DNA of 52,110 nucleotides, from the IMG/VR virus record IMGVR_UViG_3300009528_000003, positions 1 through 52,110 of that record; one strand, 5' to 3'. The stretch comes from a virus. Below, one piece after another: positions 1 through 52,110 of this stretch (position 1 is its first letter; each line of letters begins with the position of its first letter). Both the position numbers and the translations under genes were made by a program. The notes below the pieces were generated by a model. The model searched no databases. It was not told the origin of the DNA and saw nothing but the letters and a program-made list of their open reading frames with translations.

Positions 1-123
1 CACACACACAACATCTCTTAGTAACGGCATTGATCTTATTGAGATCAATGTTGGGGATGTTATAGCTAACATAGGTAAGGTCACAAGTGTTAAGGCATCG
101 AAATGTGATGGCGGCAATGAAGA
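1..123. repeat. Left copy of 123-bp terminal direct repeat
   Basis: Bases 1-123 are identical to 51988-52110. An exact duplication at both ends of a contig is the usual mark of a circular or circularly permuted phage genome closed by assembly. One reading frame continues intact across the join, which supports circularity. A real short terminal repeat on virion DNA is possible but less likely. Confidence 0.95.
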
Positions 124-181
124 AAGTAGCTTTGAATATACTCTACTTCAAACCCGCAAGATGCCGAGAGATTTTATTTGA
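2..181 (+). CDS. 3' part of the gene that spans the contig join, hypothetical protein
   Basis: This is the downstream part of the frame starting at 51842. When the 123-bp overlap is collapsed the gene encodes 108 aa and ends at the TGA at 179-181. I recognise no family. The central part (IDLIEINVGDVIANIGKVTS) looks like a small beta-rich domain, and the N-terminal part is basic and helical. It is the last gene of the rightward early operon before the terminator at 248-281. A five-codon frame with a good ribosome site (ATG at 192) follows and is probably not a gene. Confidence 0.7.
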   Translation, partial: THTTSLSNGIDLIEINVGDVIANIGKVTSVKASKCDGGNEESSFEYTLLQTRKMPRDFI

Positions 182-247
182 AAGGAGAGTGATGCCTATA
201 GAGAACTGAAGCTCTACATGTAACTGTTGCACTCATTTCTGTAAGGC

Positions 248-281
248 AAGCCCCGCTGTGGATGATAGGCGGGGCTTTTGT
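248..281. terminator. Intrinsic terminator between convergent operons
   Basis: A 9-bp perfect stem (AAGCCCCGC at 248-256 pairs with GCGGGGCTT at 269-277) is followed by TTTGTTTG. It lies between the end of the rightward early operon and the end of the leftward accessory operon. The A-rich 5' flank and T-rich 3' flank fit use mainly by rightward transcripts, possibly by both. Confidence 0.85.
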
Positions 282-293
282 TTGTTATAGCTC

Positions 294-479
294 TTAATCC
301 TTGTCATACAATTTGATGAGCTTGTCCGCCAACCAGTCCCAAACTTCTTTATCACACCATTGTTGGATTAGTTGGCTTACCTTAACAAGCTCTTCCTCTG
401 TCAGATCACGCTTGATCGTGTCCTCTGATAACAACTGGACATCTTCAACATCAATCGTCCAAATTATGTTTGCCATCAT
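294..479 (-). CDS. Hypothetical small acidic phage protein (61 aa)
   Basis: This is the last gene of the leftward operon, just before the terminator. The start has an AGAGGTG ribosome site two bases upstream of tandem ATG codons; the second ATG would give 60 aa. The product is acidic and helical (SEDTIKRDLTEEELVKVSQL), a style common in small phage accessory proteins. No function can be assigned. Confidence 0.7.
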   Translation of the reverse strand: MMANIIWTIDVEDVQLLSEDTIKRDLTEEELVKVSQLIQQWCDKEVWDWLADKLIKLYDKD

Positions 480-544
480 TTCACCTCTTTATTGTTTTCC
501 TGCTTCTCCGCCGCTCTCCTCGCTCCGTCTGTGTGCTTACTCAT
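476..544 (-). CDS. Very small basic protein (22 aa)
   Basis: The reading frame MSKHTDGARRAAEKQENNKE + VK starts in an ATGA overlap with the stop of the gene at 541-726 and has AAAGGA eight bases upstream. It stops inside the start region of the 294-479 gene, so it fills the gap exactly. The HTDGARRAAE stretch resembles the N-terminus of small phage proteins of unknown function. The short length keeps confidence moderate. Confidence 0.45.
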   Translation of the reverse strand: MSKHTDGARRAAEKQENNKEVK

Positions 545-726
545 TGGGTTAGTCCTTTCGTGTTGGTTGAAGGATTTAACTCTTCTCGTAGCCAAGCAAT
601 CTCCTTATCTTTAGCTTCCATCTGTTTTTCCATATCCTCTGTCTGTGCCAAGAGAACACAAACAAGAAAATGCTTTCCTTCGTACAACTGCCTAAGTGAT
701 TTCCATTTTGATACATCAGGTTCCAT
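541..726 (-). CDS. Hypothetical coiled-coil protein (61 aa)
   Basis: A strong AAAGGAG leader lies just upstream of tandem ATGs at 729 and 726; the 726 start has the better spacing. The C-terminal half (EDMEKQMEAKDKEIAWLREE) has heptad-like coiled-coil character. It overlaps the downstream 22-aa frame by ATGA, as expected for coupled translation. No family is recognised. Confidence 0.65.
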   Translation of the reverse strand: MEPDVSKWKSLRQLYEGKHFLVCVLLAQTEDMEKQMEAKDKEIAWLREELNPSTNTKGLTQ

Positions 727-750
727 CATCCACTCCTTTCGGGTTCTCGG

Positions 751-945
751 TTATTCCCTACAATCCTCAGCGTGGTGGGCTACGAAATGTATGTTGGTAC
801 TGTCTTTGAGTTTTTGGATCTCTTTCCTGTTGGCTTTGATCTCGGCGGCTATATTCAGAAGAAGATAATGAAGGGCAGATCCCGTCTCTCCTTCTGCGCG
901 GGTTTGCTCGAACCACCCATTCACCATTTTCTTTAGGTCTGCCAT
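751..945 (-). CDS. Hypothetical helical protein (64 aa)
   Basis: The start overlaps the stop of the upstream zinc-ribbon gene (TAATG), so translation is probably coupled. The sequence is amphipathic and helical throughout (AAEIKANRKEIQKLKD), suggesting a short coiled coil. No conserved motif or family is recognised. Confidence 0.65.
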   Translation of the reverse strand: MADLKKMVNGWFEQTRAEGETGSALHYLLLNIAAEIKANRKEIQKLKDSTNIHFVAHHAEDCRE

Positions 946-1172
946 TACGCACTCTCTGGCTTGGGGTTTTTAATTAGCGACTTGTCTCGTTTGGGTAGTG
1001 CAGTAAGTGGGTTAAGGTCGTTTTCTCGTCTGAGATCGTTCAAAGCATCTAAGGTCAAGTACCCAGCAGCTATCAGCCTATAATAGGCAGTATAGCCGCA
1101 GTCTGGACATTCAAAGTCGGCCTCGTCATTATCATCTAAATCCTCACCACAGTTAGGACATAAATGCTGCAT
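945..1172 (-). CDS. Zinc-ribbon protein (75 aa)
   Basis: Two CxxC knuckles, CPNCGEDL and CPDCGY, are spaced as in a rubredoxin-like zinc ribbon at about residues 5-26. A charged helical C-terminus ending in basic residues follows. The start at 1172 was chosen over longer in-frame starts because a full AGGAGGT site sits eight bases upstream. That site lies inside the last codons of the preceding gene, giving translational coupling. The specific partner (nucleic acid or protein) is unknown. Confidence 0.75.
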   Translation of the reverse strand: MQHLCPNCGEDLDDNDEADFECPDCGYTAYYRLIAAGYLTLDALNDLRRENDLNPLTALPKRDKSLIKNPKPESA

Positions 1173-1176
1173 TCTC

Positions 1177-1572
1177 TCATACCTCCTGTTTAGGGTTAGT
1201 CGTCGTGAGCGGCTCGGCCTTAGCGATGGCGGCTTGTAGTACTTCCACAACGATTTTTTCCGCTTCCCAATCCTCTTTCGTCTCATGCCAAGCAAAAGCC
1301 TTACAAAGTGCAAGAGATTGCTTTGCGGCTTTCAGCAGCTCCGGGGCGGCTGTGATCAGATCAGCGTTGGCCATTGTTGTTTCATCGTCTAAATCGAAAT
1401 CAATATCTGCGGCATCGGGGCCGTATTGACGTGGACTATAAATAGGAATTATGTCTGCGATGTAGACTCCAGCATCGCCAGCTACAATTTCAGCATAGCC
1501 ATTTGAGTCTGGATGTTTTGGGCTATCGCTTATTCGCCAATCGCCCTCTGTGTATTTTGTCTGTGCCATCAT
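1177..1572 (-). CDS. Hypothetical phage protein with ANADLITAAPELL motif
   Basis: The 131-aa product carries NADLITAAPELLKAAK at about residues 69-84, a signature of a very common but uncharacterised family of phage and prophage accessory proteins. The N-terminal half is a predicted beta-rich domain (YTEGDWRISD, ...GYAEIVAGD). Tandem ATGs follow GAGG; the second would give 130 aa. Its last codons carry the ribosome site of the downstream zinc-ribbon gene. Confidence 0.75.
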   Translation of the reverse strand: MMAQTKYTEGDWRISDSPKHPDSNGYAEIVAGDAGVYIADIIPIYSPRQYGPDAADIDFDLDDETTMANADLITAAPELLKAAKQSLALCKAFAWHETKEDWEAEKIVVEVLQAAIAKAEPLTTTNPKQEV

Positions 1573-1576
1573 TGCC

Positions 1577-1810
1577 TCACTTTGTTTGAGTGTTTGTCAT
1601 TGCCCCGCTTTCAATGAGGGGCTTTCCACAGCCGTAACAAACCTTCCAATCAGCGGCAAGCTCTTCGGATTCTTGCTCGTCAAGTGGGGTAGGGCAACCT
1701 CTTGGATAGTCGTGCGGATTGTCAGCGTACATATTCTCTGCACATTGGGCAGAGCAAAATATACCCTCGGCTCTTTCGCCATGATTATAACCGTATTCGT
1801 ATAAGATCAT
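1577..1810 (-). CDS. Putative zinc-binding protein (77 aa)
   Basis: Two cysteine clusters, FCSAQC and CYGCG, with nearby His residues suggest a treble-clef or MYM-like zinc site (FCSAQCAENMY is typical of such knuckles). ATG at 1810 was chosen; the GTG one codon upstream is also possible. Its final codons lie in a 14-bp sequence repeated upstream of the gene itself. Confidence 0.65.
   Translation of the reverse strand: MILYEYGYNHGERAEGIFCSAQCAENMYADNPHDYPRGCPTPLDEQESEELAADWKVCYGCGKPLIESGAMTNTQTK
1582..1595. repeat. Direct repeat TTGTTTGAGTGTTT, copy 1
   Basis: The same 14 bases occur at 1822-1835. Both copies sit at the junction between consecutive leftward genes, just upstream of a ribosome site. 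This suggests either recent segmental duplication of an intergenic leader or a shared RNA signal. Confidence 0.7.
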
Positions 1811-1821
1811 CACTCCCTACC

Positions 1822-1835
1822 TTGTTTGAGTGTTT
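1822..1835. repeat. Direct repeat TTGTTTGAGTGTTT, copy 2
   Basis: This is the second exact copy of the 14-base element at 1582-1595. It overlaps the stop region of the gene at 1834-2049 and lies upstream of the gene at 1577-1810. Confidence 0.7.
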
Positions 1836-2049
1836 AGGTTACTATAATGAGCTTACCTTTACTGCCATCGTAGGCTTTGCCGTAGACAGTAAAAAAATCA
1901 ATCGGGTCGTCCGGGTGATCGCAGGTGACAACAACCATACGACCGCCACGGATAGATTCAATTATGCCCCGGCAATGGCTACCATTGCGCTTGTGATACT
2001 CGACTGACTTGCCAATGTCAGCCTTGAGAATACGCCTGTTTGCCATCAT
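1834..2049 (-). CDS. Hypothetical small beta-barrel-like protein (71 aa)
   Basis: The sequence has the alternating pattern of a small SH3/KOW-like barrel (GRMVVVTCDHPD, GKLIIVT). It starts at tandem ATGs after GGGGAGTG. It sits in the leftward accessory operon between two other small genes. The family is not recognised. Confidence 0.6.
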   Translation of the reverse strand: MMANRRILKADIGKSVEYHKRNGSHCRGIIESIRGGRMVVVTCDHPDDPIDFFTVYGKAYDGSKGKLIIVT

Positions 2050-2095
2050 ACACTCCCCGTCAAAAGGTTTAACTTTCTGTCATACTTGTCGGGCA

Positions 2096-2302
2096 TTAAG
2101 ACTCCAGGGAATTGAGACCCTTAACCTTGTCATTGTGAGCACGCTCCTTTAGCTCATGCAGATCCTTGACCGCAAGCTGGCTCAGGCGAACCCCAGGTGT
2201 CGTTCCAAAATAAAACCTTAGCAATGCCTCATATTGCCGGAAATTGGCCTCGGTCATAGATGCCTGAACCTTGTGTGTCTTGTTTTGCTTGCTGTTTGTC
2301 AT
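2096..2302 (-). CDS. Hypothetical basic protein (68 aa), first gene after a strong promoter
   Basis: ATG at 2302 is preferred over an upstream ATG at 2317 because GGAAGGGA sits at the right distance. The N-terminus is basic and polar, and the rest is helical (MTEANFRQYEALLRF, LSQLAVKDLHELKERA). This composition suits a small regulator or nucleic-acid-associated protein, but no HTH is clear. It is the first gene downstream of the promoter at 2357-2385. Confidence 0.65.
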   Translation of the reverse strand: MTNSKQNKTHKVQASMTEANFRQYEALLRFYFGTTPGVRLSQLAVKDLHELKERAHNDKVKGLNSLES

Positions 2303-2356
2303 GTAATCCCTTCCCATTTATTGTTTACGTAAGGACTTCCTTCCTATCTTCGACAC

Positions 2357-2385
2357 AATGTAATCAATGCTTTGTAGCTTGTCAA
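2357..2385 (-). promoter_or_regulatory. Sigma70-type promoter for the leftward accessory operon
   Basis: Read on the minus strand, a perfect -35 TTGACA (2380-2385) is followed by a 17-base spacer and TACATT (2357-2362). The transcript would begin near 2350 and enter the gene starting at 2302. Confidence 0.7.
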
Positions 2386-2557
2386 GCCTTATTTCCACCC
2401 CAGACCTACTAAAATACTTATACACCACGATAAAAACTCTTTATGTCACCTCAGCAGTACTAGGAAATACCGACCCCCCATACTTGATGATGAATAACAG
2501 ACAAGTGAATAGGAAAGAAAGAGAGAAGGAATGAATCGGTGTGGTTTCCAGAAAGAC

Positions 2558-2591
2558 TGTACCATTTGGTACACCTGTACCGTATGGTACA
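2558..2591. promoter_or_regulatory. Two tandem 16-bp palindromic operators
   Basis: TGTACCATTTGGTACA (2558-2573) and TGTACCGTATGGTACA (2576-2591) are perfect palindromes apart from their 4-base centres. Their centres are 18 bp apart. Identical half-sites with different centres are typical of a dimeric repressor or activator binding two adjacent sites. Confidence 0.7.
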
Positions 2592-2610
2592 CCTTGCATA
2601 ACCTTGCATA
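2591..2610. repeat. Tandem repeat of ACCTTGCATA
   Basis: The 10-base unit occurs twice head to tail (2591-2600, 2601-2610), directly abutting the second palindrome. A helical-turn period suggests an iteron-like or cooperative protein-binding site. Confidence 0.6.
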
Positions 2611-2962
2611 CTCTCAACGGGGAAGTTATACTCCACTTAGTTGTGGTGGTGACTGGTGTCTAACCACTGTTCAATAGCACCTCAACAGCCAGTCAACAAC
2701 CACCCACCACCGCGCTATACCCACGCCTCCGTACTGCCTGCCAGTTGATTACCCCTTGTTGTCCCCTCATTTGACTACTATTCAACCCAGCTATACGAGT
2801 GCTCAATTATTGTGCATGGCCTGAACAGCAGTGTCTTAATGATGTTAAGTTGTTGCCCGATAACACCCCCACCCAGAAACGAGTCACCCCCAAGACCCGC
2901 CGGTATATCAATGGTCTCTGCACCTGCAATAATATATTATTATATTATCTTGTTATCAGCCA

Positions 2963-3142
2963 TTAGGTAGCCGTTGTGGGCTTATTTTTAGAGGTTGTTG
3001 GGGGCTTGCTGAGAAAGTATAGCAGTAACTTGTTGGTTGCAGTCAACACAATCTGGAGATCATCTCTCTGCTTGATAACTAAAGCTAAGGCTTCTCGGTA
3101 AGCCTCTATCTTATCCTTACTTGTTATCCTGTTGTTAGCCAT
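2963..3142 (-). CDS. Hypothetical helical protein (59 aa)
   Basis: The start at 3142 (MANNRITSKDKIEAYREAL...) has GGAG about ten bases upstream; an earlier in-frame ATG lacks a site. The middle is helical and amphipathic. The tail is rich in Pro, Thr, Ser and Lys. No family is recognised. Confidence 0.55.
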   Translation of the reverse strand: MANNRITSKDKIEAYREALALVIKQRDDLQIVLTATNKLLLYFLSKPPTTSKNKPTTAT

Positions 3143-3211
3143 AAGATTAACGCTCCAATCAGTGATACACATAGGGGTATCAAGTGACTGTACTCATCTG
3201 TTGTTATCTTG

Positions 3212-3457
3212 TTATGGTGTATGGGGTTTGCATACGTTCGGCGCTATTTTCTCTTTCAGTTTTCTTATTTTTGTAAGTGTTTCTGATTTAGAGTGTTGGA
3301 GGGCATTATAGCGGGACATTGTTAGTTCATGTTTAGGTTGGGAGAACAGGAAGACTTCAGTTTCTTGTATGGTTAGGTTAAGAGACAGGAGTACACTTTC
3401 GAGTGCGGTGAGTTGTTCTTGGAGGATGAACTGCATTTTGTCCAATGTTGGTTTCAT
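3212..3457 (-). CDS. Hypothetical coiled-coil protein (81 aa)
   Basis: Long amphipathic helices (LQEQLTALESVLLSLNLTIQ and a C-terminal SETLTKIRKLKEKI) predict a helical hairpin. It overlaps the 3' end of the gene at 3378-3611 by 80 bases in another frame, which is unusual for this phage. One of the two may be over-extended. Function unknown. Confidence 0.55.
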   Translation of the reverse strand: MKPTLDKMQFILQEQLTALESVLLSLNLTIQETEVFLFSQPKHELTMSRYNALQHSKSETLTKIRKLKEKIAPNVCKPHTP

Positions 3458-3611
3458 TTTCTCTCATTTCCCTCTTTTTCCTATTTCTTAATCTCCAGAA
3501 TCGCCGCCAAATGTTACCGGAAAGGCTGGTCTGACCCGACAAAATGGGAACTTGATATGGAGTTGTCTTCTTTCCAAGCAACGGATTAGGTGGTTTTCTA
3601 CGTTCAGTCAC
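3378..3611 (-). CDS. Hypothetical basic protein (77 aa), GTG start
   Basis: A full AAGGAGGT site lies five bases before a GTG start at 3611, strong evidence that translation begins here. The product is very basic in the middle (RRFWRLRNRKKREMR). Its last third overlaps the coiled-coil gene at 3212-3457. It lies directly downstream of the hairpin-rich non-coding stretch, which would form its leader. Confidence 0.5.
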   Translation of the reverse strand: MTERRKPPNPLLGKKTTPYQVPILSGQTSLSGNIWRRFWRLRNRKKREMRENETNIGQNAVHPPRTTHRTRKCTPVS

Positions 3612-4123
3612 TACTTACCTCCTTAAATTTCAACAGTTTTATCCCGGGGAGCCACCTTTCAGAGCTTTCGCTTCTGATTGGGACACACGTCCGATTCCCT
3701 GCGTGGGTCGGCCACGCTCGCTGTAGCCGTGCTTAACCTGAACATTACAGCGATCCGGGTGCTCTCCCTTGTTCCGCTTCGGGGCGGAATTTAGGGTCTG
3801 AGCCGTTATTCGGGCGATTTTTCGGATCGGGGCTTATTGTTGCTGCCCGACAGCCCGCAAGTACAATGTAACTGATCGAGGGTAGGGGGTATTGTTGGCG
3901 GCAGTGATAGTTCCCTACGGGTTATATGCTGCCTCAGCCCCTTGTTCTTGAATCAAAAGCCCGTCCGGCTGGCCGAGGCCAAACACGGACGGGTAGAAAG
4001 TGAGTCTTCTGAGTTTTTTTACTTTCTACCATGCCCCCAATAAAAATGTTTTATATCATAATGCAAGAAAAATCTTCCACTTTGGAAAGATTTTCTCAAA
4101 ATAGTGGCTAATTAGAGTGTGGG
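3612..4123. other. Hairpin-rich non-coding stretch, candidate structured RNA
   Basis: About 500 bases without a credible gene, more GC-rich than the flanks. It contains perfect stems: TTCCGC/GCGGAA (3772-3789), CCCGTCCG/CGGACGGG (3960-3993) and GGTAGAAAGT/ACTTTCTACC (3992-4030), plus a smaller GGCAG/CTGCC stem near 3900-3932. I compared it by eye with tRNA, tmRNA, RNase P and group I/II intron signatures and saw no match. It could be a long 5' leader of the gene at 3378-3611 or a free-standing ncRNA. Confidence 0.5.
4082..4098. repeat. Direct repeat TTGGAAAGATTTTCTCA, copy 1
   Basis: These 17 bases recur exactly at 4474-4490. This copy lies just downstream of the stop of the gene at 4124-4330 in leftward reading. 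The other copy precedes the ribosome site of the 29-aa membrane peptide. Confidence 0.7.
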
Positions 4124-4330
4124 TCAGAACTTAGCTTTCTCATCATACAACACCCCGACATTGTAATCACAGGTTTGGCAGTTCCACGTTTTGCCCTGTG
4201 GGCCAGCGAAAACCAGTATCCATTCTGGATTCGGACTACCGCAATTTGGGCATACGTCTGGTTTTTTGGGGAAGTACCTGTTTGGTTCGCCCGGTTCTCT
4301 TGGGCGCATGATTATTTTTGGGTCAGTCAT
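4124..4330 (-). CDS. Zinc-ribbon protein (68 aa)
   Basis: CPNCG at about residue 27 and CQTC at about residue 52 form a standard four-cysteine zinc ribbon. A Pro-rich, charged N-terminus precedes it (PREPGEPNRYFPKKPD). An AGGA site lies upstream of the ATG. Such ribbons usually bind nucleic acid or a protein partner; which one is not visible. Confidence 0.7.
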   Translation of the reverse strand: MTDPKIIMRPREPGEPNRYFPKKPDVCPNCGSPNPEWILVFAGPQGKTWNCQTCDYNVGVLYDEKAKF

Positions 4331-4363
4331 TTTGTCAGTTTTTCCTGTTATGCTTTACTTCCT

Positions 4364-4453
4364 TTATTTCCGAGTCATAAACAAATAAAAGGCTACCACG
4401 TAGATGACTCCGAGTATGATTCCTATTGCCCACAGTATTAAATCTGCAATCAT
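4364..4453 (-). CDS. Single-span membrane peptide (29 aa)
   Basis: A very strong AAGGAGGT leader precedes the ATG at 4453, with a longish 13-base spacer. The frame encodes one hydrophobic helix (residues 4-26) ending in TRK, so the C-terminus would lie in the cytoplasm. It fills the gap between 4330 and 4488. Size and topology resemble other phage micropeptides; no function is known. Confidence 0.55.
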   Translation of the reverse strand: MIADLILWAIGIILGVIYVVAFYLFMTRK

Positions 4454-4473
4454 GTTTTTTCTTCTTTACCTCC

Positions 4474-4490
4474 TTGGAAAGATTTTCTCA
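4474..4490. repeat. Direct repeat TTGGAAAGATTTTCTCA, copy 2
   Basis: Exact copy of 4082-4098. It overlaps the stop of the 4488-4673 gene and directly abuts the AAGGAGGT site of the 29-aa peptide. Confidence 0.7.
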
Positions 4491-4673
4491 GAAATCCTCA
4501 AACTGCTCAAGGGGGATTCCCTGACGTTTCAAGTTTAGGTAAAGCATGAACCAGTGGAGGCCGGTTGTATGGCGGACTTGGTCTTTTGGCTTTTTCTCCT
4601 CGGCCTCGATTTGCCGGAGGTGATTTAGCACTCGCTGGTGCCGGTGCTCATCCTTCCACTGCTGCTTTGTCAT
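4488..4673 (-). CDS. Hypothetical basic protein (61 aa)
   Basis: The start at 4673 (MTKQQWKDEHRHQRV...) lies within the end of the upstream gene, giving a 26-base overlap; a start three codons earlier is possible. The sequence is helical, basic and rich in His, Gln and Trp. No motif is recognised. Confidence 0.55.
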   Translation of the reverse strand: MTKQQWKDEHRHQRVLNHLRQIEAEEKKPKDQVRHTTGLHWFMLYLNLKRQGIPLEQFEDF

Positions 4674-4857
4674 TTTTCTCAAACTGCCATGCTTTTCGGT
4701 AATCTAATATCCCCGGAACATATTCCCTCGTTGGCCAGCCTCGGAGCCAGCAGTAGAGTCGTTTCAGGAAAGGATACGGCTCGTAGTATCCGAACATCGG
4801 GGCAAGTTTAGGTTCCAGCCGGAATATCTTATCGCCTATTTCCAGCTTCTCAGTCAT
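4648..4857 (-). CDS. Hypothetical protein (69 aa)
   Basis: The start at 4857 is preferred because AGGGGG lies four bases upstream; the longer frame has no site. It begins inside the final codons of the gene at 4850-5101. The product has an aromatic and basic middle (YYEPYPFLKRLYCWLRGWP). It is not recognised, though such a segment could contact a membrane or nucleic acid. Confidence 0.6.
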   Translation of the reverse strand: MTEKLEIGDKIFRLEPKLAPMFGYYEPYPFLKRLYCWLRGWPTREYVPGILDYRKAWQFEKNDKAAVEG

Positions 4858-5101
4858 GCAGCCCCCTAATCTTTTTTCTGATTTCCTCATCGGACATATT
4901 ATCTTCAACCAATATCATTGCCCCTGGATGACCAGATTTGAGCCAACCTAATGAAGCGAGCCTCTTTTTTATATTGGGATGAACAGACTTCACTTCTGAC
5001 ATTATGTGCCCTTTCCCGCAGATCAAGCAAGGCACTGGCCATTTCCGGGTAACCTCTTTCCAAGCTTTATTGATAGCCTTCTGGAAAGAATCTTCAGTCA
5101 C
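4850..5101 (-). CDS. Hypothetical protein with one CxxC knuckle (83 aa), GTG start
   Basis: It starts at GTG 5101, overlapping the previous stop by eight bases. The N-terminal half is helical (FQKAINKAWKEVTRKW). A single CLICG knuckle follows, and the C-terminal end is acidic and helical (NMSDEEIRKKIRGL). With only one Cys pair a metal site would need a partner subunit. No family is recognised. Confidence 0.6.
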   Translation of the reverse strand: MTEDSFQKAINKAWKEVTRKWPVPCLICGKGHIMSEVKSVHPNIKKRLASLGWLKSGHPGAMILVEDNMSDEEIRKKIRGLHD

Positions 5102-5360
5102 TACTCACCACCGCACATTCGTAGCAGGTATCTGAGAATCCCACCAGATGCTTCACCTGGCCGAGTTGGTCTATTACGGCAAAGTTCCTCTCGCCACATT
5201 CACAGAGGGGGTCTGGCGGTGGGATAAAAATGTTGTCACGTCGCAAGCATTTCGCCAATTTTCTCATACTCTCTCGGTATAAATAGTAATCGGCGGGAGT
5301 CCTTTCATGGTAGGGAATATCACTGCGTTGTTGTTCTTTAACTGTTGTTTCAGCCATCAT
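5094..5360 (-). CDS. Hypothetical protein, first gene of the leftward operon, probably leaderless
   Basis: The 88-aa product has a polar helical N-terminal half and a C-terminal CECGE ... CYEC set that could bind zinc. An open frame extends much further upstream, but that part crosses the divergent promoter region and lacks a ribosome site. The tandem ATGs at 5360 and 5357 lie six bases after a good -10 element and have no nearby Shine-Dalgarno sequence, so a leaderless mRNA is likely. Confidence 0.6.
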   Translation of the reverse strand: MMAETTVKEQQRSDIPYHERTPADYYLYRESMRKLAKCLRRDNIFIPPPDPLCECGERNFAVIDQLGQVKHLVGFSDTCYECAVVSSD

Positions 5361-5366
5361 GCAAAC

Positions 5367-5395
5367 AATATCACATTCCTCAATGCCGCAGTCAA
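5367..5395 (-). promoter_or_regulatory. Leftward promoter, predicted to start at the ATG
   Basis: On the minus strand TTGACT (5390-5395), a 17-base spacer and GATATT (5367-5372) form a good sigma70-like promoter. Transcription would start about seven bases downstream, at or within a base or two of the ATG at 5360. Confidence 0.5.
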
Positions 5396-5497
5396 CAGTT
5401 ATTTGCCCGCCGGAATTATTTTCTGTAGCTGGAATCTTTTTCCTTGCAAAAATTATTAAACATGCAGATACTTGCAGAAAATAGGTAACTGACATAT

Positions 5498-5516
5498 TGG
5501 CAGATTGTGACTGCCA
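5498..5516. promoter_or_regulatory. Palindromic operator in the divergent promoter region
   Basis: TGGCAG and CTGCCA form a perfect 6-bp inverted repeat around a 7-base centre. It lies between the leftward genes (start 5360) and the rightward genes (start 5547), about 30 bases before the first rightward ATG. This is a good position for a shared regulator. Confidence 0.5.
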
Positions 5517-5546
5517 GAATGGTTGTAATGATATTTGGAGGCTATA

Positions 5547-5867
5547 ATGATTAGTAAACGATCTGGGAAATGCCTGAACTGTGAACACTGTCTTGACTTC
5601 AACTTGGATTCCCCCTTCCCGATTACTTGTGGGAAAACGGGAGAATCTTCTGACAGGACTCTTGCTCAAAAAGCTAAATCTGATTATTGCCTTGATGGTG
5701 AACCCCAAATACCAGAAGATGCTCAATGTCCTAATTTCAGTGAGCAATTCGCTCCAACATTTGATCCCTCCATTATTGAGATTGTATCCACCTGGCCGAC
5801 TGAAAGGGCTAAAAAACAGGCTCGCATATTAGATGTTTCGGGTCAATGGGCATGGCTATATGAGTAG
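5547..5867 (+). CDS. Hypothetical Cys-rich protein (106 aa)
   Basis: The start at 5547 follows TGGAGG with a 6-base spacer; the same leader pattern (TTGGAGGCTA) precedes the next gene. The N-terminus carries CLNCEHC and a later Cys (PITCGKT), suggesting a metal-binding knuckle. The C-terminal half includes a possible short helical region (WPTERAKKQARIL). First gene of the short rightward pre-late block; not recognised. Confidence 0.65.
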   Translation: MISKRSGKCLNCEHCLDFNLDSPFPITCGKTGESSDRTLAQKAKSDYCLDGEPQIPEDAQCPNFSEQFAPTFDPSIIEIVSTWPTERAKKQARILDVSGQWAWLYE

Positions 5868-5879
5868 TTGGAGGCTAAT

Positions 5880-6488
5880 ATGATCTCTGTAACTATCACC
5901 AGGCATGGCAGAAGGGAGGGGCTTCTCAATATCGTTACGGGCAGACCAGGCCAATATATGGCAACACTAAATGATTTTGACGCTGACGATTCTCCCGGTT
6001 CCTGCCCTGGCGATCATGTGATTTGTGTCGAATTCAATTCCCGTCCCGATGATTGGCCTGAACATGAGATAATTCGCCCCTCCGACACCATGAAGCTGGT
6101 CGCCAAAGCCATGCAGCAGCTTTTCTCATTCGATTCACGATCTTCAGTCGTGGCTAAAACAGGCCGGGAAACCGCAATGGAGGCGATCAAAGACGGCGAT
6201 CCCGTAGAGGACATAGCCTTAGCTTACAGACCCAATCTATCGCCTGGCCAGTTTTTTGAATTTGAGGATACACACAGGGGAAGAAAAAAGGCGATTTTTG
6301 ACCTTATGCAGAAAGTGGCGAAGCTCGAAAAAGAGATGAAAGACTTGAAATTATCAGTGTGGTTAGCTGACAAGCGCCTAATAATCCTTGAACATCAGCG
6401 CTTTAAGGAATTGGATAGAAAAATGGAAGAACTCGACAAACGTGAGAAGGAACTCGAAATAAAGGAATCAAAATGCCACGTAAAATGA
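5880..6488 (+). CDS. Hypothetical protein with C-terminal coiled coil (202 aa)
   Basis: ATG 5880 follows TTGGAGG six bases upstream. The first 120 residues look globular and mixed alpha/beta. From about residue 135 to the end the sequence is highly charged and heptad-like (KVAKLEKEMKDL, RKMEELDKREKELEIKE), so it probably oligomerises. Its 3' end overlaps the next gene by 16 bases. No family is recognised. Confidence 0.65.
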   Translation: MISVTITRHGRREGLLNIVTGRPGQYMATLNDFDADDSPGSCPGDHVICVEFNSRPDDWPEHEIIRPSDTMKLVAKAMQQLFSFDSRSSVVAKTGRETAMEAIKDGDPVEDIALAYRPNLSPGQFFEFEDTHRGRKKAIFDLMQKVAKLEKEMKDLKLSVWLADKRLIILEHQRFKELDRKMEELDKREKELEIKESKCHVK

Positions 6489-6685
6489 CCACAATCGTAG
6501 TTGACGGGTTTGAGTACACCGTCCGGCCAGGGCTGAAAAAGGGTATTATCGACACCCTGAAGCCGTATGAGGGCACTAAGAAAGCTGTGGCACCGCCGGA
6601 AAAGCCGTCAGTTGAACCGGAAGTGAAAGCCGAGAAAACCAAAAAGAAGGCCGAAAAGCCGAAGAAGAAAAGTTGGTTAAAGTAG
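6473..6685 (+). CDS. Hypothetical protein with Lys/Pro-rich tail (70 aa)
   Basis: A compact N-terminal part (MTTIVVDGFEYTVRPG) is followed by an extended Lys/Glu/Pro tail (VEPEVKAEKTKKKAEKPKKK). The tail would be disordered and strongly basic, so nucleic-acid or acidic-partner binding is plausible. It overlaps both neighbours in different frames. Confidence 0.6.
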   Translation: MPRKMTTIVVDGFEYTVRPGLKKGIIDTLKPYEGTKKAVAPPEKPSVEPEVKAEKTKKKAEKPKKKSWLK

Positions 6686-6882
6686 CCCGCTCACAACCCG
6701 ATTTCGACCTGAAATCGCACCTCCGGCAGCTTGTGGCTGATGAGGAGAAAAAGCTGATCACCGGCGCTCTGAACTACACACGTTGGAACCGGCGGAAAGC
6801 GGCGGAACTGCTGAACATCAGCTACCGCTGCCTTCTCTACAAGATCAAGGAGTATGATCTGCATTCCAAAAAGGAGACCTGA
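6673..6882 (+). CDS. Fis-family helix-turn-helix DNA-binding protein
   Basis: The C-terminal half (about residues 28-62) matches the Fis/NtrC-type HTH: a first helix, the NRRKAAELLNIS turn region and the recognition-helix pattern YRCLLYKIKEY. At 69 aa it has no extra domain, like Fis itself. It starts at TTG 6673, overlapping the preceding gene. Its place two genes before the palindromic operators at 7314-7405 makes it a candidate late-gene activator. That link is inference. Confidence 0.75.
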   Translation: MVKVARSQPDFDLKSHLRQLVADEEKKLITGALNYTRWNRRKAAELLNISYRCLLYKIKEYDLHSKKET

Positions 6883-7271
6883 TGTCTCTCGGATACTCCA
6901 ACAGACGAGAGGATTCCAAGTACGATGTTAAGGCTGGCACGATTCTGGAACTGAAGAAGATCAGGCGCAAGTACAATCCCAAAATCACTACCACCGTAGA
7001 CCACAAAGTCCAGCTCTGGATTCAAAGCCTCGGGGTGCTGAGAGAGGGGAGACGCCCGCAACAAAGGACAGCCCGTGTTCTTTTCCTTTTCGTCCCCCTA
7101 AATGCTGAGTACAAAGACAGATACATGATGTGGGAAGAACGGGTGCAGATTATAAGCCTGATTCGAGGATACTTGAGGGGGGGCTATAAAGTGCTTGCAA
7201 CCGACATACCGTATTATCGGAAAATGCACCACTACGAGAAACCCTACCGAGTTATGGGCATTATCCAGTAG
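6882..7271 (+). CDS. Hypothetical protein (129 aa)
   Basis: It starts in a TGATG overlap with the Fis-like gene, with GGAGA upstream. The sequence is basic and mixed alpha/beta, with a hydrophobic strand (ARVLFLFVPL) and Tyr-rich C-terminal part. It is the last gene before the late operator region and could encode a regulator, but no motif supports that. Confidence 0.6.
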   Translation: MSLGYSNRREDSKYDVKAGTILELKKIRRKYNPKITTTVDHKVQLWIQSLGVLREGRRPQQRTARVLFLFVPLNAEYKDRYMMWEERVQIISLIRGYLRGGYKVLATDIPYYRKMHHYEKPYRVMGIIQ

Positions 7272-7313
7272 CAACCGTCTGCTACCCTTAAATACTCTCT
7301 TAAAGCAGTTTCT

Positions 7314-7405
7314 TGCACATAAATTGTGCATACCGTTGCAGAAAACCTGCAACAGTCATTGCCGCATTTAGTTTTCGATTCCTCTTGACTGCACAATAAT
7401 TGTGC
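7314..7405. promoter_or_regulatory. Late-operon control region with paired palindromes
   Basis: TGCACA/TGTGCA (7314-7330) and GCACAAT/ATTGTGC (7391-7405) share the core TGCACA..AATTGTGC and are set about 76 bp apart. Between them lies GTTGCAG/CTGCAAC (7335-7353), an independent 7-bp inverted repeat. Two like operators about seven helical turns apart fit cooperative binding or looping. The last palindrome reaches the possible GTG start of the terminase small subunit. No clean -10 element was identified. Confidence 0.65.
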
Positions 7406-7419
7406 GTAGTCAGTGCGGT

Positions 7420-7974
7420 ATGGGAACTAAACCGCCCGACCCAGAAAAGTTTTCCCTACCGCCCAATGATGAGCGGGATAGAATTCTGGCTGAAATGACG
7501 ACCAAGCAGCGGGATACTGCTCTGGCTTACATAAAAGACCCTGGTATCTCCAAAGCCGAAGCTGCCCGTCGTGGTGGCTACAAGTTTACCCGGAATAGCC
7601 GCATTCAGCAGGTTTTCAAGCCAATAGTTAAAAAATTGGGGGCTGTGCTCCGCAAGGAGTTCGGTGTGACTGACATTGATATTGCTCGTGTGGTGTTCGA
7701 TGCGATCAATGCGGTAAAGGTTAAGGTGGTTTACAGGAAGACTTTCTCGGAGGATGGCAAACTGATTAAAAGCGAACCAGTTACTATCCGTAATCCTGAC
7801 CATTCTATCCGTCTGAAGGCAGTCGCTCTCGCCACAAGAACTCCACTATTCGCTCCCCATATCAATATCGACCTGAGAACGACCACAGATCAGACCTCCG
7901 TGGATGCTCTGAATGACCGGATGCGGAGAAACGAGGTTAAAGCAGAATTCGAGGTTGAAAATGCCGTCAGTTGA
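7420..7974 (+). CDS. terS: Terminase small subunit
   Basis: The first of two packaging genes. The N-terminal region TTKQRDTALAYIKDPGISKAE plus AARRGGY is a terminase-type helix-turn-helix for pac/cos DNA recognition. A helical oligomerisation region follows (VTDIDIARVVFDAINAVK). The start is uncertain: ATG 7420 is given, but GTG 7402 inside the upstream palindrome is equally open, and neither has a good ribosome site. The stop overlaps the large-subunit start by 14 bases. The product would form the DNA-binding ring of the packaging motor. Confidence 0.8.
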   Translation: MGTKPPDPEKFSLPPNDERDRILAEMTTKQRDTALAYIKDPGISKAEAARRGGYKFTRNSRIQQVFKPIVKKLGAVLRKEFGVTDIDIARVVFDAINAVKVKVVYRKTFSEDGKLIKSEPVTIRNPDHSIRLKAVALATRTPLFAPHINIDLRTTTDQTSVDALNDRMRRNEVKAEFEVENAVS

Positions 7975-9754
7975 TGCTGAAATCTGGTCGAAACGCTGGC
8001 AACAAGCCAAAGTCCACCCCTGGCCATTCCTGAAATACTTCGTCAGTACCTGGGATGAGCATGACCGTACCGAGAATGCCATGTCCAAGCCCTTTCCGAT
8101 CAAGGCTATGTACCGAATCATCACCCGCTGCTGGCTCGAATATGACATTCTCTTCATTGAGAAGAGTCGGCAGATAATGATGACGTGGCTGATGACCGCC
8201 CTTTTTCTCTGGGATGGACTTTTCCACCGTGTAACACGAACATTTTTCCAATCGAAGAAAGAGGAGGATGCGGCGGCTATTCTTGACCGTGCTCGCCATA
8301 TTTACGAGGAACTCGTTAAACTGGGTTCACTCGTGACCGGTGATATTCCAGAGGTCAAAAGGGTCGGCAAAAAGACAGGGACTGATCTGGAACTTGTCTT
8401 CCCCTCGGTAAAAGGCAGGATCAACGCTATCCCACAAGGCCCGGATATTGTCCGTTCCTACACCTGGTCGGGTGGTTTGGGCGACGAGATGAATCATCAG
8501 CCGAAGTTCGGGGACGGCTTTGCAGCGGTGATTCCCGGTATCTCCGGTGGGGGCAAGTTCACTGGGATAGGGACGCCAAATGGTAAAACAGCCGCTTGGC
8601 GTATGCTCTACGGTATCCCTAAGGGCAAAGACGAACCGGCGGGGCCGAATATCTTTGACTCAGACCTTATCGAAACTAAGCGTTTTATCCCACCGCCTGA
8701 CTTGGACGAAGAGCAACAACGCCGTTGGATAGATCAAGCTATAGTCAGCCTGCCGGATGAGGAATTCAATGCTATCCCGCTCGTGGAACTGGTAGCGGCT
8801 ATGCCCGGAATGCGCCTCTGGCAAACCTGTGAGAGCGGCTATAGCCTCAGTGTACACTACAGCGCCGATCCCGATAAAAGCCCCCAAACAACAGTAGGTC
8901 GGGCATGGATAGCTGCCGAGAAAAAGCGGATCAAAGACCGGGTGAGGTGGAACCGTGAGTACGAGATTGATTATTCCAGCCCAGAAGGAACGGCAGTTAT
9001 TGAGAACTGGGACGATGACCTCTTTGTCAGCAAAGAACCGATTGAATACAACCCCAACGAGACCCTTTATCTCGCAGTGGACTTTGGGACTGTCGCTGCT
9101 GTTGTTTGCTTTGCACAGTATGTCTACCTCAAAGAGTTCAAGGCTCATCAGATCAGGATTCTGGATGAGATACTCCTGAAAAGTTCGGACAGCTTTCAAC
9201 TGGCCGATGGTGCCATACAGAAAATGCGAATGCTTTTCAGCTATGCTCTCGATTCCCGCCATTTTAGAACCCATTGTGATCCCGCCGGCAACCAGACCAG
9301 TCCCACAACTTCCAATAAATCTCTAAACACTGACATCAAGATTTTTAGGCACAAGGGATTATTCCCGCAGAGTAGGAAGTTTGGAATAACTGAGTCTACT
9401 GATTTTGTCAAAGCAGTCTTTAATAATATGCTCGGTGAAAAAACTCCCGGTGTTCTTATAGACCCAAGATGCAAATACCTGATTAGCTGTCTTGAGGGCG
9501 GTTGGCATTACCCGCAGAGCAGCGCCAACGATGGACAGCCTAAGCCTGCGAAAGACGGTGTGTGGGATCATGGTGGGGACGTAATACGCATCCTGTTCAA
9601 CAATGTCATCAAGACACAGGACATTTACCGGATGCCCTCATATCGTGTTGTTCGCAAACCTATCAGGGAAAAGCAATCGGGTCGTGTTGTCGGTTGGGAT
9701 CGTCCTGTTAAAATAAAAACCAGACGTTTAGGGGACAGAACCTGTGCCGCGTAA
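7961..9754 (+). CDS. terL: Terminase large subunit (ATPase and nuclease)
   Basis: The 597-aa product has the two-domain layout of packaging motors. The ATPase domain carries a Walker-A-like EKSRQIMMTW at about residue 67 and an acidic GDEMNH (Walker B/catalytic region) near 174. The RNase H-like nuclease starts at LAVDFGT (about 373), with a late acidic motif DHGGDVIRILFNN near 533-545. ATG 7961 lies inside the small-subunit gene. It cuts concatemers and pumps DNA through the portal. Walker A has the SRQ form common in terminases rather than GKS/T. Confidence 0.93.
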   Translation: MPSVDAEIWSKRWQQAKVHPWPFLKYFVSTWDEHDRTENAMSKPFPIKAMYRIITRCWLEYDILFIEKSRQIMMTWLMTALFLWDGLFHRVTRTFFQSKKEEDAAAILDRARHIYEELVKLGSLVTGDIPEVKRVGKKTGTDLELVFPSVKGRINAIPQGPDIVRSYTWSGGLGDEMNHQPKFGDGFAAVIPGISGGGKFTGIGTPNGKTAAWRMLYGIPKGKDEPAGPNIFDSDLIETKRFIPPPDLDEEQQRRWIDQAIVSLPDEEFNAIPLVELVAAMPGMRLWQTCESGYSLSVHYSADPDKSPQTTVGRAWIAAEKKRIKDRVRWNREYEIDYSSPEGTAVIENWDDDLFVSKEPIEYNPNETLYLAVDFGTVAAVVCFAQYVYLKEFKAHQIRILDEILLKSSDSFQLADGAIQKMRMLFSYALDSRHFRTHCDPAGNQTSPTTSNKSLNTDIKIFRHKGLFPQSRKFGITESTDFVKAVFNNMLGEKTPGVLIDPRCKYLISCLEGGWHYPQSSANDGQPKPAKDGVWDHGGDVIRILFNNVIKTQDIYRMPSYRVVRKPIREKQSGRVVGWDRPVKIKTRRLGDRTCAA

Positions 9755-11768
9755 AAAACGAACAGTGAAACTCAAGCGTATCGACTATGTGCCCGTTCAG
9801 GATATGACCGATGCCGAAGTTGTAGACTACGTTGCGACCACGAAGCGTCGTGCCGTCAAAGCCAAAGACGACGGGTTCAAAAGGTGTAAGGACTACCGCC
9901 GGATGTATATGGCACTTGACCCCTCGGATGATGTTATTAACGAATCCTCTGGGAAGATTGACGAGGACAAGCGGATGTATTCCAGAACCTACCTGCCGAT
10001 AGGCGCTGCGCTCGTGGATGCCGCCGCTACTCAGCTTTACAATTTCTTCTTTCACAATGAAGATTACTTTGAGATCGTCCCGGAAGAATGGGTTGATACC
10101 CTGCGAGCTTTCCGTATCACCGAACATCTGAAAAAACGCCACAGGGAAATGAAGTTCCGCAACAAGGTCTATCAGCTATTACAGATGATAGGTGTCTTCG
10201 ACTACGCCGTGAGTTTTACACGGTGGAAACTGAGAGGCGGATACGTCCAGAAACGCAAGAACGAAGTCACTCGTTTTGAATACGGGGGCATGAGTTTTCC
10301 GTACCGGGAAGTCAAAATCGAAACCGAATGGATGCACAATGCGGTAGATCGCTGTGATCTTGAGATTATTTCGTATTTCAACTGTGCCCATGATCCAGAA
10401 GCTAAAGACGGCTTTGATGATAGTCGGTACTTTATTGACTGGCGCAAGGAACCAGTTTCAGAACTTATAGGTCTTGCAGAGACTAAAGATCAACCTTGGG
10501 GTAAGTACAAGAATCTCGACAAGGTTATCGGTGCTCAGGGCACTCAAAGTGATGCCAGTGGCGCTGAACAGCACGATCCGGTCACAAGAGAGAGCGAACA
10601 CCAAGAAGACCTCATTAAAATAGATAGACTGTGGACGCCGGATCATGTAGTCGAGGTTGCTGACGGATTTGTAATCAGCCGCACCAACATAGACGGTTAT
10701 CCACTACAGAAGTGGGGCTGCTATAATGCCGCCTCCGAGTTCCGAAGCATTGGCGTTCTCGAACGCATAGAGCGTAACGGTCTGGATATCAATGCCATTA
10801 TCAACCAAAGGCGTGATGCTCAGAACCTGATGAATAACCCGTTTGTCATTATGGATGAAGACCTTGTAGGTCTTGAAGATGACAGCCCGGAAATCTATCC
10901 CGGTAAGGTTATGACCTCCTCCGGCGGTATACCCAAAGAAAAGATATACGTTTATCAGCCAGGAGTCGACACCTCCCAATCTATGACGATGGAGCTATCG
11001 CTTCAACTTGATGTGATTAAAGAACTGGTGGCTATCGGTAGCAACCAGATGGCGAACTTCACGCCAGGCCGGACAACGGCACGAGAGGTTTCAGCGGTGG
11101 CTGCCGGATCAATGTCACGGGCGGCGTTGATTGCCTCTAACCTCGAAGATAATTGTCTGCTCCCGATTTACAACCGGATGTTCCTCTTGGAGCAACTGAA
11201 CCTTTCCCAGTCAGAGCAATTTCGATATGAAGGGCCGAACGGCGCAGGATTCCTGATAATTAGACCTGAAGATTATCGCTGGTCATCGACTCCCCGCTTC
11301 AGAGCTAAAGGAGCACAACACTTAGAGAATAAAGATGTGCGTATAGCGCAGATGAGTATGCTATTGAAAGCTGCTACGGAGATACCGGGGATTGCCGATG
11401 CACGGGCTATTTTCCTTGATCTCGCTCAAATGCTTTCTCCGAAGAGCTATCATAAGTACGTAAAAGACCCACGCCGAAAACAGTACAACATCCCGCCGCA
11501 AGTTGAGAATCAGATGCTGGCACTGGGGCATCAGGTTCCGGTATCACAAGAGAATAATCATCAAGAGCACCTGACGGTTCATAGTCAAATCCTAAACGGC
11601 AAGGACTATCAAATCTGGCCGGAGAATATGAAACTTAACCACAAGGCACATATACAACAGCACCAGCAGGCAATGAAGATGGCTCAAGGAATGGTTCGTC
11701 AACCACAGGGGAGCCAAGACCAGTCTGATGCTATGCGAGGGGTTAGAGGTGCGGAGGTACGGCGATGA
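9744..11768 (+). CDS. Portal protein
   Basis: A 674-aa protein directly after terL, the usual portal position and size for podovirus-type portals. It starts at GTG 9744 with AGGGG upstream. Recognisable portal-like stretches are the N-terminal helical wing, RIERNGLDINAIINQRRDAQ with NNPFVIMD before a charged stem region, and FTPGRTTAREVSAVAAGS followed by a long helix. The C-terminus is Gln/His-rich and helical (barrel-like). It overlaps the next gene by ATGA. Confidence 0.85.
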   Translation: MPRKKRTVKLKRIDYVPVQDMTDAEVVDYVATTKRRAVKAKDDGFKRCKDYRRMYMALDPSDDVINESSGKIDEDKRMYSRTYLPIGAALVDAAATQLYNFFFHNEDYFEIVPEEWVDTLRAFRITEHLKKRHREMKFRNKVYQLLQMIGVFDYAVSFTRWKLRGGYVQKRKNEVTRFEYGGMSFPYREVKIETEWMHNAVDRCDLEIISYFNCAHDPEAKDGFDDSRYFIDWRKEPVSELIGLAETKDQPWGKYKNLDKVIGAQGTQSDASGAEQHDPVTRESEHQEDLIKIDRLWTPDHVVEVADGFVISRTNIDGYPLQKWGCYNAASEFRSIGVLERIERNGLDINAIINQRRDAQNLMNNPFVIMDEDLVGLEDDSPEIYPGKVMTSSGGIPKEKIYVYQPGVDTSQSMTMELSLQLDVIKELVAIGSNQMANFTPGRTTAREVSAVAAGSMSRAALIASNLEDNCLLPIYNRMFLLEQLNLSQSEQFRYEGPNGAGFLIIRPEDYRWSSTPRFRAKGAQHLENKDVRIAQMSMLLKAATEIPGIADARAIFLDLAQMLSPKSYHKYVKDPRRKQYNIPPQVENQMLALGHQVPVSQENNHQEHLTVHSQILNGKDYQIWPENMKLNHKAHIQQHQQAMKMAQGMVRQPQGSQDQSDAMRGVRGAEVRR

Positions 11769-12013
11769 GCCTTAAAGATATGTCCCGTGAACAGTTGCTG
11801 GTCTACAAGGATCAGCTTGAACACAACCCAGTCTTCGTGTCACTAATGGCATTCTTAGAGGCAAAAGTTCAAGCAATGAAACAAGTGTTCTTTCAAGTGT
11901 CTATGGATGGCGCAGGTCAAAAGGAACGTGCCTATAGGATCAAGCACTTTGAAGAACTGATAACAATAATCAAAACAAAACTCGAAAACACTGGAAAGGA
12001 TAACAAGAAATGA
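11765..12013 (+). CDS. Hypothetical small helical virion-morphogenesis protein
   Basis: An 82-aa, wholly helical, charged protein between portal and scaffold, linked to both by ATGA overlaps. Many podovirus-type phages have a short unknown protein here. Translational coupling suggests it acts in head assembly. No motif is recognised. Confidence 0.7.
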   Translation: MSLKDMSREQLLVYKDQLEHNPVFVSLMAFLEAKVQAMKQVFFQVSMDGAGQKERAYRIKHFEELITIIKTKLENTGKDNKK

Positions 12014-12825
12014 CAGACCAAACCACGCAGGCCGGTGGAAGCGGTGACTTAGCCGTCAATCCCGGTAGCGCAAAGCCTAACCCGAAGACTGAGCAGGTCG
12101 GTGGAAGCCCTGATACAGGGGTCGATTCCGACTCGAAGGATAAAGGTACGGCACCGTCCGCAGAAGAGTTGACCAAACAAGTCACCGCTCTGACTAAAGA
12201 GCGTGATGATGCCTTTACTGAACGTGATGGTCTGAAAAAGACTGTCGGCGATCAAGGGAATGTAATTGGTCAGCATAACAAAATGGTCTCTTTGCTCGAA
12301 AATGATCCAAGGGGCTTCCTCCAACATCTTGCCGACCAAGAGGGCGTCAAGATTCGCATTGAGGATGACGGTTCGACTAAACTGCCCGGTGTCACTGATG
12401 ATGACGGTGCCGTCGATCAGACGAAGATGGCTCGCTTTATTGATGATAGGGCAGCGAAAGCAGCTAAGGCGGCAACAGCCGGAGATCGTGCTCTCATGGC
12501 AGATTTCTATCTCAGGCAGAAACACACTGACTGGGATGCCCTGAGTGATGATCGCAAAGCGATTAACTTGGCTCAACGAACGGGACAATTACCCACTGGT
12601 GAGATTCTGCACTTTGCTGCACAAGGTATGAGGATGTCCAAAGTCCTTGAAGAAGCAACGAAGGCTTCTGACCAAAAGGGTTACGATAGAGCAATCGAAG
12701 AGATCAAAAATAAGATCAAAGGTGGTCATGCGGACGCGGGTGGTCATGGAGAACCTCCAAAGCCCGAAGAGCAAACGAGCAAAAAAAGGTTCGACACTGC
12801 GCTTCGAGCAATGAAGGAAACCTAA
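12010..12825 (+). CDS. Capsid scaffolding protein
   Basis: This 271-aa acidic, hydrophilic protein lies directly before the capsid gene. A disordered Gly/Ser/Asp N-terminus is followed by a coiled coil near residues 50-80 (LTKQVTALTKERDDAFTERD) and a charged helical C-terminus ending in basic residues (SKKRFDTALRAMKET), as in scaffolds that bind coat protein through a basic tail. Assignment rests on composition and position, not on sequence identity. Confidence 0.75.
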   Translation: MTDQTTQAGGSGDLAVNPGSAKPNPKTEQVGGSPDTGVDSDSKDKGTAPSAEELTKQVTALTKERDDAFTERDGLKKTVGDQGNVIGQHNKMVSLLENDPRGFLQHLADQEGVKIRIEDDGSTKLPGVTDDDGAVDQTKMARFIDDRAAKAAKAATAGDRALMADFYLRQKHTDWDALSDDRKAINLAQRTGQLPTGEILHFAAQGMRMSKVLEEATKASDQKGYDRAIEEIKNKIKGGHADAGGHGEPPKPEEQTSKKRFDTALRAMKET

Positions 12826-12847
12826 TTTGTAATTTAGGAGACCTACA

Positions 12848-14065
12848 ATGGCACTACCCAAAGACGTAACCCAATATATGGGGATTACGGACACCGAGGA
12901 TCGCCTTACCGCTACCCTTGATCCTACTCAACCCTTCGAGATCGGTGCCGAGATTTACCGTTGGAACCCGAACGAACACCAACTCTTGGCTTGGGTGATG
13001 AGAAACGCAAGGCGCAAGCCAACCGTGGCCAGCCGCTTTGGACACGTTGAGAAATCACACCTGCCAAACTGGGTTAAGTACATCGGGAATGAGTCTGACG
13101 GTGCGTATGCGGACGAAAGTTCGCAGCAAACCACCGGCCTTCACTTTGAAAATGGCAACAGCCGTCTTACTCTGTACAGCCGGTTAAGGACGCCGCACGG
13201 AGAGGTTATTGAACTCTCTGCGGATATGGCGACCACTACCGATGTTACTGCTGGCGTCATACGCAACCTCGGAACCAGCGGAACCCCTCTCCTGAAGGTA
13301 GGCGACTGGTGTAAGATCATATCACCGGGTGTACCCGAAGGGGCGGATATGGGCGAAGGCCCACAGCAAACCGGCGTCTACAAGACATTTAGAACCGGCA
13401 TCATTGACCATCCGGTTCAGATGACTGGAACCAGAGCCGCCGAGAAGTTCATTGATGGTGATCCCTTTGTGCAGGCTCTCAAGGATGCTTGGGAAGCCTC
13501 CGAGGATCAGCTTGAATCAGCCATTCTGTTTTCCGCTCATAAGGAAGACACCACCACCTTCACCTATCCCCTGCACACTTTCACCGGAATGGAAACCTTC
13601 ATTTCAACTAATGTGTGGGCGATTGATGGCGTTATGTCGCGGATGGATTTCTGGGACATCATCGCCACTTGGCACAAGTATTACAAGGGAAAAGGCGCAG
13701 TCGTTTGCTCCGGTGAGTTGGTTCAGCTCATCAATACTTGGGCTTTCCACAAGGTACTTTACAACCAGGACTTGAAGAAAGACGGCATTAACATCTCTCA
13801 GATAGTAACTCCGGCGAAGGCCGATCTGGACTTAGTTCAGTGCGACTTACTTGGCCAGGAGGGGAATCTGCAAGGAATGATGCTGTTGCTACCGGCGGAC
13901 AAGATTGACTACCGGCCTCTCATCGGCAACCAGAATCGTGAAATCGCCTACTTACCAGTCGACCGTGACGAGAAAGACCTGAAGGAAGGTCACATCTTCG
14001 GCGAGGTTGGCTTCGAGTATCGTGGCGAGCAGAACTTTGGCCTTGTAACCGGAATCGAATTCTAA
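12848..14065 (+). CDS. Major capsid protein, SU10/DUF5309-like
   Basis: The 405-aa product follows the scaffold gene and has an AGGAGAC leader. The middle resembles the DUF5309/SU10-type coat family: TFRTGIIDHPVQMTGTRAAE, then a long helix (FVQALKDAWEASEDQLESAI) equivalent to the HK97 spine helix, and later alternating strands. No delta-domain processing is expected because a separate scaffold gene exists. Family placement is from memory of the pattern; capsid assignment itself is firm from context. Confidence 0.85.
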   Translation: MALPKDVTQYMGITDTEDRLTATLDPTQPFEIGAEIYRWNPNEHQLLAWVMRNARRKPTVASRFGHVEKSHLPNWVKYIGNESDGAYADESSQQTTGLHFENGNSRLTLYSRLRTPHGEVIELSADMATTTDVTAGVIRNLGTSGTPLLKVGDWCKIISPGVPEGADMGEGPQQTGVYKTFRTGIIDHPVQMTGTRAAEKFIDGDPFVQALKDAWEASEDQLESAILFSAHKEDTTTFTYPLHTFTGMETFISTNVWAIDGVMSRMDFWDIIATWHKYYKGKGAVVCSGELVQLINTWAFHKVLYNQDLKKDGINISQIVTPAKADLDLVQCDLLGQEGNLQGMMLLLPADKIDYRPLIGNQNREIAYLPVDRDEKDLKEGHIFGEVGFEYRGEQNFGLVTGIEF

Positions 14066-14074
14066 GGAGGTGAT
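14064..14074 (+). promoter_or_regulatory. Full-length Shine-Dalgarno sequence
   Basis: AAGGAGGTGAT is complementary to the whole canonical 3' end of bacterial 16S rRNA (AUCACCUCCUU). It lies six bases before the ATG at 14080. Such a complete match marks a very highly translated gene and shows that the host has a standard anti-SD. Confidence 0.8.
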
Positions 14075-14079
14075 GAGAA

Positions 14080-14904
14080 ATGCAAGACCATATTAGACCT
14101 GAAGATTGGAAATACACCAGTGTTGATTTTGGTGATGATAAGTCCGTTCTATTTCGGATCAAGTATATTGGTTCGGAAGTATCGGCGATAGTCAGCATTG
14201 ACTCGGCTGGTGACATGACCTTCGAACACGGTGCTTCTGGCTCAGAAGCAGCCGATGATGACACAGCCCTGGATGCTGGTGGGCTTGGAGTTATTGATAT
14301 TTCCGCTGATGTTGGCAACTACCATTCGCTTATGAACCGGATCAACAATTCCGATAATTGGCGGGCATGGTTGGTTGGCGCTTTGCCGGACGATGAGCCA
14401 CATACCACAACCACAGGTCACTTCACGGAATGCACTGGTGCTGATGGCGGTACTGGTGATTGTGATGTTGATGGTGGTTATGCCGTCACGACCGATGATT
14501 CCGACTCGAAGTACATCGTAGCTGGGATGACTTTTCAGGCGGAACCTGGTACAGCACACAACACTGACCATCAGGTGCTGCACGAACTGTACCGAGTTGT
14601 TGCCGTGGGTGCATACACCGGAGCCGGTACACTTAAAGCGTATGCCTGCGATGATGATGACGGAACCAGTGAACAGATCGCCAGTTGGCCTCTTGGTGCT
14701 ACCACTGTCGAGGTGGCATATCCCGCGGAAACCTATACTACAGGTTTGATCCCTATTGCAACTTGCAAAGGCAAGCGGCTGGCAGTGAAAATGGCAGCCG
14801 CCACAACCCTGGGAACCCTTGTCCGGCTGAAGATCGAAGGCCGGAGCTACGCCTTTGGCCCGGCGGTCGAGAAGGACAGACAGTACGTAGCCACGCTCGA
14901 TTGA
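14080..14904 (+). CDS. Abundant head protein, probable decoration or minor capsid protein
   Basis: A 274-aa acidic, Thr/Gly/Asp-rich protein right after the coat gene, with the strongest ribosome site in the genome and followed directly by a terminator. These are marks of a high-copy structural protein. It is beta-rich, with a Cys-containing loop (ECTGADGGTGDCD) and a compact C-terminal strand region ending in VKMAAATTLGTLVRLKIEGR. Head decoration is inferred from position and expression; no family is recognised. Confidence 0.6.
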   Translation: MQDHIRPEDWKYTSVDFGDDKSVLFRIKYIGSEVSAIVSIDSAGDMTFEHGASGSEAADDDTALDAGGLGVIDISADVGNYHSLMNRINNSDNWRAWLVGALPDDEPHTTTTGHFTECTGADGGTGDCDVDGGYAVTTDDSDSKYIVAGMTFQAEPGTAHNTDHQVLHELYRVVAVGAYTGAGTLKAYACDDDDGTSEQIASWPLGATTVEVAYPAETYTTGLIPIATCKGKRLAVKMAAATTLGTLVRLKIEGRSYAFGPAVEKDRQYVATLD

Positions 14905-14915
14905 GCGGCAATAAT

Positions 14916-14943
14916 GGGGCTGGGGGTAGTCCCCAGCCTCTTT
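14916..14943 (+). terminator. Intrinsic terminator after the capsid genes
   Basis: GGCTGGGG (14918-14925) pairs with CCCCAGCC (14931-14938) around a 5-base loop, followed by TCTTT. The T-run is short, so partial read-through into the neck genes is likely. This would set a high capsid to low neck-protein ratio. Confidence 0.7.
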
Positions 14944-14959
14944 AACTAATGGAGGATTT

Positions 14960-15385
14960 ATGCTTTCAGGAAAAGCAGAATACAAGGTTGATGACTTGCC
15001 GATACCGGCCAGTTTTATCTCACATCGAAAGAAACTCAAGGTTTGGCTTGAACCAGTAGGGGTTGAACATGGGGCTGATGAGACCGTCAGGCGCAAACCG
15101 AATACAGGTTTGAGAATCGAGTTCAGGGACAGTCGGTACAACTGCATCAACAAGAAAGTGCTCAGGAAATTGATGGAGAGCAAACACTACAATAATGTGG
15201 GTACTGGCTATTGGCCTGATCCCGCTGATCCGTCCGGTTTCTGGCGTACTCTCGGATTTGTCCAAACAGAGAAGGTAACGATAGTCGTCAATGCCGGACA
15301 GAGTCCTGCAAGCTGGGGCGACATCGACCTGAAAAAGCTCAAAGAATCCGAAGGCCAAAAGTTTGAACCACTGAGGGTTATCTGA
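14960..15385 (+). CDS. Hypothetical virion protein (141 aa)
   Basis: GGAGGATTT precedes ATG 14960. The basic N-terminal half is beta-rich, followed by a Pro/Trp segment (GYWPDPADPSGFW) and a strand TEKVTIVVNAGQ. It lies between capsid and neck genes, so a head-completion role is possible. No recognisable motif. Confidence 0.6.
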   Translation: MLSGKAEYKVDDLPIPASFISHRKKLKVWLEPVGVEHGADETVRRKPNTGLRIEFRDSRYNCINKKVLRKLMESKHYNNVGTGYWPDPADPSGFWRTLGFVQTEKVTIVVNAGQSPASWGDIDLKKLKESEGQKFEPLRVI

Positions 15386-15389
15386 TGAC

Positions 15390-16070
15390 ATGAGTTCCAA
15401 AGCAACCATAGTCCAGCGGTTGATGGATGAGTTTGGAAAAGATTCCCAAGCCGCCAGACAACAGATAGAGCAAGCTGTAGGTGAGATTACGGTTGATCTC
15501 CTGTCTCAGAACCAAGGTAGGTTTCTTGGACTGGAGAAGACACTCTCAATCACGATCAATAATACCGATACCGAGTATCGCCTGCCCGCCGATTTCAACA
15601 CCGCCAAAAAGACCTTCTATGAAGTTAACTCGGATGGTGACTATATCGCTGAGTGTATGTGTCTCAGTAAATCCGAAGTCCAAAACCGAATGAGTGAGGG
15701 AGCCTACAGTGGCTACCGGCTGGCTTATATCAGGCGTAACATACTTGGTGCATCCGGGCGTGGTGACTATCTCGTTATTGCTGATGCCCCCGATGAGACC
15801 AAGTATTTTGAGTTTGATTACTACCGTGAACCTACTGAGAACGACACTGACGTTATTCGCAACGATCATATCGTGATGACCGGAGCAAGAGGTCTGTTGC
15901 CGCAATTTGTGGACATGGACAGGGCGGCTTACCAGACCGGAATCTACAGCAGGATGCGGGACGGGTTCAGGGAACATCCCGAGAAGCGGAAAACCAAGAG
16001 GATCATGCTTCCGTCCAAACGTATAGGCAATCATAACAGGCGGATGTATGAGAGAAGTCAAAGGAACTGA
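15390..16070 (+). CDS. Head-tail adaptor-like (neck) protein
   Basis: The 226-aa product has the pattern of gp4/gp11-type adaptors that sit under the portal: an N-terminal helical segment (TIVQRLMDEFGKDSQAARQQ), then DTEYRLPADFNTAKKTFYEV and a Tyr-rich beta region (FEFDYYREPTENDTDVIRND). It starts five bases after the previous stop. No signal peptide is present, in contrast to the next gene. Assignment is by pattern and position. Confidence 0.6.
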   Translation: MSSKATIVQRLMDEFGKDSQAARQQIEQAVGEITVDLLSQNQGRFLGLEKTLSITINNTDTEYRLPADFNTAKKTFYEVNSDGDYIAECMCLSKSEVQNRMSEGAYSGYRLAYIRRNILGASGRGDYLVIADAPDETKYFEFDYYREPTENDTDVIRNDHIVMTGARGLLPQFVDMDRAAYQTGIYSRMRDGFREHPEKRKTKRIMLPSKRIGNHNRRMYERSQRN

Positions 16071-16071
16071 T

Positions 16072-16737
16072 ATGGCAATACGAAAAGGGCATCTGACGGC
16101 TTTGCTCCTGATATTCTTGGCCTTGTTGTTTCTGATTCTGGTTTCACCAAGCCAAGGGAAAACCGCTGCCGAGATGATCGCTGACTTTCGTATTCTGACG
16201 GATGAGGACACAACTCGTGGGTCACTGGTAACGGATTCGGAAGTCTTGGTGTATTTGGATAATGCACAGGATAAAATTGTTCGCATTGGTGGATACCTTA
16301 AAAAAAGCACAGATGTCATCTGTAGCAATGATAGCAATAGCTATGGGCTACCACTTGCTTTTCGCAGATTAGACGGCATTGTCGTATTTGCTATGAACGA
16401 AGGCTTTAAGTGGACTAAGGTTTTTAACAATCCGTTCTTTATGGTAGACACAACTGTCTATCAATACTATATCAGTTGGTCTCACCCAGACAGTGCGAAA
16501 ATATATTTCAAGGGTGATTTCTGGGAGGGTGATACAATCAGGGTGTCCTATACTGGTGATGCGGCTGATCTGGATACTCTTACCGACACCTGTGAGGTGC
16601 CCACCGACCTACAGACCTTCATCATCGAGGAAGCCATTGCCAACTACGAACGGGCAAAAAGAAATCACCAAGTCCAGTGGCAGACTCAAACTCAAGTGCG
16701 TAGAGATATGGGAATTCTAAAGCAGGTGGAACCATGA
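16072..16737 (+). CDS. Second neck/adaptor-like protein with N-terminal signal or anchor helix
   Basis: 221 aa from ATG 16072. Residues 1-29 are a basic head plus a long hydrophobic helix (LTALLLIFLALLFLILVSPS) that ends in SQG, like a signal peptide or uncleaved anchor. The mature part resembles the adaptor fold of the preceding gene: EVLVYLDNAQDKIVRIGGYL, then SYGLPLAFRRLDGIVVFAM, strands, and a helical C-terminus. An exported neck protein is very unusual. It overlaps the next gene by ATGA. Confidence 0.65.
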   Translation: MAIRKGHLTALLLIFLALLFLILVSPSQGKTAAEMIADFRILTDEDTTRGSLVTDSEVLVYLDNAQDKIVRIGGYLKKSTDVICSNDSNSYGLPLAFRRLDGIVVFAMNEGFKWTKVFNNPFFMVDTTVYQYYISWSHPDSAKIYFKGDFWEGDTIRVSYTGDAADLDTLTDTCEVPTDLQTFIIEEAIANYERAKRNHQVQWQTQTQVRRDMGILKQVEP

Positions 16738-19268
16738 AGGTACTTGCCGTCATTACGCTCCTTGTGATACTCTTGTCCGTGGTTCTGCCTGCTCAAGAAA
16801 TTCAGGTTAAGAGGGTCATGGACTTTTCCGGCGGGCTGGTAAACTCGATCTCCAATGCCGCTATGCGGGACAATATGGCAGTGGTACTGGAAAACTATGA
16901 CATTGATCCTTTCGGGAACTTCAAACGCCGAGCGGCTTTGACACCTTACGCAATCAACACTGGCATTAAATATGTCTACGCCATAATACCACGAATAAGC
17001 TCAGATGGTAAGCGATTGTGGATACTGGCACGAAGAGATGCTGCCTCCAAAAGTGAACTGATTGGTTGCGACAATGCGGCACTTACCTGTGACAGTACAT
17101 GGGTTACGGGACTATATCAGCCTTCGACTGATTGGATTGTGCCCTACAACTACGATGTGGTTAATTATCAAGATCAACTCTTCGTGGCAAGCACCAATAG
17201 CGAAATGATGGTTTACCGAGATAGTATTTTCTATCCCGCTCGACCCCGTGCGCCCGGTCAGGCAAATGTGACAGTCAGGAACAGCGGAACCGGAAACCTC
17301 AAGGGTACTTTCAGGTACAAATACCTCTACGTTGACACCAGTGTCACATTTGCTGGTGGCGCATCCAACCTGTCCGCACCAACTTGGCCAGTGACTGTTA
17401 ATTATGGTAATGTCCGTATATGGGACATCTGGGATGGTGGTAAGGACTCGATAAGGATATATCGAGAAAAGAACTTTAGTGGCAACTATGAATATCTGGT
17501 TACCCTTGATTCGGGCGACGCTGATTATCTGGACGCAACAAACGCAACGAATCCGGCAGACACATTTACTTATAGATGGGGGCCGCGCTATCACTGTTCA
17601 GCTGGTAATAACGCCAATGATGCTTCTTGTCCGACTACCTGTGCTGGAGAGAGTAAAGTGCCGGCACCCGGAGCCATGAATGTAGCGACTGGGAGCGGTC
17701 ATGGTACGGGTCATGGAGCCCCCGATGCTTTAGCTTCAGGGTACAAGTGTTGGTTCATGGCATATTCGACTGTTTTTATTGATTCGGCTGGTCGGCATAG
17801 TTATATGTCCACTCCTGCGTCCGTAGTGGGTGGTTGCGATAAAGTGGACACTAACACCTCCGGTTTATTTTCAAACATTCCAGTTCCACATGATTCGGGT
17901 ATTGTTAAAAAGCTACTACTGCGGATGCACTGCGATGACCAGTATTACGGACATGAGGATCGTGACTCAGGCTGGGTAAATATCTACTTTATCGTAGATA
18001 CTCTTGATCCTGACGTTACTTCATATACGGATAGCGTAGGCTATTCTGAGCTTAGGGAGCGAGACCCGTACTTAAATGTTTGTGTTGGTCGGCAGGTAGT
18101 CTCTGTAGCGGATTCGTTTTGTGAAGCCGATTCCCTGAATATATGGATTTCCCATGACAGCATCGGTGACCTACCTGAACTTGCCTGTTACGATGACTCG
18201 CTTATCCCCTTCCAACCGATGAGCATAGCCTTGCATGGGCCACGTCTCTACGGGATAGGTGATGCCAGCAATCCCGACCATTTGTGGTATTCGCTGTTTC
18301 ATCGACTGACGACTTGGCCTTACGATCAATATGTAGTTGTTCCGTCTCATGGAAGCGATTGGTTTGTTGACCTTTTAGTTTTAGGCGACCGCCTGATTCT
18401 CTTCCGGCAGAACTCTATCGTGCAACTACAAGGTCACAATTTTTATCAGTATTCTTTTAATGAACTCATCAGTAATGTGGGATTGACTGCTCCCCGTAGT
18501 GTTGCAAGGCTTGGCAATACAGTCTATTTCTATCACTCAACAGGTGTTTATACTCTGTCTGCATTCGGTGGTGTGTGCTCGCAACCTTTGTCGTTCGCCA
18601 TTCAGAAAAGTCTCGATTCGTTCATGGTCAATCAACAGAGGGCGGTTGGTGCCGCAGTAGCTGGCGACTATTGGTTATCGGTTGATTATGCAACCGGATA
18701 TCAAACGACCTACATCTATTCTGAAACACCAACACCGCACTGGAAGGCATATGGGTTTGGCCTTCATGCGGTTGTGCAACATGACCCCGATACAACTTAC
18801 GGTAATTACAATCCAAACAAGTGGTTGATAGCACTGGTTAGAGGCTTTTGTGATGAAGGGGACAATACCGTTCTCTACCAGTGGAGGCTTGATGAGTTGG
18901 CTGGCTTTCAAAACAGGGACACGATTGATATTTGTTGCCTAACGGATTCTGTATATGTACCGATTATCGCTACGTATCAGTCCAAGCGGTTCTTTGAAGG
19001 CAGGGAAAGGGAAAGAGTTTATTGGATCGACATCGTTGGAGAGGGGACTGCCGACACTATTACGTTTACATTTCTGGATGAAGGTGTGGCCTTTGACACT
19101 GTGAAATATCTGCCGGACTTCACTGACGGAATACGTGACCGCATCATAGTTGACCACATTGTCAGTGACTTTGCGGTACGTTGGCAGGATAGCGGTTACG
19201 GGCAGTACACGATCAAGGGCTATGAAATAGGATGGATACCCTGGGATCGGGGGAGGCCGGTGCCATGA
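16734..19268 (+). CDS. Large tail/neck protein with Sec signal peptide
   Basis: An 844-aa protein. Residues 1-20 are a classical signal peptide (KVLAVITLLVILLSVVLPA, cut before QEI). The next part, DFSGGLVNSISNAAM ... VVLENYDIDPFGNFKRRAAL, is the hallmark start of podovirus tail-hub or stabilisation proteins. There it begins the cytoplasmic protein, so the signal peptide looks like an addition. A long beta-rich body follows, with paired cysteines (CSAGNNANDASC, CDDQYYGHEDRD) suited to an oxidising compartment. Confidence 0.7.
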   Translation: MKVLAVITLLVILLSVVLPAQEIQVKRVMDFSGGLVNSISNAAMRDNMAVVLENYDIDPFGNFKRRAALTPYAINTGIKYVYAIIPRISSDGKRLWILARRDAASKSELIGCDNAALTCDSTWVTGLYQPSTDWIVPYNYDVVNYQDQLFVASTNSEMMVYRDSIFYPARPRAPGQANVTVRNSGTGNLKGTFRYKYLYVDTSVTFAGGASNLSAPTWPVTVNYGNVRIWDIWDGGKDSIRIYREKNFSGNYEYLVTLDSGDADYLDATNATNPADTFTYRWGPRYHCSAGNNANDASCPTTCAGESKVPAPGAMNVATGSGHGTGHGAPDALASGYKCWFMAYSTVFIDSAGRHSYMSTPASVVGGCDKVDTNTSGLFSNIPVPHDSGIVKKLLLRMHCDDQYYGHEDRDSGWVNIYFIVDTLDPDVTSYTDSVGYSELRERDPYLNVCVGRQVVSVADSFCEADSLNIWISHDSIGDLPELACYDDSLIPFQPMSIALHGPRLYGIGDASNPDHLWYSLFHRLTTWPYDQYVVVPSHGSDWFVDLLVLGDRLILFRQNSIVQLQGHNFYQYSFNELISNVGLTAPRSVARLGNTVYFYHSTGVYTLSAFGGVCSQPLSFAIQKSLDSFMVNQQRAVGAAVAGDYWLSVDYATGYQTTYIYSETPTPHWKAYGFGLHAVVQHDPDTTYGNYNPNKWLIALVRGFCDEGDNTVLYQWRLDELAGFQNRDTIDICCLTDSVYVPIIATYQSKRFFEGRERERVYWIDIVGEGTADTITFTFLDEGVAFDTVKYLPDFTDGIRDRIIVDHIVSDFAVRWQDSGYGQYTIKGYEIGWIPWDRGRPVP

Positions 19269-19295
19269 GAAAGTTGCTTCTGATTAGAGTAGATT

Positions 19296-19997
19296 ATGTT
19301 CAGTAAATTAGTCCTTTTCATTCTTGTCGCTCTTTTGGCTGGGTCGGTTGTAGCTGACCAGTATCTTGAAGGCCCCTGGGGGAAAAAGAAACTCTCACCA
19401 GCACAATCTTTACTTATAGAAAGTGCGAGACGAAAGGTAAGAGAGGCGACTGAAAAATATGGCGTAGAATCTTCACAAGCACAGAAAGCTGACAAAGAAC
19501 TTCGTGATTTAGTATCATTGATAAGTGGTCAACCCGTTCACGATCAATCTGTTCCCGTAGAACCCAAACCAATCGATATTGAACCATATAAGCAAGCAGG
19601 GCAGGCCCCAGAAATTCCAACAACAATGCAGGAGCAAGAACTGAGGAGCTTGATTCAAGACGAGATTAGAAAACTTCAAGGGGAAATACTAACCACCTAC
19701 AGTCCTGATGGAGAACCCATTCATCAGTCTCAAGATGCTAAGGGTTGGCACCGGCAGTTCGGCGCAGCAACATTGGACAATGGAAGGGCTATCGTCAATT
19801 TGAATTCGTCGCCAGCAGAAGGGAAACAAGATGTCAGCTTCATGGCTGACTCGACATACAGGGGTGTTGCTTGGTCACTGGACACCACGAACACGAACAT
19901 CTACTGGATTATCCCTTTAAGCGGAACACAGATACTGGTTAAGTCAAGTGACAATGCGGATACAGCAACAGTGAGATTTCTCTTGGAGGGAATGTAG
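19296..19997 (+). CDS. Virion-associated protein with signal peptide (233 aa)
   Basis: Residues 1-20 form a signal peptide (FSKLVLFILVALLAGSVVA, cut before DQY). Two helical/coiled segments follow (SLLIESARRKVREATEKYG; QEQELRSLIQDEIRKLQGEI), then a small beta domain ending TATVRFLLEGM. ATG 19296 has a weak ribosome site. A 13-codon frame (19265-19306) starting in ATGA with the upstream stop runs over this start and could couple translation. Located in the tail block; function unknown. Confidence 0.6.
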   Translation: MFSKLVLFILVALLAGSVVADQYLEGPWGKKKLSPAQSLLIESARRKVREATEKYGVESSQAQKADKELRDLVSLISGQPVHDQSVPVEPKPIDIEPYKQAGQAPEIPTTMQEQELRSLIQDEIRKLQGEILTTYSPDGEPIHQSQDAKGWHRQFGAATLDNGRAIVNLNSSPAEGKQDVSFMADSTYRGVAWSLDTTNTNIYWIIPLSGTQILVKSSDNADTATVRFLLEGM

Positions 19998-20912
19998 ATG
20001 CCAGATACAGCATATCAGGATTGGATAGAAGCGAATAAGCCTGCGCCAACATTTGAATTGCCGCCGGGGTTCCTCGGTAAAATGGGTGGCGAACCGCTTT
20101 ATGAAATGGAGCAGCCACTCAATCTATTGCTCTGGCGGGAAGCCCTGCAAGGGATCGTAGATATTGACTGGAGTACAATGCCGAAGTTAATAGGACCAGG
20201 CCCCGGATACAGGGGCATAAAACATGACATTCGTGATATTAACAAGTGGAAGGCAGACATACTTACTGCTAATCCAATGCTCAAACAGTTGATGGACGAG
20301 TATGGTTGGTCATGGGAAGACCTTCGAGCTATGACGCAAGGCATGGGCGATGCCCAGAGTGGTTTTCTGCCTGAGTGGGAAGAATATGAGGAAGTGCTCA
20401 AGGGGACACTGTCGGCCAATCAGCAGGAACTTGCGGCTCAACTTGGGACACGGGGAATGTATGGGGCAGGTCAAGCACATCAGATTGACGCAAGAACAAT
20501 ATCGGCAGTTCGCATGAACTATCTACAGGCTTACCAGCGAGGCCGCTTTGCCCAAGAAGATATACGACAGGCTTCTATAGGCCGCCTGACTGGTGCTACC
20601 CTTGAGGCACAAAGAATACGGCGGGCGCAAGAAGCGGCCAATCTTGATAGACAACTCAGGGCGGTGCTCGGAGAAGGAGGACTGCAACTTGGATATGCGG
20701 GGCTGGAGCTTGGATATGCAGAGATGGCCCAGCAACAGAGGCAGTTCGGGGTCGAGATGGGTTTTCGGTCTTATGAGAATAAGATGCGGTGGGAGATGTG
20801 GAGGTATGAGTTTGAGCAGAGGCAACGGGAGGCCAACCAGAGATTCTGGTCAGACTTGTTTGAGGGCGCTACTAAATTTGGAACTTGGTATTTTACGAAG
20901 GGACTAACGTAA
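19998..20912 (+). CDS. Probable internal virion (ejection) protein, helical
   Basis: 304 aa, no signal peptide, starting at the base after the preceding stop. From about residue 125 it is almost wholly helical and rich in Ala, Gln, Arg and Glu (ARTISAVRMNYLQAYQRGRF, AQRIRRAQEAANLDRQLRA), with GxYGAGQA-type turns. This resembles the helical ejection proteins of podoviruses. It is first of three such genes (to 26690). Family assignment is by composition and order. Confidence 0.55.
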   Translation: MPDTAYQDWIEANKPAPTFELPPGFLGKMGGEPLYEMEQPLNLLLWREALQGIVDIDWSTMPKLIGPGPGYRGIKHDIRDINKWKADILTANPMLKQLMDEYGWSWEDLRAMTQGMGDAQSGFLPEWEEYEEVLKGTLSANQQELAAQLGTRGMYGAGQAHQIDARTISAVRMNYLQAYQRGRFAQEDIRQASIGRLTGATLEAQRIRRAQEAANLDRQLRAVLGEGGLQLGYAGLELGYAEMAQQQRQFGVEMGFRSYENKMRWEMWRYEFEQRQREANQRFWSDLFEGATKFGTWYFTKGLT

Positions 20913-20916
20913 TAGT

Positions 20917-22050
20917 ATGCAATCACCATTTATACGAGGCGCAGTTTCTGGAATAAGTTCGGGTCTGGATGAGATGTGGCCTTACCTCATGCAGCGCAAG
21001 CAAGAGCGTGAGAAGGAGGAAGAGCGCCAGAGACGGCTGGATCAGGCCGTAGCTGCTGCACGGCGTTTTTATCCAGATGCTGACCCAGAAGAGATAAGAG
21101 CGGCCATACAACTTCACTTGGCTGGTATTCCGCAAGGTCTTAGAATAATCGATAGCCGAGTTGGGGCGGAAGAACGACAACAAGCCTTTGATGAGTTAAT
21201 TGAAGATGTACCGGACAAACTGAAGGGATATTTCCGCAATAGGTGGGAAATAACAGGCGGTGCTTCAGGTGGGGGCAAAGCTGATGTAGCATTTCAATAT
21301 CAGTTGCAGACAGAGGATGAAAAGCAGGAGTTAGTGAGGGACGCAGAGACACTGGAGTATCTGCTTGGCAAGAATGGTCTGGTTTGGAACCCAAAGCCAT
21401 CTTCTAAAATAACTAAAGAGGATGCACAACATCTCTCCCGCTACAGACAACGCTTTGGAGTAGATGCCTATAACAAGGTGCGAGATCAGATGGTCGGCGA
21501 GCAGGTTGATAAAGAGCAGGTGCTATTATCCAAGGTTGGCAATCTGGAGTGGGATCAGCTAACTACAAAGGATAAACTGGAGATCAAAAAGGAACTTGGC
21601 CTCTCCTATGCCGAGCAAAAGAAGTTTTTCCATGCTGCAAAAGAGGATAAGCTCTCATTCAGGGACATCATCTCTGTGAAGCAGAGCATTATGCAACAGT
21701 ATCAGTTCGATCAATCGTATGTGAATTGGAGAAGGGCTACGGGTGAAGCCAGAGAACACTCACGTTTTCAGTTTTTTAATGACAATTTCAATCCGGGTAC
21801 TGGTGAGCCTAAAATCGAGTTTGTTCGCTCTGAAATCAACGCAGCCCTGAACAAACCGGAAATGCCAGACAGAATCTACCAGATTTACGACTCGGTTCGC
21901 ATACACCGCGCTGGCAAAAGTCTTGAGCAGATCAGAAAGGATATTGTCAGAGCACGGCGGACGGGCACGGGGGCTTTCGGCTTGTCTGCCAAATACTTTG
22001 TCGGTCTCACAAACGATGAAATCGACATGATCTTGGAGCGTTTTGAGTAA
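20917..22050 (+). CDS. Probable internal virion protein (377 aa)
   Basis: The N-terminus has a charged helix (LMQRKQEREKEEERQRRLDQ) followed by ARRFYPDADPEEIRAAIQLH. The rest is helical and highly charged. No signal peptide or enzyme motif is seen. It lies between another helical protein and the 1546-aa protein, overlapping the latter by one base, so it is likely packaged or ejected with DNA. Confidence 0.55.
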   Translation: MQSPFIRGAVSGISSGLDEMWPYLMQRKQEREKEEERQRRLDQAVAAARRFYPDADPEEIRAAIQLHLAGIPQGLRIIDSRVGAEERQQAFDELIEDVPDKLKGYFRNRWEITGGASGGGKADVAFQYQLQTEDEKQELVRDAETLEYLLGKNGLVWNPKPSSKITKEDAQHLSRYRQRFGVDAYNKVRDQMVGEQVDKEQVLLSKVGNLEWDQLTTKDKLEIKKELGLSYAEQKKFFHAAKEDKLSFRDIISVKQSIMQQYQFDQSYVNWRRATGEAREHSRFQFFNDNFNPGTGEPKIEFVRSEINAALNKPEMPDRIYQIYDSVRIHRAGKSLEQIRKDIVRARRTGTGAFGLSAKYFVGLTNDEIDMILERFE

Positions 22051-25000
22051 TGCCACCGAGAGATAAAACAGGTCTGTTTATCGATCCGGCTGATTATGAG
22101 GTGCAGTCGGGGATGGCTCTACGGGATACGATGTTACCGAGTGTTCCCGGAGCCGAGCAGCCGGGCTGGTTCCCAAGTCGCAACATTATTAGACCTGAAG
22201 AGGGCGGGGCAACTTCGAGTTTAGCTCAGGGAGGTGGCGAAGACCTGTTTTCGGGGACACCCGGATTCCGGGAGCTTGTGGAAAAGGCGCAACAGAACCC
22301 CGATCAGCTTACGAATGAAGAGCGCAAGATCATTGAGAAGGCCATTGAGCTACAGATTATCCCCGACATATTTGCTCAGGCTCAAGAGGAGGCAAAGGAT
22401 AAGAAGATAGGTGCCCTTGACCAGTTCATTCAGGATCAGATGGAGGTCTTTGCGGCCAACGCACATAAGCCATATTTAGAGCAGTACGCTGCAAGTCTCG
22501 GTCACTTTATGGAAGGCATTGATGCTATGGCGTCCCGCTCGGCTGAGACGAAACTTGGAGCGAGTGAGCTGGTACAGGAGCACTACACTAAGCTCGGCAT
22601 AATGCCAATTCCCGAAGATGCGGAAAGTTGGGGAATCAACAAAGAGGGCGAAATCAAGCGTGGTAAAATGTCCGATGTCCAGAGAATGTCATTGAACTTT
22701 CTTTACGGTGCCGTCAGGCTGGCTCCAGAGCTAACGGCTGCTTTCATTGACAATCCCTACGAGCTTATGAAGGGCTTTGCGACTTTTGTCCCTGAGACGG
22801 TGGCATTGGTCGGGCGAGCGGCAAATATCAAGTTGACCGTGACCGGCCCTGAAATTGGTGTCTACACATCGGATCAAGTAGAGGATGCCATAGAGGAAAT
22901 AAAACAGAACCCACTTGGTGTTCTGCTGGCTGGGATGATGACAGTCGGTGTTGGTGCCCGAACCGCCAAGCATCTCGGTCGAGGCAAGCCAGATAAATAC
23001 ATCACGCAGAGGACTGAAGTTGTTGAGAAACAGCAGGCACGAATAGATCAGGCCGAGTCTGAGGCGGCAAAGGTCAAGACCGAGCTTGAAGCGATCAAGA
23101 AAGAAAAAGCGGTTCCAGCAGTGGAGAAGCCTGCACCTAAACCAACGGAGGTTGCCAAAGCCGCCAAAGAGCCGTGGGAGATGACGAGGAAGGCTTTTGC
23201 CGATAGTGACATAGCCAAAATAGAAGGATTTAGCCCACCAAGAGAAGGATGGGGCGGCACAATACAGGGTAGTGTCAGAATTAAATCAGGTCAAGAGGGT
23301 ATTGGTACTACACTTGAGGCTGCACGTTTAGATGCTGTTAATAAAGAACATTTAAGACAAATCAAAAAAGCTCTTTATAAAGATAAGTCTGTTTCCGCTG
23401 AAGTCCTGAAAGATTACCCCGATCTCGTCAAGAAAGCTGTGCCAAAACGAGTAGCGAAGCCTACTAAGGTTGCCAAGCCCACAGTTGCCAAAGAGCCGTG
23501 GGAGATGACGAGGGAGGAGTATTGGATTCGTAGAGAGTCTACAGATACTGCTGCAGCACGTGACAGAATAGGATTATCTGACCGAAAGGGTTTTGTGCGA
23601 GAATTGGAAAGTTTTCGACAAGCACGATACGGGGAGCATCGTTCATACATTGAACGTGCTCTTCGTGAAGGTAAATCTGTATCGGCTGAGGTACTAAAGC
23701 TATACCCTGACCTTGCTAAGAAGGTTCCAGCGAAGGTAGAAGCTATTGCGAAACTCGAAAAGGCTCCCCCTATCCCGAAAGAACTGGAACCAGCAAAGGG
23801 CAAAGCAATCGCCCCAGCCGATGTTGCCAACTATCTCAGTAAATCCTTGAAGATTCCTATCCGTGTGGGCAAATACCGCCAGAAGGCTCGTGGAATCTAC
23901 AAACAACAGCCAGAGGTTGTCCGTCTCAAAGACCCCAGTGACATTGCCGCTATCAGCCACGAAGTTGCCCACCATATTGATAAGGTCTTTGATCTTAGCA
24001 AGATCAGAAAAGGCGACCGGGAACTAACCAAACTCGACTACGATCCACTTAAAGGCCGGAGCAAGGAAGGCTTTGCCGAGTATGTGCGGATGTGGCTGAC
24101 CGAATCTGATAATGTGGCTCAACTGGCACCGAAGTTCACCAAGAAGTTTAATGAGTTTCTCGACAAGAATCCTGAACTCAAGGGTACACTTGAAAACACT
24201 CGTGGCCTGATACGCCGCTGGCGTGAGCAGGGAGCCGAAGAACGGGTCTACGCACAGATTGATATGCAGGGCAGGGGGACACCAGGGCCGATTATGGAGA
24301 AGGCGGGTCGTGGTCTTCGGCGAATTGGGACTCTCTTTGTGGATGATCTCATTCCCCTTGAATATGCTGAAAGACAAATGCGAGGAGTTAAAACTCTTGA
24401 TCCCCGGAAAATTGATCCAGCTACAAGTCCAACGATGATTGCCCGTGTAGAGGTTCGTAAGGCACCCGCCAAAACTCACGACATGATTCTGGGGGGCACA
24501 TTTGACTGGGCTGGCAAGTACACAGGGATAAGCCTAAGGGATGCTCTGGCTCCAGTATCTAAACAGATCAAGGAATTCACAACCTATGCCTATGCCCGCC
24601 GGGGATTAGAATTACATGGGCGTGGTATTAACCCTGGCATTGACTTGGCTGATGCTCAGTATGTGGTGTCTAAGCTCAAGTCTTCAAAGTTTGATCGTGC
24701 CTTTGATGAGGTTGTCCGTTTCCAAGATCGAGTGCTTCAATATGCGGTTGATGCTGGAGTCTTGTCTAAAGAAGCGGCAGCCACTGTCCGTGATTTGAAC
24801 CAAGCATACATCCCGCTCAAGCGTGTCTTTGAGGAGGGTTCGGGATTCGGTTATGGTGGCGGAAAGAAAATTGCCGATCTGCCAAAACCACTCAAACTTA
24901 TACGTGGTAGCGGTCGCCAGATTCTCAACCCTTGGCACTCTATTATTCAGAGCACTTCTGAAATTATAGCAATCGCCGACAAGGTTCGCATTGGAAACGC

Positions 25001-26690
25001 ACTTGTAGAACTGTCCAAGAAAACTGAAGGTGCTGGTAAGTGGGTTGAGAAGGTTGAGCCACCAAAAAGAGCTATCAGCCAAGCACTAAAGGATTTAGAA
25101 AAACAGCTTAAAGATGCCGGAGTTGATCTTTCTCAGGCCGATATGGACGCGGTTGTTACCTTGTACGCAAATTCGCCCAAGTATTTAGGCAAAGAGAACA
25201 TTGTCGCTTTTTGGCGTGAGGGCAAGCGTGAGTTCTACCAGCTTGAGCCTGATCTTTACCGAGCAATTATGAACAGCGATCGGATGGCGATGCCCTGGAT
25301 TGTTAATCAGATAATGGGTGCCCCCGCAAGAGCCGTTCGACTTGGAGCTACTGGTTTACAGGCTGGTTTCTCCTGGATCACTAATCCGATTCGTGATGCT
25401 CAAGCCTTTGCTCTACAGACTGAATTCTCGACTGGATTGCCTCACGAGGTTGCTAAGGGTCTTTATCGTCGAGTCAAACCGGGTGATCCTTATACGAGAA
25501 TTTGGAAACGTTCTGGTGGTGATTTCAGCATACACATAGGCTTTGACCGGCGATACTTGAAAAGCGCACAACAACGTGTGCTGGCAAGCGACATACTTAG
25601 GAAGACGTATAATGTGGCAAGGCATCCCATTGAGATTGCAAGGGAAGCCCTCAGTTTTTCAGAAGCAGCACCGAGAATTGCCGAACTTGAGGCTGCCTAT
25701 AAGAAAGGTGAGAAGCTCTATGGTAAAGAGTCAGTCTCGGCACGGCTGATGGGTGCTGGTGCTGCCGCTGAAGTGACTATCAACTTTGGTCGGATGGGTG
25801 CCTACGGTAAATACATCAACCAGATCATCCCCTTCTGGAATGCTGGTATTCAGGGTTGGTCGAAAATGTATCGTTTTGGTAAAGAGCATCCCGTTAAGGC
25901 TGGAATTAGGGCTACAGCTTTTATATCTGCCCCGACATTCGGTCTTTGGTGGATGCACAAGGACGAGCAGTGGTATCAAGACCTACCAGCTTGGAGGAAG
26001 TACGGCTTCTGGAATTTCCATATTGGGCAAAATAAAGATGGTTCCAACCGTATTCTGAGTCTTCCGAGACCCTTCGATTGGGGTATCGTTTTTGGCTCTG
26101 TACCAGAAATGATGCTGAACTACTGGTATGAAAAGGACAAGAAGGCAATGACAGACGCACTTACCGCCATTGGCGAATGGGCAGTTCCAGATTATATCCC
26201 TGCATCAATGAGGCCGATAATTGAATGGTCGGCCAATTACGATTTCTTCCGTGACAGAGCAACTGATCCCTACTACGAAGTTCGCTACAAAGACCCAGAA
26301 TACAGATACAGCGAATACACACCGGAGACGGCCAAGTGGCTTGGCAAGCAACTGGGTCTGTCTCCTCGGAAGATCAATCACTTGGTCAGTTCTGCAACGG
26401 GAGGGTTGGGAGAGGACATTATCCGAGGCAGTGAAACCTTCAAGCAGTTTTTTGAGGAAGGCATGATGGAAATCGAACATCCGGCTGACATTCCGATAGC
26501 TGGACGGTTGTTCCACAGGGAACCACCACCAGACAAAAAGATGGAATGGTTGTTCTTTCAGGCAAAGGACGAACGCCAGAAGATCATAACCATGATGAAG
26601 GAAGGCGATGTTGACAAGGCCATCAAAAGACTCAACGAATGGAACAGAACACATCCAGCGGCTCAGATTCAGATGACACCAAAGAGATAA
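22050..26690 (+). CDS. Giant internal virion protein with zincin motif (large polyvalent protein)
   Basis: 1546 aa. Residues 320-560 form a Lys/Pro/Ala-rich linker carrying two copies of a roughly 80-aa module that begins KEPWEMTR (about 374 and 482) and ends SVSAEVLK.YPDL. A metallopeptidase-like HEVAHHIDK follows at about 637, with EGFAEYVRMWLTE near 674 supplying a possible third ligand. The C-terminal third (GRMGAYGKYINQIIPFWNAG) resembles the LPD38 type of large polyvalent protein. Such proteins are injected with DNA. A role in peptidoglycan or host-protein cleavage is inference. Confidence 0.65.
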   Translation: MPPRDKTGLFIDPADYEVQSGMALRDTMLPSVPGAEQPGWFPSRNIIRPEEGGATSSLAQGGGEDLFSGTPGFRELVEKAQQNPDQLTNEERKIIEKAIELQIIPDIFAQAQEEAKDKKIGALDQFIQDQMEVFAANAHKPYLEQYAASLGHFMEGIDAMASRSAETKLGASELVQEHYTKLGIMPIPEDAESWGINKEGEIKRGKMSDVQRMSLNFLYGAVRLAPELTAAFIDNPYELMKGFATFVPETVALVGRAANIKLTVTGPEIGVYTSDQVEDAIEEIKQNPLGVLLAGMMTVGVGARTAKHLGRGKPDKYITQRTEVVEKQQARIDQAESEAAKVKTELEAIKKEKAVPAVEKPAPKPTEVAKAAKEPWEMTRKAFADSDIAKIEGFSPPREGWGGTIQGSVRIKSGQEGIGTTLEAARLDAVNKEHLRQIKKALYKDKSVSAEVLKDYPDLVKKAVPKRVAKPTKVAKPTVAKEPWEMTREEYWIRRESTDTAAARDRIGLSDRKGFVRELESFRQARYGEHRSYIERALREGKSVSAEVLKLYPDLAKKVPAKVEAIAKLEKAPPIPKELEPAKGKAIAPADVANYLSKSLKIPIRVGKYRQKARGIYKQQPEVVRLKDPSDIAAISHEVAHHIDKVFDLSKIRKGDRELTKLDYDPLKGRSKEGFAEYVRMWLTESDNVAQLAPKFTKKFNEFLDKNPELKGTLENTRGLIRRWREQGAEERVYAQIDMQGRGTPGPIMEKAGRGLRRIGTLFVDDLIPLEYAERQMRGVKTLDPRKIDPATSPTMIARVEVRKAPAKTHDMILGGTFDWAGKYTGISLRDALAPVSKQIKEFTTYAYARRGLELHGRGINPGIDLADAQYVVSKLKSSKFDRAFDEVVRFQDRVLQYAVDAGVLSKEAAATVRDLNQAYIPLKRVFEEGSGFGYGGGKKIADLPKPLKLIRGSGRQILNPWHSIIQSTSEIIAIADKVRIGNALVELSKKTEGAGKWVEKVEPPKRAISQALKDLEKQLKDAGVDLSQADMDAVVTLYANSPKYLGKENIVAFWREGKREFYQLEPDLYRAIMNSDRMAMPWIVNQIMGAPARAVRLGATGLQAGFSWITNPIRDAQAFALQTEFSTGLPHEVAKGLYRRVKPGDPYTRIWKRSGGDFSIHIGFDRRYLKSAQQRVLASDILRKTYNVARHPIEIAREALSFSEAAPRIAELEAAYKKGEKLYGKESVSARLMGAGAAAEVTINFGRMGAYGKYINQIIPFWNAGIQGWSKMYRFGKEHPVKAGIRATAFISAPTFGLWWMHKDEQWYQDLPAWRKYGFWNFHIGQNKDGSNRILSLPRPFDWGIVFGSVPEMMLNYWYEKDKKAMTDALTAIGEWAVPDYIPASMRPIIEWSANYDFFRDRATDPYYEVRYKDPEYRYSEYTPETAKWLGKQLGLSPRKINHLVSSATGGLGEDIIRGSETFKQFFEEGMMEIEHPADIPIAGRLFHREPPPDKKMEWLFFQAKDERQKIITMMKEGDVDKAIKRLNEWNRTHPAAQIQMTPKR

Positions 26691-26701
26691 AGGAGATACT
26701 G

Positions 26702-26995
26702 ATGCTGAACAAGAACGGAATATGGAAAGTGGCTACAAGAACATTGGCTGGATGTCTTATCCTCTTTATCGCTTGGTACGGTAGTCAGGTTTGGGGTAAT
26801 CAACAAGAAATAGAGAAGGTGAATACTCAACAGGAAATAAGCATTAAGGTGCTTCAGGCTTACATTGTCTCGACTGACAAAGCGATATTGGATATACGGG
26901 ATTCTATGAGAGAAGAGGCGGTTAGGGATAAGAGGCGAGACAGTGTAATCCAGGACTTAGCCTTTAAGGTCAATATGATGTTCGATAGTAGGTGA
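26702..26995 (+). CDS. Membrane protein with coiled-coil tail (97 aa), possible holin or spanin-type
   Basis: ATG 26702 has an AAGGAGA site; an earlier ATG at 26639 would overlap the giant gene by 52 bases and lacks one. One membrane helix at about residues 12-31 (LAGCLILFIAWYGSQVW) is followed by a charged helical tail. Topology resembles an inner-membrane spanin or a one-span holin, but its place before the tail fibre rather than in the lysis cluster argues for a virion or membrane-anchor role. Confidence 0.55.
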   Translation: MLNKNGIWKVATRTLAGCLILFIAWYGSQVWGNQQEIEKVNTQQEISIKVLQAYIVSTDKAILDIRDSMREEAVRDKRRDSVIQDLAFKVNMMFDSR

Positions 26996-27000
26996 GTTAG

Positions 27001-30000
27001 ATGAAACACATTCTTACAATCTTCGTTCTTTTATCCCTGTGCGGCAGCGCATTCGCACAACCAGCACCGGCGGTTTTCTTAAAGTGGGACGATGACGGAA
27101 ATGCTATCTTCAACAAAAGGGGAGATTCGCTATTCCTTTATCTCATTAACGGTTCCGACACAAGTGTCCTGTGGATTAGCTCAAGTGGGATATATTGGAA
27201 TCCTTCCACGCTCTTAGATTCTCTGTTCCTTGATAGTATGCGTACAGCGGCTGGCCGATTTGATGACCTCGATAGCGGTGCTATTATGGACATCATTGGC
27301 GACACAGGGATTGCGACTGGAGATATTATCAATGCTACCCTTTTGTTTGAGGACTGGGCGCAGAATGCTGCCAGTGCTAATCAGGTTGCAGTGTGGACTG
27401 GGAGTGTTTGGGAAGCACAAGATCAAGCTACTGGCGGGACTGGCGGCTGGACAGATCAAGACCCCCACATCATCCTTGAAGCCATTGATGATTCGGTTGG
27501 CATTGGGACGGCCTCGCCAGATGCTAAACTGGAAGTAGTCGGAGAAATAAAGACAGATACTCTAATTGTAACCGAGGACATCACTTTACCTGACAACTCA
27601 ATCAGTGATGAGGAATTGGATGAGGGGGCAGCCTTTTTATGGACTGGCGGTCATCAATGGAATGCCGCTGCTTATTTTGCAGATAACTTAATTGTTTACG
27701 ATGGTGTTGGAGATTCGCCATTTTTTAGTTGTAGAGATGGGGACAGTAAGCATTTTTTGATTTCCAAGTATGATGCAGGATACAGCAGACTTTACAACAA
27801 TGAGGCTGAAATCCGTTTCCACTTCTCCGATGATGGAGACGACTATATTTATTTCGATACATCTACTGCCAACGTCCCAATGATCTCGACTGGGGGTGAT
27901 TGTGATATGGTCATAAATGCCAGCAGCGGTGAGATTTCTCTTGGTGACGAGAACCTGACAACTACTGGCACACTGGATGCTGGAGCTACTTCAGTTACGG
28001 GAAATATCACGGTGACAGGGACTGTGGATACGGTAGATTTAGCCGCTTTGGGTGCGACTGTTCCCAAAATCACTGATGATACTACAGACTTCAAGACCGC
28101 TTATGATTCTTCTCAAAATCTGACAGCCAACTACATGGATACAGATGGCGATACGGTTACTGGGACTTATGATTTCTCAGACGGAGACATTGTAGACGTT
28201 GAAAACCTTGACGCAGACACAATCGTTACTATCTATGCGACAAGGGGAACAAAGGCAGTTGCCGACAGTCAATATACAACTAAGAAATATGTCGATGATA
28301 ATATAGCTGCGGCTGGGGGCGGAGATGTGACCGATGTTGTAGGTGGGGATGGCTTGGTCGATGATGGTAACACCGGCTCTATCACACTTGACGTGAAGGC
28401 TGGTTATGGCATTGTGATTGTTGGTGATTCGGTAGAAGCTGACACTGCGACATTGAAGGCCAACATGATTGTAGATTCTGCCGTTGGAGCTGAACGAGCG
28501 ACCTATGCCGATTCTGCTGGTTCCAGTGCCGATGAGAAGGTGCAGGATAAGGTTGGTGCTATGTTTACGGATAGTGCCCATTCTCAGATAACGGCTGTTT
28601 ACGATGATGCTGGAGCTACTGTTGAATTGGCTTTGGACAATCCAGTAGACTCTGCCGATGGCTCTGAACGGGCGACAAAAGACGGGGATGGCAGTACAAT
28701 CAGCACAACTTATATGAAACGTAGTGGTGCTTTAGCGGTGACTGGCAACCAGAATTGGGGCGATCAGAATCTTACCAATGTCGAGATAGGCGACTTTGAT
28801 ACTTTGGCTGTGGAGAGTCTGGGTGTTAGTTCTCGTTTTGAGATTGGCGGCGATAAGTTTACAGACTTAACTGGTAGCGGATTAGAAATTGTTGCTGGTG
28901 CTCTTACGCACACAGCGCATACTGGTGATGTAACAGGGACGACAGCACTGACGATTGCCGCTAATGCGGTCGAGTCGACCATGATCGGGGCAGATCAGGT
29001 AAACGATCTTGACATCAATTTTGGTACGGGTACGGATCAGGTGTCAACGACCGATATACCGGAAGGCACAAACAAGTACGAAACTTTCGATTCCAGTGCT
29101 GCTAAAATTCGTGCCAAGCCCATTAGTAAGGCTGCACCAACGGACAACTATATCCTAAAGTTCGATGCGGTTAAAGATTCCTTTATGTTGGAGGTAGATG
29201 CTGGTGCTGCTGGCGGAACAACAGATTCCACCTATATCAATGATGGTGTTCAATATGGCCCGTTTACCAACGATATGTATAAGATACTGGAGGGTGCGGG
29301 AATCAATATCGTTAGGGAAGATTCTACAAGTTATGATGTTTTCAAGTTTCAAGCTACTCTCGGCACAAGTGTTGATCTAACATCAGAAGTAACTGGCACT
29401 CTGCCTGTTAATAAAGGTGGCAGTGGCGCATCCAACCTAACTGACCACGCTCTCATTGTCGGTAGTGGAACTGACCCCGTTTCTAATATCGGAGTCATGT
29501 CCAGTGGACAAATCCCGATTGGTGTAACCGGAGCTGACCCTGTAGCTGCTGCTCCTTCAGCCGGTGAGGCGATAGATATTAGTCTCGGTGCCGGTTCGAT
29601 TACTATAAGTGCCGAGGATGCAACGTCAGCTAACAAGGGTGTTGTGACTCTTGCGGCGATAAGAGCTGCTGGGGATACGGCTGCACATGACACCGCTGAT
29701 GTTTTGCGTAGTGAGGTGCAAGTGGAGATAGAGGATAGCCTTGACGAATACTCTCTAACATCGGCGATTGCTTCATTGTACCCTGATACCGCAGAAGTGG
29801 TGGACACAATTCAGGGGGTTCTTACGGAAGGTGGCTATCTTACTGGCAATGAATCTATCACGCTTTCCGGCGATGTTTCCGGTAGTGGAGCGACAGCTAT
29901 TACGACTACAATAGGTGCCAGTAAGGTTGACTCCAATATGCTTAACTCCACTGAGGTAGACGAATATATTCAGGACAAAGCAGGTGCAATGGACGGTGGT

Positions 30001-32019
30001 ACGGAAACCAGAATCAGCGTTACGTACAATGATGGTACGGGTGAAATAGACTACGTTGTTGACGACATGAATGATGATGTGCCGGAGGCGGGGGACTATA
30101 CTGCCCTGACAGGTGGCCACGGAATAACTCACGACCCGACTGGGACGGTCAAGGTTGACACTGCTGTTGCTGTTGCAGATGCCGAGACCAAGCCAGTTAC
30201 AGGCAATGCCGTTTGGGACTTCTGTGAGACGACCAAAAACTATGCCCTAAACAGTGAACTACATACCCGCTCTCACACGATGACCTCTACGAGTGACCAT
30301 ACAGCTGGTAACTATAAACTATTTCACTCGGACGGTTCCGGTGAAGTGCAGGAGTTGGCTCATGGTGCAAGTGCTAAAGTACTAACAAGCGGTGGCGCTT
30401 CTTCTGCACCAACATGGGAAACGCCTACTGCTGGTTTCAACTGGCAAGACAGTGCCGGTGAACCGCCGTTCTGGGTGGATTCAGCGAAGTATGCAACAAC
30501 AACTGGAAGTATAAGTGATGCTTTTGTTGCTGGTAAACTGACCGTCACTGGGCCGATAGATAGGTACAACATCAAACTTGAACTCGACACTACCAACATT
30601 TACTGTGCTCACGCTGACACCTTTCTAAGGTTGCCGATTGATACAAGCTCTATAGGTGCTCCAGAGGACACATTCCAGATGATGCACCCGTCGATTGTCT
30701 ATATACCCGAAGGAAAATGGGGTTACAAATACTGGTTGGCATGTACACCACCAAATGCATCTCCCATAAAGGAAGACATACACATTCTTGTTAGCAATGA
30801 CGAAGTAACTTGGACGGAGTTTGTATCTGGTTCAGATACTTTATATAATCCGGTTTTTAAGGCGGCTGATTTCGATAGTGCTATTTATACATCCGATCCA
30901 GATATGGTCTGGGATGAAAACGGCGACCTACATCTTGTATTTCGTGTTAGTCGCATAAATGTTACAGATAGTCCTACGGTTCATTATTTGTATTGTGCTT
31001 CCACAAATGATGGGATTGACTGGACTGATACCATGATGATAATTGACGGTTTCTATGACTACGGAACAGGAATTAGTCCAAAGTGGGGTAGTCTTGATCT
31101 TCTTTCGCCGGGACTCATTATGCGTGGCGCAGGTGATTATTTCATGTATACATCAGAGGATACGGGTTCAGGGTCTCCGACTAAATGGACACGAGTTGCT
31201 TGGGAGGCACCAAGAATTGATACTCTGTGGCGTAATGTCTCCGGTTTTGACAGTACAATCTTATTTGGAACAATCGGTCCGTTTATGTATGATACAATTC
31301 GTATATCTATAGTTCATCAAACCTTCCCCGATGGTAATGTGGTATTCCATGCGGATGAAATTGTTTATGGTACTGATTTGATTGTCAATTTAGTTGGTAC
31401 TTACGATGGAGTTATCACGTACCCCGCTATCTATATGGGTATTAGTACAGACGGGGAATACTTCACCTCGGTTTCGACTCCACTTCTTGATACGATAAAT
31501 AACTTAACCGCATGGGATCATAATATACTTTACAGAGCATCGGGCTATTTCGTTGTTCGTAACGGTAAGGTAATTTTGCGGATGTATTACTGTGGTGAAG
31601 TAGATGGTGACTGGTACACTGGTCTTACGAATGTTTACTTTGGGGATGTTCTAAATACGAAAGAACTCTTAATCTGGAATCCCGATATTATTACGGATAC
31701 AGTCCCGATATTTGAAGCCGACTCAGCAGATTATCCGGGTGGCATTGAGATATATTCAGTCGCAGTACAGACATCGGAAGACGGCACATATGCACTAAAA
31801 TTCTTCAGCTACACCGCCGCCGACCCGCCGGTATTACATGATTACATAGATACCTTGAATGTCGGGGCATCCGATCAAAGGGCATCATCTATCCTCTTTG
31901 AAGATGACGATTCTCCGCTCATTGATCGTGGACAGTCTATGTATATTCTGACTCCTTCAACCGACATTGACTGGATTAAGGTAAAGTACAAGTTCTTTGT
32001 GAGGGACTGGTTAGAATGA
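27001..32019 (+). CDS. Tail fibre/spike protein with Sec signal peptide
   Basis: 1672 aa. Residues 1-19 are a signal peptide (LTIFVLLSLCGSAFA, cut before QPAP). The body holds typical fibre modules: SPDAKLEVVGEIKTDTLIV, two QDK(V/A)GAM repeats with following YDD/YND strands (about 513 and 990), and LPVNKGGSGASNLTDHALIV. From about residue 1200 a new domain with repeating WDENGDLHLVFRVSR and STNDGIDWTD motifs looks like a glycosidase-type beta-propeller for surface-glycan binding or cleavage. It overlaps the next gene by ATGA. Confidence 0.8.
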   Translation: MKHILTIFVLLSLCGSAFAQPAPAVFLKWDDDGNAIFNKRGDSLFLYLINGSDTSVLWISSSGIYWNPSTLLDSLFLDSMRTAAGRFDDLDSGAIMDIIGDTGIATGDIINATLLFEDWAQNAASANQVAVWTGSVWEAQDQATGGTGGWTDQDPHIILEAIDDSVGIGTASPDAKLEVVGEIKTDTLIVTEDITLPDNSISDEELDEGAAFLWTGGHQWNAAAYFADNLIVYDGVGDSPFFSCRDGDSKHFLISKYDAGYSRLYNNEAEIRFHFSDDGDDYIYFDTSTANVPMISTGGDCDMVINASSGEISLGDENLTTTGTLDAGATSVTGNITVTGTVDTVDLAALGATVPKITDDTTDFKTAYDSSQNLTANYMDTDGDTVTGTYDFSDGDIVDVENLDADTIVTIYATRGTKAVADSQYTTKKYVDDNIAAAGGGDVTDVVGGDGLVDDGNTGSITLDVKAGYGIVIVGDSVEADTATLKANMIVDSAVGAERATYADSAGSSADEKVQDKVGAMFTDSAHSQITAVYDDAGATVELALDNPVDSADGSERATKDGDGSTISTTYMKRSGALAVTGNQNWGDQNLTNVEIGDFDTLAVESLGVSSRFEIGGDKFTDLTGSGLEIVAGALTHTAHTGDVTGTTALTIAANAVESTMIGADQVNDLDINFGTGTDQVSTTDIPEGTNKYETFDSSAAKIRAKPISKAAPTDNYILKFDAVKDSFMLEVDAGAAGGTTDSTYINDGVQYGPFTNDMYKILEGAGINIVREDSTSYDVFKFQATLGTSVDLTSEVTGTLPVNKGGSGASNLTDHALIVGSGTDPVSNIGVMSSGQIPIGVTGADPVAAAPSAGEAIDISLGAGSITISAEDATSANKGVVTLAAIRAAGDTAAHDTADVLRSEVQVEIEDSLDEYSLTSAIASLYPDTAEVVDTIQGVLTEGGYLTGNESITLSGDVSGSGATAITTTIGASKVDSNMLNSTEVDEYIQDKAGAMDGGTETRISVTYNDGTGEIDYVVDDMNDDVPEAGDYTALTGGHGITHDPTGTVKVDTAVAVADAETKPVTGNAVWDFCETTKNYALNSELHTRSHTMTSTSDHTAGNYKLFHSDGSGEVQELAHGASAKVLTSGGASSAPTWETPTAGFNWQDSAGEPPFWVDSAKYATTTGSISDAFVAGKLTVTGPIDRYNIKLELDTTNIYCAHADTFLRLPIDTSSIGAPEDTFQMMHPSIVYIPEGKWGYKYWLACTPPNASPIKEDIHILVSNDEVTWTEFVSGSDTLYNPVFKAADFDSAIYTSDPDMVWDENGDLHLVFRVSRINVTDSPTVHYLYCASTNDGIDWTDTMMIIDGFYDYGTGISPKWGSLDLLSPGLIMRGAGDYFMYTSEDTGSGSPTKWTRVAWEAPRIDTLWRNVSGFDSTILFGTIGPFMYDTIRISIVHQTFPDGNVVFHADEIVYGTDLIVNLVGTYDGVITYPAIYMGISTDGEYFTSVSTPLLDTINNLTAWDHNILYRASGYFVVRNGKVILRMYYCGEVDGDWYTGLTNVYFGDVLNTKELLIWNPDIITDTVPIFEADSADYPGGIEIYSVAVQTSEDGTYALKFFSYTAADPPVLHDYIDTLNVGASDQRASSILFEDDDSPLIDRGQSMYILTPSTDIDWIKVKYKFFVRDWLE

Positions 32020-32558
32020 AAACGACTATTGTAGCTTTGATCTTGATGTTCTACACCCCGTCTCTTGTCTGGGCAGACGGGTTTGGAGCTGATAATGAAG
32101 GTGCTTCAAGTTTTAGTATTGAGGATGAAATTTGGGCTAATCGATCTTCTCCTGAATTTTCGGGCAGACTTGATAGCATCAAGGCTTGGTTGACGGTGAC
32201 GACAGAAGCTCACTTGGTTAAATTAGCGGTTTACAAATGGTCTGATACAAGTTTTGTGGATTCGACTGAGATTATTGATGTACCTACTGGTGAGGGCTGG
32301 GTCTACTTTCAGTTTGTAAACAATGCAAGCATTACCGAAGGTACGGAATATGCCTTAGCTGTTGTAGCAGAAGCAACCGCTGGTTATTGTAAGATTGATG
32401 TTGATCTAAACATCGGTTCTCATGCTGTTCAATCTGATTTTACCTATGGTGTGTGGCCTACTCCCAAATGGACTACAGTGAGTGGTATTGGAAACATGGA
32501 GTTCTCGATCTACTGTTTTTACACAGCGGTGGGAGGACAGGTGATTTTTATACAGTGA
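32016..32558 (+). CDS. Secreted fibre-associated beta-sandwich protein
   Basis: 180 aa with a signal peptide (residues 1-20, ...YTPSLVWA, cut before DGF). The mature domain has a jelly-roll pattern of a carbohydrate-binding or fibre-tip module (FSGRLDSIKAWLTV, AHLVKLAVYKWSD, GWVYFQFVNNASITEGTEYA). The overlap with the fibre gene implies a receptor-binding partner. Carbohydrate binding is inferred from fold pattern only. Confidence 0.6.
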   Translation: MKTTIVALILMFYTPSLVWADGFGADNEGASSFSIEDEIWANRSSPEFSGRLDSIKAWLTVTTEAHLVKLAVYKWSDTSFVDSTEIIDVPTGEGWVYFQFVNNASITEGTEYALAVVAEATAGYCKIDVDLNIGSHAVQSDFTYGVWPTPKWTTVSGIGNMEFSIYCFYTAVGGQVIFIQ

Positions 32559-32565
32559 GGTAGAT

Positions 32566-32670
32566 ATGCAAACACTGTTTTCCATATTAGTTCTGATCTT
32601 TATAGTCCTTTGGGCTTTCGGTTTACCGAGTAAGAAGATAGATGCATGGTGGAATAATCTTGGAGGATGA
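32566..32670 (+). CDS. Single-span membrane peptide (34 aa)
   Basis: ATG 32566 follows GAGGTAGAT. One hydrophobic helix spans residues 3-20 (TLFSILVLIFIVLWAFGL), then a short polar tail with two Trp. It fills the gap between two secreted or anchored proteins and its stop carries the GGAGGATGA leader of the next gene. Function unknown. Confidence 0.6.
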   Translation: MQTLFSILVLIFIVLWAFGLPSKKIDAWWNNLGG

Positions 32671-32671
32671 T

Positions 32672-33757
32672 ATGAAAATAACAGATAAATCGGCTCGAAA
32701 TATAGCAATTACGGTCGCCCTTGCTTTCGTGATAGTTATGGCTGTCATGCTCACAGATATTTGGGGTGGTGTGGTTGATTATCCCCTTCGCTTTGTTGGT
32801 GACTACGATTCTGTTCATGTCATCTGGTGGGAAAAAGATGCACTCGTTTGGCAACCAGAGGATAGTGCTTGGTTCACGAGTATTCCAGACAGTGCTGCAT
32901 CTATAGAATTGGATGACGCAAAAGATTGGAAAGTAGATTATTGTTATTTTAGCGGGGGGGAGCAAATCTGTGTTGGTCAGTTCATCAAGTTCACAGCAGG
33001 GGCAGCTACAATTTCGTCAACGGATAAAGAAGAGATTGCGGGGCTCGTTGAGGATACACTTAAAGTTCATCATGGTGCCGATGCTTGGACAACGGGCGGT
33101 GCTGGTTCCGGTGCCTACACAGTTGATATTTATGTCTTTGATACTCTCGGAGGTGCTACAACCGCTGTGGAGGGAGCGACCGTAGATTGGAGATTATGGG
33201 GTTTGGGACGACCATCCCACCGAGTTGTAACCAGTAATGAGTTCGGCATTGGCCGTATTCACACTGACTTGGATAGTTTGGCTGTACGTATCGAGGACAA
33301 TCCTTTCTACATTTTCTCGTCCACTTGGGATAGTCTCAGTTGGACGGCGGATTACTCGGACAGCATCTACGGATACCTTAACATACCTGCGGCGGCCAGT
33401 TCGCCCAACTATGTATTAGCCTACGTTGATGTTGGGGAAGGGATAATAGACTCGGCTTCCGGTAGTATGATTCCCCGTGATGCAATTGAACTATACTTGG
33501 ACTTGATTGGAGAAACAACGCTTAATGACGGTAGTTGGATGATTGTTCCGAAACGACAGACTAAGGAGCCGGATGCGAGCGGGCGAGTTAACTTTATTAT
33601 CCCAGCTAATACTGTTATGACTCCACTTGGTTCCTACTACATTCTCAGCTATCGGGCTTTCGATGGTGTCATGCAGATCACGGGAGAATTAAAGAGATTC
33701 ACCGTAGATACAATTCCCGACCCCATAAACATACTTGATGCTACGGAGTCACGGTAG
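32672..33757 (+). CDS. Membrane-anchored or exported beta-rich tail-region protein
   Basis: 361 aa from ATG 32672 (GGAGGATGAT leader). A long hydrophobic helix at about residues 9-28 (RNIAITVALAFVIVMAVMLT) after a polar basic head fits a signal anchor. The rest is beta-rich, with Ig-like strands and a possible carboxypeptidase-regulatory-like middle (GATVDWRLWGLGRPSHRVVT). It lies between the fibre genes and the endolysin. It may be a further exported virion protein or an envelope protein. Confidence 0.6.
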   Translation: MKITDKSARNIAITVALAFVIVMAVMLTDIWGGVVDYPLRFVGDYDSVHVIWWEKDALVWQPEDSAWFTSIPDSAASIELDDAKDWKVDYCYFSGGEQICVGQFIKFTAGAATISSTDKEEIAGLVEDTLKVHHGADAWTTGGAGSGAYTVDIYVFDTLGGATTAVEGATVDWRLWGLGRPSHRVVTSNEFGIGRIHTDLDSLAVRIEDNPFYIFSSTWDSLSWTADYSDSIYGYLNIPAAASSPNYVLAYVDVGEGIIDSASGSMIPRDAIELYLDLIGETTLNDGSWMIVPKRQTKEPDASGRVNFIIPANTVMTPLGSYYILSYRAFDGVMQITGELKRFTVDTIPDPINILDATESR

Positions 33758-33764
33758 GTGAGAT

Positions 33765-34145
33765 ATGAAATTCAAGGATGAAGATACTGGCAAACTCTGG
33801 TATCAGTGGGTAAATAAAGAACCAGTTCATAAACCATTTCTGAGGTTGCACCGAACTCTGCTCATTATAGACGACCTGAGTAAGCTGACTGGGCATGGTG
33901 AGATAACTGTTACGGAATTTCTTAGGCCGAAGGGTTCTGGTGGTTATCATCCTGAAGCTCAGGCTGCCGACTTTCGGGTGAAGGATAAGAGCAAAGAGTG
34001 GTATGAGGCAATGATTCTGTTTAAGTACGTCTTATCTCGATTAGACTGGCAGGTACAGCTTGTGCCACACCTTGAACTTTGGCGTAAAGACCATCAGCAC
34101 ATTCATGTAGAGATAGATGACGGCAGCCTTGGACATAACAACTAA
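33765..34145 (+). CDS. Endolysin, M15-type peptidoglycan peptidase
   Basis: 126 aa. GYHPEAQAADFRV at about residue 60 gives the His...Asp zinc pair of the M15/VanY (L,D/D,D-carboxypeptidase, endolysin) family, and HQHIHVEID near the C-terminus gives the HxH motif with the last zinc His. There is no signal peptide, so it needs a holin to reach the wall, and small membrane proteins follow directly. It would cut stem peptides at cell lysis. Short for the family but all motifs are present. Confidence 0.8.
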   Translation: MKFKDEDTGKLWYQWVNKEPVHKPFLRLHRTLLIIDDLSKLTGHGEITVTEFLRPKGSGGYHPEAQAADFRVKDKSKEWYEAMILFKYVLSRLDWQVQLVPHLELWRKDHQHIHVEIDDGSLGHNN

Positions 34146-34160
34146 AGATCGGAGGTTGTG

Positions 34161-34394
34161 ATGGATAAGAAGCTAATCAATGTAGGCACAGAGGATTACT
34201 CACTGTGGGTGCCAGGAGGTTTGCCAGTGGCGGTGTATGGACTTGAGACGCCTGCCGTTGATGATATGAACAATTTGATTATGCTGAAAACGAGAATCGC
34301 TTACCACGATGGGAGTGGCAGCAGGTATGATTCTCCGCTCCCTCCGTCTCAAGTCATTAAGTTGTTTGAGAATAGCAATAGCGATATAGAATAG
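34161..34394 (+). CDS. Hypothetical protein (77 aa)
   Basis: GGAGG lies five bases before ATG 34161; a GTG one codon upstream is less likely. The sequence is mixed with no motif (INVGTEDYSLWVPGGLPVAV). It lies in the lysis block between endolysin and several very small genes. Confidence 0.6.
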   Translation: MDKKLINVGTEDYSLWVPGGLPVAVYGLETPAVDDMNNLIMLKTRIAYHDGSGSRYDSPLPPSQVIKLFENSNSDIE

Positions 34395-34403
34395 GAGATA
34401 GTG

Positions 34404-34529
34404 ATGCCAAGCAATGTAGTTATTGTCAACGGAAAAGAGGTTCATGTTCCCGACAGTTGGATGCCGCCCCTGTGGGAGTATCTAAAGCTGGTTGAGAAAA
34501 AGGTGAATAACAAAGAATTGGAGGAATGA
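34404..34529 (+). CDS. Hypothetical small protein (41 aa)
   Basis: ATG 34404 follows AGGAGATAGTG. The product starts with a short strand pair (NVVIVNGKEVHVPDSW) and ends in a charged helix (WEYLKLVEKKVNNKELEE). Its stop overlaps the start of the next gene. Function unknown. Confidence 0.6.
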   Translation: MPSNVVIVNGKEVHVPDSWMPPLWEYLKLVEKKVNNKELEE

Positions 34530-34666
34530 TGCCGAGCGTGTCACAAGCACAACGTAGGAAAATGGCGGCTCTACATAGTCGAGGAGAGATAACGGACAAG
34601 CAGTGGGAGGATTTCAAGGTGGTTAAACCTAACCGTAGAAAGAAGGTGGGGAAAAAGAGAAAATGA
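34529..34666 (+). CDS. Small basic protein (45 aa), PSVSQAQRRKMAALH type
   Basis: GGAGG precedes tandem ATGs at 34526 and 34529. The N-terminus PSVSQAQRRKMAALHSRGEI resembles a widespread small phage protein of the 'SxAQRRFMG' style. The C-terminus is very basic (KPNRRKKVGKKRK). It may bind nucleic acid. It overlaps the next gene by ATGA. Confidence 0.6.
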   Translation: MPSVSQAQRRKMAALHSRGEITDKQWEDFKVVKPNRRKKVGKKRK

Positions 34667-34812
34667 TCGGCTGGTTAGTAGACAAGTTCAGCGACAAGGC
34701 TGTGCGAAAGTTGGTAGGCAAGTACCGGCCACGAGCTATATGGTCTGTTGTGTTCTGGGCGATACTCGTGATTATCGGTATTGTCGGGACTTGTAAAATC
34801 TTTGTTTGGTAA
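34663..34812 (+). CDS. One-span membrane protein (49 aa), holin candidate
   Basis: A basic amphipathic N-terminal half (DKFSDKAVRKLVGKYRPR) precedes one membrane helix (AIWSVVFWAILVIIGIVG). Position two genes before another holin-like protein and after the endolysin suggests a holin, antiholin or membrane anchor. Confidence 0.6.
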   Translation: MIGWLVDKFSDKAVRKLVGKYRPRAIWSVVFWAILVIIGIVGTCKIFVW

Positions 34813-34821
34813 GGAGGTATT

Positions 34822-35013
34822 ATGAACGAAATGTTTTTCGGACTGGGAAGAACATGGGCACTTGCGGTCGTTGTGATTGTCGGTGCTACAGTTATGTTTG
34901 GACTTGGCAAAGTTGATGCTGGACAATGGCAGGAGATCATTCAGTGGGTGTTCGGACTTGCTGCGGCTAAATCTGCCGTTGTTGGTGTGGCTGGGAAAAT
35001 CAAAGCAAAATAA
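34822..35013 (+). CDS. Holin candidate (63 aa)
   Basis: AAGGAGGT precedes ATG 34822. One clear membrane helix (TWALAVVVIVGATVMFGL), an amphipathic linker (KVDAGQWQEIIQWV) and a second Ala/Val-rich helix (GLAAAKSAVVGVAGK) with a Lys tail form a class II-like holin profile. It probably permits endolysin release. Assigned by topology and location. Confidence 0.6.
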   Translation: MNEMFFGLGRTWALAVVVIVGATVMFGLGKVDAGQWQEIIQWVFGLAAAKSAVVGVAGKIKAK

Positions 35014-35025
35014 TAAGGAGGATTT

Positions 35026-35316
35026 ATGAGAAAACTGATCTTAACCATTTTCCTTTTCATCTTGCTCCTCGCAGTTGCTCATTCTGAATGGGAAGATCGT
35101 ACTGAAGTAGAAGAGGCAGTATATAGTGTTGATACCATTCAGTCTGTTGAATACAACCATTGGTTAGACCAAGTAGATCGTGATAGTGTCCAAGTGATAT
35201 TCAAGGAAGAGCATTATACTTTGTACACAGAGTCAGGCCCCAATTATTCTTCGCTTGGAGTGGGCGGTGAGACGGATTCAGTATTGTATGACACCGTTAG
35301 ATATTACAGAAAGTAA
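35026..35316 (+). CDS. Secreted small protein (96 aa)
   Basis: A typical signal peptide (residues 1-20, KLILTIFLFILLLAVAHS, cut before EWED) is followed by an acidic mature part of about 76 aa. No lipobox Cys is present, so it is not an o-spanin lipoprotein. AAGGAGGA leads the gene. A periplasmic role in lysis or exclusion is possible but unproven. Confidence 0.6.
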   Translation: MRKLILTIFLFILLLAVAHSEWEDRTEVEEAVYSVDTIQSVEYNHWLDQVDRDSVQVIFKEEHYTLYTESGPNYSSLGVGGETDSVLYDTVRYYRK

Positions 35317-35330
35317 ACTTAGGAGGAATT

Positions 35331-35870
35331 ATGAAAAAACTTCTCATCCTGTCGGCTTTCGTGCTGGCGGTAGTGGCCATGCCAGGCAATCCAGTCTGGG
35401 GGCAAGTGGAACCGCCGAGTGAACCGCCTTATGCGGTTATCGCAATGGCTGCGGGTGGAGTCCATTCTGGTTTCGGTCAGTGGTCAGGGGGCTTCATATT
35501 CGGCGGTGAATATCCTGTTGCTAAAGATGGTGACGTGGCTTTCAGGTTTGTTTATAGCCAGTTCAACTGGAATCCCGATGCACCCCTGCGAATCCTGCAA
35601 CCTGCGACACTTTTGAAATTTGACATCGGCAAACAATGGGGCGTTTGGATTGTGACGGGTGGCGACCTGTATCTGGCTGGTCAGAACACCGGGGCAGCTT
35701 TCTTTGGCGGCTTTGGTGGCAGTCGGACAATACTGACGTACCAAAACAAAAAGGGAAACTTCGGCTACTTTGACTTGGCCGGAGAGATGACAATGACCGG
35801 AGCCGGAGACAAGGAAACCGGCAGCTATTGGCAAATAAAACTGGGGGTCGCTTTCAGACCGGCAATATAA
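35331..35870 (+). CDS. Secreted outer-membrane barrel-like protein (179 aa)
   Basis: Residues 1-24 are a signal peptide (MKKLLILSAFVLAVVAMPGN plus PVWG, cut before QVE). The mature part alternates Gly/aromatic-rich strands (QWSGGFIFGGEYPV, DVAFRFVYSQFNW, GNFGYFDLAGEMTMTG, YWQIKLGVAFRPAI) as in small 8-stranded outer-membrane barrels. It is the last late gene before the terminator. It may block receptors late in infection or change the host surface. Confidence 0.6.
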   Translation: MKKLLILSAFVLAVVAMPGNPVWGQVEPPSEPPYAVIAMAAGGVHSGFGQWSGGFIFGGEYPVAKDGDVAFRFVYSQFNWNPDAPLRILQPATLLKFDIGKQWGVWIVTGGDLYLAGQNTGAAFFGGFGGSRTILTYQNKKGNFGYFDLAGEMTMTGAGDKETGSYWQIKLGVAFRPAI

Positions 35871-35910
35871 AATTCCTTACCCGTGACTTGCCCCCTCCTA
35901 TGGGAGCCAC

Positions 35911-35957
35911 AAGAGCCGGTGGTTTTGACGACTCCTTTTCCGCCGGCTCTTTTTTGT
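35911..35957 (+). terminator. Strong intrinsic terminator ending the late operon
   Basis: GAGCCGGTGG (from 35913) pairs with CCGCCGGCTC, with one G-T wobble, followed by six to seven T. The loop is about 20 bases. It closes the structural/lysis operon and runs directly into the next promoter. Confidence 0.85.
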
Positions 35958-35984
35958 TGACAGATATTTGGGGATAAATATATT
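35957..35984 (+). promoter_or_regulatory. Near-consensus sigma70 promoter
   Basis: TTGACA (35957-35962), a 16-base spacer and TATATT (35979-35984). It sits immediately after the late terminator, so the two genes at 36074-36650 form an independent unit, possibly expressed in the lysogen. Confidence 0.8.
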
Positions 35985-35997
35985 GCTATCCAACTTA

Positions 35998-36058
35998 CAG
36001 TCGGACTTTGGCCGACTGCGCTAATTTGGTCAACGGGGTAGTTCGGGTGCTACCCCGT
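35998..36058 (+). promoter_or_regulatory. Two tandem hairpins in the 5' leader
   Basis: CAGTCGG/CCGACTG (35998-36018) and ACGGGGTAG/CTACCCCGT (36033-36058) are perfect stems lying between the promoter and the first ATG (36074). The second lacks a U-run. They could form an attenuator, an RNA-stability element or a small RNA. Confidence 0.6.
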
Positions 36059-36073
36059 GTTTATAGAAATCTA

Positions 36074-36424
36074 ATGAATCTCTTTCATGGAACAAGTAGG
36101 ATCGCTTGGGAAAAGATCAAAGTCGAGGGTCTAAAACCAAGCCGAATAGGGATTGTCTACTTATCCCCAGATCGCAGGGCTGCCGATGATTTTGGCGGGA
36201 ACGAAGTTCTTCTTGAAGTTGAGACTGGCGATACCAAGCTGACTGCTTTCGATGACTGCAAAGAGTGGGAAGTGCTTTGCTGGGGACATATTTCAGCTGA
36301 TAAAATCAGACTGATGAAAATTAAGGATTTCAAGGAGATGTCAGACTACGAATTTCTTGTCTGGCTCGACCCTGCCGAGGTTCAGCCCTATCAGGAAATC
36401 CTTGAGAATGACAGCGATGAATAA
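36074..36424 (+). CDS. ADP-ribosyltransferase-fold (KptA/Tpt1-like) protein
   Basis: 116 aa from ATG 36074. NLFHGTSRIAWEKIKVEGLKP followed by IGIVYLSPDRRAADDF and EVLLEVETGD follows the order of the compact ART/KptA fold: the NAD-contacting HGT motif, the YLS strand and later strands. The catalytic acidic residue cannot be assigned safely. Substrates could be RNA 2'-phosphate, nucleic acid or protein. It has its own promoter and structured leader. It may act as a defence, toxin or host-modifying enzyme. Confidence 0.6.
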   Translation: MNLFHGTSRIAWEKIKVEGLKPSRIGIVYLSPDRRAADDFGGNEVLLEVETGDTKLTAFDDCKEWEVLCWGHISADKIRLMKIKDFKEMSDYEFLVWLDPAEVQPYQEILENDSDE

Positions 36425-36650
36425 CAGACAGAAGCTCAGTAAGTCAGTAGTAGAACTTCTTGGCAAATTACCCCAAGTTGAGACTGTTGATATTACGCCC
36501 TGCTTTGATATCAATATCAAGCTGAACACGAGAGATCGTCAAGCCAGGGATACCGTTTTTGAACGTGAGCTACAAATCCATGACGCCTTTCCTGACCTGC
36601 TGATCGATTTCAGGGTGACTTTGCCCCTGAACGACAGTGAGGCCGAATAA
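36408..36650 (+). CDS. Hypothetical partner of the ART-like gene (80 aa)
   Basis: ATG 36408, with AGGA upstream, lies inside the ART-like gene; ATG 36417 is also possible. A helix (RQKLSKSVVELLGKLPQV) is followed by a DITPCFDINIKLNTRD strand pair and a C-terminal alpha/beta half, like a small ferredoxin-type fold. The overlap implies co-translation, so it may be an immunity or accessory subunit. Not recognised. Confidence 0.55.
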   Translation: MTAMNNRQKLSKSVVELLGKLPQVETVDITPCFDINIKLNTRDRQARDTVFERELQIHDAFPDLLIDFRVTLPLNDSEAE

Positions 36651-36947
36651 GACCTGTACGGCCACGATCTTTTTCAAAAACTCCGTCGGTCTAAAGACAC
36701 ACCAGACCACTCATTACTATTCAGTGATACCCCCTCTACGTTCGTCCTGCATCATGTATCAAGAGAATCACAGACTCTATTGCCCCCGACTTGACCCCCC
36801 GCCCAGAATGTTGCCCCCCTGAAGTTGACCCCTTTGGGGACAAGATTATGTAATAGAGTGTGTTGGAATGTAAGGGAATGAAATCCCCTAACTCGTTGTG
36901 TTTCACGTGAAACCTCTTAATTGGTGGGCTGTTATGGGGTTAGGTAA
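36651..36947. other. Attachment-site arm region
   Basis: No gene is supported here. TTGACCCC occurs at 36791-36798 and 36825-36832, each preceded by a TTGCCCCC-type block, and a third TTGACCCC lies beyond the core at 37024-37031. Repeats on both sides of attP suggest arm-type integrase or excisionase sites. A parS-like element lies at 36899-36914. Confidence 0.5.
36899..36914. promoter_or_regulatory. parS: parS-like ParB binding site
   Basis: TGTTTCACGTGAAACC matches the near-universal chromosomal parS consensus TGTTTCACGTGAAACA at 15 of 16 positions, including the full 14-bp palindrome. A given 14-mer is expected about 2 in 10,000 times in 52 kb. No ParA- or ParB-like gene is visible, so the site would be read by the host ParB. 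Confidence 0.7.
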
Positions 36948-36978
36948 TGGTGCCGAAGGGGGGACTCGAACCCCCAGT
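36948..36978 (-). other. attP: attP core: 3' end of a tRNA gene (tRNA-Leu type)
   Basis: Read on the minus strand the segment is a perfect T-arm (stem GGGGG/CCCCC around TTCGAGT) followed by the acceptor 3' strand CTTCGGCA and CCA. CTTCGGCACCA is the 3' end of GCCGAAG-type tRNAs, usually leucine. The 5' part of a tRNA is absent, so it is not a working tRNA gene but a site that restores the host tRNA on integration. The integrase gene lies about 530 bases away. Confidence 0.8.
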
Positions 36979-37061
36979 ATGTTATTAAATGATAATGGCT
37001 TAGAGTTAGTGCCGCTAAAGCTGTTGACCCCTCTCATTAACTGATTAAAAGAAGAACGGGT

Positions 37062-37493
37062 TTACCAGCACCATTCGTTATTGATGTTGCCTTTCATGTC
37101 AGGGCGTGGGATTTTATCGTCCAAAAGGAAATCCCGAAAAGCCAAAATATCTTTGGATTCAATACCGTGTTCAATCATCATCTGAAAAAGTTTAGCATCA
37201 TCTTCTTCTTGATAGTATTTTTGTGCCCTTAACGTTCTCGGACGATATACCCAAGACCACTCCTGAACAGTCCGATCATTATCTTGCTTCATTGGTTCGG
37301 GCCTTCTATGAACATCTTCCCAATAATCTTGCGGTATACAACAAGCAATCTCGTAATCCAAGAAATTGCGCTCATCGTCTATAAGTCTTTGCTGCCCCGC
37401 TGCTGTGTCTGGATAAAAGGCTGAATAATAAGAAAATGAGACATGACCCTTACACGGTAATTCAGGATCGAACTTAGAGAAGTGTGGAATCAT
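37062..37493 (-). CDS. Hypothetical protein between attP and integrase (143 aa)
   Basis: The 143-aa product has many aromatic and acidic residues (SFSYYSAFYPD, DDERNFLDYEIACC) and a helical C-terminal part (AKLFQMMIEHGIESKDILAF). It reads leftward downstream of integrase. It shows no excisionase-like winged helix. No family is recognised. Confidence 0.55.
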   Translation of the reverse strand: MIPHFSKFDPELPCKGHVSFSYYSAFYPDTAAGQQRLIDDERNFLDYEIACCIPQDYWEDVHRRPEPMKQDNDRTVQEWSWVYRPRTLRAQKYYQEEDDAKLFQMMIEHGIESKDILAFRDFLLDDKIPRPDMKGNINNEWCW

Positions 37494-37508
37494 ACTAAAA
37501 AGGTAAAA

Positions 37509-38573
37509 TCAAAAAACCAGCTTGTCAATAGCTGATTTCAGATGTTGTGGAGCAAAGTGAACGTAAACCAACGTCTGCTCTACCCTTGCGTGGCCGAGCA
37601 GTTCCTTCACTGCCCCGATATGAACTCCCCCGATGACAAGATTGGTCGCAAAAGTGTGCCGGAGATCGTATGGCTTATGGTGCGGAATCTCCATTATGGT
37701 ACAGGCTCGACGCATTTTGCGGTGGTAGAATTTGTCATCACCGAGCGGTTCGTTGCGACCCGAATCGAAAACATAGGTGAAATCTTTGGGTAGCGACTTC
37801 AATAATTTATGAAGTTCTGGATGGAGGGGTATTGAGCGTGGGGTTTTCGTTTTGGTATTAACGATCTGAATGACATTGTTCTGGAGGTTCACTTGATCCC
37901 ACTTTAATGATATAGCCTCACCTGGCCTCATGCCAGTATAGAGGATTGTTCGGAAGTATGTTGCTACGGTCGGATCGTCCTGATCGAGAAATTTGAACAT
38001 CATTTTGAGTTCGTCTTTTTTGAAAGGATTCGGCAGGCGCTTTTCATATTTAGGTTTAAGGCTTTTGTGTTTGGCTGGATTAACCTTAATATAGCTATGC
38101 TCCAAACACCAGTTCATAAAAGCGTTGAGAAACTGATGATACTTGTGCCAGTTGGCGCTGGGATCGTAGTTGTCCCGCCGCCTAGCTCTGCTAAACGGGG
38201 CGTGTTCATAGAACCACTGCTGGTAGCTCAAACAGAGGGCGGTGTCGATATTCCCCAGAGTGCTGACGTTTCTGCGCTCACAGAAACGAGAGAATACTCC
38301 GAGGGCTTGATACTGCTTGCGGAGCGTCTCCGGCGATTTCCTTCTTACTTTCTCCGACCATTCGTGATATTTGGCTATGACTTGGGCTAACTCGTCCAGT
38401 TGCTTTTTGGCTGCTTGTTTTTCCGACAGAGTAATCCTGATAAACTGACAGGCGGCGGCGTAAGCCTGTTCGTCCCCACCACAACGGTCAGCTTGGAATC
38501 GGCGGCGGATTTTCTTGCCACCCTTCTTGATCGTCACCCGCCAGCCGAGGTTATAGTGCTTAGGGACGGGCAT
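37509..38573 (-). CDS. int: Tyrosine recombinase integrase
   Basis: 354 aa. An N-terminal basic beta-rich arm-binding domain (LGWRVTIKKGGKKIRRRFQA) precedes a SAM-like core-binding domain (about 60-165) and the catalytic domain. Catalytic residues are Arg216 (TGMRPGEA), a Lys near 241-243, Arg305 in YDLRHTFAT, His328 in LLGHAR and the nucleophile Tyr337 in TLVYVHF. The usual His of the HxxR motif is Tyr302, a known variation. It would integrate at the host tRNA matching attP. Confidence 0.93.
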   Translation of the reverse strand: MPVPKHYNLGWRVTIKKGGKKIRRRFQADRCGGDEQAYAAACQFIRITLSEKQAAKKQLDELAQVIAKYHEWSEKVRRKSPETLRKQYQALGVFSRFCERRNVSTLGNIDTALCLSYQQWFYEHAPFSRARRRDNYDPSANWHKYHQFLNAFMNWCLEHSYIKVNPAKHKSLKPKYEKRLPNPFKKDELKMMFKFLDQDDPTVATYFRTILYTGMRPGEAISLKWDQVNLQNNVIQIVNTKTKTPRSIPLHPELHKLLKSLPKDFTYVFDSGRNEPLGDDKFYHRKMRRACTIMEIPHHKPYDLRHTFATNLVIGGVHIGAVKELLGHARVEQTLVYVHFAPQHLKSAIDKLVF

Positions 38574-38576
38574 GAG

Positions 38577-38651
38577 TTACACTTGTCTAATGAGATAAAC
38601 GATAATTGCTACTCCTAAGATAATCAGACCGAGACGCAGTTGTGATCTCAT
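38577..38651 (-). CDS. Single-span membrane peptide (24 aa)
   Basis: The start overlaps the stop of the barrel-like gene by ATGA. It encodes a basic head (MRSQLRLG) and one hydrophobic helix (LIILGVAIIVYLI), ending just before the integrase start. Very short, so support is coupling and composition only. Confidence 0.4.
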   Translation of the reverse strand: MRSQLRLGLIILGVAIIVYLIRQV

Positions 38652-38998
38652 TTGTTGATGCTCTTACCGATGTAGAGGGTGACACTAAAATTGAATTTGA
38701 AACCATTGTAATCAACTTTGCTTGGTGGTGCAAGATAGTACATTTTCCATTCGGTGTTACCTGTGTGAAATCTACCTGAAAAATTGATTGTGGCGTTTTT
38801 GCTAACTGGCCATTTAAGGCCAGCCCCAAATCCTATATATTCATCATCACCGTCTTGGTTAAGTCCAATGACTTCATGGTCTAATGTGGACATACCTCCA
38901 CTGAGACCTACCGTAATGCTCGGCCTGCTGTCAGGGTTCTCGGCCAGTGTCATGGCCGGAATCAGCATGACCACCATGATAATTAACGCTTTTTTCAT
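38648..38998 (-). CDS. Secreted outer-membrane barrel-like protein in the lysogeny region
   Basis: 116 aa. Signal peptide residues 1-19 (KKALIIMVVMLIPAMTLA, cut before ENP), then strands with the Gly/aromatic alternation of small outer-membrane barrels (SITVGLSGGMSTLDHE, YIGFGAGLKWPV, ATINFSGRFHTG, FKFNFSVTLYIG). About 97 mature residues would form at most half of an 8-stranded barrel, or a small surface protein. Encoded between repressor and integrase, so probably made in lysogens, suggesting surface modification or superinfection exclusion. Confidence 0.6.
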   Translation of the reverse strand: MKKALIIMVVMLIPAMTLAENPDSRPSITVGLSGGMSTLDHEVIGLNQDGDDEYIGFGAGLKWPVSKNATINFSGRFHTGNTEWKMYYLAPPSKVDYNGFKFNFSVTLYIGKSINK

Positions 38999-39163
38999 TT
39001 TCCTTTTTCCTCCGTTTTGATGTTCAACAGTTTCAAAATCCCCCTCTGCTTTTGTCTACTCAACCGCTGGTACAAAGTAACCAGAACGGCAGAGACATGA
39101 GTACTCATAGCACCCCTCTCCATGTGTAGTGTTACTCAAGTAACGAGCGTATCAACATCCCTG

Positions 39164-39553
39164 TCATTCCGCTTTGTCTTTAGAGTTCTTCTTCTGTTGT
39201 ACCTCCTTTGTCTTGAGTAGTATTTCGTCTACGGCTTTCCTCCGCCAGTCATCATCCGGCAGAGAGTTGTAAGCCTCGATAACCGCCTTCTCCTCAGCAC
39301 TCAATTCCCCGATAGCATTGGCGTCCTTTTCAATGCCCTTCAGAGATTCGAGGCCGGTGAGTTGTTCCAATGTGCAGTTGAGAGCGTTAGCGAGAGCGAC
39401 CAGAGTATTCAGTGAGGGGGTCTGGACATCGGGATGACCAGACAGATGTTTACTAATTAAGGACTGCTCGACTCCACTCTTTTTAGCCAATTCGACCTGA
39501 TTTAAGCCATAAATGCCCATCAGTTTCCGAAGGTTGTCTCGGAACTTAGTCAT
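39164..39553 (-). CDS. XRE-family repressor (CI-like)
   Basis: 129 aa from 39553. A classical HTH_3 domain occupies residues 3-65: LRKLMGIYGLNQVELAKKSG, then VEQSLISKHLSG as turn and recognition helix, and TPSLNTLVALANALNCTLEQ. The C-terminal part is helical and charged without a LexA-like peptidase, so induction would not be by RecA-driven self-cleavage. It reads away from the candidate Cro gene, the standard switch layout. Confidence 0.8.
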   Translation of the reverse strand: MTKFRDNLRKLMGIYGLNQVELAKKSGVEQSLISKHLSGHPDVQTPSLNTLVALANALNCTLEQLTGLESLKGIEKDANAIGELSAEEKAVIEAYNSLPDDDWRRKAVDEILLKTKEVQQKKNSKDKAE

Positions 39554-39587
39554 TGTTTCATAAGAAGTTAGCAGCATTTTTTATCTC

Positions 39588-39663
39588 ACGCAACGGCCAA
39601 AGTAAAAAAAGTTGAAAAAAAGGCAAAAAAAGACTTGCGTTATTATTCAACTTTTCATATATT
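39588..39663. promoter_or_regulatory. Lysogeny-switch operator/promoter region
   Basis: The rightward promoter TTGCGT (39635-39640), 17-base spacer, TATATT (39658-39663) lies between the repressor and the early operon. Two inverted repeats embrace it: ACGCAA (39588-39593) with TTGCGT (39635-39640), and AAAAGTTGAA (39607-39616) with TTCAACTTTT (39646-39655). The last arm lies in the spacer, so a bound repressor would block polymerase. Confidence 0.7.
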
Positions 39664-39720
39664 ATCCGATAGATAAGAGAAAAGAGATATTTTTTTGAAC
39701 TATAAAATGAAAGTTTGACT

Positions 39721-39915
39721 ATGGACAATTTAGTATTACACACTGTGTACGACATCACTGAGGAGACTTTTGACTCAAAACCATTAAAGGTCACACCTCC
39801 CGTAATCTGGGTTCGTACACAAACCAAGCCTGGTGACAAGGTAGGTCTATTCGAGCATCCTGAGACACACCAGTTAATCATAGAGAAAATCTCTCCATCT
39901 AAGGAACCATCGTGA
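39721..39915 (+). CDS. AbrB-like small regulator in the Cro position
   Basis: 64 aa, first gene of the early operon. The segment LKVTPPVIWVRTQTKPGDKV followed by GLFEHPETHQLIIEKI follows the SpoVT/AbrB swapped-hairpin pattern (P-x-W...KPGDKV.L......LIIEK). Such proteins bind DNA as dimers. A Cro-like role would be unusual for this fold, since Cro is normally HTH. The fold call is by pattern and tentative. Confidence 0.5.
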   Translation: MDNLVLHTVYDITEETFDSKPLKVTPPVIWVRTQTKPGDKVGLFEHPETHQLIIEKISPSKEPS

Positions 39916-40505
39916 TGAATTCTTCTTCTGAACAAAACCGATCCGTGGCGAGAACAAAAGAAGATACATCATTGAGCCGCAGAAGTCAAGTCATTTTTGA
40001 GCGCAAGACAAGAACGATTCCCTTGACGCAAGGGAAAGTGGCATTGGTTGATGATGCTGATTTTTGCATCCTCTCTTACCATAAATGGCGTGCGGAAAAA
40101 CATCGCTCAACTTTTTATGCGGTATATCGAGTCCGTATAAGTAAAAACAACTGGAGAACTCGGTTGATGCACAGAATAATTTTAGGCCTTCAGCCGGGGG
40201 ATAAACAAATAACCGACCACCGTGATGGAAACGGCTTGAACAATCAGAGATCAAACTTAAGAGTCTGTACACAAACGCAAAATAATCAATCTTCAAGAAA
40301 GCGAACAGGATGCACATCAAAGTATAAAGGTGTTCACTGGAATAGTCATTCCTACAATTGGACTTCACGGATTCAGGTGAATAGAAAGCAAACGCATCTT
40401 GGACAATTTGAATCAGAGTCTGATGCTGCACGAGCTTACGATGCAGCAGCAGTAAAACATTACGGTGAGTTTGCATTAACAAACAAAGCATTAGGATTAT
40501 ACTAA
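39915..40505 (+). CDS. HNH homing endonuclease with AP2 DNA-binding domain (copy 1)
   Basis: 196 aa (ATG 39915; GTG 39912 possible). The HNH core includes WRTRLMHRIILGLQPGDKQI and ITDHRDGNGLNNQRSNLRVC. The C-terminal AP2 domain has SKYKGVHWNSHSYNWTSRIQ, HLGQFESESDAARAYDAAAV and YGEFALTN. This is the classic free-standing phage HNH-AP2 architecture. It sits as a selfish insert between the AbrB-like gene and the next early gene. A paralogue lies at 45635-46135. Confidence 0.88.
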   Translation: MNSSSEQNRSVARTKEDTSLSRRSQVIFERKTRTIPLTQGKVALVDDADFCILSYHKWRAEKHRSTFYAVYRVRISKNNWRTRLMHRIILGLQPGDKQITDHRDGNGLNNQRSNLRVCTQTQNNQSSRKRTGCTSKYKGVHWNSHSYNWTSRIQVNRKQTHLGQFESESDAARAYDAAAVKHYGEFALTNKALGLY

Positions 40506-40789
40506 TGAAACATTTACAACCCACAGGCTCGGCTGCAGCGGCGGCGGAGATTTATCAGTTTGCAGTTGAACGTATAACTGGAATCGAGAATCGAACATGG
40601 TCAAAAGAGAACATCGAAGCCATCATTTCCAAACACTCCCCAGCCGACAAGGGTACGAAAAAGTTGGTGGAGGCACTAATAGAGGTTAAAGCGGAGTGCT
40701 ATGGCGCTGTAGGGAGGGAGGGATTAAGTAATGAGACTTGTCATTTAATTGATACCGCCCTCGCAGAATATGAGGAGCTAAACAAATGA
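40505..40789 (+). CDS. Hypothetical helical early protein (94 aa)
   Basis: Start ATG 40505 overlaps the endonuclease stop. The product is helical throughout (AAAAEIYQFAVERITGIENR, WSKENIEAIISKHS, KKLVEALIEVKAECYG). No motif identifies a function. It begins the run of overlapping early genes. Confidence 0.65.
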   Translation: MKHLQPTGSAAAAAEIYQFAVERITGIENRTWSKENIEAIISKHSPADKGTKKLVEALIEVKAECYGAVGREGLSNETCHLIDTALAEYEELNK

Positions 40790-40884
40790 AAACCTTTGTG
40801 GGTGATTTCTTGGTTCGTCCACATGTCTCAAGACCCGGCTCGTCGAGAGCCACATCAGGCGAGCCGGGAATAGAACTGGAGTAG
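40786..40884 (+). CDS. Possible micro-gene (32 aa) containing a strong hairpin
   Basis: A 32-codon frame starts in an ATGA overlap with the previous stop. Its second half contains the perfect stem CCCGGCTCG/CGAGCCGGG (40834-40868), so the segment may be an RNA element rather than a gene. Codons give no recognisable protein. Confidence 0.3.
   Translation: MKTFVGDFLVRPHVSRPGSSRATSGEPGIELE
40834..40868 (+). other. 9-bp intergenic hairpin
   Basis: CCCGGCTCG pairs with CGAGCCGGG around a 17-base loop. There is no T-run, so it is not an intrinsic terminator. It lies 20 bases before the ATG at 40889 and may protect or process the early mRNA. Confidence 0.6.
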
Positions 40885-40888
40885 AACA

Positions 40889-41086
40889 ATGGCAAACGCA
40901 AAGCTCGTTACTCTAATAGAGACGACCAGTAAACGTGGGACTGGTAAAGAAGGCGATCCCTATCGTGAAGTGAAAGAGTGGTGGACGTTTGATGGGGAAT
41001 TAGTTGTCGAGTGGGATGAATGGTATGAGGAGGAATTGAGAGTGAAGCGGGATAACAAAAACGAGGGGGCAAGTGATGAAAGTTAA
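40889..41086 (+). CDS. Small conserved-type phage protein (65 aa)
   Basis: The pattern LVTLIETTSKRGTGKEGDPY with REVKEWWTFDGELV matches a common family of short phage proteins ('TKRGxGTxxDPxRxVTxYW') with no known function. It overlaps the next gene by 11 bases. Confidence 0.7.
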   Translation: MANAKLVTLIETTSKRGTGKEGDPYREVKEWWTFDGELVVEWDEWYEEELRVKRDNKNEGASDES

Positions 41087-41267
41087 GGATGTGAAGTTGT
41101 GTGTTAAGGTATGGCATGACGAAATATCTATTTACGATCAAGACGGTAATGTTGTCTTTAGTATTCGTTGGGGGTTTGGTACTGGGCGAAGGAAACCCCA
41201 AGTTATCGCTATCGCCAACCGTCTGTGTGACAGATTCAACGCCGGGCAAGAGGTGAGTGATGGCTGA
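41076..41267 (+). CDS. Hypothetical protein (63 aa)
   Basis: ATG 41076 follows a GGGGGCAAGTG leader inside the previous gene. A beta-hairpin-like N-terminal half (CVKVWHDEISIYDQDGNVVF) precedes a helix (PQVIAIANRLCDRFNAG). Not recognised. Confidence 0.65.
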   Translation: MKVKDVKLCVKVWHDEISIYDQDGNVVFSIRWGFGTGRRKPQVIAIANRLCDRFNAGQEVSDG

Positions 41268-41490
41268 CCCAAGACCCGATGTGTGTCGTGTGATGGCGGA
41301 AAGCCTGTGGGAACACGTATTTATGACGGCGGGTGAGGATGCTATAGACTCAATAGCCGATGCCATCCGCAACCACACTATCGTGCCGGAGATGGTGCGA
41401 TTTCTTGAAGTGGCAGGGCTAAGAGTGGACGATAAAGTTCTCGCTATTCAGATTAGTAGATGTTTGGCTAAGGCAAAAGGGAGGAAGTGA
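41260..41490 (+). CDS. Hypothetical helical protein (76 aa)
   Basis: ATG 41260 with GAGGTGAGTG upstream, overlapping the previous stop by eight bases. All-helical (RVMAESLWEHVFMTAGEDAI, VLAIQISRCLAKAKG). It joins the overlapping early gene chain; no function seen. Confidence 0.65.
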   Translation: MADPRPDVCRVMAESLWEHVFMTAGEDAIDSIADAIRNHTIVPEMVRFLEVAGLRVDDKVLAIQISRCLAKAKGRK

Positions 41491-41702
41491 TGGATGACAC
41501 AGCGACAAAGAAAAAGTCGGTGCAGCCCGCACTAACGCCCGACGAGGCTATTGAGCTTACCAAACATCTGACATTGGAAAATCATGTCTATATTATGGGT
41601 CGTTCTGAGGAACAAGGGATGCACCCCTCAGAAGTGCTACACAATATCATAGACACAAGTCGGAGATTTTACAGGTGTCCGGTGGGGAAGAGGCATGTGT
41701 GA
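41490..41702 (+). CDS. Hypothetical protein (70 aa)
   Basis: Starts in an ATGGATG overlap with AGGAAGTG upstream. The middle LTPDEAIELTKHLTLENHVY plus IIDTSRRFYRC is helical. The C-terminal end overlaps the start of a 31-aa zinc-ribbon gene. Not recognised. Confidence 0.65.
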   Translation: MDDTATKKKSVQPALTPDEAIELTKHLTLENHVYIMGRSEEQGMHPSEVLHNIIDTSRRFYRCPVGKRHV

Positions 41703-41790
41703 TCCTGACAAATGCCCTTGTTGTGGTCATAAATTGCAAGCGGGCGAGTATATCTACTGCAAACGGTGCAGCGATGAGATCAACAGTTAA
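41695..41790 (+). CDS. Mini zinc ribbon (31 aa)
   Basis: MCDPDKCPCCGHKLQAGEYI followed by YCKRCSDEINS has two CxxC pairs (CPCC, CKRC) spaced as a minimal zinc ribbon. GGGGAAGAGG precedes ATG 41695. The intact four-cysteine motif in so short a frame makes it credible. Confidence 0.6.
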   Translation: MCDPDKCPCCGHKLQAGEYIYCKRCSDEINS

Positions 41791-41825
41791 ACGAGAACGA
41801 GGAACAATTTGAAAGGAGATCGGTG

Positions 41826-42137
41826 ATGACAAGGCTGTCGTTCGTTTTATTCTTCTTTGTCTTTATTGGCTTATGTGTTTTACTTTTTGCATTCCTGAAT
41901 CGGGACTCAACGAACCCCGAGGACGAGTGCTACTACGAAATCTACTTTGTCTCAATCGTTGATACCCTCGGTGAAAAAAGAAATGTTCTGGGGGTGAAGT
42001 ATATTAGCGAGCGGGATGGTTACTTAACGCTATATGATACGCTTGACGGCTGGTACATCATTCCTATTCGAGACAATGTAGACTACATTAAATGTACCGT
42101 CACTGACAGCGTAAAGTGTGAGAAGGTGAATGAATGA
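41826..42137 (+). CDS. Membrane-anchored small protein (103 aa)
   Basis: GGAGATCGGTG precedes ATG 41826. One N-terminal membrane helix (LSFVLFFFVFIGLCVLLFAF) is followed by a soluble beta-rich domain (YYEIYFVSIVDTLGEKRNVL). A periplasm-facing domain is likely. Possible roles include superinfection exclusion; no family is recognised. Confidence 0.65.
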   Translation: MTRLSFVLFFFVFIGLCVLLFAFLNRDSTNPEDECYYEIYFVSIVDTLGEKRNVLGVKYISERDGYLTLYDTLDGWYIIPIRDNVDYIKCTVTDSVKCEKVNE

Positions 42138-42373
42138 AACCATGCACCCTTGAAAGAATCAGGCCAGGCCAAGTCTATCGGGTGGAGGAAGCAGCCAAGC
42201 TCACAAGGCTTTATGGCAACAAGTACGGTCTATCTCCAAGCGCAATACGCTCGTGGCACAATATCATAAAAGATGGAAAGCGTTTATTGCCGAGGATTGA
42301 AGACTCGCCAAAGGTGCTGAAGTTCTACGGAAGAGACCTGATAGTGGCTCACAGGCGGGCCGGGAATGGGTAG
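42134..42373 (+). CDS. Hypothetical protein, possible DNA-binding (79 aa)
   Basis: ATGA overlap with the previous gene. The segment RVEEAAKLTRLYGNKYGLSP plus SAIRSWHNIIKDGKRLLP has helix-turn-helix-like spacing and net positive charge. DNA binding is a guess. Confidence 0.55.
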   Translation: MKPCTLERIRPGQVYRVEEAAKLTRLYGNKYGLSPSAIRSWHNIIKDGKRLLPRIEDSPKVLKFYGRDLIVAHRRAGNG

Positions 42374-42396
42374 TTCGTGAAATTGAAGGAGGAGAC

Positions 42397-42579
42397 ATGG
42401 CTTTAAGCAATGACCCACAAAATATAGATGAGCACAACTGGTACTATGAAGAAAAGAAAGGCATTTATATAGTACATGAAGTTATTCAACGTGGTGATTG
42501 TGTGCAATCAGATAAAATTATCATTCCCTGGAAGAATCTAAAACAATCTTTAATAAGAGCAGGTTGGGTAAAAGCATGA
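42397..42579 (+). CDS. Hypothetical protein (60 aa)
   Basis: GGAGGAGAC precedes ATG 42397. Small alpha/beta protein (KKGIYIVHEVIQRGDCVQSD, IPWKNLKQSLIRAGW). It overlaps the next small membrane gene by ATGA. Not recognised. Confidence 0.65.
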   Translation: MALSNDPQNIDEHNWYYEEKKGIYIVHEVIQRGDCVQSDKIIIPWKNLKQSLIRAGWVKA

Positions 42580-42707
42580 ATAGGCTTTGGCGCTTAATGG
42601 AATACCTCGATAGGGAATGGTTCTGGTGGTTGCCCGTTATTACGTTTCTCTATTTCTACGGGCACATAGTCTGGTGGTTTATGAAAGAATTGAACCTTTT
42701 AACGTAA
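42576..42707 (+). CDS. Trp-rich membrane protein (43 aa)
   Basis: ATGA overlap with the previous gene. After a charged amphipathic start (NRLWRLMEYLDREW) comes one hydrophobic aromatic helix (FWWLPVITFLYFYGHIVWWF). It adds to the run of small membrane genes in this operon. Function unknown. Confidence 0.6.
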   Translation: MNRLWRLMEYLDREWFWWLPVITFLYFYGHIVWWFMKELNLLT

Positions 42708-42721
42708 GTGAGGAGTGAAGG

Positions 42722-42856
42722 ATGGACACAACAATCGTGATTGAGGCATGGACAAGCATAATAAGTCCATTAGGATTTATGTGGGCCTTGGTTATGCAGT
42801 CAATCATTGTGGGGGTTGCAATAGCTGTTGGCTATGAGTTTGGAAAACGCAAATAA
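42722..42856 (+). CDS. Small membrane protein (44 aa)
   Basis: GAGGAGTGAAGG precedes ATG 42722. Hydrophobic for most of its length (SIISPLGFMWALVMQSIIVG, VAIAVGYEFG) with a KRK tail, so probably one or two spans with the C-terminus inside. Confidence 0.6.
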   Translation: MDTTIVIEAWTSIISPLGFMWALVMQSIIVGVAIAVGYEFGKRK

Positions 42857-42865
42857 CACGACCCG

Positions 42866-42913
42866 GCATGACGGCACCATGGGATTGTACTGCGTGATCC
42901 CCCGCCGTTATGC
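42866..42913 (+). other. Nested intergenic hairpin
   Basis: The outer stem GCATGACGGC/GCCGTTATGC (10 bp with one G-T pair) encloses an inner GGGAT/ATCCC stem. There is no T-run. It lies about 26 bases before the ATG at 42940. Confidence 0.55.
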
Positions 42914-42939
42914 TTGGTCTAAAGAGAAAGGAATGAGTA

Positions 42940-43515
42940 ATGACTATGGAACAATTAGCTGAGAAGCTGGAGCACGAGGATCGTATTGATCCCGAAACGG
43001 GGGAGTTCTACGATCCCGACTTTGAGGTTCCGTCAGTGTCCCCGCTAACGCCCGATCATTTACCCAAACTGGCAAGACGTATTATTCACGACACTAACCG
43101 CTTGAAGATGATCAAGAAATTCCGAGATGATGAAATCGTTCGGATCAAGGAATGTTGCCTTAATCGGATTCGGGCACTGTATAGCCAAATCGACTATTGC
43201 ACCAACACGCTTGCCAAGTCGTTAGTGTCGTCTTCGGGCGTGGAACTTCCCGGCCTCGGCAGGTTTAAGTTCCGCAAAGGCCGGGAGTACGTAGATGATG
43301 AAGCATACCAGAAGATGACGCCGGAAGAACAGACACGAGTTCAAACCCAGCAGTCCGGTTGCTTCAAGCACAAAACCACAATAACACCGGACAAGACCAT
43401 AATCAAGGCTCGGCTGGAAGATTTCAGGGGTGGCCGGACTGAGGCCAACGTAGAGGGTTTCGAGATCAAGTGTCACCCGGAAATCTTTGAGTTTAAGCCG
43501 GAAGGAGTAGTGTGA
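42940..43515 (+). CDS. Gam/Gp157-like protein (191 aa)
   Basis: AAAGGA precedes ATG 42940. A long helical middle (LPKLARRIIHDTNRLKMIKK ... RIKECCLNRIRALYSQIDYC) leads to a beta unit GLGRFKFRKGREYV, the order seen in Mu Gam/Siphovirus Gp157-type proteins. These are DNA-end-binding or host-nuclease-inhibiting factors. Together with the next gene it suggests a recombination module. Family call by pattern. Confidence 0.55.
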   Translation: MTMEQLAEKLEHEDRIDPETGEFYDPDFEVPSVSPLTPDHLPKLARRIIHDTNRLKMIKKFRDDEIVRIKECCLNRIRALYSQIDYCTNTLAKSLVSSSGVELPGLGRFKFRKGREYVDDEAYQKMTPEEQTRVQTQQSGCFKHKTTITPDKTIIKARLEDFRGGRTEANVEGFEIKCHPEIFEFKPEGVV

Positions 43516-43516
43516 G

Positions 43517-44563
43517 ATGGCAGAACCAAAAGTATTAGAACAAGATGTTAAGACGGGTGGAATGTTGCCGGAGGTTATAACTCCAGCATCTGCGCCAATG
43601 AGACTTGAGCAGATGTCTCAGATGATCGGGTACATGGAGGAGTTCATTAAGAGCCTGCTCAAGCCAGAGGTGGACTTTGGTACTATTCCGGGGACTCAAA
43701 AGCCGACCTTGTACAAGGCTGGGGCGGAAAAGCTCTGCTTGGCCTTTGGTTTGTCCGAAGAGTATGAGATTGTTGCATCCGAAAGAGACCCCTTCAGGGA
43801 ATGGGAATACACGGTCTCTCACTACGATAAAAAACAAAAGCGGCAAATTACAGAAACCAAAAAGACTCGTGGTTACTACTATTTCTCTGCCCGTTGTAAT
43901 CTAATTCACAAGGGAACAGGAGTCGTTTGGGCGAGCCAAATTGGTGACTGCGAATCAACTGAACGTGGCAGGGAAACCGCACCCTCAAACACAATTCTGA
44001 AAATGGCTCAGAAACGTGCCTTTGTCGGTGCTACACTCCATGCGACATTCACGTCTGACCGATTCACCGCCGACATGGACACCTACGACCAGCCAGCTTC
44101 TAAGGGAAAGCCCAAGGGTAAGCCCGCCACACCATCAGACGGAATCCCCAATCCGCTACGGTCAATGAAATCCAAATACGGCTCAGAGAAAAAGCCTTCA
44201 AAGTGTGGGTTCTGTGGTGAATACCACATACTTGAGGACGATCCTATTGTGCAGCATCCGGGAACTGGTAAAGAGGATGACAAACTGGAGGACAAGTGGG
44301 GACACGCCGACTGTTATGCGGCCACCTTTGGCAAGGCAGAACCCGACAAATCAGAGTCAGAACCGGATGAAAGCCCTGACCCTGTGCGTGAGGACGTTAT
44401 CGAGAGCATCTTGGAGCTTGAGAGAAAAGTTTCCCTTGAAGATAAGGCATTCAAGATAGACAAGGCACGCCTGAAAGCACTGGACACTGTAGATTTTGCT
44501 CAGGCCACAAACGATGCCCTTGTTCAGTATTTGGAATCATTGCGGAAACGTGTATCCGCATAA
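43517..44563 (+). CDS. Candidate single-strand annealing/recombination protein (348 aa)
   Basis: The core has KPEVDFGTIPGTQKPTLYKA, GAEKLCLAFGLSEEYEIV and APSNTILKMAQKRAFVGATL, an arrangement common in phage ERF/RecT/Rad52-like proteins of recombination modules. A C-terminal zinc knuckle (CGFCGEYH ... HADCY, about residues 232-269) and an acidic tail follow. Its neighbours are the Gam-like protein, replication genes and a RuvC-like nuclease. Annealing activity is inference. Confidence 0.5.
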   Translation: MAEPKVLEQDVKTGGMLPEVITPASAPMRLEQMSQMIGYMEEFIKSLLKPEVDFGTIPGTQKPTLYKAGAEKLCLAFGLSEEYEIVASERDPFREWEYTVSHYDKKQKRQITETKKTRGYYYFSARCNLIHKGTGVVWASQIGDCESTERGRETAPSNTILKMAQKRAFVGATLHATFTSDRFTADMDTYDQPASKGKPKGKPATPSDGIPNPLRSMKSKYGSEKKPSKCGFCGEYHILEDDPIVQHPGTGKEDDKLEDKWGHADCYAATFGKAEPDKSESEPDESPDPVREDVIESILELERKVSLEDKAFKIDKARLKALDTVDFAQATNDALVQYLESLRKRVSA

Positions 44564-44652
44564 GCGGAGAAGCCGGTGGAGCTGGTGAGTTCCTTTTGGT
44601 CAACCTCCTTTTAGGGCTTACCGCTCCGCCAGTGAAAAGAAAGGAATAAAAG

Positions 44653-44796
44653 ATGAGTCTTGATGGAGACTTTAATTCTGCACAAAAACGGATATTGATA
44701 GTGAATACATTGTTGGCATTGATTCGTTATTGCCTATTTGGTTTTAGTATTTGCGTTTTTTACAAAGTAGCAATGGCAATAGTTGACAAAATATGA
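44653..44796 (+). CDS. Small membrane protein (47 aa)
   Basis: AAGGAATAAAAG precedes ATG 44653. Polar start then hydrophobic helices (ILIVNTLLALIRYCLFGFSI plus CVFYKVAMAIV). It lies between two non-coding hairpin segments. Function unknown. Confidence 0.55.
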   Translation: MSLDGDFNSAQKRILIVNTLLALIRYCLFGFSICVFYKVAMAIVDKI

Positions 44797-44801
44797 AAAA
44801 C

Positions 44802-44872
44802 GACCGGAGTGTCGATACACAATTCCTCCCTGTTGTGTATTTCATATCTAACATCATACTCGCACTCCGGTC
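44802..44872 (+). other. Two-tier hairpin, possible ncRNA or processing element
   Basis: The perfect 10-bp outer stem GACCGGAGTG (44802-44811)/CACTCCGGTC (44863-44872) encloses a perfect 8-bp inner stem ATACACAA/TTGTGTAT (44815-44840). The inner loop exposes TTCCTCCCTG, complementary to a Shine-Dalgarno sequence. TTTAAG follows, a weak terminator tail at best. It lies 20 bases before the next ATG. Confidence 0.65.
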
Positions 44873-44891
44873 TTTAAGAAAGGAGTAAACA

Positions 44892-45074
44892 ATGTCTCTT
44901 GCTTTAGCATTCTTTTATGCTGGCATCGGCCTCTTGATTGGTTCGCTCTATGGATACTATGTATTTACATCTGGTTGGTCTATACTAAGCAATATAGCAG
45001 CGTATATTGTCTTTGCAGTTCTTGTGTGTCGCTTTAAGAGGTGGCGACTTCGGCGGAGGAGCCATGAACGATAA
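44892..45074 (+). CDS. Two-span membrane protein (60 aa)
   Basis: AAAGGAG precedes ATG 44892. Two hydrophobic segments (LALAFFYAGIGLLIGSLYGY and WSILSNIAAYIVFAVLVCRF) are followed by a very basic C-terminus (KRWRLRRRSHER). Topology resembles small holin-like proteins, but the early-operon location argues against lysis. Confidence 0.6.
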   Translation: MSLALAFFYAGIGLLIGSLYGYYVFTSGWSILSNIAAYIVFAVLVCRFKRWRLRRRSHER

Positions 45075-45303
45075 TCCCATAGTCGGCGTCCTCGCTGCGG
45101 CCACGAGAGATCACCTGCTGATAGATGTCCAACTTCATATAACTTTGTGTGACCGAAGCCCAAAGGGTAAAGTGTTGTGTGAAAGAGATGCTCGCAAATC
45201 TTTAGCATCCGTTCTAAATGTTTTTAACACATGGGAACGATCAACCAGAAAGTGTAAGTGGTGCGTAAAGAAACGGGAAAAGAGGCAAGCGGAGGTTGTG
45301 TGA
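45064..45303 (+). CDS. Hypothetical basic protein (79 aa)
   Basis: Starts inside the previous gene with GGCGGAGGAGCC upstream. A helical N-terminal region is followed by SVLNVFNTWERSTRKCKWCV with a CKWC pair and a basic tail. Perhaps nucleic-acid binding; not recognised. Confidence 0.55.
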   Translation: MNDNPIVGVLAAATRDHLLIDVQLHITLCDRSPKGKVLCERDARKSLASVLNVFNTWERSTRKCKWCVKKREKRQAEVV

Positions 45304-45305
45304 GT

Positions 45306-45638
45306 ATGTATCAACAACAATTAGCAGCACAGGAATGGTGGCGGGCGCAAGTTGGGCTGGGACTTGGTGGTTTGCTTGGTGGTTTGTTCCCGTCTTCAAT
45401 GCCAGCAATGCCTGAAGATCAGAGGTGTTTAGCCCCATCACAATTACAAAGCGGTCTGGGTCATGTTAGCTGGAGAGACTTGATTAACCAAGCCATAACG
45501 ATAGCTGATAGAGAAAAGTTGTTTGATATGATGAAGATCTCAGATTTAACTATAGAAAATCAGCGACTACAAGCAATCGTAGAAAAGCCGGATTGGTGTG
45601 AACTATTTGAAAGGAAGGAGGCTGGAGATTTAAGATGA
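45306..45638 (+). CDS. Hypothetical protein with Gly/Leu-rich segment (110 aa)
   Basis: The start at 45306 (MYQQQLAAQEWWRAQ...) is preferred; an earlier start would extend into the previous gene. A glycine/leucine-rich hydrophobic stretch (VGLGLGGLLGGLF) may insert in a membrane or fold as a linker. The C-terminal half is helical. It overlaps the second homing endonuclease by ATGA. Confidence 0.55.
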   Translation: MYQQQLAAQEWWRAQVGLGLGGLLGGLFPSSMPAMPEDQRCLAPSQLQSGLGHVSWRDLINQAITIADREKLFDMMKISDLTIENQRLQAIVEKPDWCELFERKEAGDLR

Positions 45639-46135
45639 AAAGAATATCGTTGACTCAAGATAAAATGGCATTGGTAGATGACATAGATTATGAATCTCTT
45701 AAATGTTTCAGATGGTGTGCGGCTAAAGGTCGTTGTTGTTACTATGCTGTAAGAAGTATTAAAACATCAGATTCCAAATGGCTAACTACCCGTATGCACC
45801 GAGTTATCCTTAATGCACCATATGGGATAGAGGTTGACCACCGCAACGGGAATGGTCTTGATAATCGTAGGTGCAACTTGCGTTTATGTACTCGTACTGA
45901 AAATGGTAGACATCAAAGGCTATTATCAGCTAACAAAACCGGCTTTAAGGGGGTAAGCAAAACAAGGCAAAATCTTAAAAAACCATTTTATGTAAGCATA
46001 AAGGTAAACCTCCGAAGCATAAATCTTGGATATTATCGAACATCAGGGGCTGCCGCACGAGCCTACGATATAGCGGCAATCAAGTACCATGATAGGTTTG
46101 CACTGACAAACAAAATGCTTGGACTCTTATCCTAA
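45635..46135 (+). CDS. HNH homing endonuclease with AP2 domain (copy 2)
   Basis: 166 aa. RMHRVILNAPYGIEVDHRNG and LDNRRCNLRLCTRTEN form the HNH site. The AP2 part has TGFKGVSKTRQN, INLGYYRTSGAAARAYDIAA and DRFALTNKMLGL. It shares architecture and closing sequence (FALTNK..LGL) with copy 1 but is clearly diverged and shorter. It is inserted as an ATGA-coupled gene in the early operon. Confidence 0.88.
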   Translation: MKRISLTQDKMALVDDIDYESLKCFRWCAAKGRCCYYAVRSIKTSDSKWLTTRMHRVILNAPYGIEVDHRNGNGLDNRRCNLRLCTRTENGRHQRLLSANKTGFKGVSKTRQNLKKPFYVSIKVNLRSINLGYYRTSGAAARAYDIAAIKYHDRFALTNKMLGLLS

Positions 46136-46149
46136 AAAGGAGAAATGAA

Positions 46150-46338
46150 ATGGCTAAAAAGCAAAAGAGAATTGAAGTAGGGTGGGCCATGATGCGTCTT
46201 AACAAGGCGGGGAATTGGAAGCGGGAATTTTTTAAGACAACAAGAACTGATGCTGTTTCATGGTATGGTTTTCGTGACTACGACAGGGGCCGCCGTGCCG
46301 GTACGCTGAAGGTCAAGAAAGCGTACGTCACGATGTAA
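46150..46338 (+). CDS. Hypothetical basic protein (62 aa)
   Basis: AAGGAGAAATGAA precedes ATG 46150. Short, basic, with strands VGWAMMRLNKAGNWKREFFK and GTLKVKKAYVTM. No family is recognised. Confidence 0.6.
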   Translation: MAKKQKRIEVGWAMMRLNKAGNWKREFFKTTRTDAVSWYGFRDYDRGRRAGTLKVKKAYVTM

Positions 46339-46354
46339 TCGTAATGGAGACACA

Positions 46355-46708
46355 ATGGCCTGTAAACTGACAGACAAGTCTCACATCAAAGTGTGTTCAA
46401 CATCCCTAAAGACTTGGGAGTCGCATTGCGCTATATGCGACTATGGGTTGAATCCAACCTGTCCGGTCTGTGGCAAGCAGGTCGAGCAGATCGTCTCTGG
46501 AATAGGTGTGATGTATGCCTGCCCTGATGCATGGGGCAGAGACATAATCTGCATATCAAAGACAGGATATTATCATATCAGTGAGACCGACAAGGCGGTG
46601 GCCGAGTGGAATGCGCTGGCGAACATAAGCCGACTCAAGCTCTGGGCGTTACGTATCCGGCGTTTATTGGCTATTGGAAAAAGAAGGAATTGCAAACATA
46701 GACACTGA
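46355..46708 (+). CDS. Lar-like restriction-alleviation zinc protein (117 aa)
   Basis: The middle has two CxxC-type pairs (CAICDY; CPVCGK), then VMYACPDAWGRDIICISKTG and DKAVAEWNALANI. The zinc knuckle, a second Cys site and a final A..WN is the Lar-type signature (CPFCG...C..C...A...WN). Lar proteins reduce type I restriction of phage DNA by stimulating host modification. It lies directly before a DNA methyltransferase gene, a consistent anti-restriction pair. Confidence 0.6.
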   Translation: MACKLTDKSHIKVCSTSLKTWESHCAICDYGLNPTCPVCGKQVEQIVSGIGVMYACPDAWGRDIICISKTGYYHISETDKAVAEWNALANISRLKLWALRIRRLLAIGKRRNCKHRH

Positions 46709-46740
46709 GGTCGTGTTTGAATGAACAAGGATGTTAATAG

Positions 46741-48109
46741 ATGCGGTGGCCTGACGATTTCATAAACTCTGTAATACAGGGGGACGCCATCGAAACCATG
46801 AAAGGGATACCGGCGGGTGTGGTGCAGTGTTGTGTCACCAGCCCGCCATATTGACTGGGGCTTACGTGATTATGGTACGGCTCAATGGGAAGGTGGAGAT
46901 ATGGAATGTTCCCATGTCGAATTATCTAACTTGAAGCGCGATTGCTCTGGGGGTGTTGGTGGCGGAAGAGATAAGGGTACAAGGGGACAACAACCATCAA
47001 GCACAGCATCAACGATACAGTATAGGGAACTATGTGCCAAGTGTGGTGCCCGGCGCATCGACAATCAGATAGGTCTCGAGAAATCGCCAGAGGAATACGT
47101 AGCCAAAATGGTCGAAGTCTTCCGTGAAGTCCGGCGAATCCTTAGAGACGATGGAACGCTGTGGTTGAATATGGGGGATCGTCATGCAAGTCAGGGTGGG
47201 CCAGTAAAAGAGGAGTTCAAAAGCATTTTGGGATGTTCGGATGCTATGATAATTGCTTCTAAATATGACAAGTCTCGTAAGATCGCTGACAGATTCCCCG
47301 GCCTCAAACCCAAAGACCTCTGCATGATCCCCGCCCGTGTAGCTCTTGCGCTTCAGGCCGACGGATGGTGGCTCCGCTCGGTGATCATCTGGCACAAGCC
47401 GTCCTGTATGCCGGAGAGCGTGACCGACAGACCGACAACGGCGCATGAGTACGTCTATCTACTCGCTAAAAGCGAATCCTACTATTACGATGCGGATGCG
47501 ATTAGGGAAAGCAGTATTGATCCTGAAAGCATAAGTGGCCGGAGGCCTCGCAACCCTCGCCAGGCCGACCAATCCGGCGACAAGTTACTGGTTCAAAATA
47601 TATGGAAAATAACGGAACCAATTCCATACCGCAACAAGCGCACCGTCTGGACGATAAACCCTGAGCCGACACCATACGCCCACTTTGCCACATTCCCACA
47701 GCGACTCGTGGAGCCTTGTATTATGGCGGGCACGTCCGAGAAGGGCAACTGCGGCAAGTGTGGGAAGCCGTGGAAAAGAGTAATAGAGCATATCGCTGGT
47801 AAGCATAGTGAACAAGCGAGCAAGTATCAGCGGACGAAATCAGCCGGGATACAAAGTGGGGGTCTGGATACAACAACAATAGGAGGGAAAGCTGGATACA
47901 ATAAGACAACCGGCTGGCAACCATCCTGTGATTGCGGCGTTGATCCTGTGCCGCCGATTGTCCTTGACCCCTTCTCTGGTTCGGGCACGGTCGGTGTGGT
48001 GGCCAAGAAATTGCAGCGAAAGTACGTCTTGATAGACCTGAACGCTGAGTACAACGAGAAGATCGCCAAGCCACGGCTTGCTCAGTGTGAAATAGAGCTT
48101 GCATTATGA
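46741..48109 (+). pseudogene. DNA methyltransferase (beta-class N6A/N4C), frameshifted at motif IV
   Basis: The frame from ATG 46741 (MRWPDDFINSVIQGDAIETM...) reads to TSPPY and stops at TGA 46852. The following frame (+1) continues DWGLRDYGTAQWEG to 48109. Skipping one base at 46852 joins them into a roughly 455-aa enzyme with motif IV (SPPY) first and the SAM-binding motif I (DPFSGSGTVGVV) near the end, the beta-class order. A GTG at 46817 could start the second part but lacks motif IV. It is a mutation, an assembly error or a programmed shift. Confidence 0.8.
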
Positions 48110-48126
48110 CAAGGATGGTTGAGTAG

Positions 48127-48960
48127 ATGGCTTACAAACCACGATGTAGAACAATTCAACCCTCATTTTTTGCTAACTCACAGGTAGCTTCAATGCAGCC
48201 GTTGGCGAGAATAGCTTTTGAGGGGCTTTGGTCAATAGCGGATCGAGAGGGTCGCCTTGAGTACCGGCCAAAAGAAATGAAGCTCTATACCGTACCTTAT
48301 GATGATGTCGAAATTGATGATCTACTCGAAGAAATGCGAAAAGTTGGCCTGATTATTCCGTACATTGTGAATGACCAATCGGTCATATTGATACCTACGT
48401 TCAAAGAACATCAACCTATTCACTGGAACGAAAAAGAGAGTCAACTTCCTGAATATCAAGAGGATAGCTTGGTAGAATCTATTAAGACTCTATCTAAGGG
48501 CTTGCAAGGTCTTGGCAAGAAGGAAGAGGTAAGAGTAAAGGTAAAGGAAAAGGTAAGAGTAAAGGAAAGAGTAAAAGTCAGAAAGAATTTACCAGAACCA
48601 AACCCAGACCATGACAAGGCGATAGAGTATTGGTGCTCCAAATATCTCGACAGGTTCAAGATCAAATACGACTTTCGTGGTGGAAAAGATGGGGATGCCG
48701 TAAAGCGGCTTCTCGCTACTTTCGGGCTGGAGGTATTCTGTCGGATTGTAGATCAGATATTTGTCAGTGACGATCCTTTCTATCGAACTGGCGGCGGGCT
48801 GACCCTGACTGTTCTCAAAGCCAACGCTAATAAGCTGGCACAGGAGATTGTCCGGCAGGATGATGTCTTGGATAGGTTCTCGGAAAAAGGCCGCAAAACA
48901 GTAATCAATATCGCTAAAGTATTACAGGCAAGGAAGAGGCAAGATGCCATCGAGCATTGA
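48127..48960 (+). CDS. Replication initiator, phage O/DnaD-like winged-helix protein
   Basis: 277 aa. The N-terminal half has the pattern of phage replisome organisers: ARIAFEGLWSIADREGRLEY, LKLYTVPYDD-type linker, VEIDDLLEEMRKVGLI and LIPTFKEHQPIHWNEK. A highly repetitive basic linker (RVKVKEKVRVKERVKV, about residues 136-153) joins it to a helical C-terminal domain. The next gene is a possible helicase loader. It would bind the phage origin and recruit host helicase. Confidence 0.7.
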   Translation: MAYKPRCRTIQPSFFANSQVASMQPLARIAFEGLWSIADREGRLEYRPKEMKLYTVPYDDVEIDDLLEEMRKVGLIIPYIVNDQSVILIPTFKEHQPIHWNEKESQLPEYQEDSLVESIKTLSKGLQGLGKKEEVRVKVKEKVRVKERVKVRKNLPEPNPDHDKAIEYWCSKYLDRFKIKYDFRGGKDGDAVKRLLATFGLEVFCRIVDQIFVSDDPFYRTGGGLTLTVLKANANKLAQEIVRQDDVLDRFSEKGRKTVINIAKVLQARKRQDAIEH

Positions 48961-49474
48961 ACAAGTTGGAATTATCCTTTCTGAACTATCTGAAATGTTC
49001 AAAGAGGAACTTTCTCAGGGTCGGATAAACGGATATATTGAGGTTTTGAGGCACTACGACTATGAAGATTTACAGTATGCAGTCAAAGAAATTAGAAGAA
49101 CAAGAATGAGTCACTGGTTTCCCTTGCCAGCCGAGATAATCAACATAATCCACACTGATCGCAGGCCGACATACAAGGCTCTATCGGAGTCTGAGCCAAC
49201 ACCTGAAGATTATGAGCGGGGAAAATATCAGTGTCGCTTTGCGGTTTGGTTGATGGGTAGGGTGAGAACTGGTTCGAGAAAGGTGAGGGTTGCAAGGGGA
49301 CGATACAAAATAAAGGCAACCTATCAAACGGGAACGAATTGGCACAAGAAGGTTGACACAAACGATCCGATTGTAATAAAGAAACTTTGGCTGCAATTCT
49401 TAACAGATCAACAAGCCCCTGATTGGCTGATAGATGAAGCCAGAGCTGACATGCCGGTCGAGGTAGAGAAATGA
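48944..49474 (+). CDS. Possible helicase loader/replication partner (176 aa)
   Basis: It overlaps the initiator by 17 bases, the usual O-P style arrangement. The N-terminus (LSELSEMFKEELSQGRINGY, then YYDLQYAVKEI-type helices and SHWFPLPAEIINIIH) resembles the helical domain of phage loaders ('...FPLPAEI'). No AAA+ Walker motif is present, so any loading would be P-like. Assignment is tentative. Confidence 0.5.
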   Translation: MPSSIEQVGIILSELSEMFKEELSQGRINGYIEVLRHYDYEDLQYAVKEIRRTRMSHWFPLPAEIINIIHTDRRPTYKALSESEPTPEDYERGKYQCRFAVWLMGRVRTGSRKVRVARGRYKIKATYQTGTNWHKKVDTNDPIVIKKLWLQFLTDQQAPDWLIDEARADMPVEVEK

Positions 49475-49680
49475 CTGAGCACAAGAAGCCGACATCTAAA
49501 GCACCAAATCATAGGTGGTCTGGCTGGCCGGGGGCGTGGTGTCTTGACTGTGGATGCGAGGACACAATGGACGATTATGTTTGTGGTAGGGCTATACCCG
49601 AAGATCATCCCGCTTTACAGCCATGTCCTTGTCTTGGTGCTGGTAAACATGACCCGTATCGGAAAAGAGGTGGCGCATGA
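49471..49680 (+). CDS. Cys-rich protein (69 aa)
   Basis: ATGA overlap with the previous gene. CLDCGCED and CPCLGAGKHDPY with another Cys (YVCGRA) suggest a zinc site. No family recognised. Part of the overlapping chain 48944-51701. Confidence 0.6.
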   Translation: MTEHKKPTSKAPNHRWSGWPGAWCLDCGCEDTMDDYVCGRAIPEDHPALQPCPCLGAGKHDPYRKRGGA

Positions 49681-49871
49681 AGACTTGGAGCTTAGATGAA
49701 ATAGAGATGGTAAGGTGGACGATTAACGAGAGATTAGCTGAGTTAGGAGAAAAAGAACGCAAAATTAAGCAGGAGAGAATTGAATTGATACAAGTATTCG
49801 AAAAAACAGAGTTTCAATTTCTTCATCAGATTGATTTAGAAGAAGAGAAAACGAGGGAAGTAGACGTATGA
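49677..49871 (+). CDS. Coiled-coil protein (64 aa)
   Basis: ATGA overlap. Charged helices throughout (EMVRWTINERLAELGEKERK, IKQERIELIQVFEKTE), probably a helical hairpin or dimer. No function seen. Confidence 0.65.
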   Translation: MKTWSLDEIEMVRWTINERLAELGEKERKIKQERIELIQVFEKTEFQFLHQIDLEEEKTREVDV

Positions 49872-50101
49872 GTTTGGATTATCGGGTCGTTAAGCATACC
49901 CTCGGAGATGATGGGTATGTCCATTATGATATTTGTGAGGTCTATCACAAGGGTTACACATTTATTTGGACTGTAGGTGGTAAAGCTCCTATTGGCAGAA
50001 CAGTTGAGGAACTGCGGGCTGACTTGAAAGAGATGTTGAAAGCCCTTGATCTTCCTGTGCTGGAGGAAAAAGGAGATACGCTGGTCGAGGTGGAGAGATG
50101 A
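49868..50101 (+). CDS. Hypothetical small alpha/beta protein (77 aa)
   Basis: ATGA overlap. Pattern YRVVKHTLGDDGYVHYDICE, YTFIWTVGGKAPIG, then a helix EELRADLKEMLKALDLPVL and EKGDTLVEVE, resembling a widespread uncharacterised family in phages and bacteria. No function is known to me. Confidence 0.65.
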   Translation: MSLDYRVVKHTLGDDGYVHYDICEVYHKGYTFIWTVGGKAPIGRTVEELRADLKEMLKALDLPVLEEKGDTLVEVER

Positions 50102-50349
50102 CCGAGCCTAAGACTTGTAAGAACGGATGCAAAACAGATCGGCTTATTATGGGATTCTGTCCTTTATGCTATCAAAGGTCTTATGAATATAAGAAGAAGC
50201 TATTGTCAACGACTCGTGCGCCAAAGAAACAGATGACGAAAGCTCAGGCGAATGCAAGGGCTATGAATTTCAAGTATAAGCCGCATGATATACAAAAGTG
50301 GAGTTATGAAAAGATTATCAGGTTGTGGGATAGGATTGAACTAAAGTAA
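50098..50349 (+). CDS. Cys-containing basic protein (83 aa)
   Basis: ATGA overlap. CKNGCKTDRLIMGFCPLCYQ supplies four Cys as a zinc knuckle; the rest is Lys-rich (YEYKKKLLSTTRAPKKQMTK). A nucleic-acid binding role is plausible. Confidence 0.6.
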   Translation: MTEPKTCKNGCKTDRLIMGFCPLCYQRSYEYKKKLLSTTRAPKKQMTKAQANARAMNFKYKPHDIQKWSYEKIIRLWDRIELK

Positions 50350-50369
50350 ACTTTTGAAAGGAGAATGTG

Positions 50370-50633
50370 ATGGCGACAGACAAATTAACTGAAGGACGGG
50401 AAAAGTATTGGTCAGAGATTGACGATACGAGAAGGATTGAAAGAATGAGACAAGAGGTTAGGCATCTCAAATCTCAAAATAGACAGCTTATTGAAAGTGT
50501 GCGAAGCCTACTTAAACACACACATAAGGACAATACCCCTCCGCTTGTAGAGATAGAACCCGCCTACGGTTCGCAGCTTTCCGGTGGTGGCCTTATTCAA
50601 GTTGGAGCCATAGGTGATGATGTTTATTTCTAA
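50370..50633 (+). CDS. Coiled-coil protein (87 aa)
   Basis: AAAGGAGAATGTG precedes ATG 50370. Residues 10-50 are heptad-like (RIERMRQEVRHLKSQNRQLI), followed by a Gly-rich end. Unknown function. Confidence 0.6.
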   Translation: MATDKLTEGREKYWSEIDDTRRIERMRQEVRHLKSQNRQLIESVRSLLKHTHKDNTPPLVEIEPAYGSQLSGGGLIQVGAIGDDVYF

Positions 50634-50684
50634 GCCGGGGACGGCAAACTGGACATGGATGTCCGCTAAAGTAAGGAGGAAAGT

Positions 50685-50924
50685 ATGAACAGAGACAAGA
50701 ATTGGGTTTGGACTAAGGGGCCATATCACAAGAAGTGGCATTGGGGTAAAGTAACACAGATAAGTCCCACTGGGTTTTCTCGCGTTAAGATTAGCATCCA
50801 CTGTGATCCCTATACTACGGGATTAGTATATACATCGTCACGTCCCATTGCTACTTATCCTCCCATTGCAAACAGATGCAAGAGATGTCAGACGGCATAC
50901 TTGAAGTGGAAGAGAACAGCATGA
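50685..50924 (+). CDS. Hypothetical basic protein (79 aa)
   Basis: AAGGAGGAAAGT precedes ATG 50685. Small beta-rich N-terminal part (WGKVTQISPTGFSRVKISIH) and a C-terminal CKRCQTAYLKWKR knuckle. The preceding spacer contains GGACAT/ATGTCC (50651-50664). Not recognised. Confidence 0.6.
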   Translation: MNRDKNWVWTKGPYHKKWHWGKVTQISPTGFSRVKISIHCDPYTTGLVYTSSRPIATYPPIANRCKRCQTAYLKWKRTA

Positions 50925-50949
50925 GTAGTTCCCGACAGATAGGTGCATC

Positions 50950-51432
50950 ATGGTGATTGGGATTGATCCGGCTCCAGCTAAATCAGCTTTCGTTGTTTGG
51001 ACGGGACAGGATATATTTGAATACGGGATTGAGGACAATGAAGAGATACTAATGGACATTTTACCTTTGCTACACAGCCTTTATCCAAAAATGAGTATGG
51101 CGATTGAAAAGATTGTGTGTCTTGGAATGCCTGTTGGAGCGAGTGTATTTGAGACAGTCTTTTGGACGGGTCGATTTTGTCAGGTTTGGAAACGTAGTTG
51201 GTGTAGGATACTCAGAATGGATGTAAAAATGCACCTATGCCACGACAGCCGGGCGAAGGATTCCAATATCAGGCAGGCACTTATAGACAGGTTTGAACCC
51301 GATCTAAAACCGAAATGCCGGCCAAAGAAGGTGCTCAAGGGGATAAGCAAAGACTGCTGGCAAGCTCTTGCTGTTGCCGTTTATTACTATGATACTCAAC
51401 ACGGAATAGAAAGTAACGAGGTGAAAGGATGA
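50950..51432 (+). CDS. RuvC-like Holliday junction resolvase/RNase H-fold nuclease
   Basis: 160 aa. MVIGIDPAPAKSAFVVWTG gives the first strand with catalytic Asp. AIEKIVCLGMPVGASV gives the second acidic residue. RILRMDVKMHLCH, DSNIRQALIDRF and KDCWQALAVAVYYYD give the last helix with Asp. This is the RuvC/phage resolvase order. It would resolve branched replication intermediates before packaging. Length fits the RuvC family (about 160-175 aa). Confidence 0.75.
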   Translation: MVIGIDPAPAKSAFVVWTGQDIFEYGIEDNEEILMDILPLLHSLYPKMSMAIEKIVCLGMPVGASVFETVFWTGRFCQVWKRSWCRILRMDVKMHLCHDSRAKDSNIRQALIDRFEPDLKPKCRPKKVLKGISKDCWQALAVAVYYYDTQHGIESNEVKG

Positions 51433-51701
51433 ACGAGCGGGATAAAGAACGTATAGCATCTATACGCCGGTCGATCAATGAAGGTGATTGTCCACCTTAT
51501 TGTATTGGGCCGATTACGGATTTGTTTAAGATTATTGATCGTCTCGACAAGCAACCCAATAAAATGCTCGCCCTGTTGGAGCGGTGGGTGGCGATAACTG
51601 AAGTAGACGAATCTGAAATGGACGAGACTGCTACAAAAGAATTTCTTAGTGTGGTCAACGACACCAAGACCCTGCTGAAAGAAGCGAAGGAGGTGAAATA
51701 A
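51429..51701 (+). CDS. Hypothetical acidic protein (90 aa)
   Basis: ATGA overlap with the resolvase. Helical and acidic (FKIIDRLDKQPNKMLALLER, EFLSVVNDTKTLLKEAKEVK). One CPPYC pair is present. Its final codons carry the GGAGGTGA site of the next gene. Not recognised. Confidence 0.65.
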   Translation: MNERDKERIASIRRSINEGDCPPYCIGPITDLFKIIDRLDKQPNKMLALLERWVAITEVDESEMDETATKEFLSVVNDTKTLLKEAKEVK

Positions 51702-51817
51702 TGGTCAAATCAATATGTGGTGATTGTGGTCATGTATTTATGGCGGCTGTGATCTTGAATATGACCAACTGCCCTAAGTGCGGTAGCGCAAATACGTATG
51801 TTGCAACGTGTAAGTAG
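51701..51817 (+). CDS. Mini zinc ribbon (38 aa)
   Basis: CGDCGHVF and CPKCGSAN are two intact zinc knuckles 18 residues apart, a minimal zinc ribbon. AAGGAGGTGAAATA precedes ATG 51701. Similar in size and layout to the one at 41695-41790. Confidence 0.65.
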   Translation: MVKSICGDCGHVFMAAVILNMTNCPKCGSANTYVATCK

Positions 51818-51841
51818 ATCAAATACCAGAGAGGAGATGAG

Positions 51842-52110
51842 ATGATTCGCAACCTAAAGACAGGACGGGTTCTAAAGAACCCTGAGAAGTACATTGAAAA
51901 GCTCCAGCAACGAGTGAAGTTTTTCATTAATCAGAAAGAGTTTTGGCGCAAACGATATGGAAAGGTAATTATACGCTGGAATGAACGCACACACACAACA
52001 TCTCTTAGTAACGGCATTGATCTTATTGAGATCAATGTTGGGGATGTTATAGCTAACATAGGTAAGGTCACAAGTGTTAAGGCATCGAAATGTGATGGCG
52101 GCAATGAAGA
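51842..52110 (+). CDS. 5' part of the gene spanning the contig join
   Basis: AGAGGAGATG leads ATG 51842. The window holds 89 codons; collapsing the 123-bp overlap continues the same frame to the stop at 181 for a 108-aa protein. The N-terminal half is basic and helical (KYIEKLQQRVKFFINQKEFW). Function unknown. Confidence 0.7.
   Translation, partial: MIRNLKTGRVLKNPEKYIEKLQQRVKFFINQKEFWRKRYGKVIIRWNERTHTTSLSNGIDLIEINVGDVIANIGKVTSVKASKCDGGNE
51988..52110. repeat. Right copy of 123-bp terminal direct repeat
   Basis: Identical to 1-123. See the left copy for interpretation. It lies inside the coding frame of the joining gene. Confidence 0.95.

What the first reader, a model, noticed from the sequence alone, without database searches (positions are those of the whole stretch)
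16072..32558. Outward-facing virion proteins carry Sec signal peptides while head and internal proteins do not
Seen directly: a second neck protein (16072), the 844-aa tail protein (16734), a 233-aa virion protein (19296), the tail fibre (27001) and its partner (32016) begin with signal-peptide-like N-termini, several with textbook AxA-type cut sites. The protein at 32672 has a signal anchor. Terminase, portal, scaffold, capsid, the first adaptor and three internal proteins have none. In known podoviruses such tail proteins are cytoplasmic. The split by expected virion topology argues against chance. The tail protein also has Cys-rich loops suited to an oxidising space. Inference: tails or fibres may be exported and assembled at, in or outside the inner membrane, perhaps joining DNA-filled heads at the envelope.
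Basis: partly seen in the sequence, partly recalled or inferred. Interest (0 to 1): 0.88.

Follow-up and report, generated by a model that had tools for sequence, protein, structure and literature searches.

The report
Podovirus tail proteins carry export signals
In this uncultured bacterial virus, and in at least three very distant ones, the parts of the tail and fibres that lie outside the virus head carry the address label that sends proteins out of the bacterial cytoplasm, while head and injected proteins do not, which suggests that the virus is built in two compartments instead of one.

Summary
The window is a temperate, SU10-like short-tailed phage. The second adaptor (16072), nozzle (16734), post-nozzle protein (19296), fibre (27001) and its partner (32016) begin with Sec-type signal peptides; 32672 has a signal anchor. 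Terminase, portal, scaffold, capsid, first adaptor and three ejection proteins have none. The same split recurs in three distant phages: G001 and L018, which share the window's gene order, and G103, whose nozzle is of another family ('tail tubular protein B', PHROG 376). Over the four, 23 of 25 outer proteins and 0 of 38 inner proteins score as signal peptides; the background rate in other podovirus contigs is 0.8%. SP-less homologues exist: 79 of 80 G103-type nozzles, and the homologous nozzles of L168 and L170. In G103 the signal is an N-terminal addition, and predicted cleavage restores the usual N-terminal length. I conclude that everything distal to the first adaptor ring is exported through Sec. 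Joining to DNA-filled heads in the periplasm, or after holin opens the inner membrane, is inference. The cysteine argument is not supported. No SignalP, host or experiment was available, and structure predictions failed. Nine literature searches found no precedent.

The parts
7913..9754 (+). terminase large subunit, no signal peptide
   Evidence: PHROG 2 E 3.1e-20; N-terminus
9744..11768 (+). portal, no signal peptide
   Evidence: PHROG 332 E 1.7e-9, Pfam SU10_portal E 2.7e-7, 29.8 bits against a cut-off of 30
12010..12825 (+). scaffold (by position and composition), no signal peptide
12848..14065 (+). major capsid protein, SU10-like, no signal peptide
   Evidence: Pfam SU10_MCP E 3.2e-16
14080..14904 (+). 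head protein, no signal peptide; homologue in G001
   Evidence: blastp E 5e-12 to L011:207-953
15390..16070 (+). first adaptor (adaptor 1), no signal peptide: last protein of the cytoplasmic set
   Evidence: Pfam SU10_adaptor E 4.1e-6, above cut-off
16072..16737 (+). second adaptor (adaptor 2) with signal peptide or signal anchor
   Evidence: weak PHROG 399 match starting at residue 31 = profile position 3 (E 0.023); syntenic L018 protein is SU10_adaptor E 4.5e-10
16734..19268 (+). tail nozzle with signal peptide, predicted cut after residue 20
   Evidence: PHROG 3287 E 1.4e-6 and 8094 E 7.8e-5; homologues in L011, L018, L168, L170
19296..19997 (+). post-nozzle virion protein (233 aa) with signal peptide, cut SVVA|DQ
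19998..20912 (+). ejection protein 1, no signal peptide, no Cys
20917..22050 (+). ejection protein 2, no signal peptide, no Cys
22050..26690 (+). large ejection protein (1546 aa), no signal peptide, no Cys
   Evidence: PHROG 9854 E 1.4e-70; LPD38 E 1.5e-30
26639..26995 (+). single-TM, coiled-coil membrane protein, possible lysis protein
   Evidence: weak family matches only
27001..32019 (+). tail fibre (1672 aa) with signal peptide, cut SAFA|QP
   Evidence: fibre-type repeats by reading; no family match
32016..32558 (+). fibre partner (180 aa) with signal peptide, cut LVWA|DG
32672..33757 (+). possible fibre-associated protein with signal anchor or signal peptide
33765..34145 (+). M15-type endolysin without signal peptide (by motif reading; no Pfam match)
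34822..35013 (+). small two-TM holin candidate
35331..35870 (+). signal-peptide protein, outer-membrane-like, after endolysin and holin
   Evidence: same order in G001 and L018

Best explanation
The virion is made in two compartments. Head, portal, first adaptor ring and packaged ejection proteins are made and assembled in the cytoplasm, where the head is filled with DNA. Everything distal to the first adaptor (second adaptor where present, nozzle, post-nozzle protein, fibres) is made with an N-terminal Sec signal, exported across the inner membrane and mostly cleaved by signal peptidase I. Tails, or tail parts, wait in the periplasm, some perhaps tethered by uncleaved anchors. They join DNA-filled heads when holin opens the inner membrane, or after release. 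Shown: signal sequences, their distribution, recurrence in four phages, SP-less homologues, and, in G103, addition in front of the family N-terminus. Inferred: actual export and cleavage. More speculative: place and time of joining.
For: Signal peptides on all outer and none of the inner proteins of the window. Same split and gene order in G001 (L011/L015/L016: adaptor 1 none; adaptors 2 and 3, nozzle, five fibres yes) and L018 (adaptor 1 none; adaptor 2, nozzle, four fibres yes), with 16-30% identity in alignments and homology of nozzle (L011-L018 E 2e-7; window-L011 E 0.016), head and ejection proteins. L018 adaptor 2, with signal peptide, is a Pfam SU10_adaptor (E 4.5e-10). G103 has an unrelated nozzle family with the same addition: PHROG 376 E 2e-147 starting at residue 19; 139 phage records align, the 25 listed only from residue 18 on; 79 of 80 sampled nozzles of that type lack a signal, having 10-13 residues before the GG motif in 78 of 79 (one at 51 by automatic start choice) against 27 in G103, or 11 after predicted cleavage. 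23/25 outer against 0/38 inner proteins; background 4/477. SP-less counterparts with two adaptors plus a homologous nozzle (L168). crAss001 and phi38:1 tails have none. Ribosome-binding sites precede several signal-peptide ATGs. Endolysins without signal peptide plus holin-like genes in window, G001 and L018.
Against: No experiment, no SignalP or DeepTMHMM; my test is rule-based. Fibres are identified partly by position and composition, so the 23/25 count is not fully independent, and window, G001 and L018 are not fully independent of one another; adaptor 2 and nozzle calls rest on homology and synteny. The AlphaFold models of nozzle and adaptor 2 were of too low confidence to use. Several N-termini (window adaptor 2, G001 nozzle, 32672) could be uncleaved anchors. 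Host unknown. The window nozzle has an internal ATG at codon 29 with a weak upstream GAGGG. Nothing in the sequence shows where heads and tails join.
Confidence: 0.6

Rival explanations
1. The signals mostly act as uncleaved anchors: tail proteins are inserted in the inner membrane facing the periplasm and tails are built as membrane-bound machines to which filled heads dock.
For: Long hydrophobic cores in window adaptor 2, 32672 and the G001 nozzle, the last followed by about 110 residues of Pro/Lys/Glu-rich linker like a periplasm-spanning linker.
Against: Window 19296, 27001, 32016 and most L018 and G001 fibres have short cores with good -3/-1 sites; cleavage restores the normal N-terminal length in G103.
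Confidence: 0.17
2. The hydrophobic N-termini stay on the virion and help to breach the membrane of the next host; the proteins are not exported during assembly.
For: Hydrophobic segments on tail-tip proteins could in principle insert in membranes.
Against: They also occur on the adaptor and on distal fibres, with lysine start and signal-peptidase-type sites, and are absent from ejection proteins, which are the ones that form the trans-envelope channel in known podoviruses (PMC11784390, PMC9509320).
Confidence: 0.08
3. Two forms are made: an exported form with another role (decoy, exclusion of superinfection) and a cytoplasmic form from an internal start that builds the virion.
For: Internal ATG at codon 29 of the window nozzle with a weak GAGGG in front.
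Against: Internal starts with ribosome-binding sites are lacking in the L018, G001 and G103 nozzles; an exported adaptor or nozzle has no obvious decoy role.
Confidence: 0.06
4. Chance hydrophobic N-termini or wrong start codons.
For: Only rule-based prediction was possible.
Against: Background 0.8% and shuffled 0.36% against 23/25 outer proteins; recurrence at the same genes in distant phages.
Confidence: 0.02

Closest known systems
Kuravirus SU10 tail (portal, adaptor, nozzle, short and long fibres)
   Same: Capsid, portal and adaptor match SU10 Pfam models; gene order head-adaptor-nozzle-ejection proteins-fibres
   Different: SU10 paper (PMC9509320) mentions no signal peptide; the window has a second, exported adaptor, exported nozzle and fibres; weak nozzle similarity only; integrase present
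T7 gp12 / HTVC010P 'tail tubular protein B' nozzle family (PHROG 376)
   Same: G103 nozzle is a full-length member
   Different: Other members start 10-13 residues before the GG motif with no signal peptide; G103 adds 16 residues of signal peptide
Filamentous phages (Inoviridae) with Sec-exported coat proteins pIII and pVIII (own knowledge)
   Same: Virion proteins carry cleavable Sec signals and assembly happens outside the cytoplasm
   Different: No head, no packaging motor, no lysis; unrelated proteins
Acidianus two-tailed virus, which grows tails after release (PMC12662068, PMC3466262)
   Same: Tail completion outside the cytoplasm of the host
   Different: Archaeal spindle-shaped virus, unrelated; tails grow from the particle rather than being exported separately

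Membership tests
SU10-like short-tailed phage (Kuravirus-like) | SU10-type major capsid, portal and adaptor | tested here: met
   SU10_MCP 60.1 bits (cut-off 24.1), SU10_adaptor 27.8 (27), SU10_portal 29.8 (30, just below)
SU10-like short-tailed phage (Kuravirus-like) | nozzle protein with SU10-type fold and tail needle | tested here: inconclusive
   only weak PHROG matches; structure model too poor, mean pLDDT 29.5; needle not sought
SU10-like short-tailed phage (Kuravirus-like) | close relation to Kuravirus in protein sequence | tested here: not met
   no tblastn match for capsid or adaptor in 50,697 phage records
Sec / signal peptidase I substrate | positive n-region, hydrophobic core, -3/-1 small residues | tested here: met
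   (rule-based); adaptor 2 and 32672 ambiguous between signal peptide and anchor
Sec / signal peptidase I substrate | translocation and cleavage in cells | not testable with these tools
   needs reporter fusion or mass spectrometry
Inovirus-type membrane assembly | pI/pXI-like assembly ATPase, secretin, small coat proteins | not tested
   none searched for directly; the genome instead codes for terminase, portal and capsid

The most novel reading that the evidence does not exclude
Tailed phages with a Sec-exported tail: a two-compartment assembly line that arose at least twice on unrelated nozzle families, in which tails are finished in the periplasm (or outside) and join DNA-filled heads only when the inner membrane opens, so that the first adaptor ring is the joining surface.
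Probability: 0.5. Interest if true: 0.93.

Novelty: new variant of a known kind. Interest (0 to 1): 0.84.

Why it matters
As far as I know, tailed phages are described as assembling in the cytoplasm. A conserved, topologically consistent set of export signals on the outer virion parts of several distant phages implies another assembly route, with consequences for how heads stay closed, when tails join, how lysis is timed and how disulphide-bonded or bulky fibres can be made. It is directly testable by N-terminal proteomics and reporter fusions, and gives a simple genomic marker (signal peptide on nozzle) for finding cultivable examples.

Tried and rejected
Close relatives: single-protein pattern scans of viral contigs with nozzle, TerL and capsid found none, and an alignment of five TerL was too diverged to search with. 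Cysteine argument: rejected, nozzles without signal peptides have similar Cys content. Structure of nozzle and adaptor 2: mean pLDDT 29.5 and 39.7, so no fold search was made. Adaptor 1/adaptor 2 paralogy by profile comparison: not shown, although members of each separately match SU10_adaptor. Host: 99 Cloacimonadota genomes empty, without a positive control; L018 sits in a MAG labelled Gottesmanbacteria, but its tetranucleotide profile correlates only 0.66-0.70 with other contigs of that MAG against 0.95-0.99 within the contig, so the host label is not trusted. Literature: nine searches found no paper on signal peptides on podovirus adaptor or nozzle proteins. PDB sequence searches with nozzle, adaptor and fibre C-terminus gave nothing useful.

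Full report
What the window is. The 52,110-base virus record encodes a short-tailed phage with integrase-like and repressor-like genes by my reading (37509-38573 minus, 39164-39577 minus). Capsid and first adaptor match SU10 (Kuravirus) Pfam models above their cut-offs (60.1 bits, cut-off 24.1; 27.8, cut-off 27); the portal is just below its own (29.8, cut-off 30). TerL and portal match PHROGs. Direct relatives are very distant: no tblastn match of capsid or adaptor 1 in 50,697 phage records.

Observation. Inner proteins (TerL, portal, scaffold, MCP, two further head proteins, adaptor 1, three ejection proteins) lack them. I wrote a rule-based signal-peptide test, which recovers 9 of 10 textbook E. 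coli and phage M13 signal peptides, two of them with a misplaced cut, and used it with controls: 4 of 477 genes of >=150 aa in 79 podovirus contigs pass at score 4, 0.36% of shuffled N-termini pass, and eight of ten control or comparison loci score zero (L168 has one protein and L003 two). crAss001 tail proteins and the structural proteins of Cellulophaga phi38:1 also lack them.

Recurrence. A search with the large ejection protein led to L011 (record G001, 43 kb) and L018 (44-kb contig). Both have the window's gene order: adaptor 1 without signal, one or two further adaptor-like proteins with signal, nozzle with signal, three ejection proteins (the last split in two reading frames in L018) without, then four or five fibre-like proteins all with signal. 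Identity to the window protein in the alignments is 16-30%, so the signals have been kept while the sequences diverged. The L018 adaptor 2, which carries a clean signal MKRWVFLAVLLLSGSAYA|GF, is a confident SU10_adaptor (E 4.5e-10). L168, with two adaptors (one SU10_adaptor, E 2.6e-10) and a nozzle homologous to that of the window (34% over the core, E 2e-8), has no signals on them, so the trait is not inherent to the family. L170 has a homologous nozzle without signal too.

A second nozzle family. G103 (and its near twin G104) has a nozzle of the tail tubular protein B family (PHROG 376, E 2e-147). The family match begins at residue 19 of the protein, at profile position 5, and in the 25 of 139 matching phage records that were listed the alignment begins at residue 18 or later. 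In a sample of 80 nozzles with the GGELSP motif, 79 have no signal and 78 of those have 10-13 residues before the motif (one outlier at 51 by automatic start choice); G103 has 27, and 11 after predicted cleavage. Thus a signal peptide was added in front of a complete protein, and cleavage would restore the normal N-terminus. In the same phage the adaptor (PHROG 394), capsid, portal and ejection proteins have no signal, while a 968-aa fibre-like and a 1394-aa fibre-like protein do. Over the four phages 23 of 25 outer proteins and 0 of 38 inner ones score (the Fisher value of 3e-15 is printed there, but the fibre class is partly defined by position and the phages are partly related, so I rely on the pattern rather than on the number).

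Intermediate states. In L009, L019 and L003 only fibre-like or post-nozzle proteins carry signals, and adaptors and nozzle do not. Fibre export therefore seems commoner than nozzle export.

How it may work. In all four phages the boundary lies after the first adaptor: adaptor 1 | adaptor 2 in window, G001 and L018; adaptor | nozzle in G103. The head with its first adaptor ring is then the cytoplasmic product and everything distal is exported. Window, G001 and L018 also encode a cytosolic-type endolysin without signal peptide (M15-type by motif, or SLT E 8e-22), a small membrane protein of holin type and a signal-peptide protein that looks like an outer membrane barrel, in this order. The G001 barrel ends in an aromatic residue as outer membrane proteins do, so its host is probably diderm. 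The simplest mechanism is that tails, or tail parts, wait in the periplasm and meet filled heads when holin opens the inner membrane. The G001 nozzle, with a long core and a Pro/Lys/Glu-rich linker of about 110 residues, may be tethered meanwhile. Export is strongly suggested, cleavage probable, place of joining a guess.

What does not hold. Cysteine content does not separate exported from non-exported nozzles. Structure prediction failed. The host is unknown. Nine literature searches found no precedent; the nearest analogies, inovirus coat proteins (own knowledge) and the extracellular tail growth of Acidianus two-tailed virus (PMC12662068), are unrelated in parts.

Noticed in passing
window 19998-26690; L015, L018, L036/L037, L043, L047, L170, L002, L003: Ejection proteins are almost free of cysteine in every podovirus examined, with or without signal peptides: 5 Cys in about 19,300 residues (window 0 in 2227), against about 0.5-1.25% in head and most nozzle proteins. 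Perhaps because they must cross the oxidising periplasm.
   Followed up: partly
window 22050-26690, residues about 371-560; L009-L013, L018, L019: A repeat domain PWEMTREEY...GKPVPxEVLxDYPDL in the large ejection protein is shared by otherwise unrelated phages.
   Followed up: partly
window 38648-38998 (minus): Signal-peptide protein with a weak outer-membrane beta-barrel match (PF13505 E 0.006, below cut-off) between integrase-like and repressor-like genes: possible lysogenic conversion or superinfection-exclusion protein.
   Followed up: no
L011:3435-7262: G001 nozzle has a signal anchor or signal peptide followed by about 110 residues of Pro/Lys/Glu-rich linker, like a periplasm-spanning linker.
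   Followed up: no
window 39912-40505 and 45635-46135: Two similar proteins that read as HNH plus AP2-type homing endonucleases (by eye only).
   Followed up: no
L041 10193-10576 and 11062-12942: Record G108, apparently another phage type, has two lipoprotein-type signal sequences (VAIG|CSS, SIVG|CLN) inside its structural module.
   Followed up: no
L168 2100-2651; L016 9003-9959 (minus): A signal-peptide protein lies between portal and scaffold genes in two different phages.
   Followed up: no
L018 / contig JAHFKK010000004.1: A complete-looking phage contig filed in a Gottesmanbacteria MAG with a clearly different tetranucleotide profile; probably misbinned or an infecting phage.
   Followed up: partly
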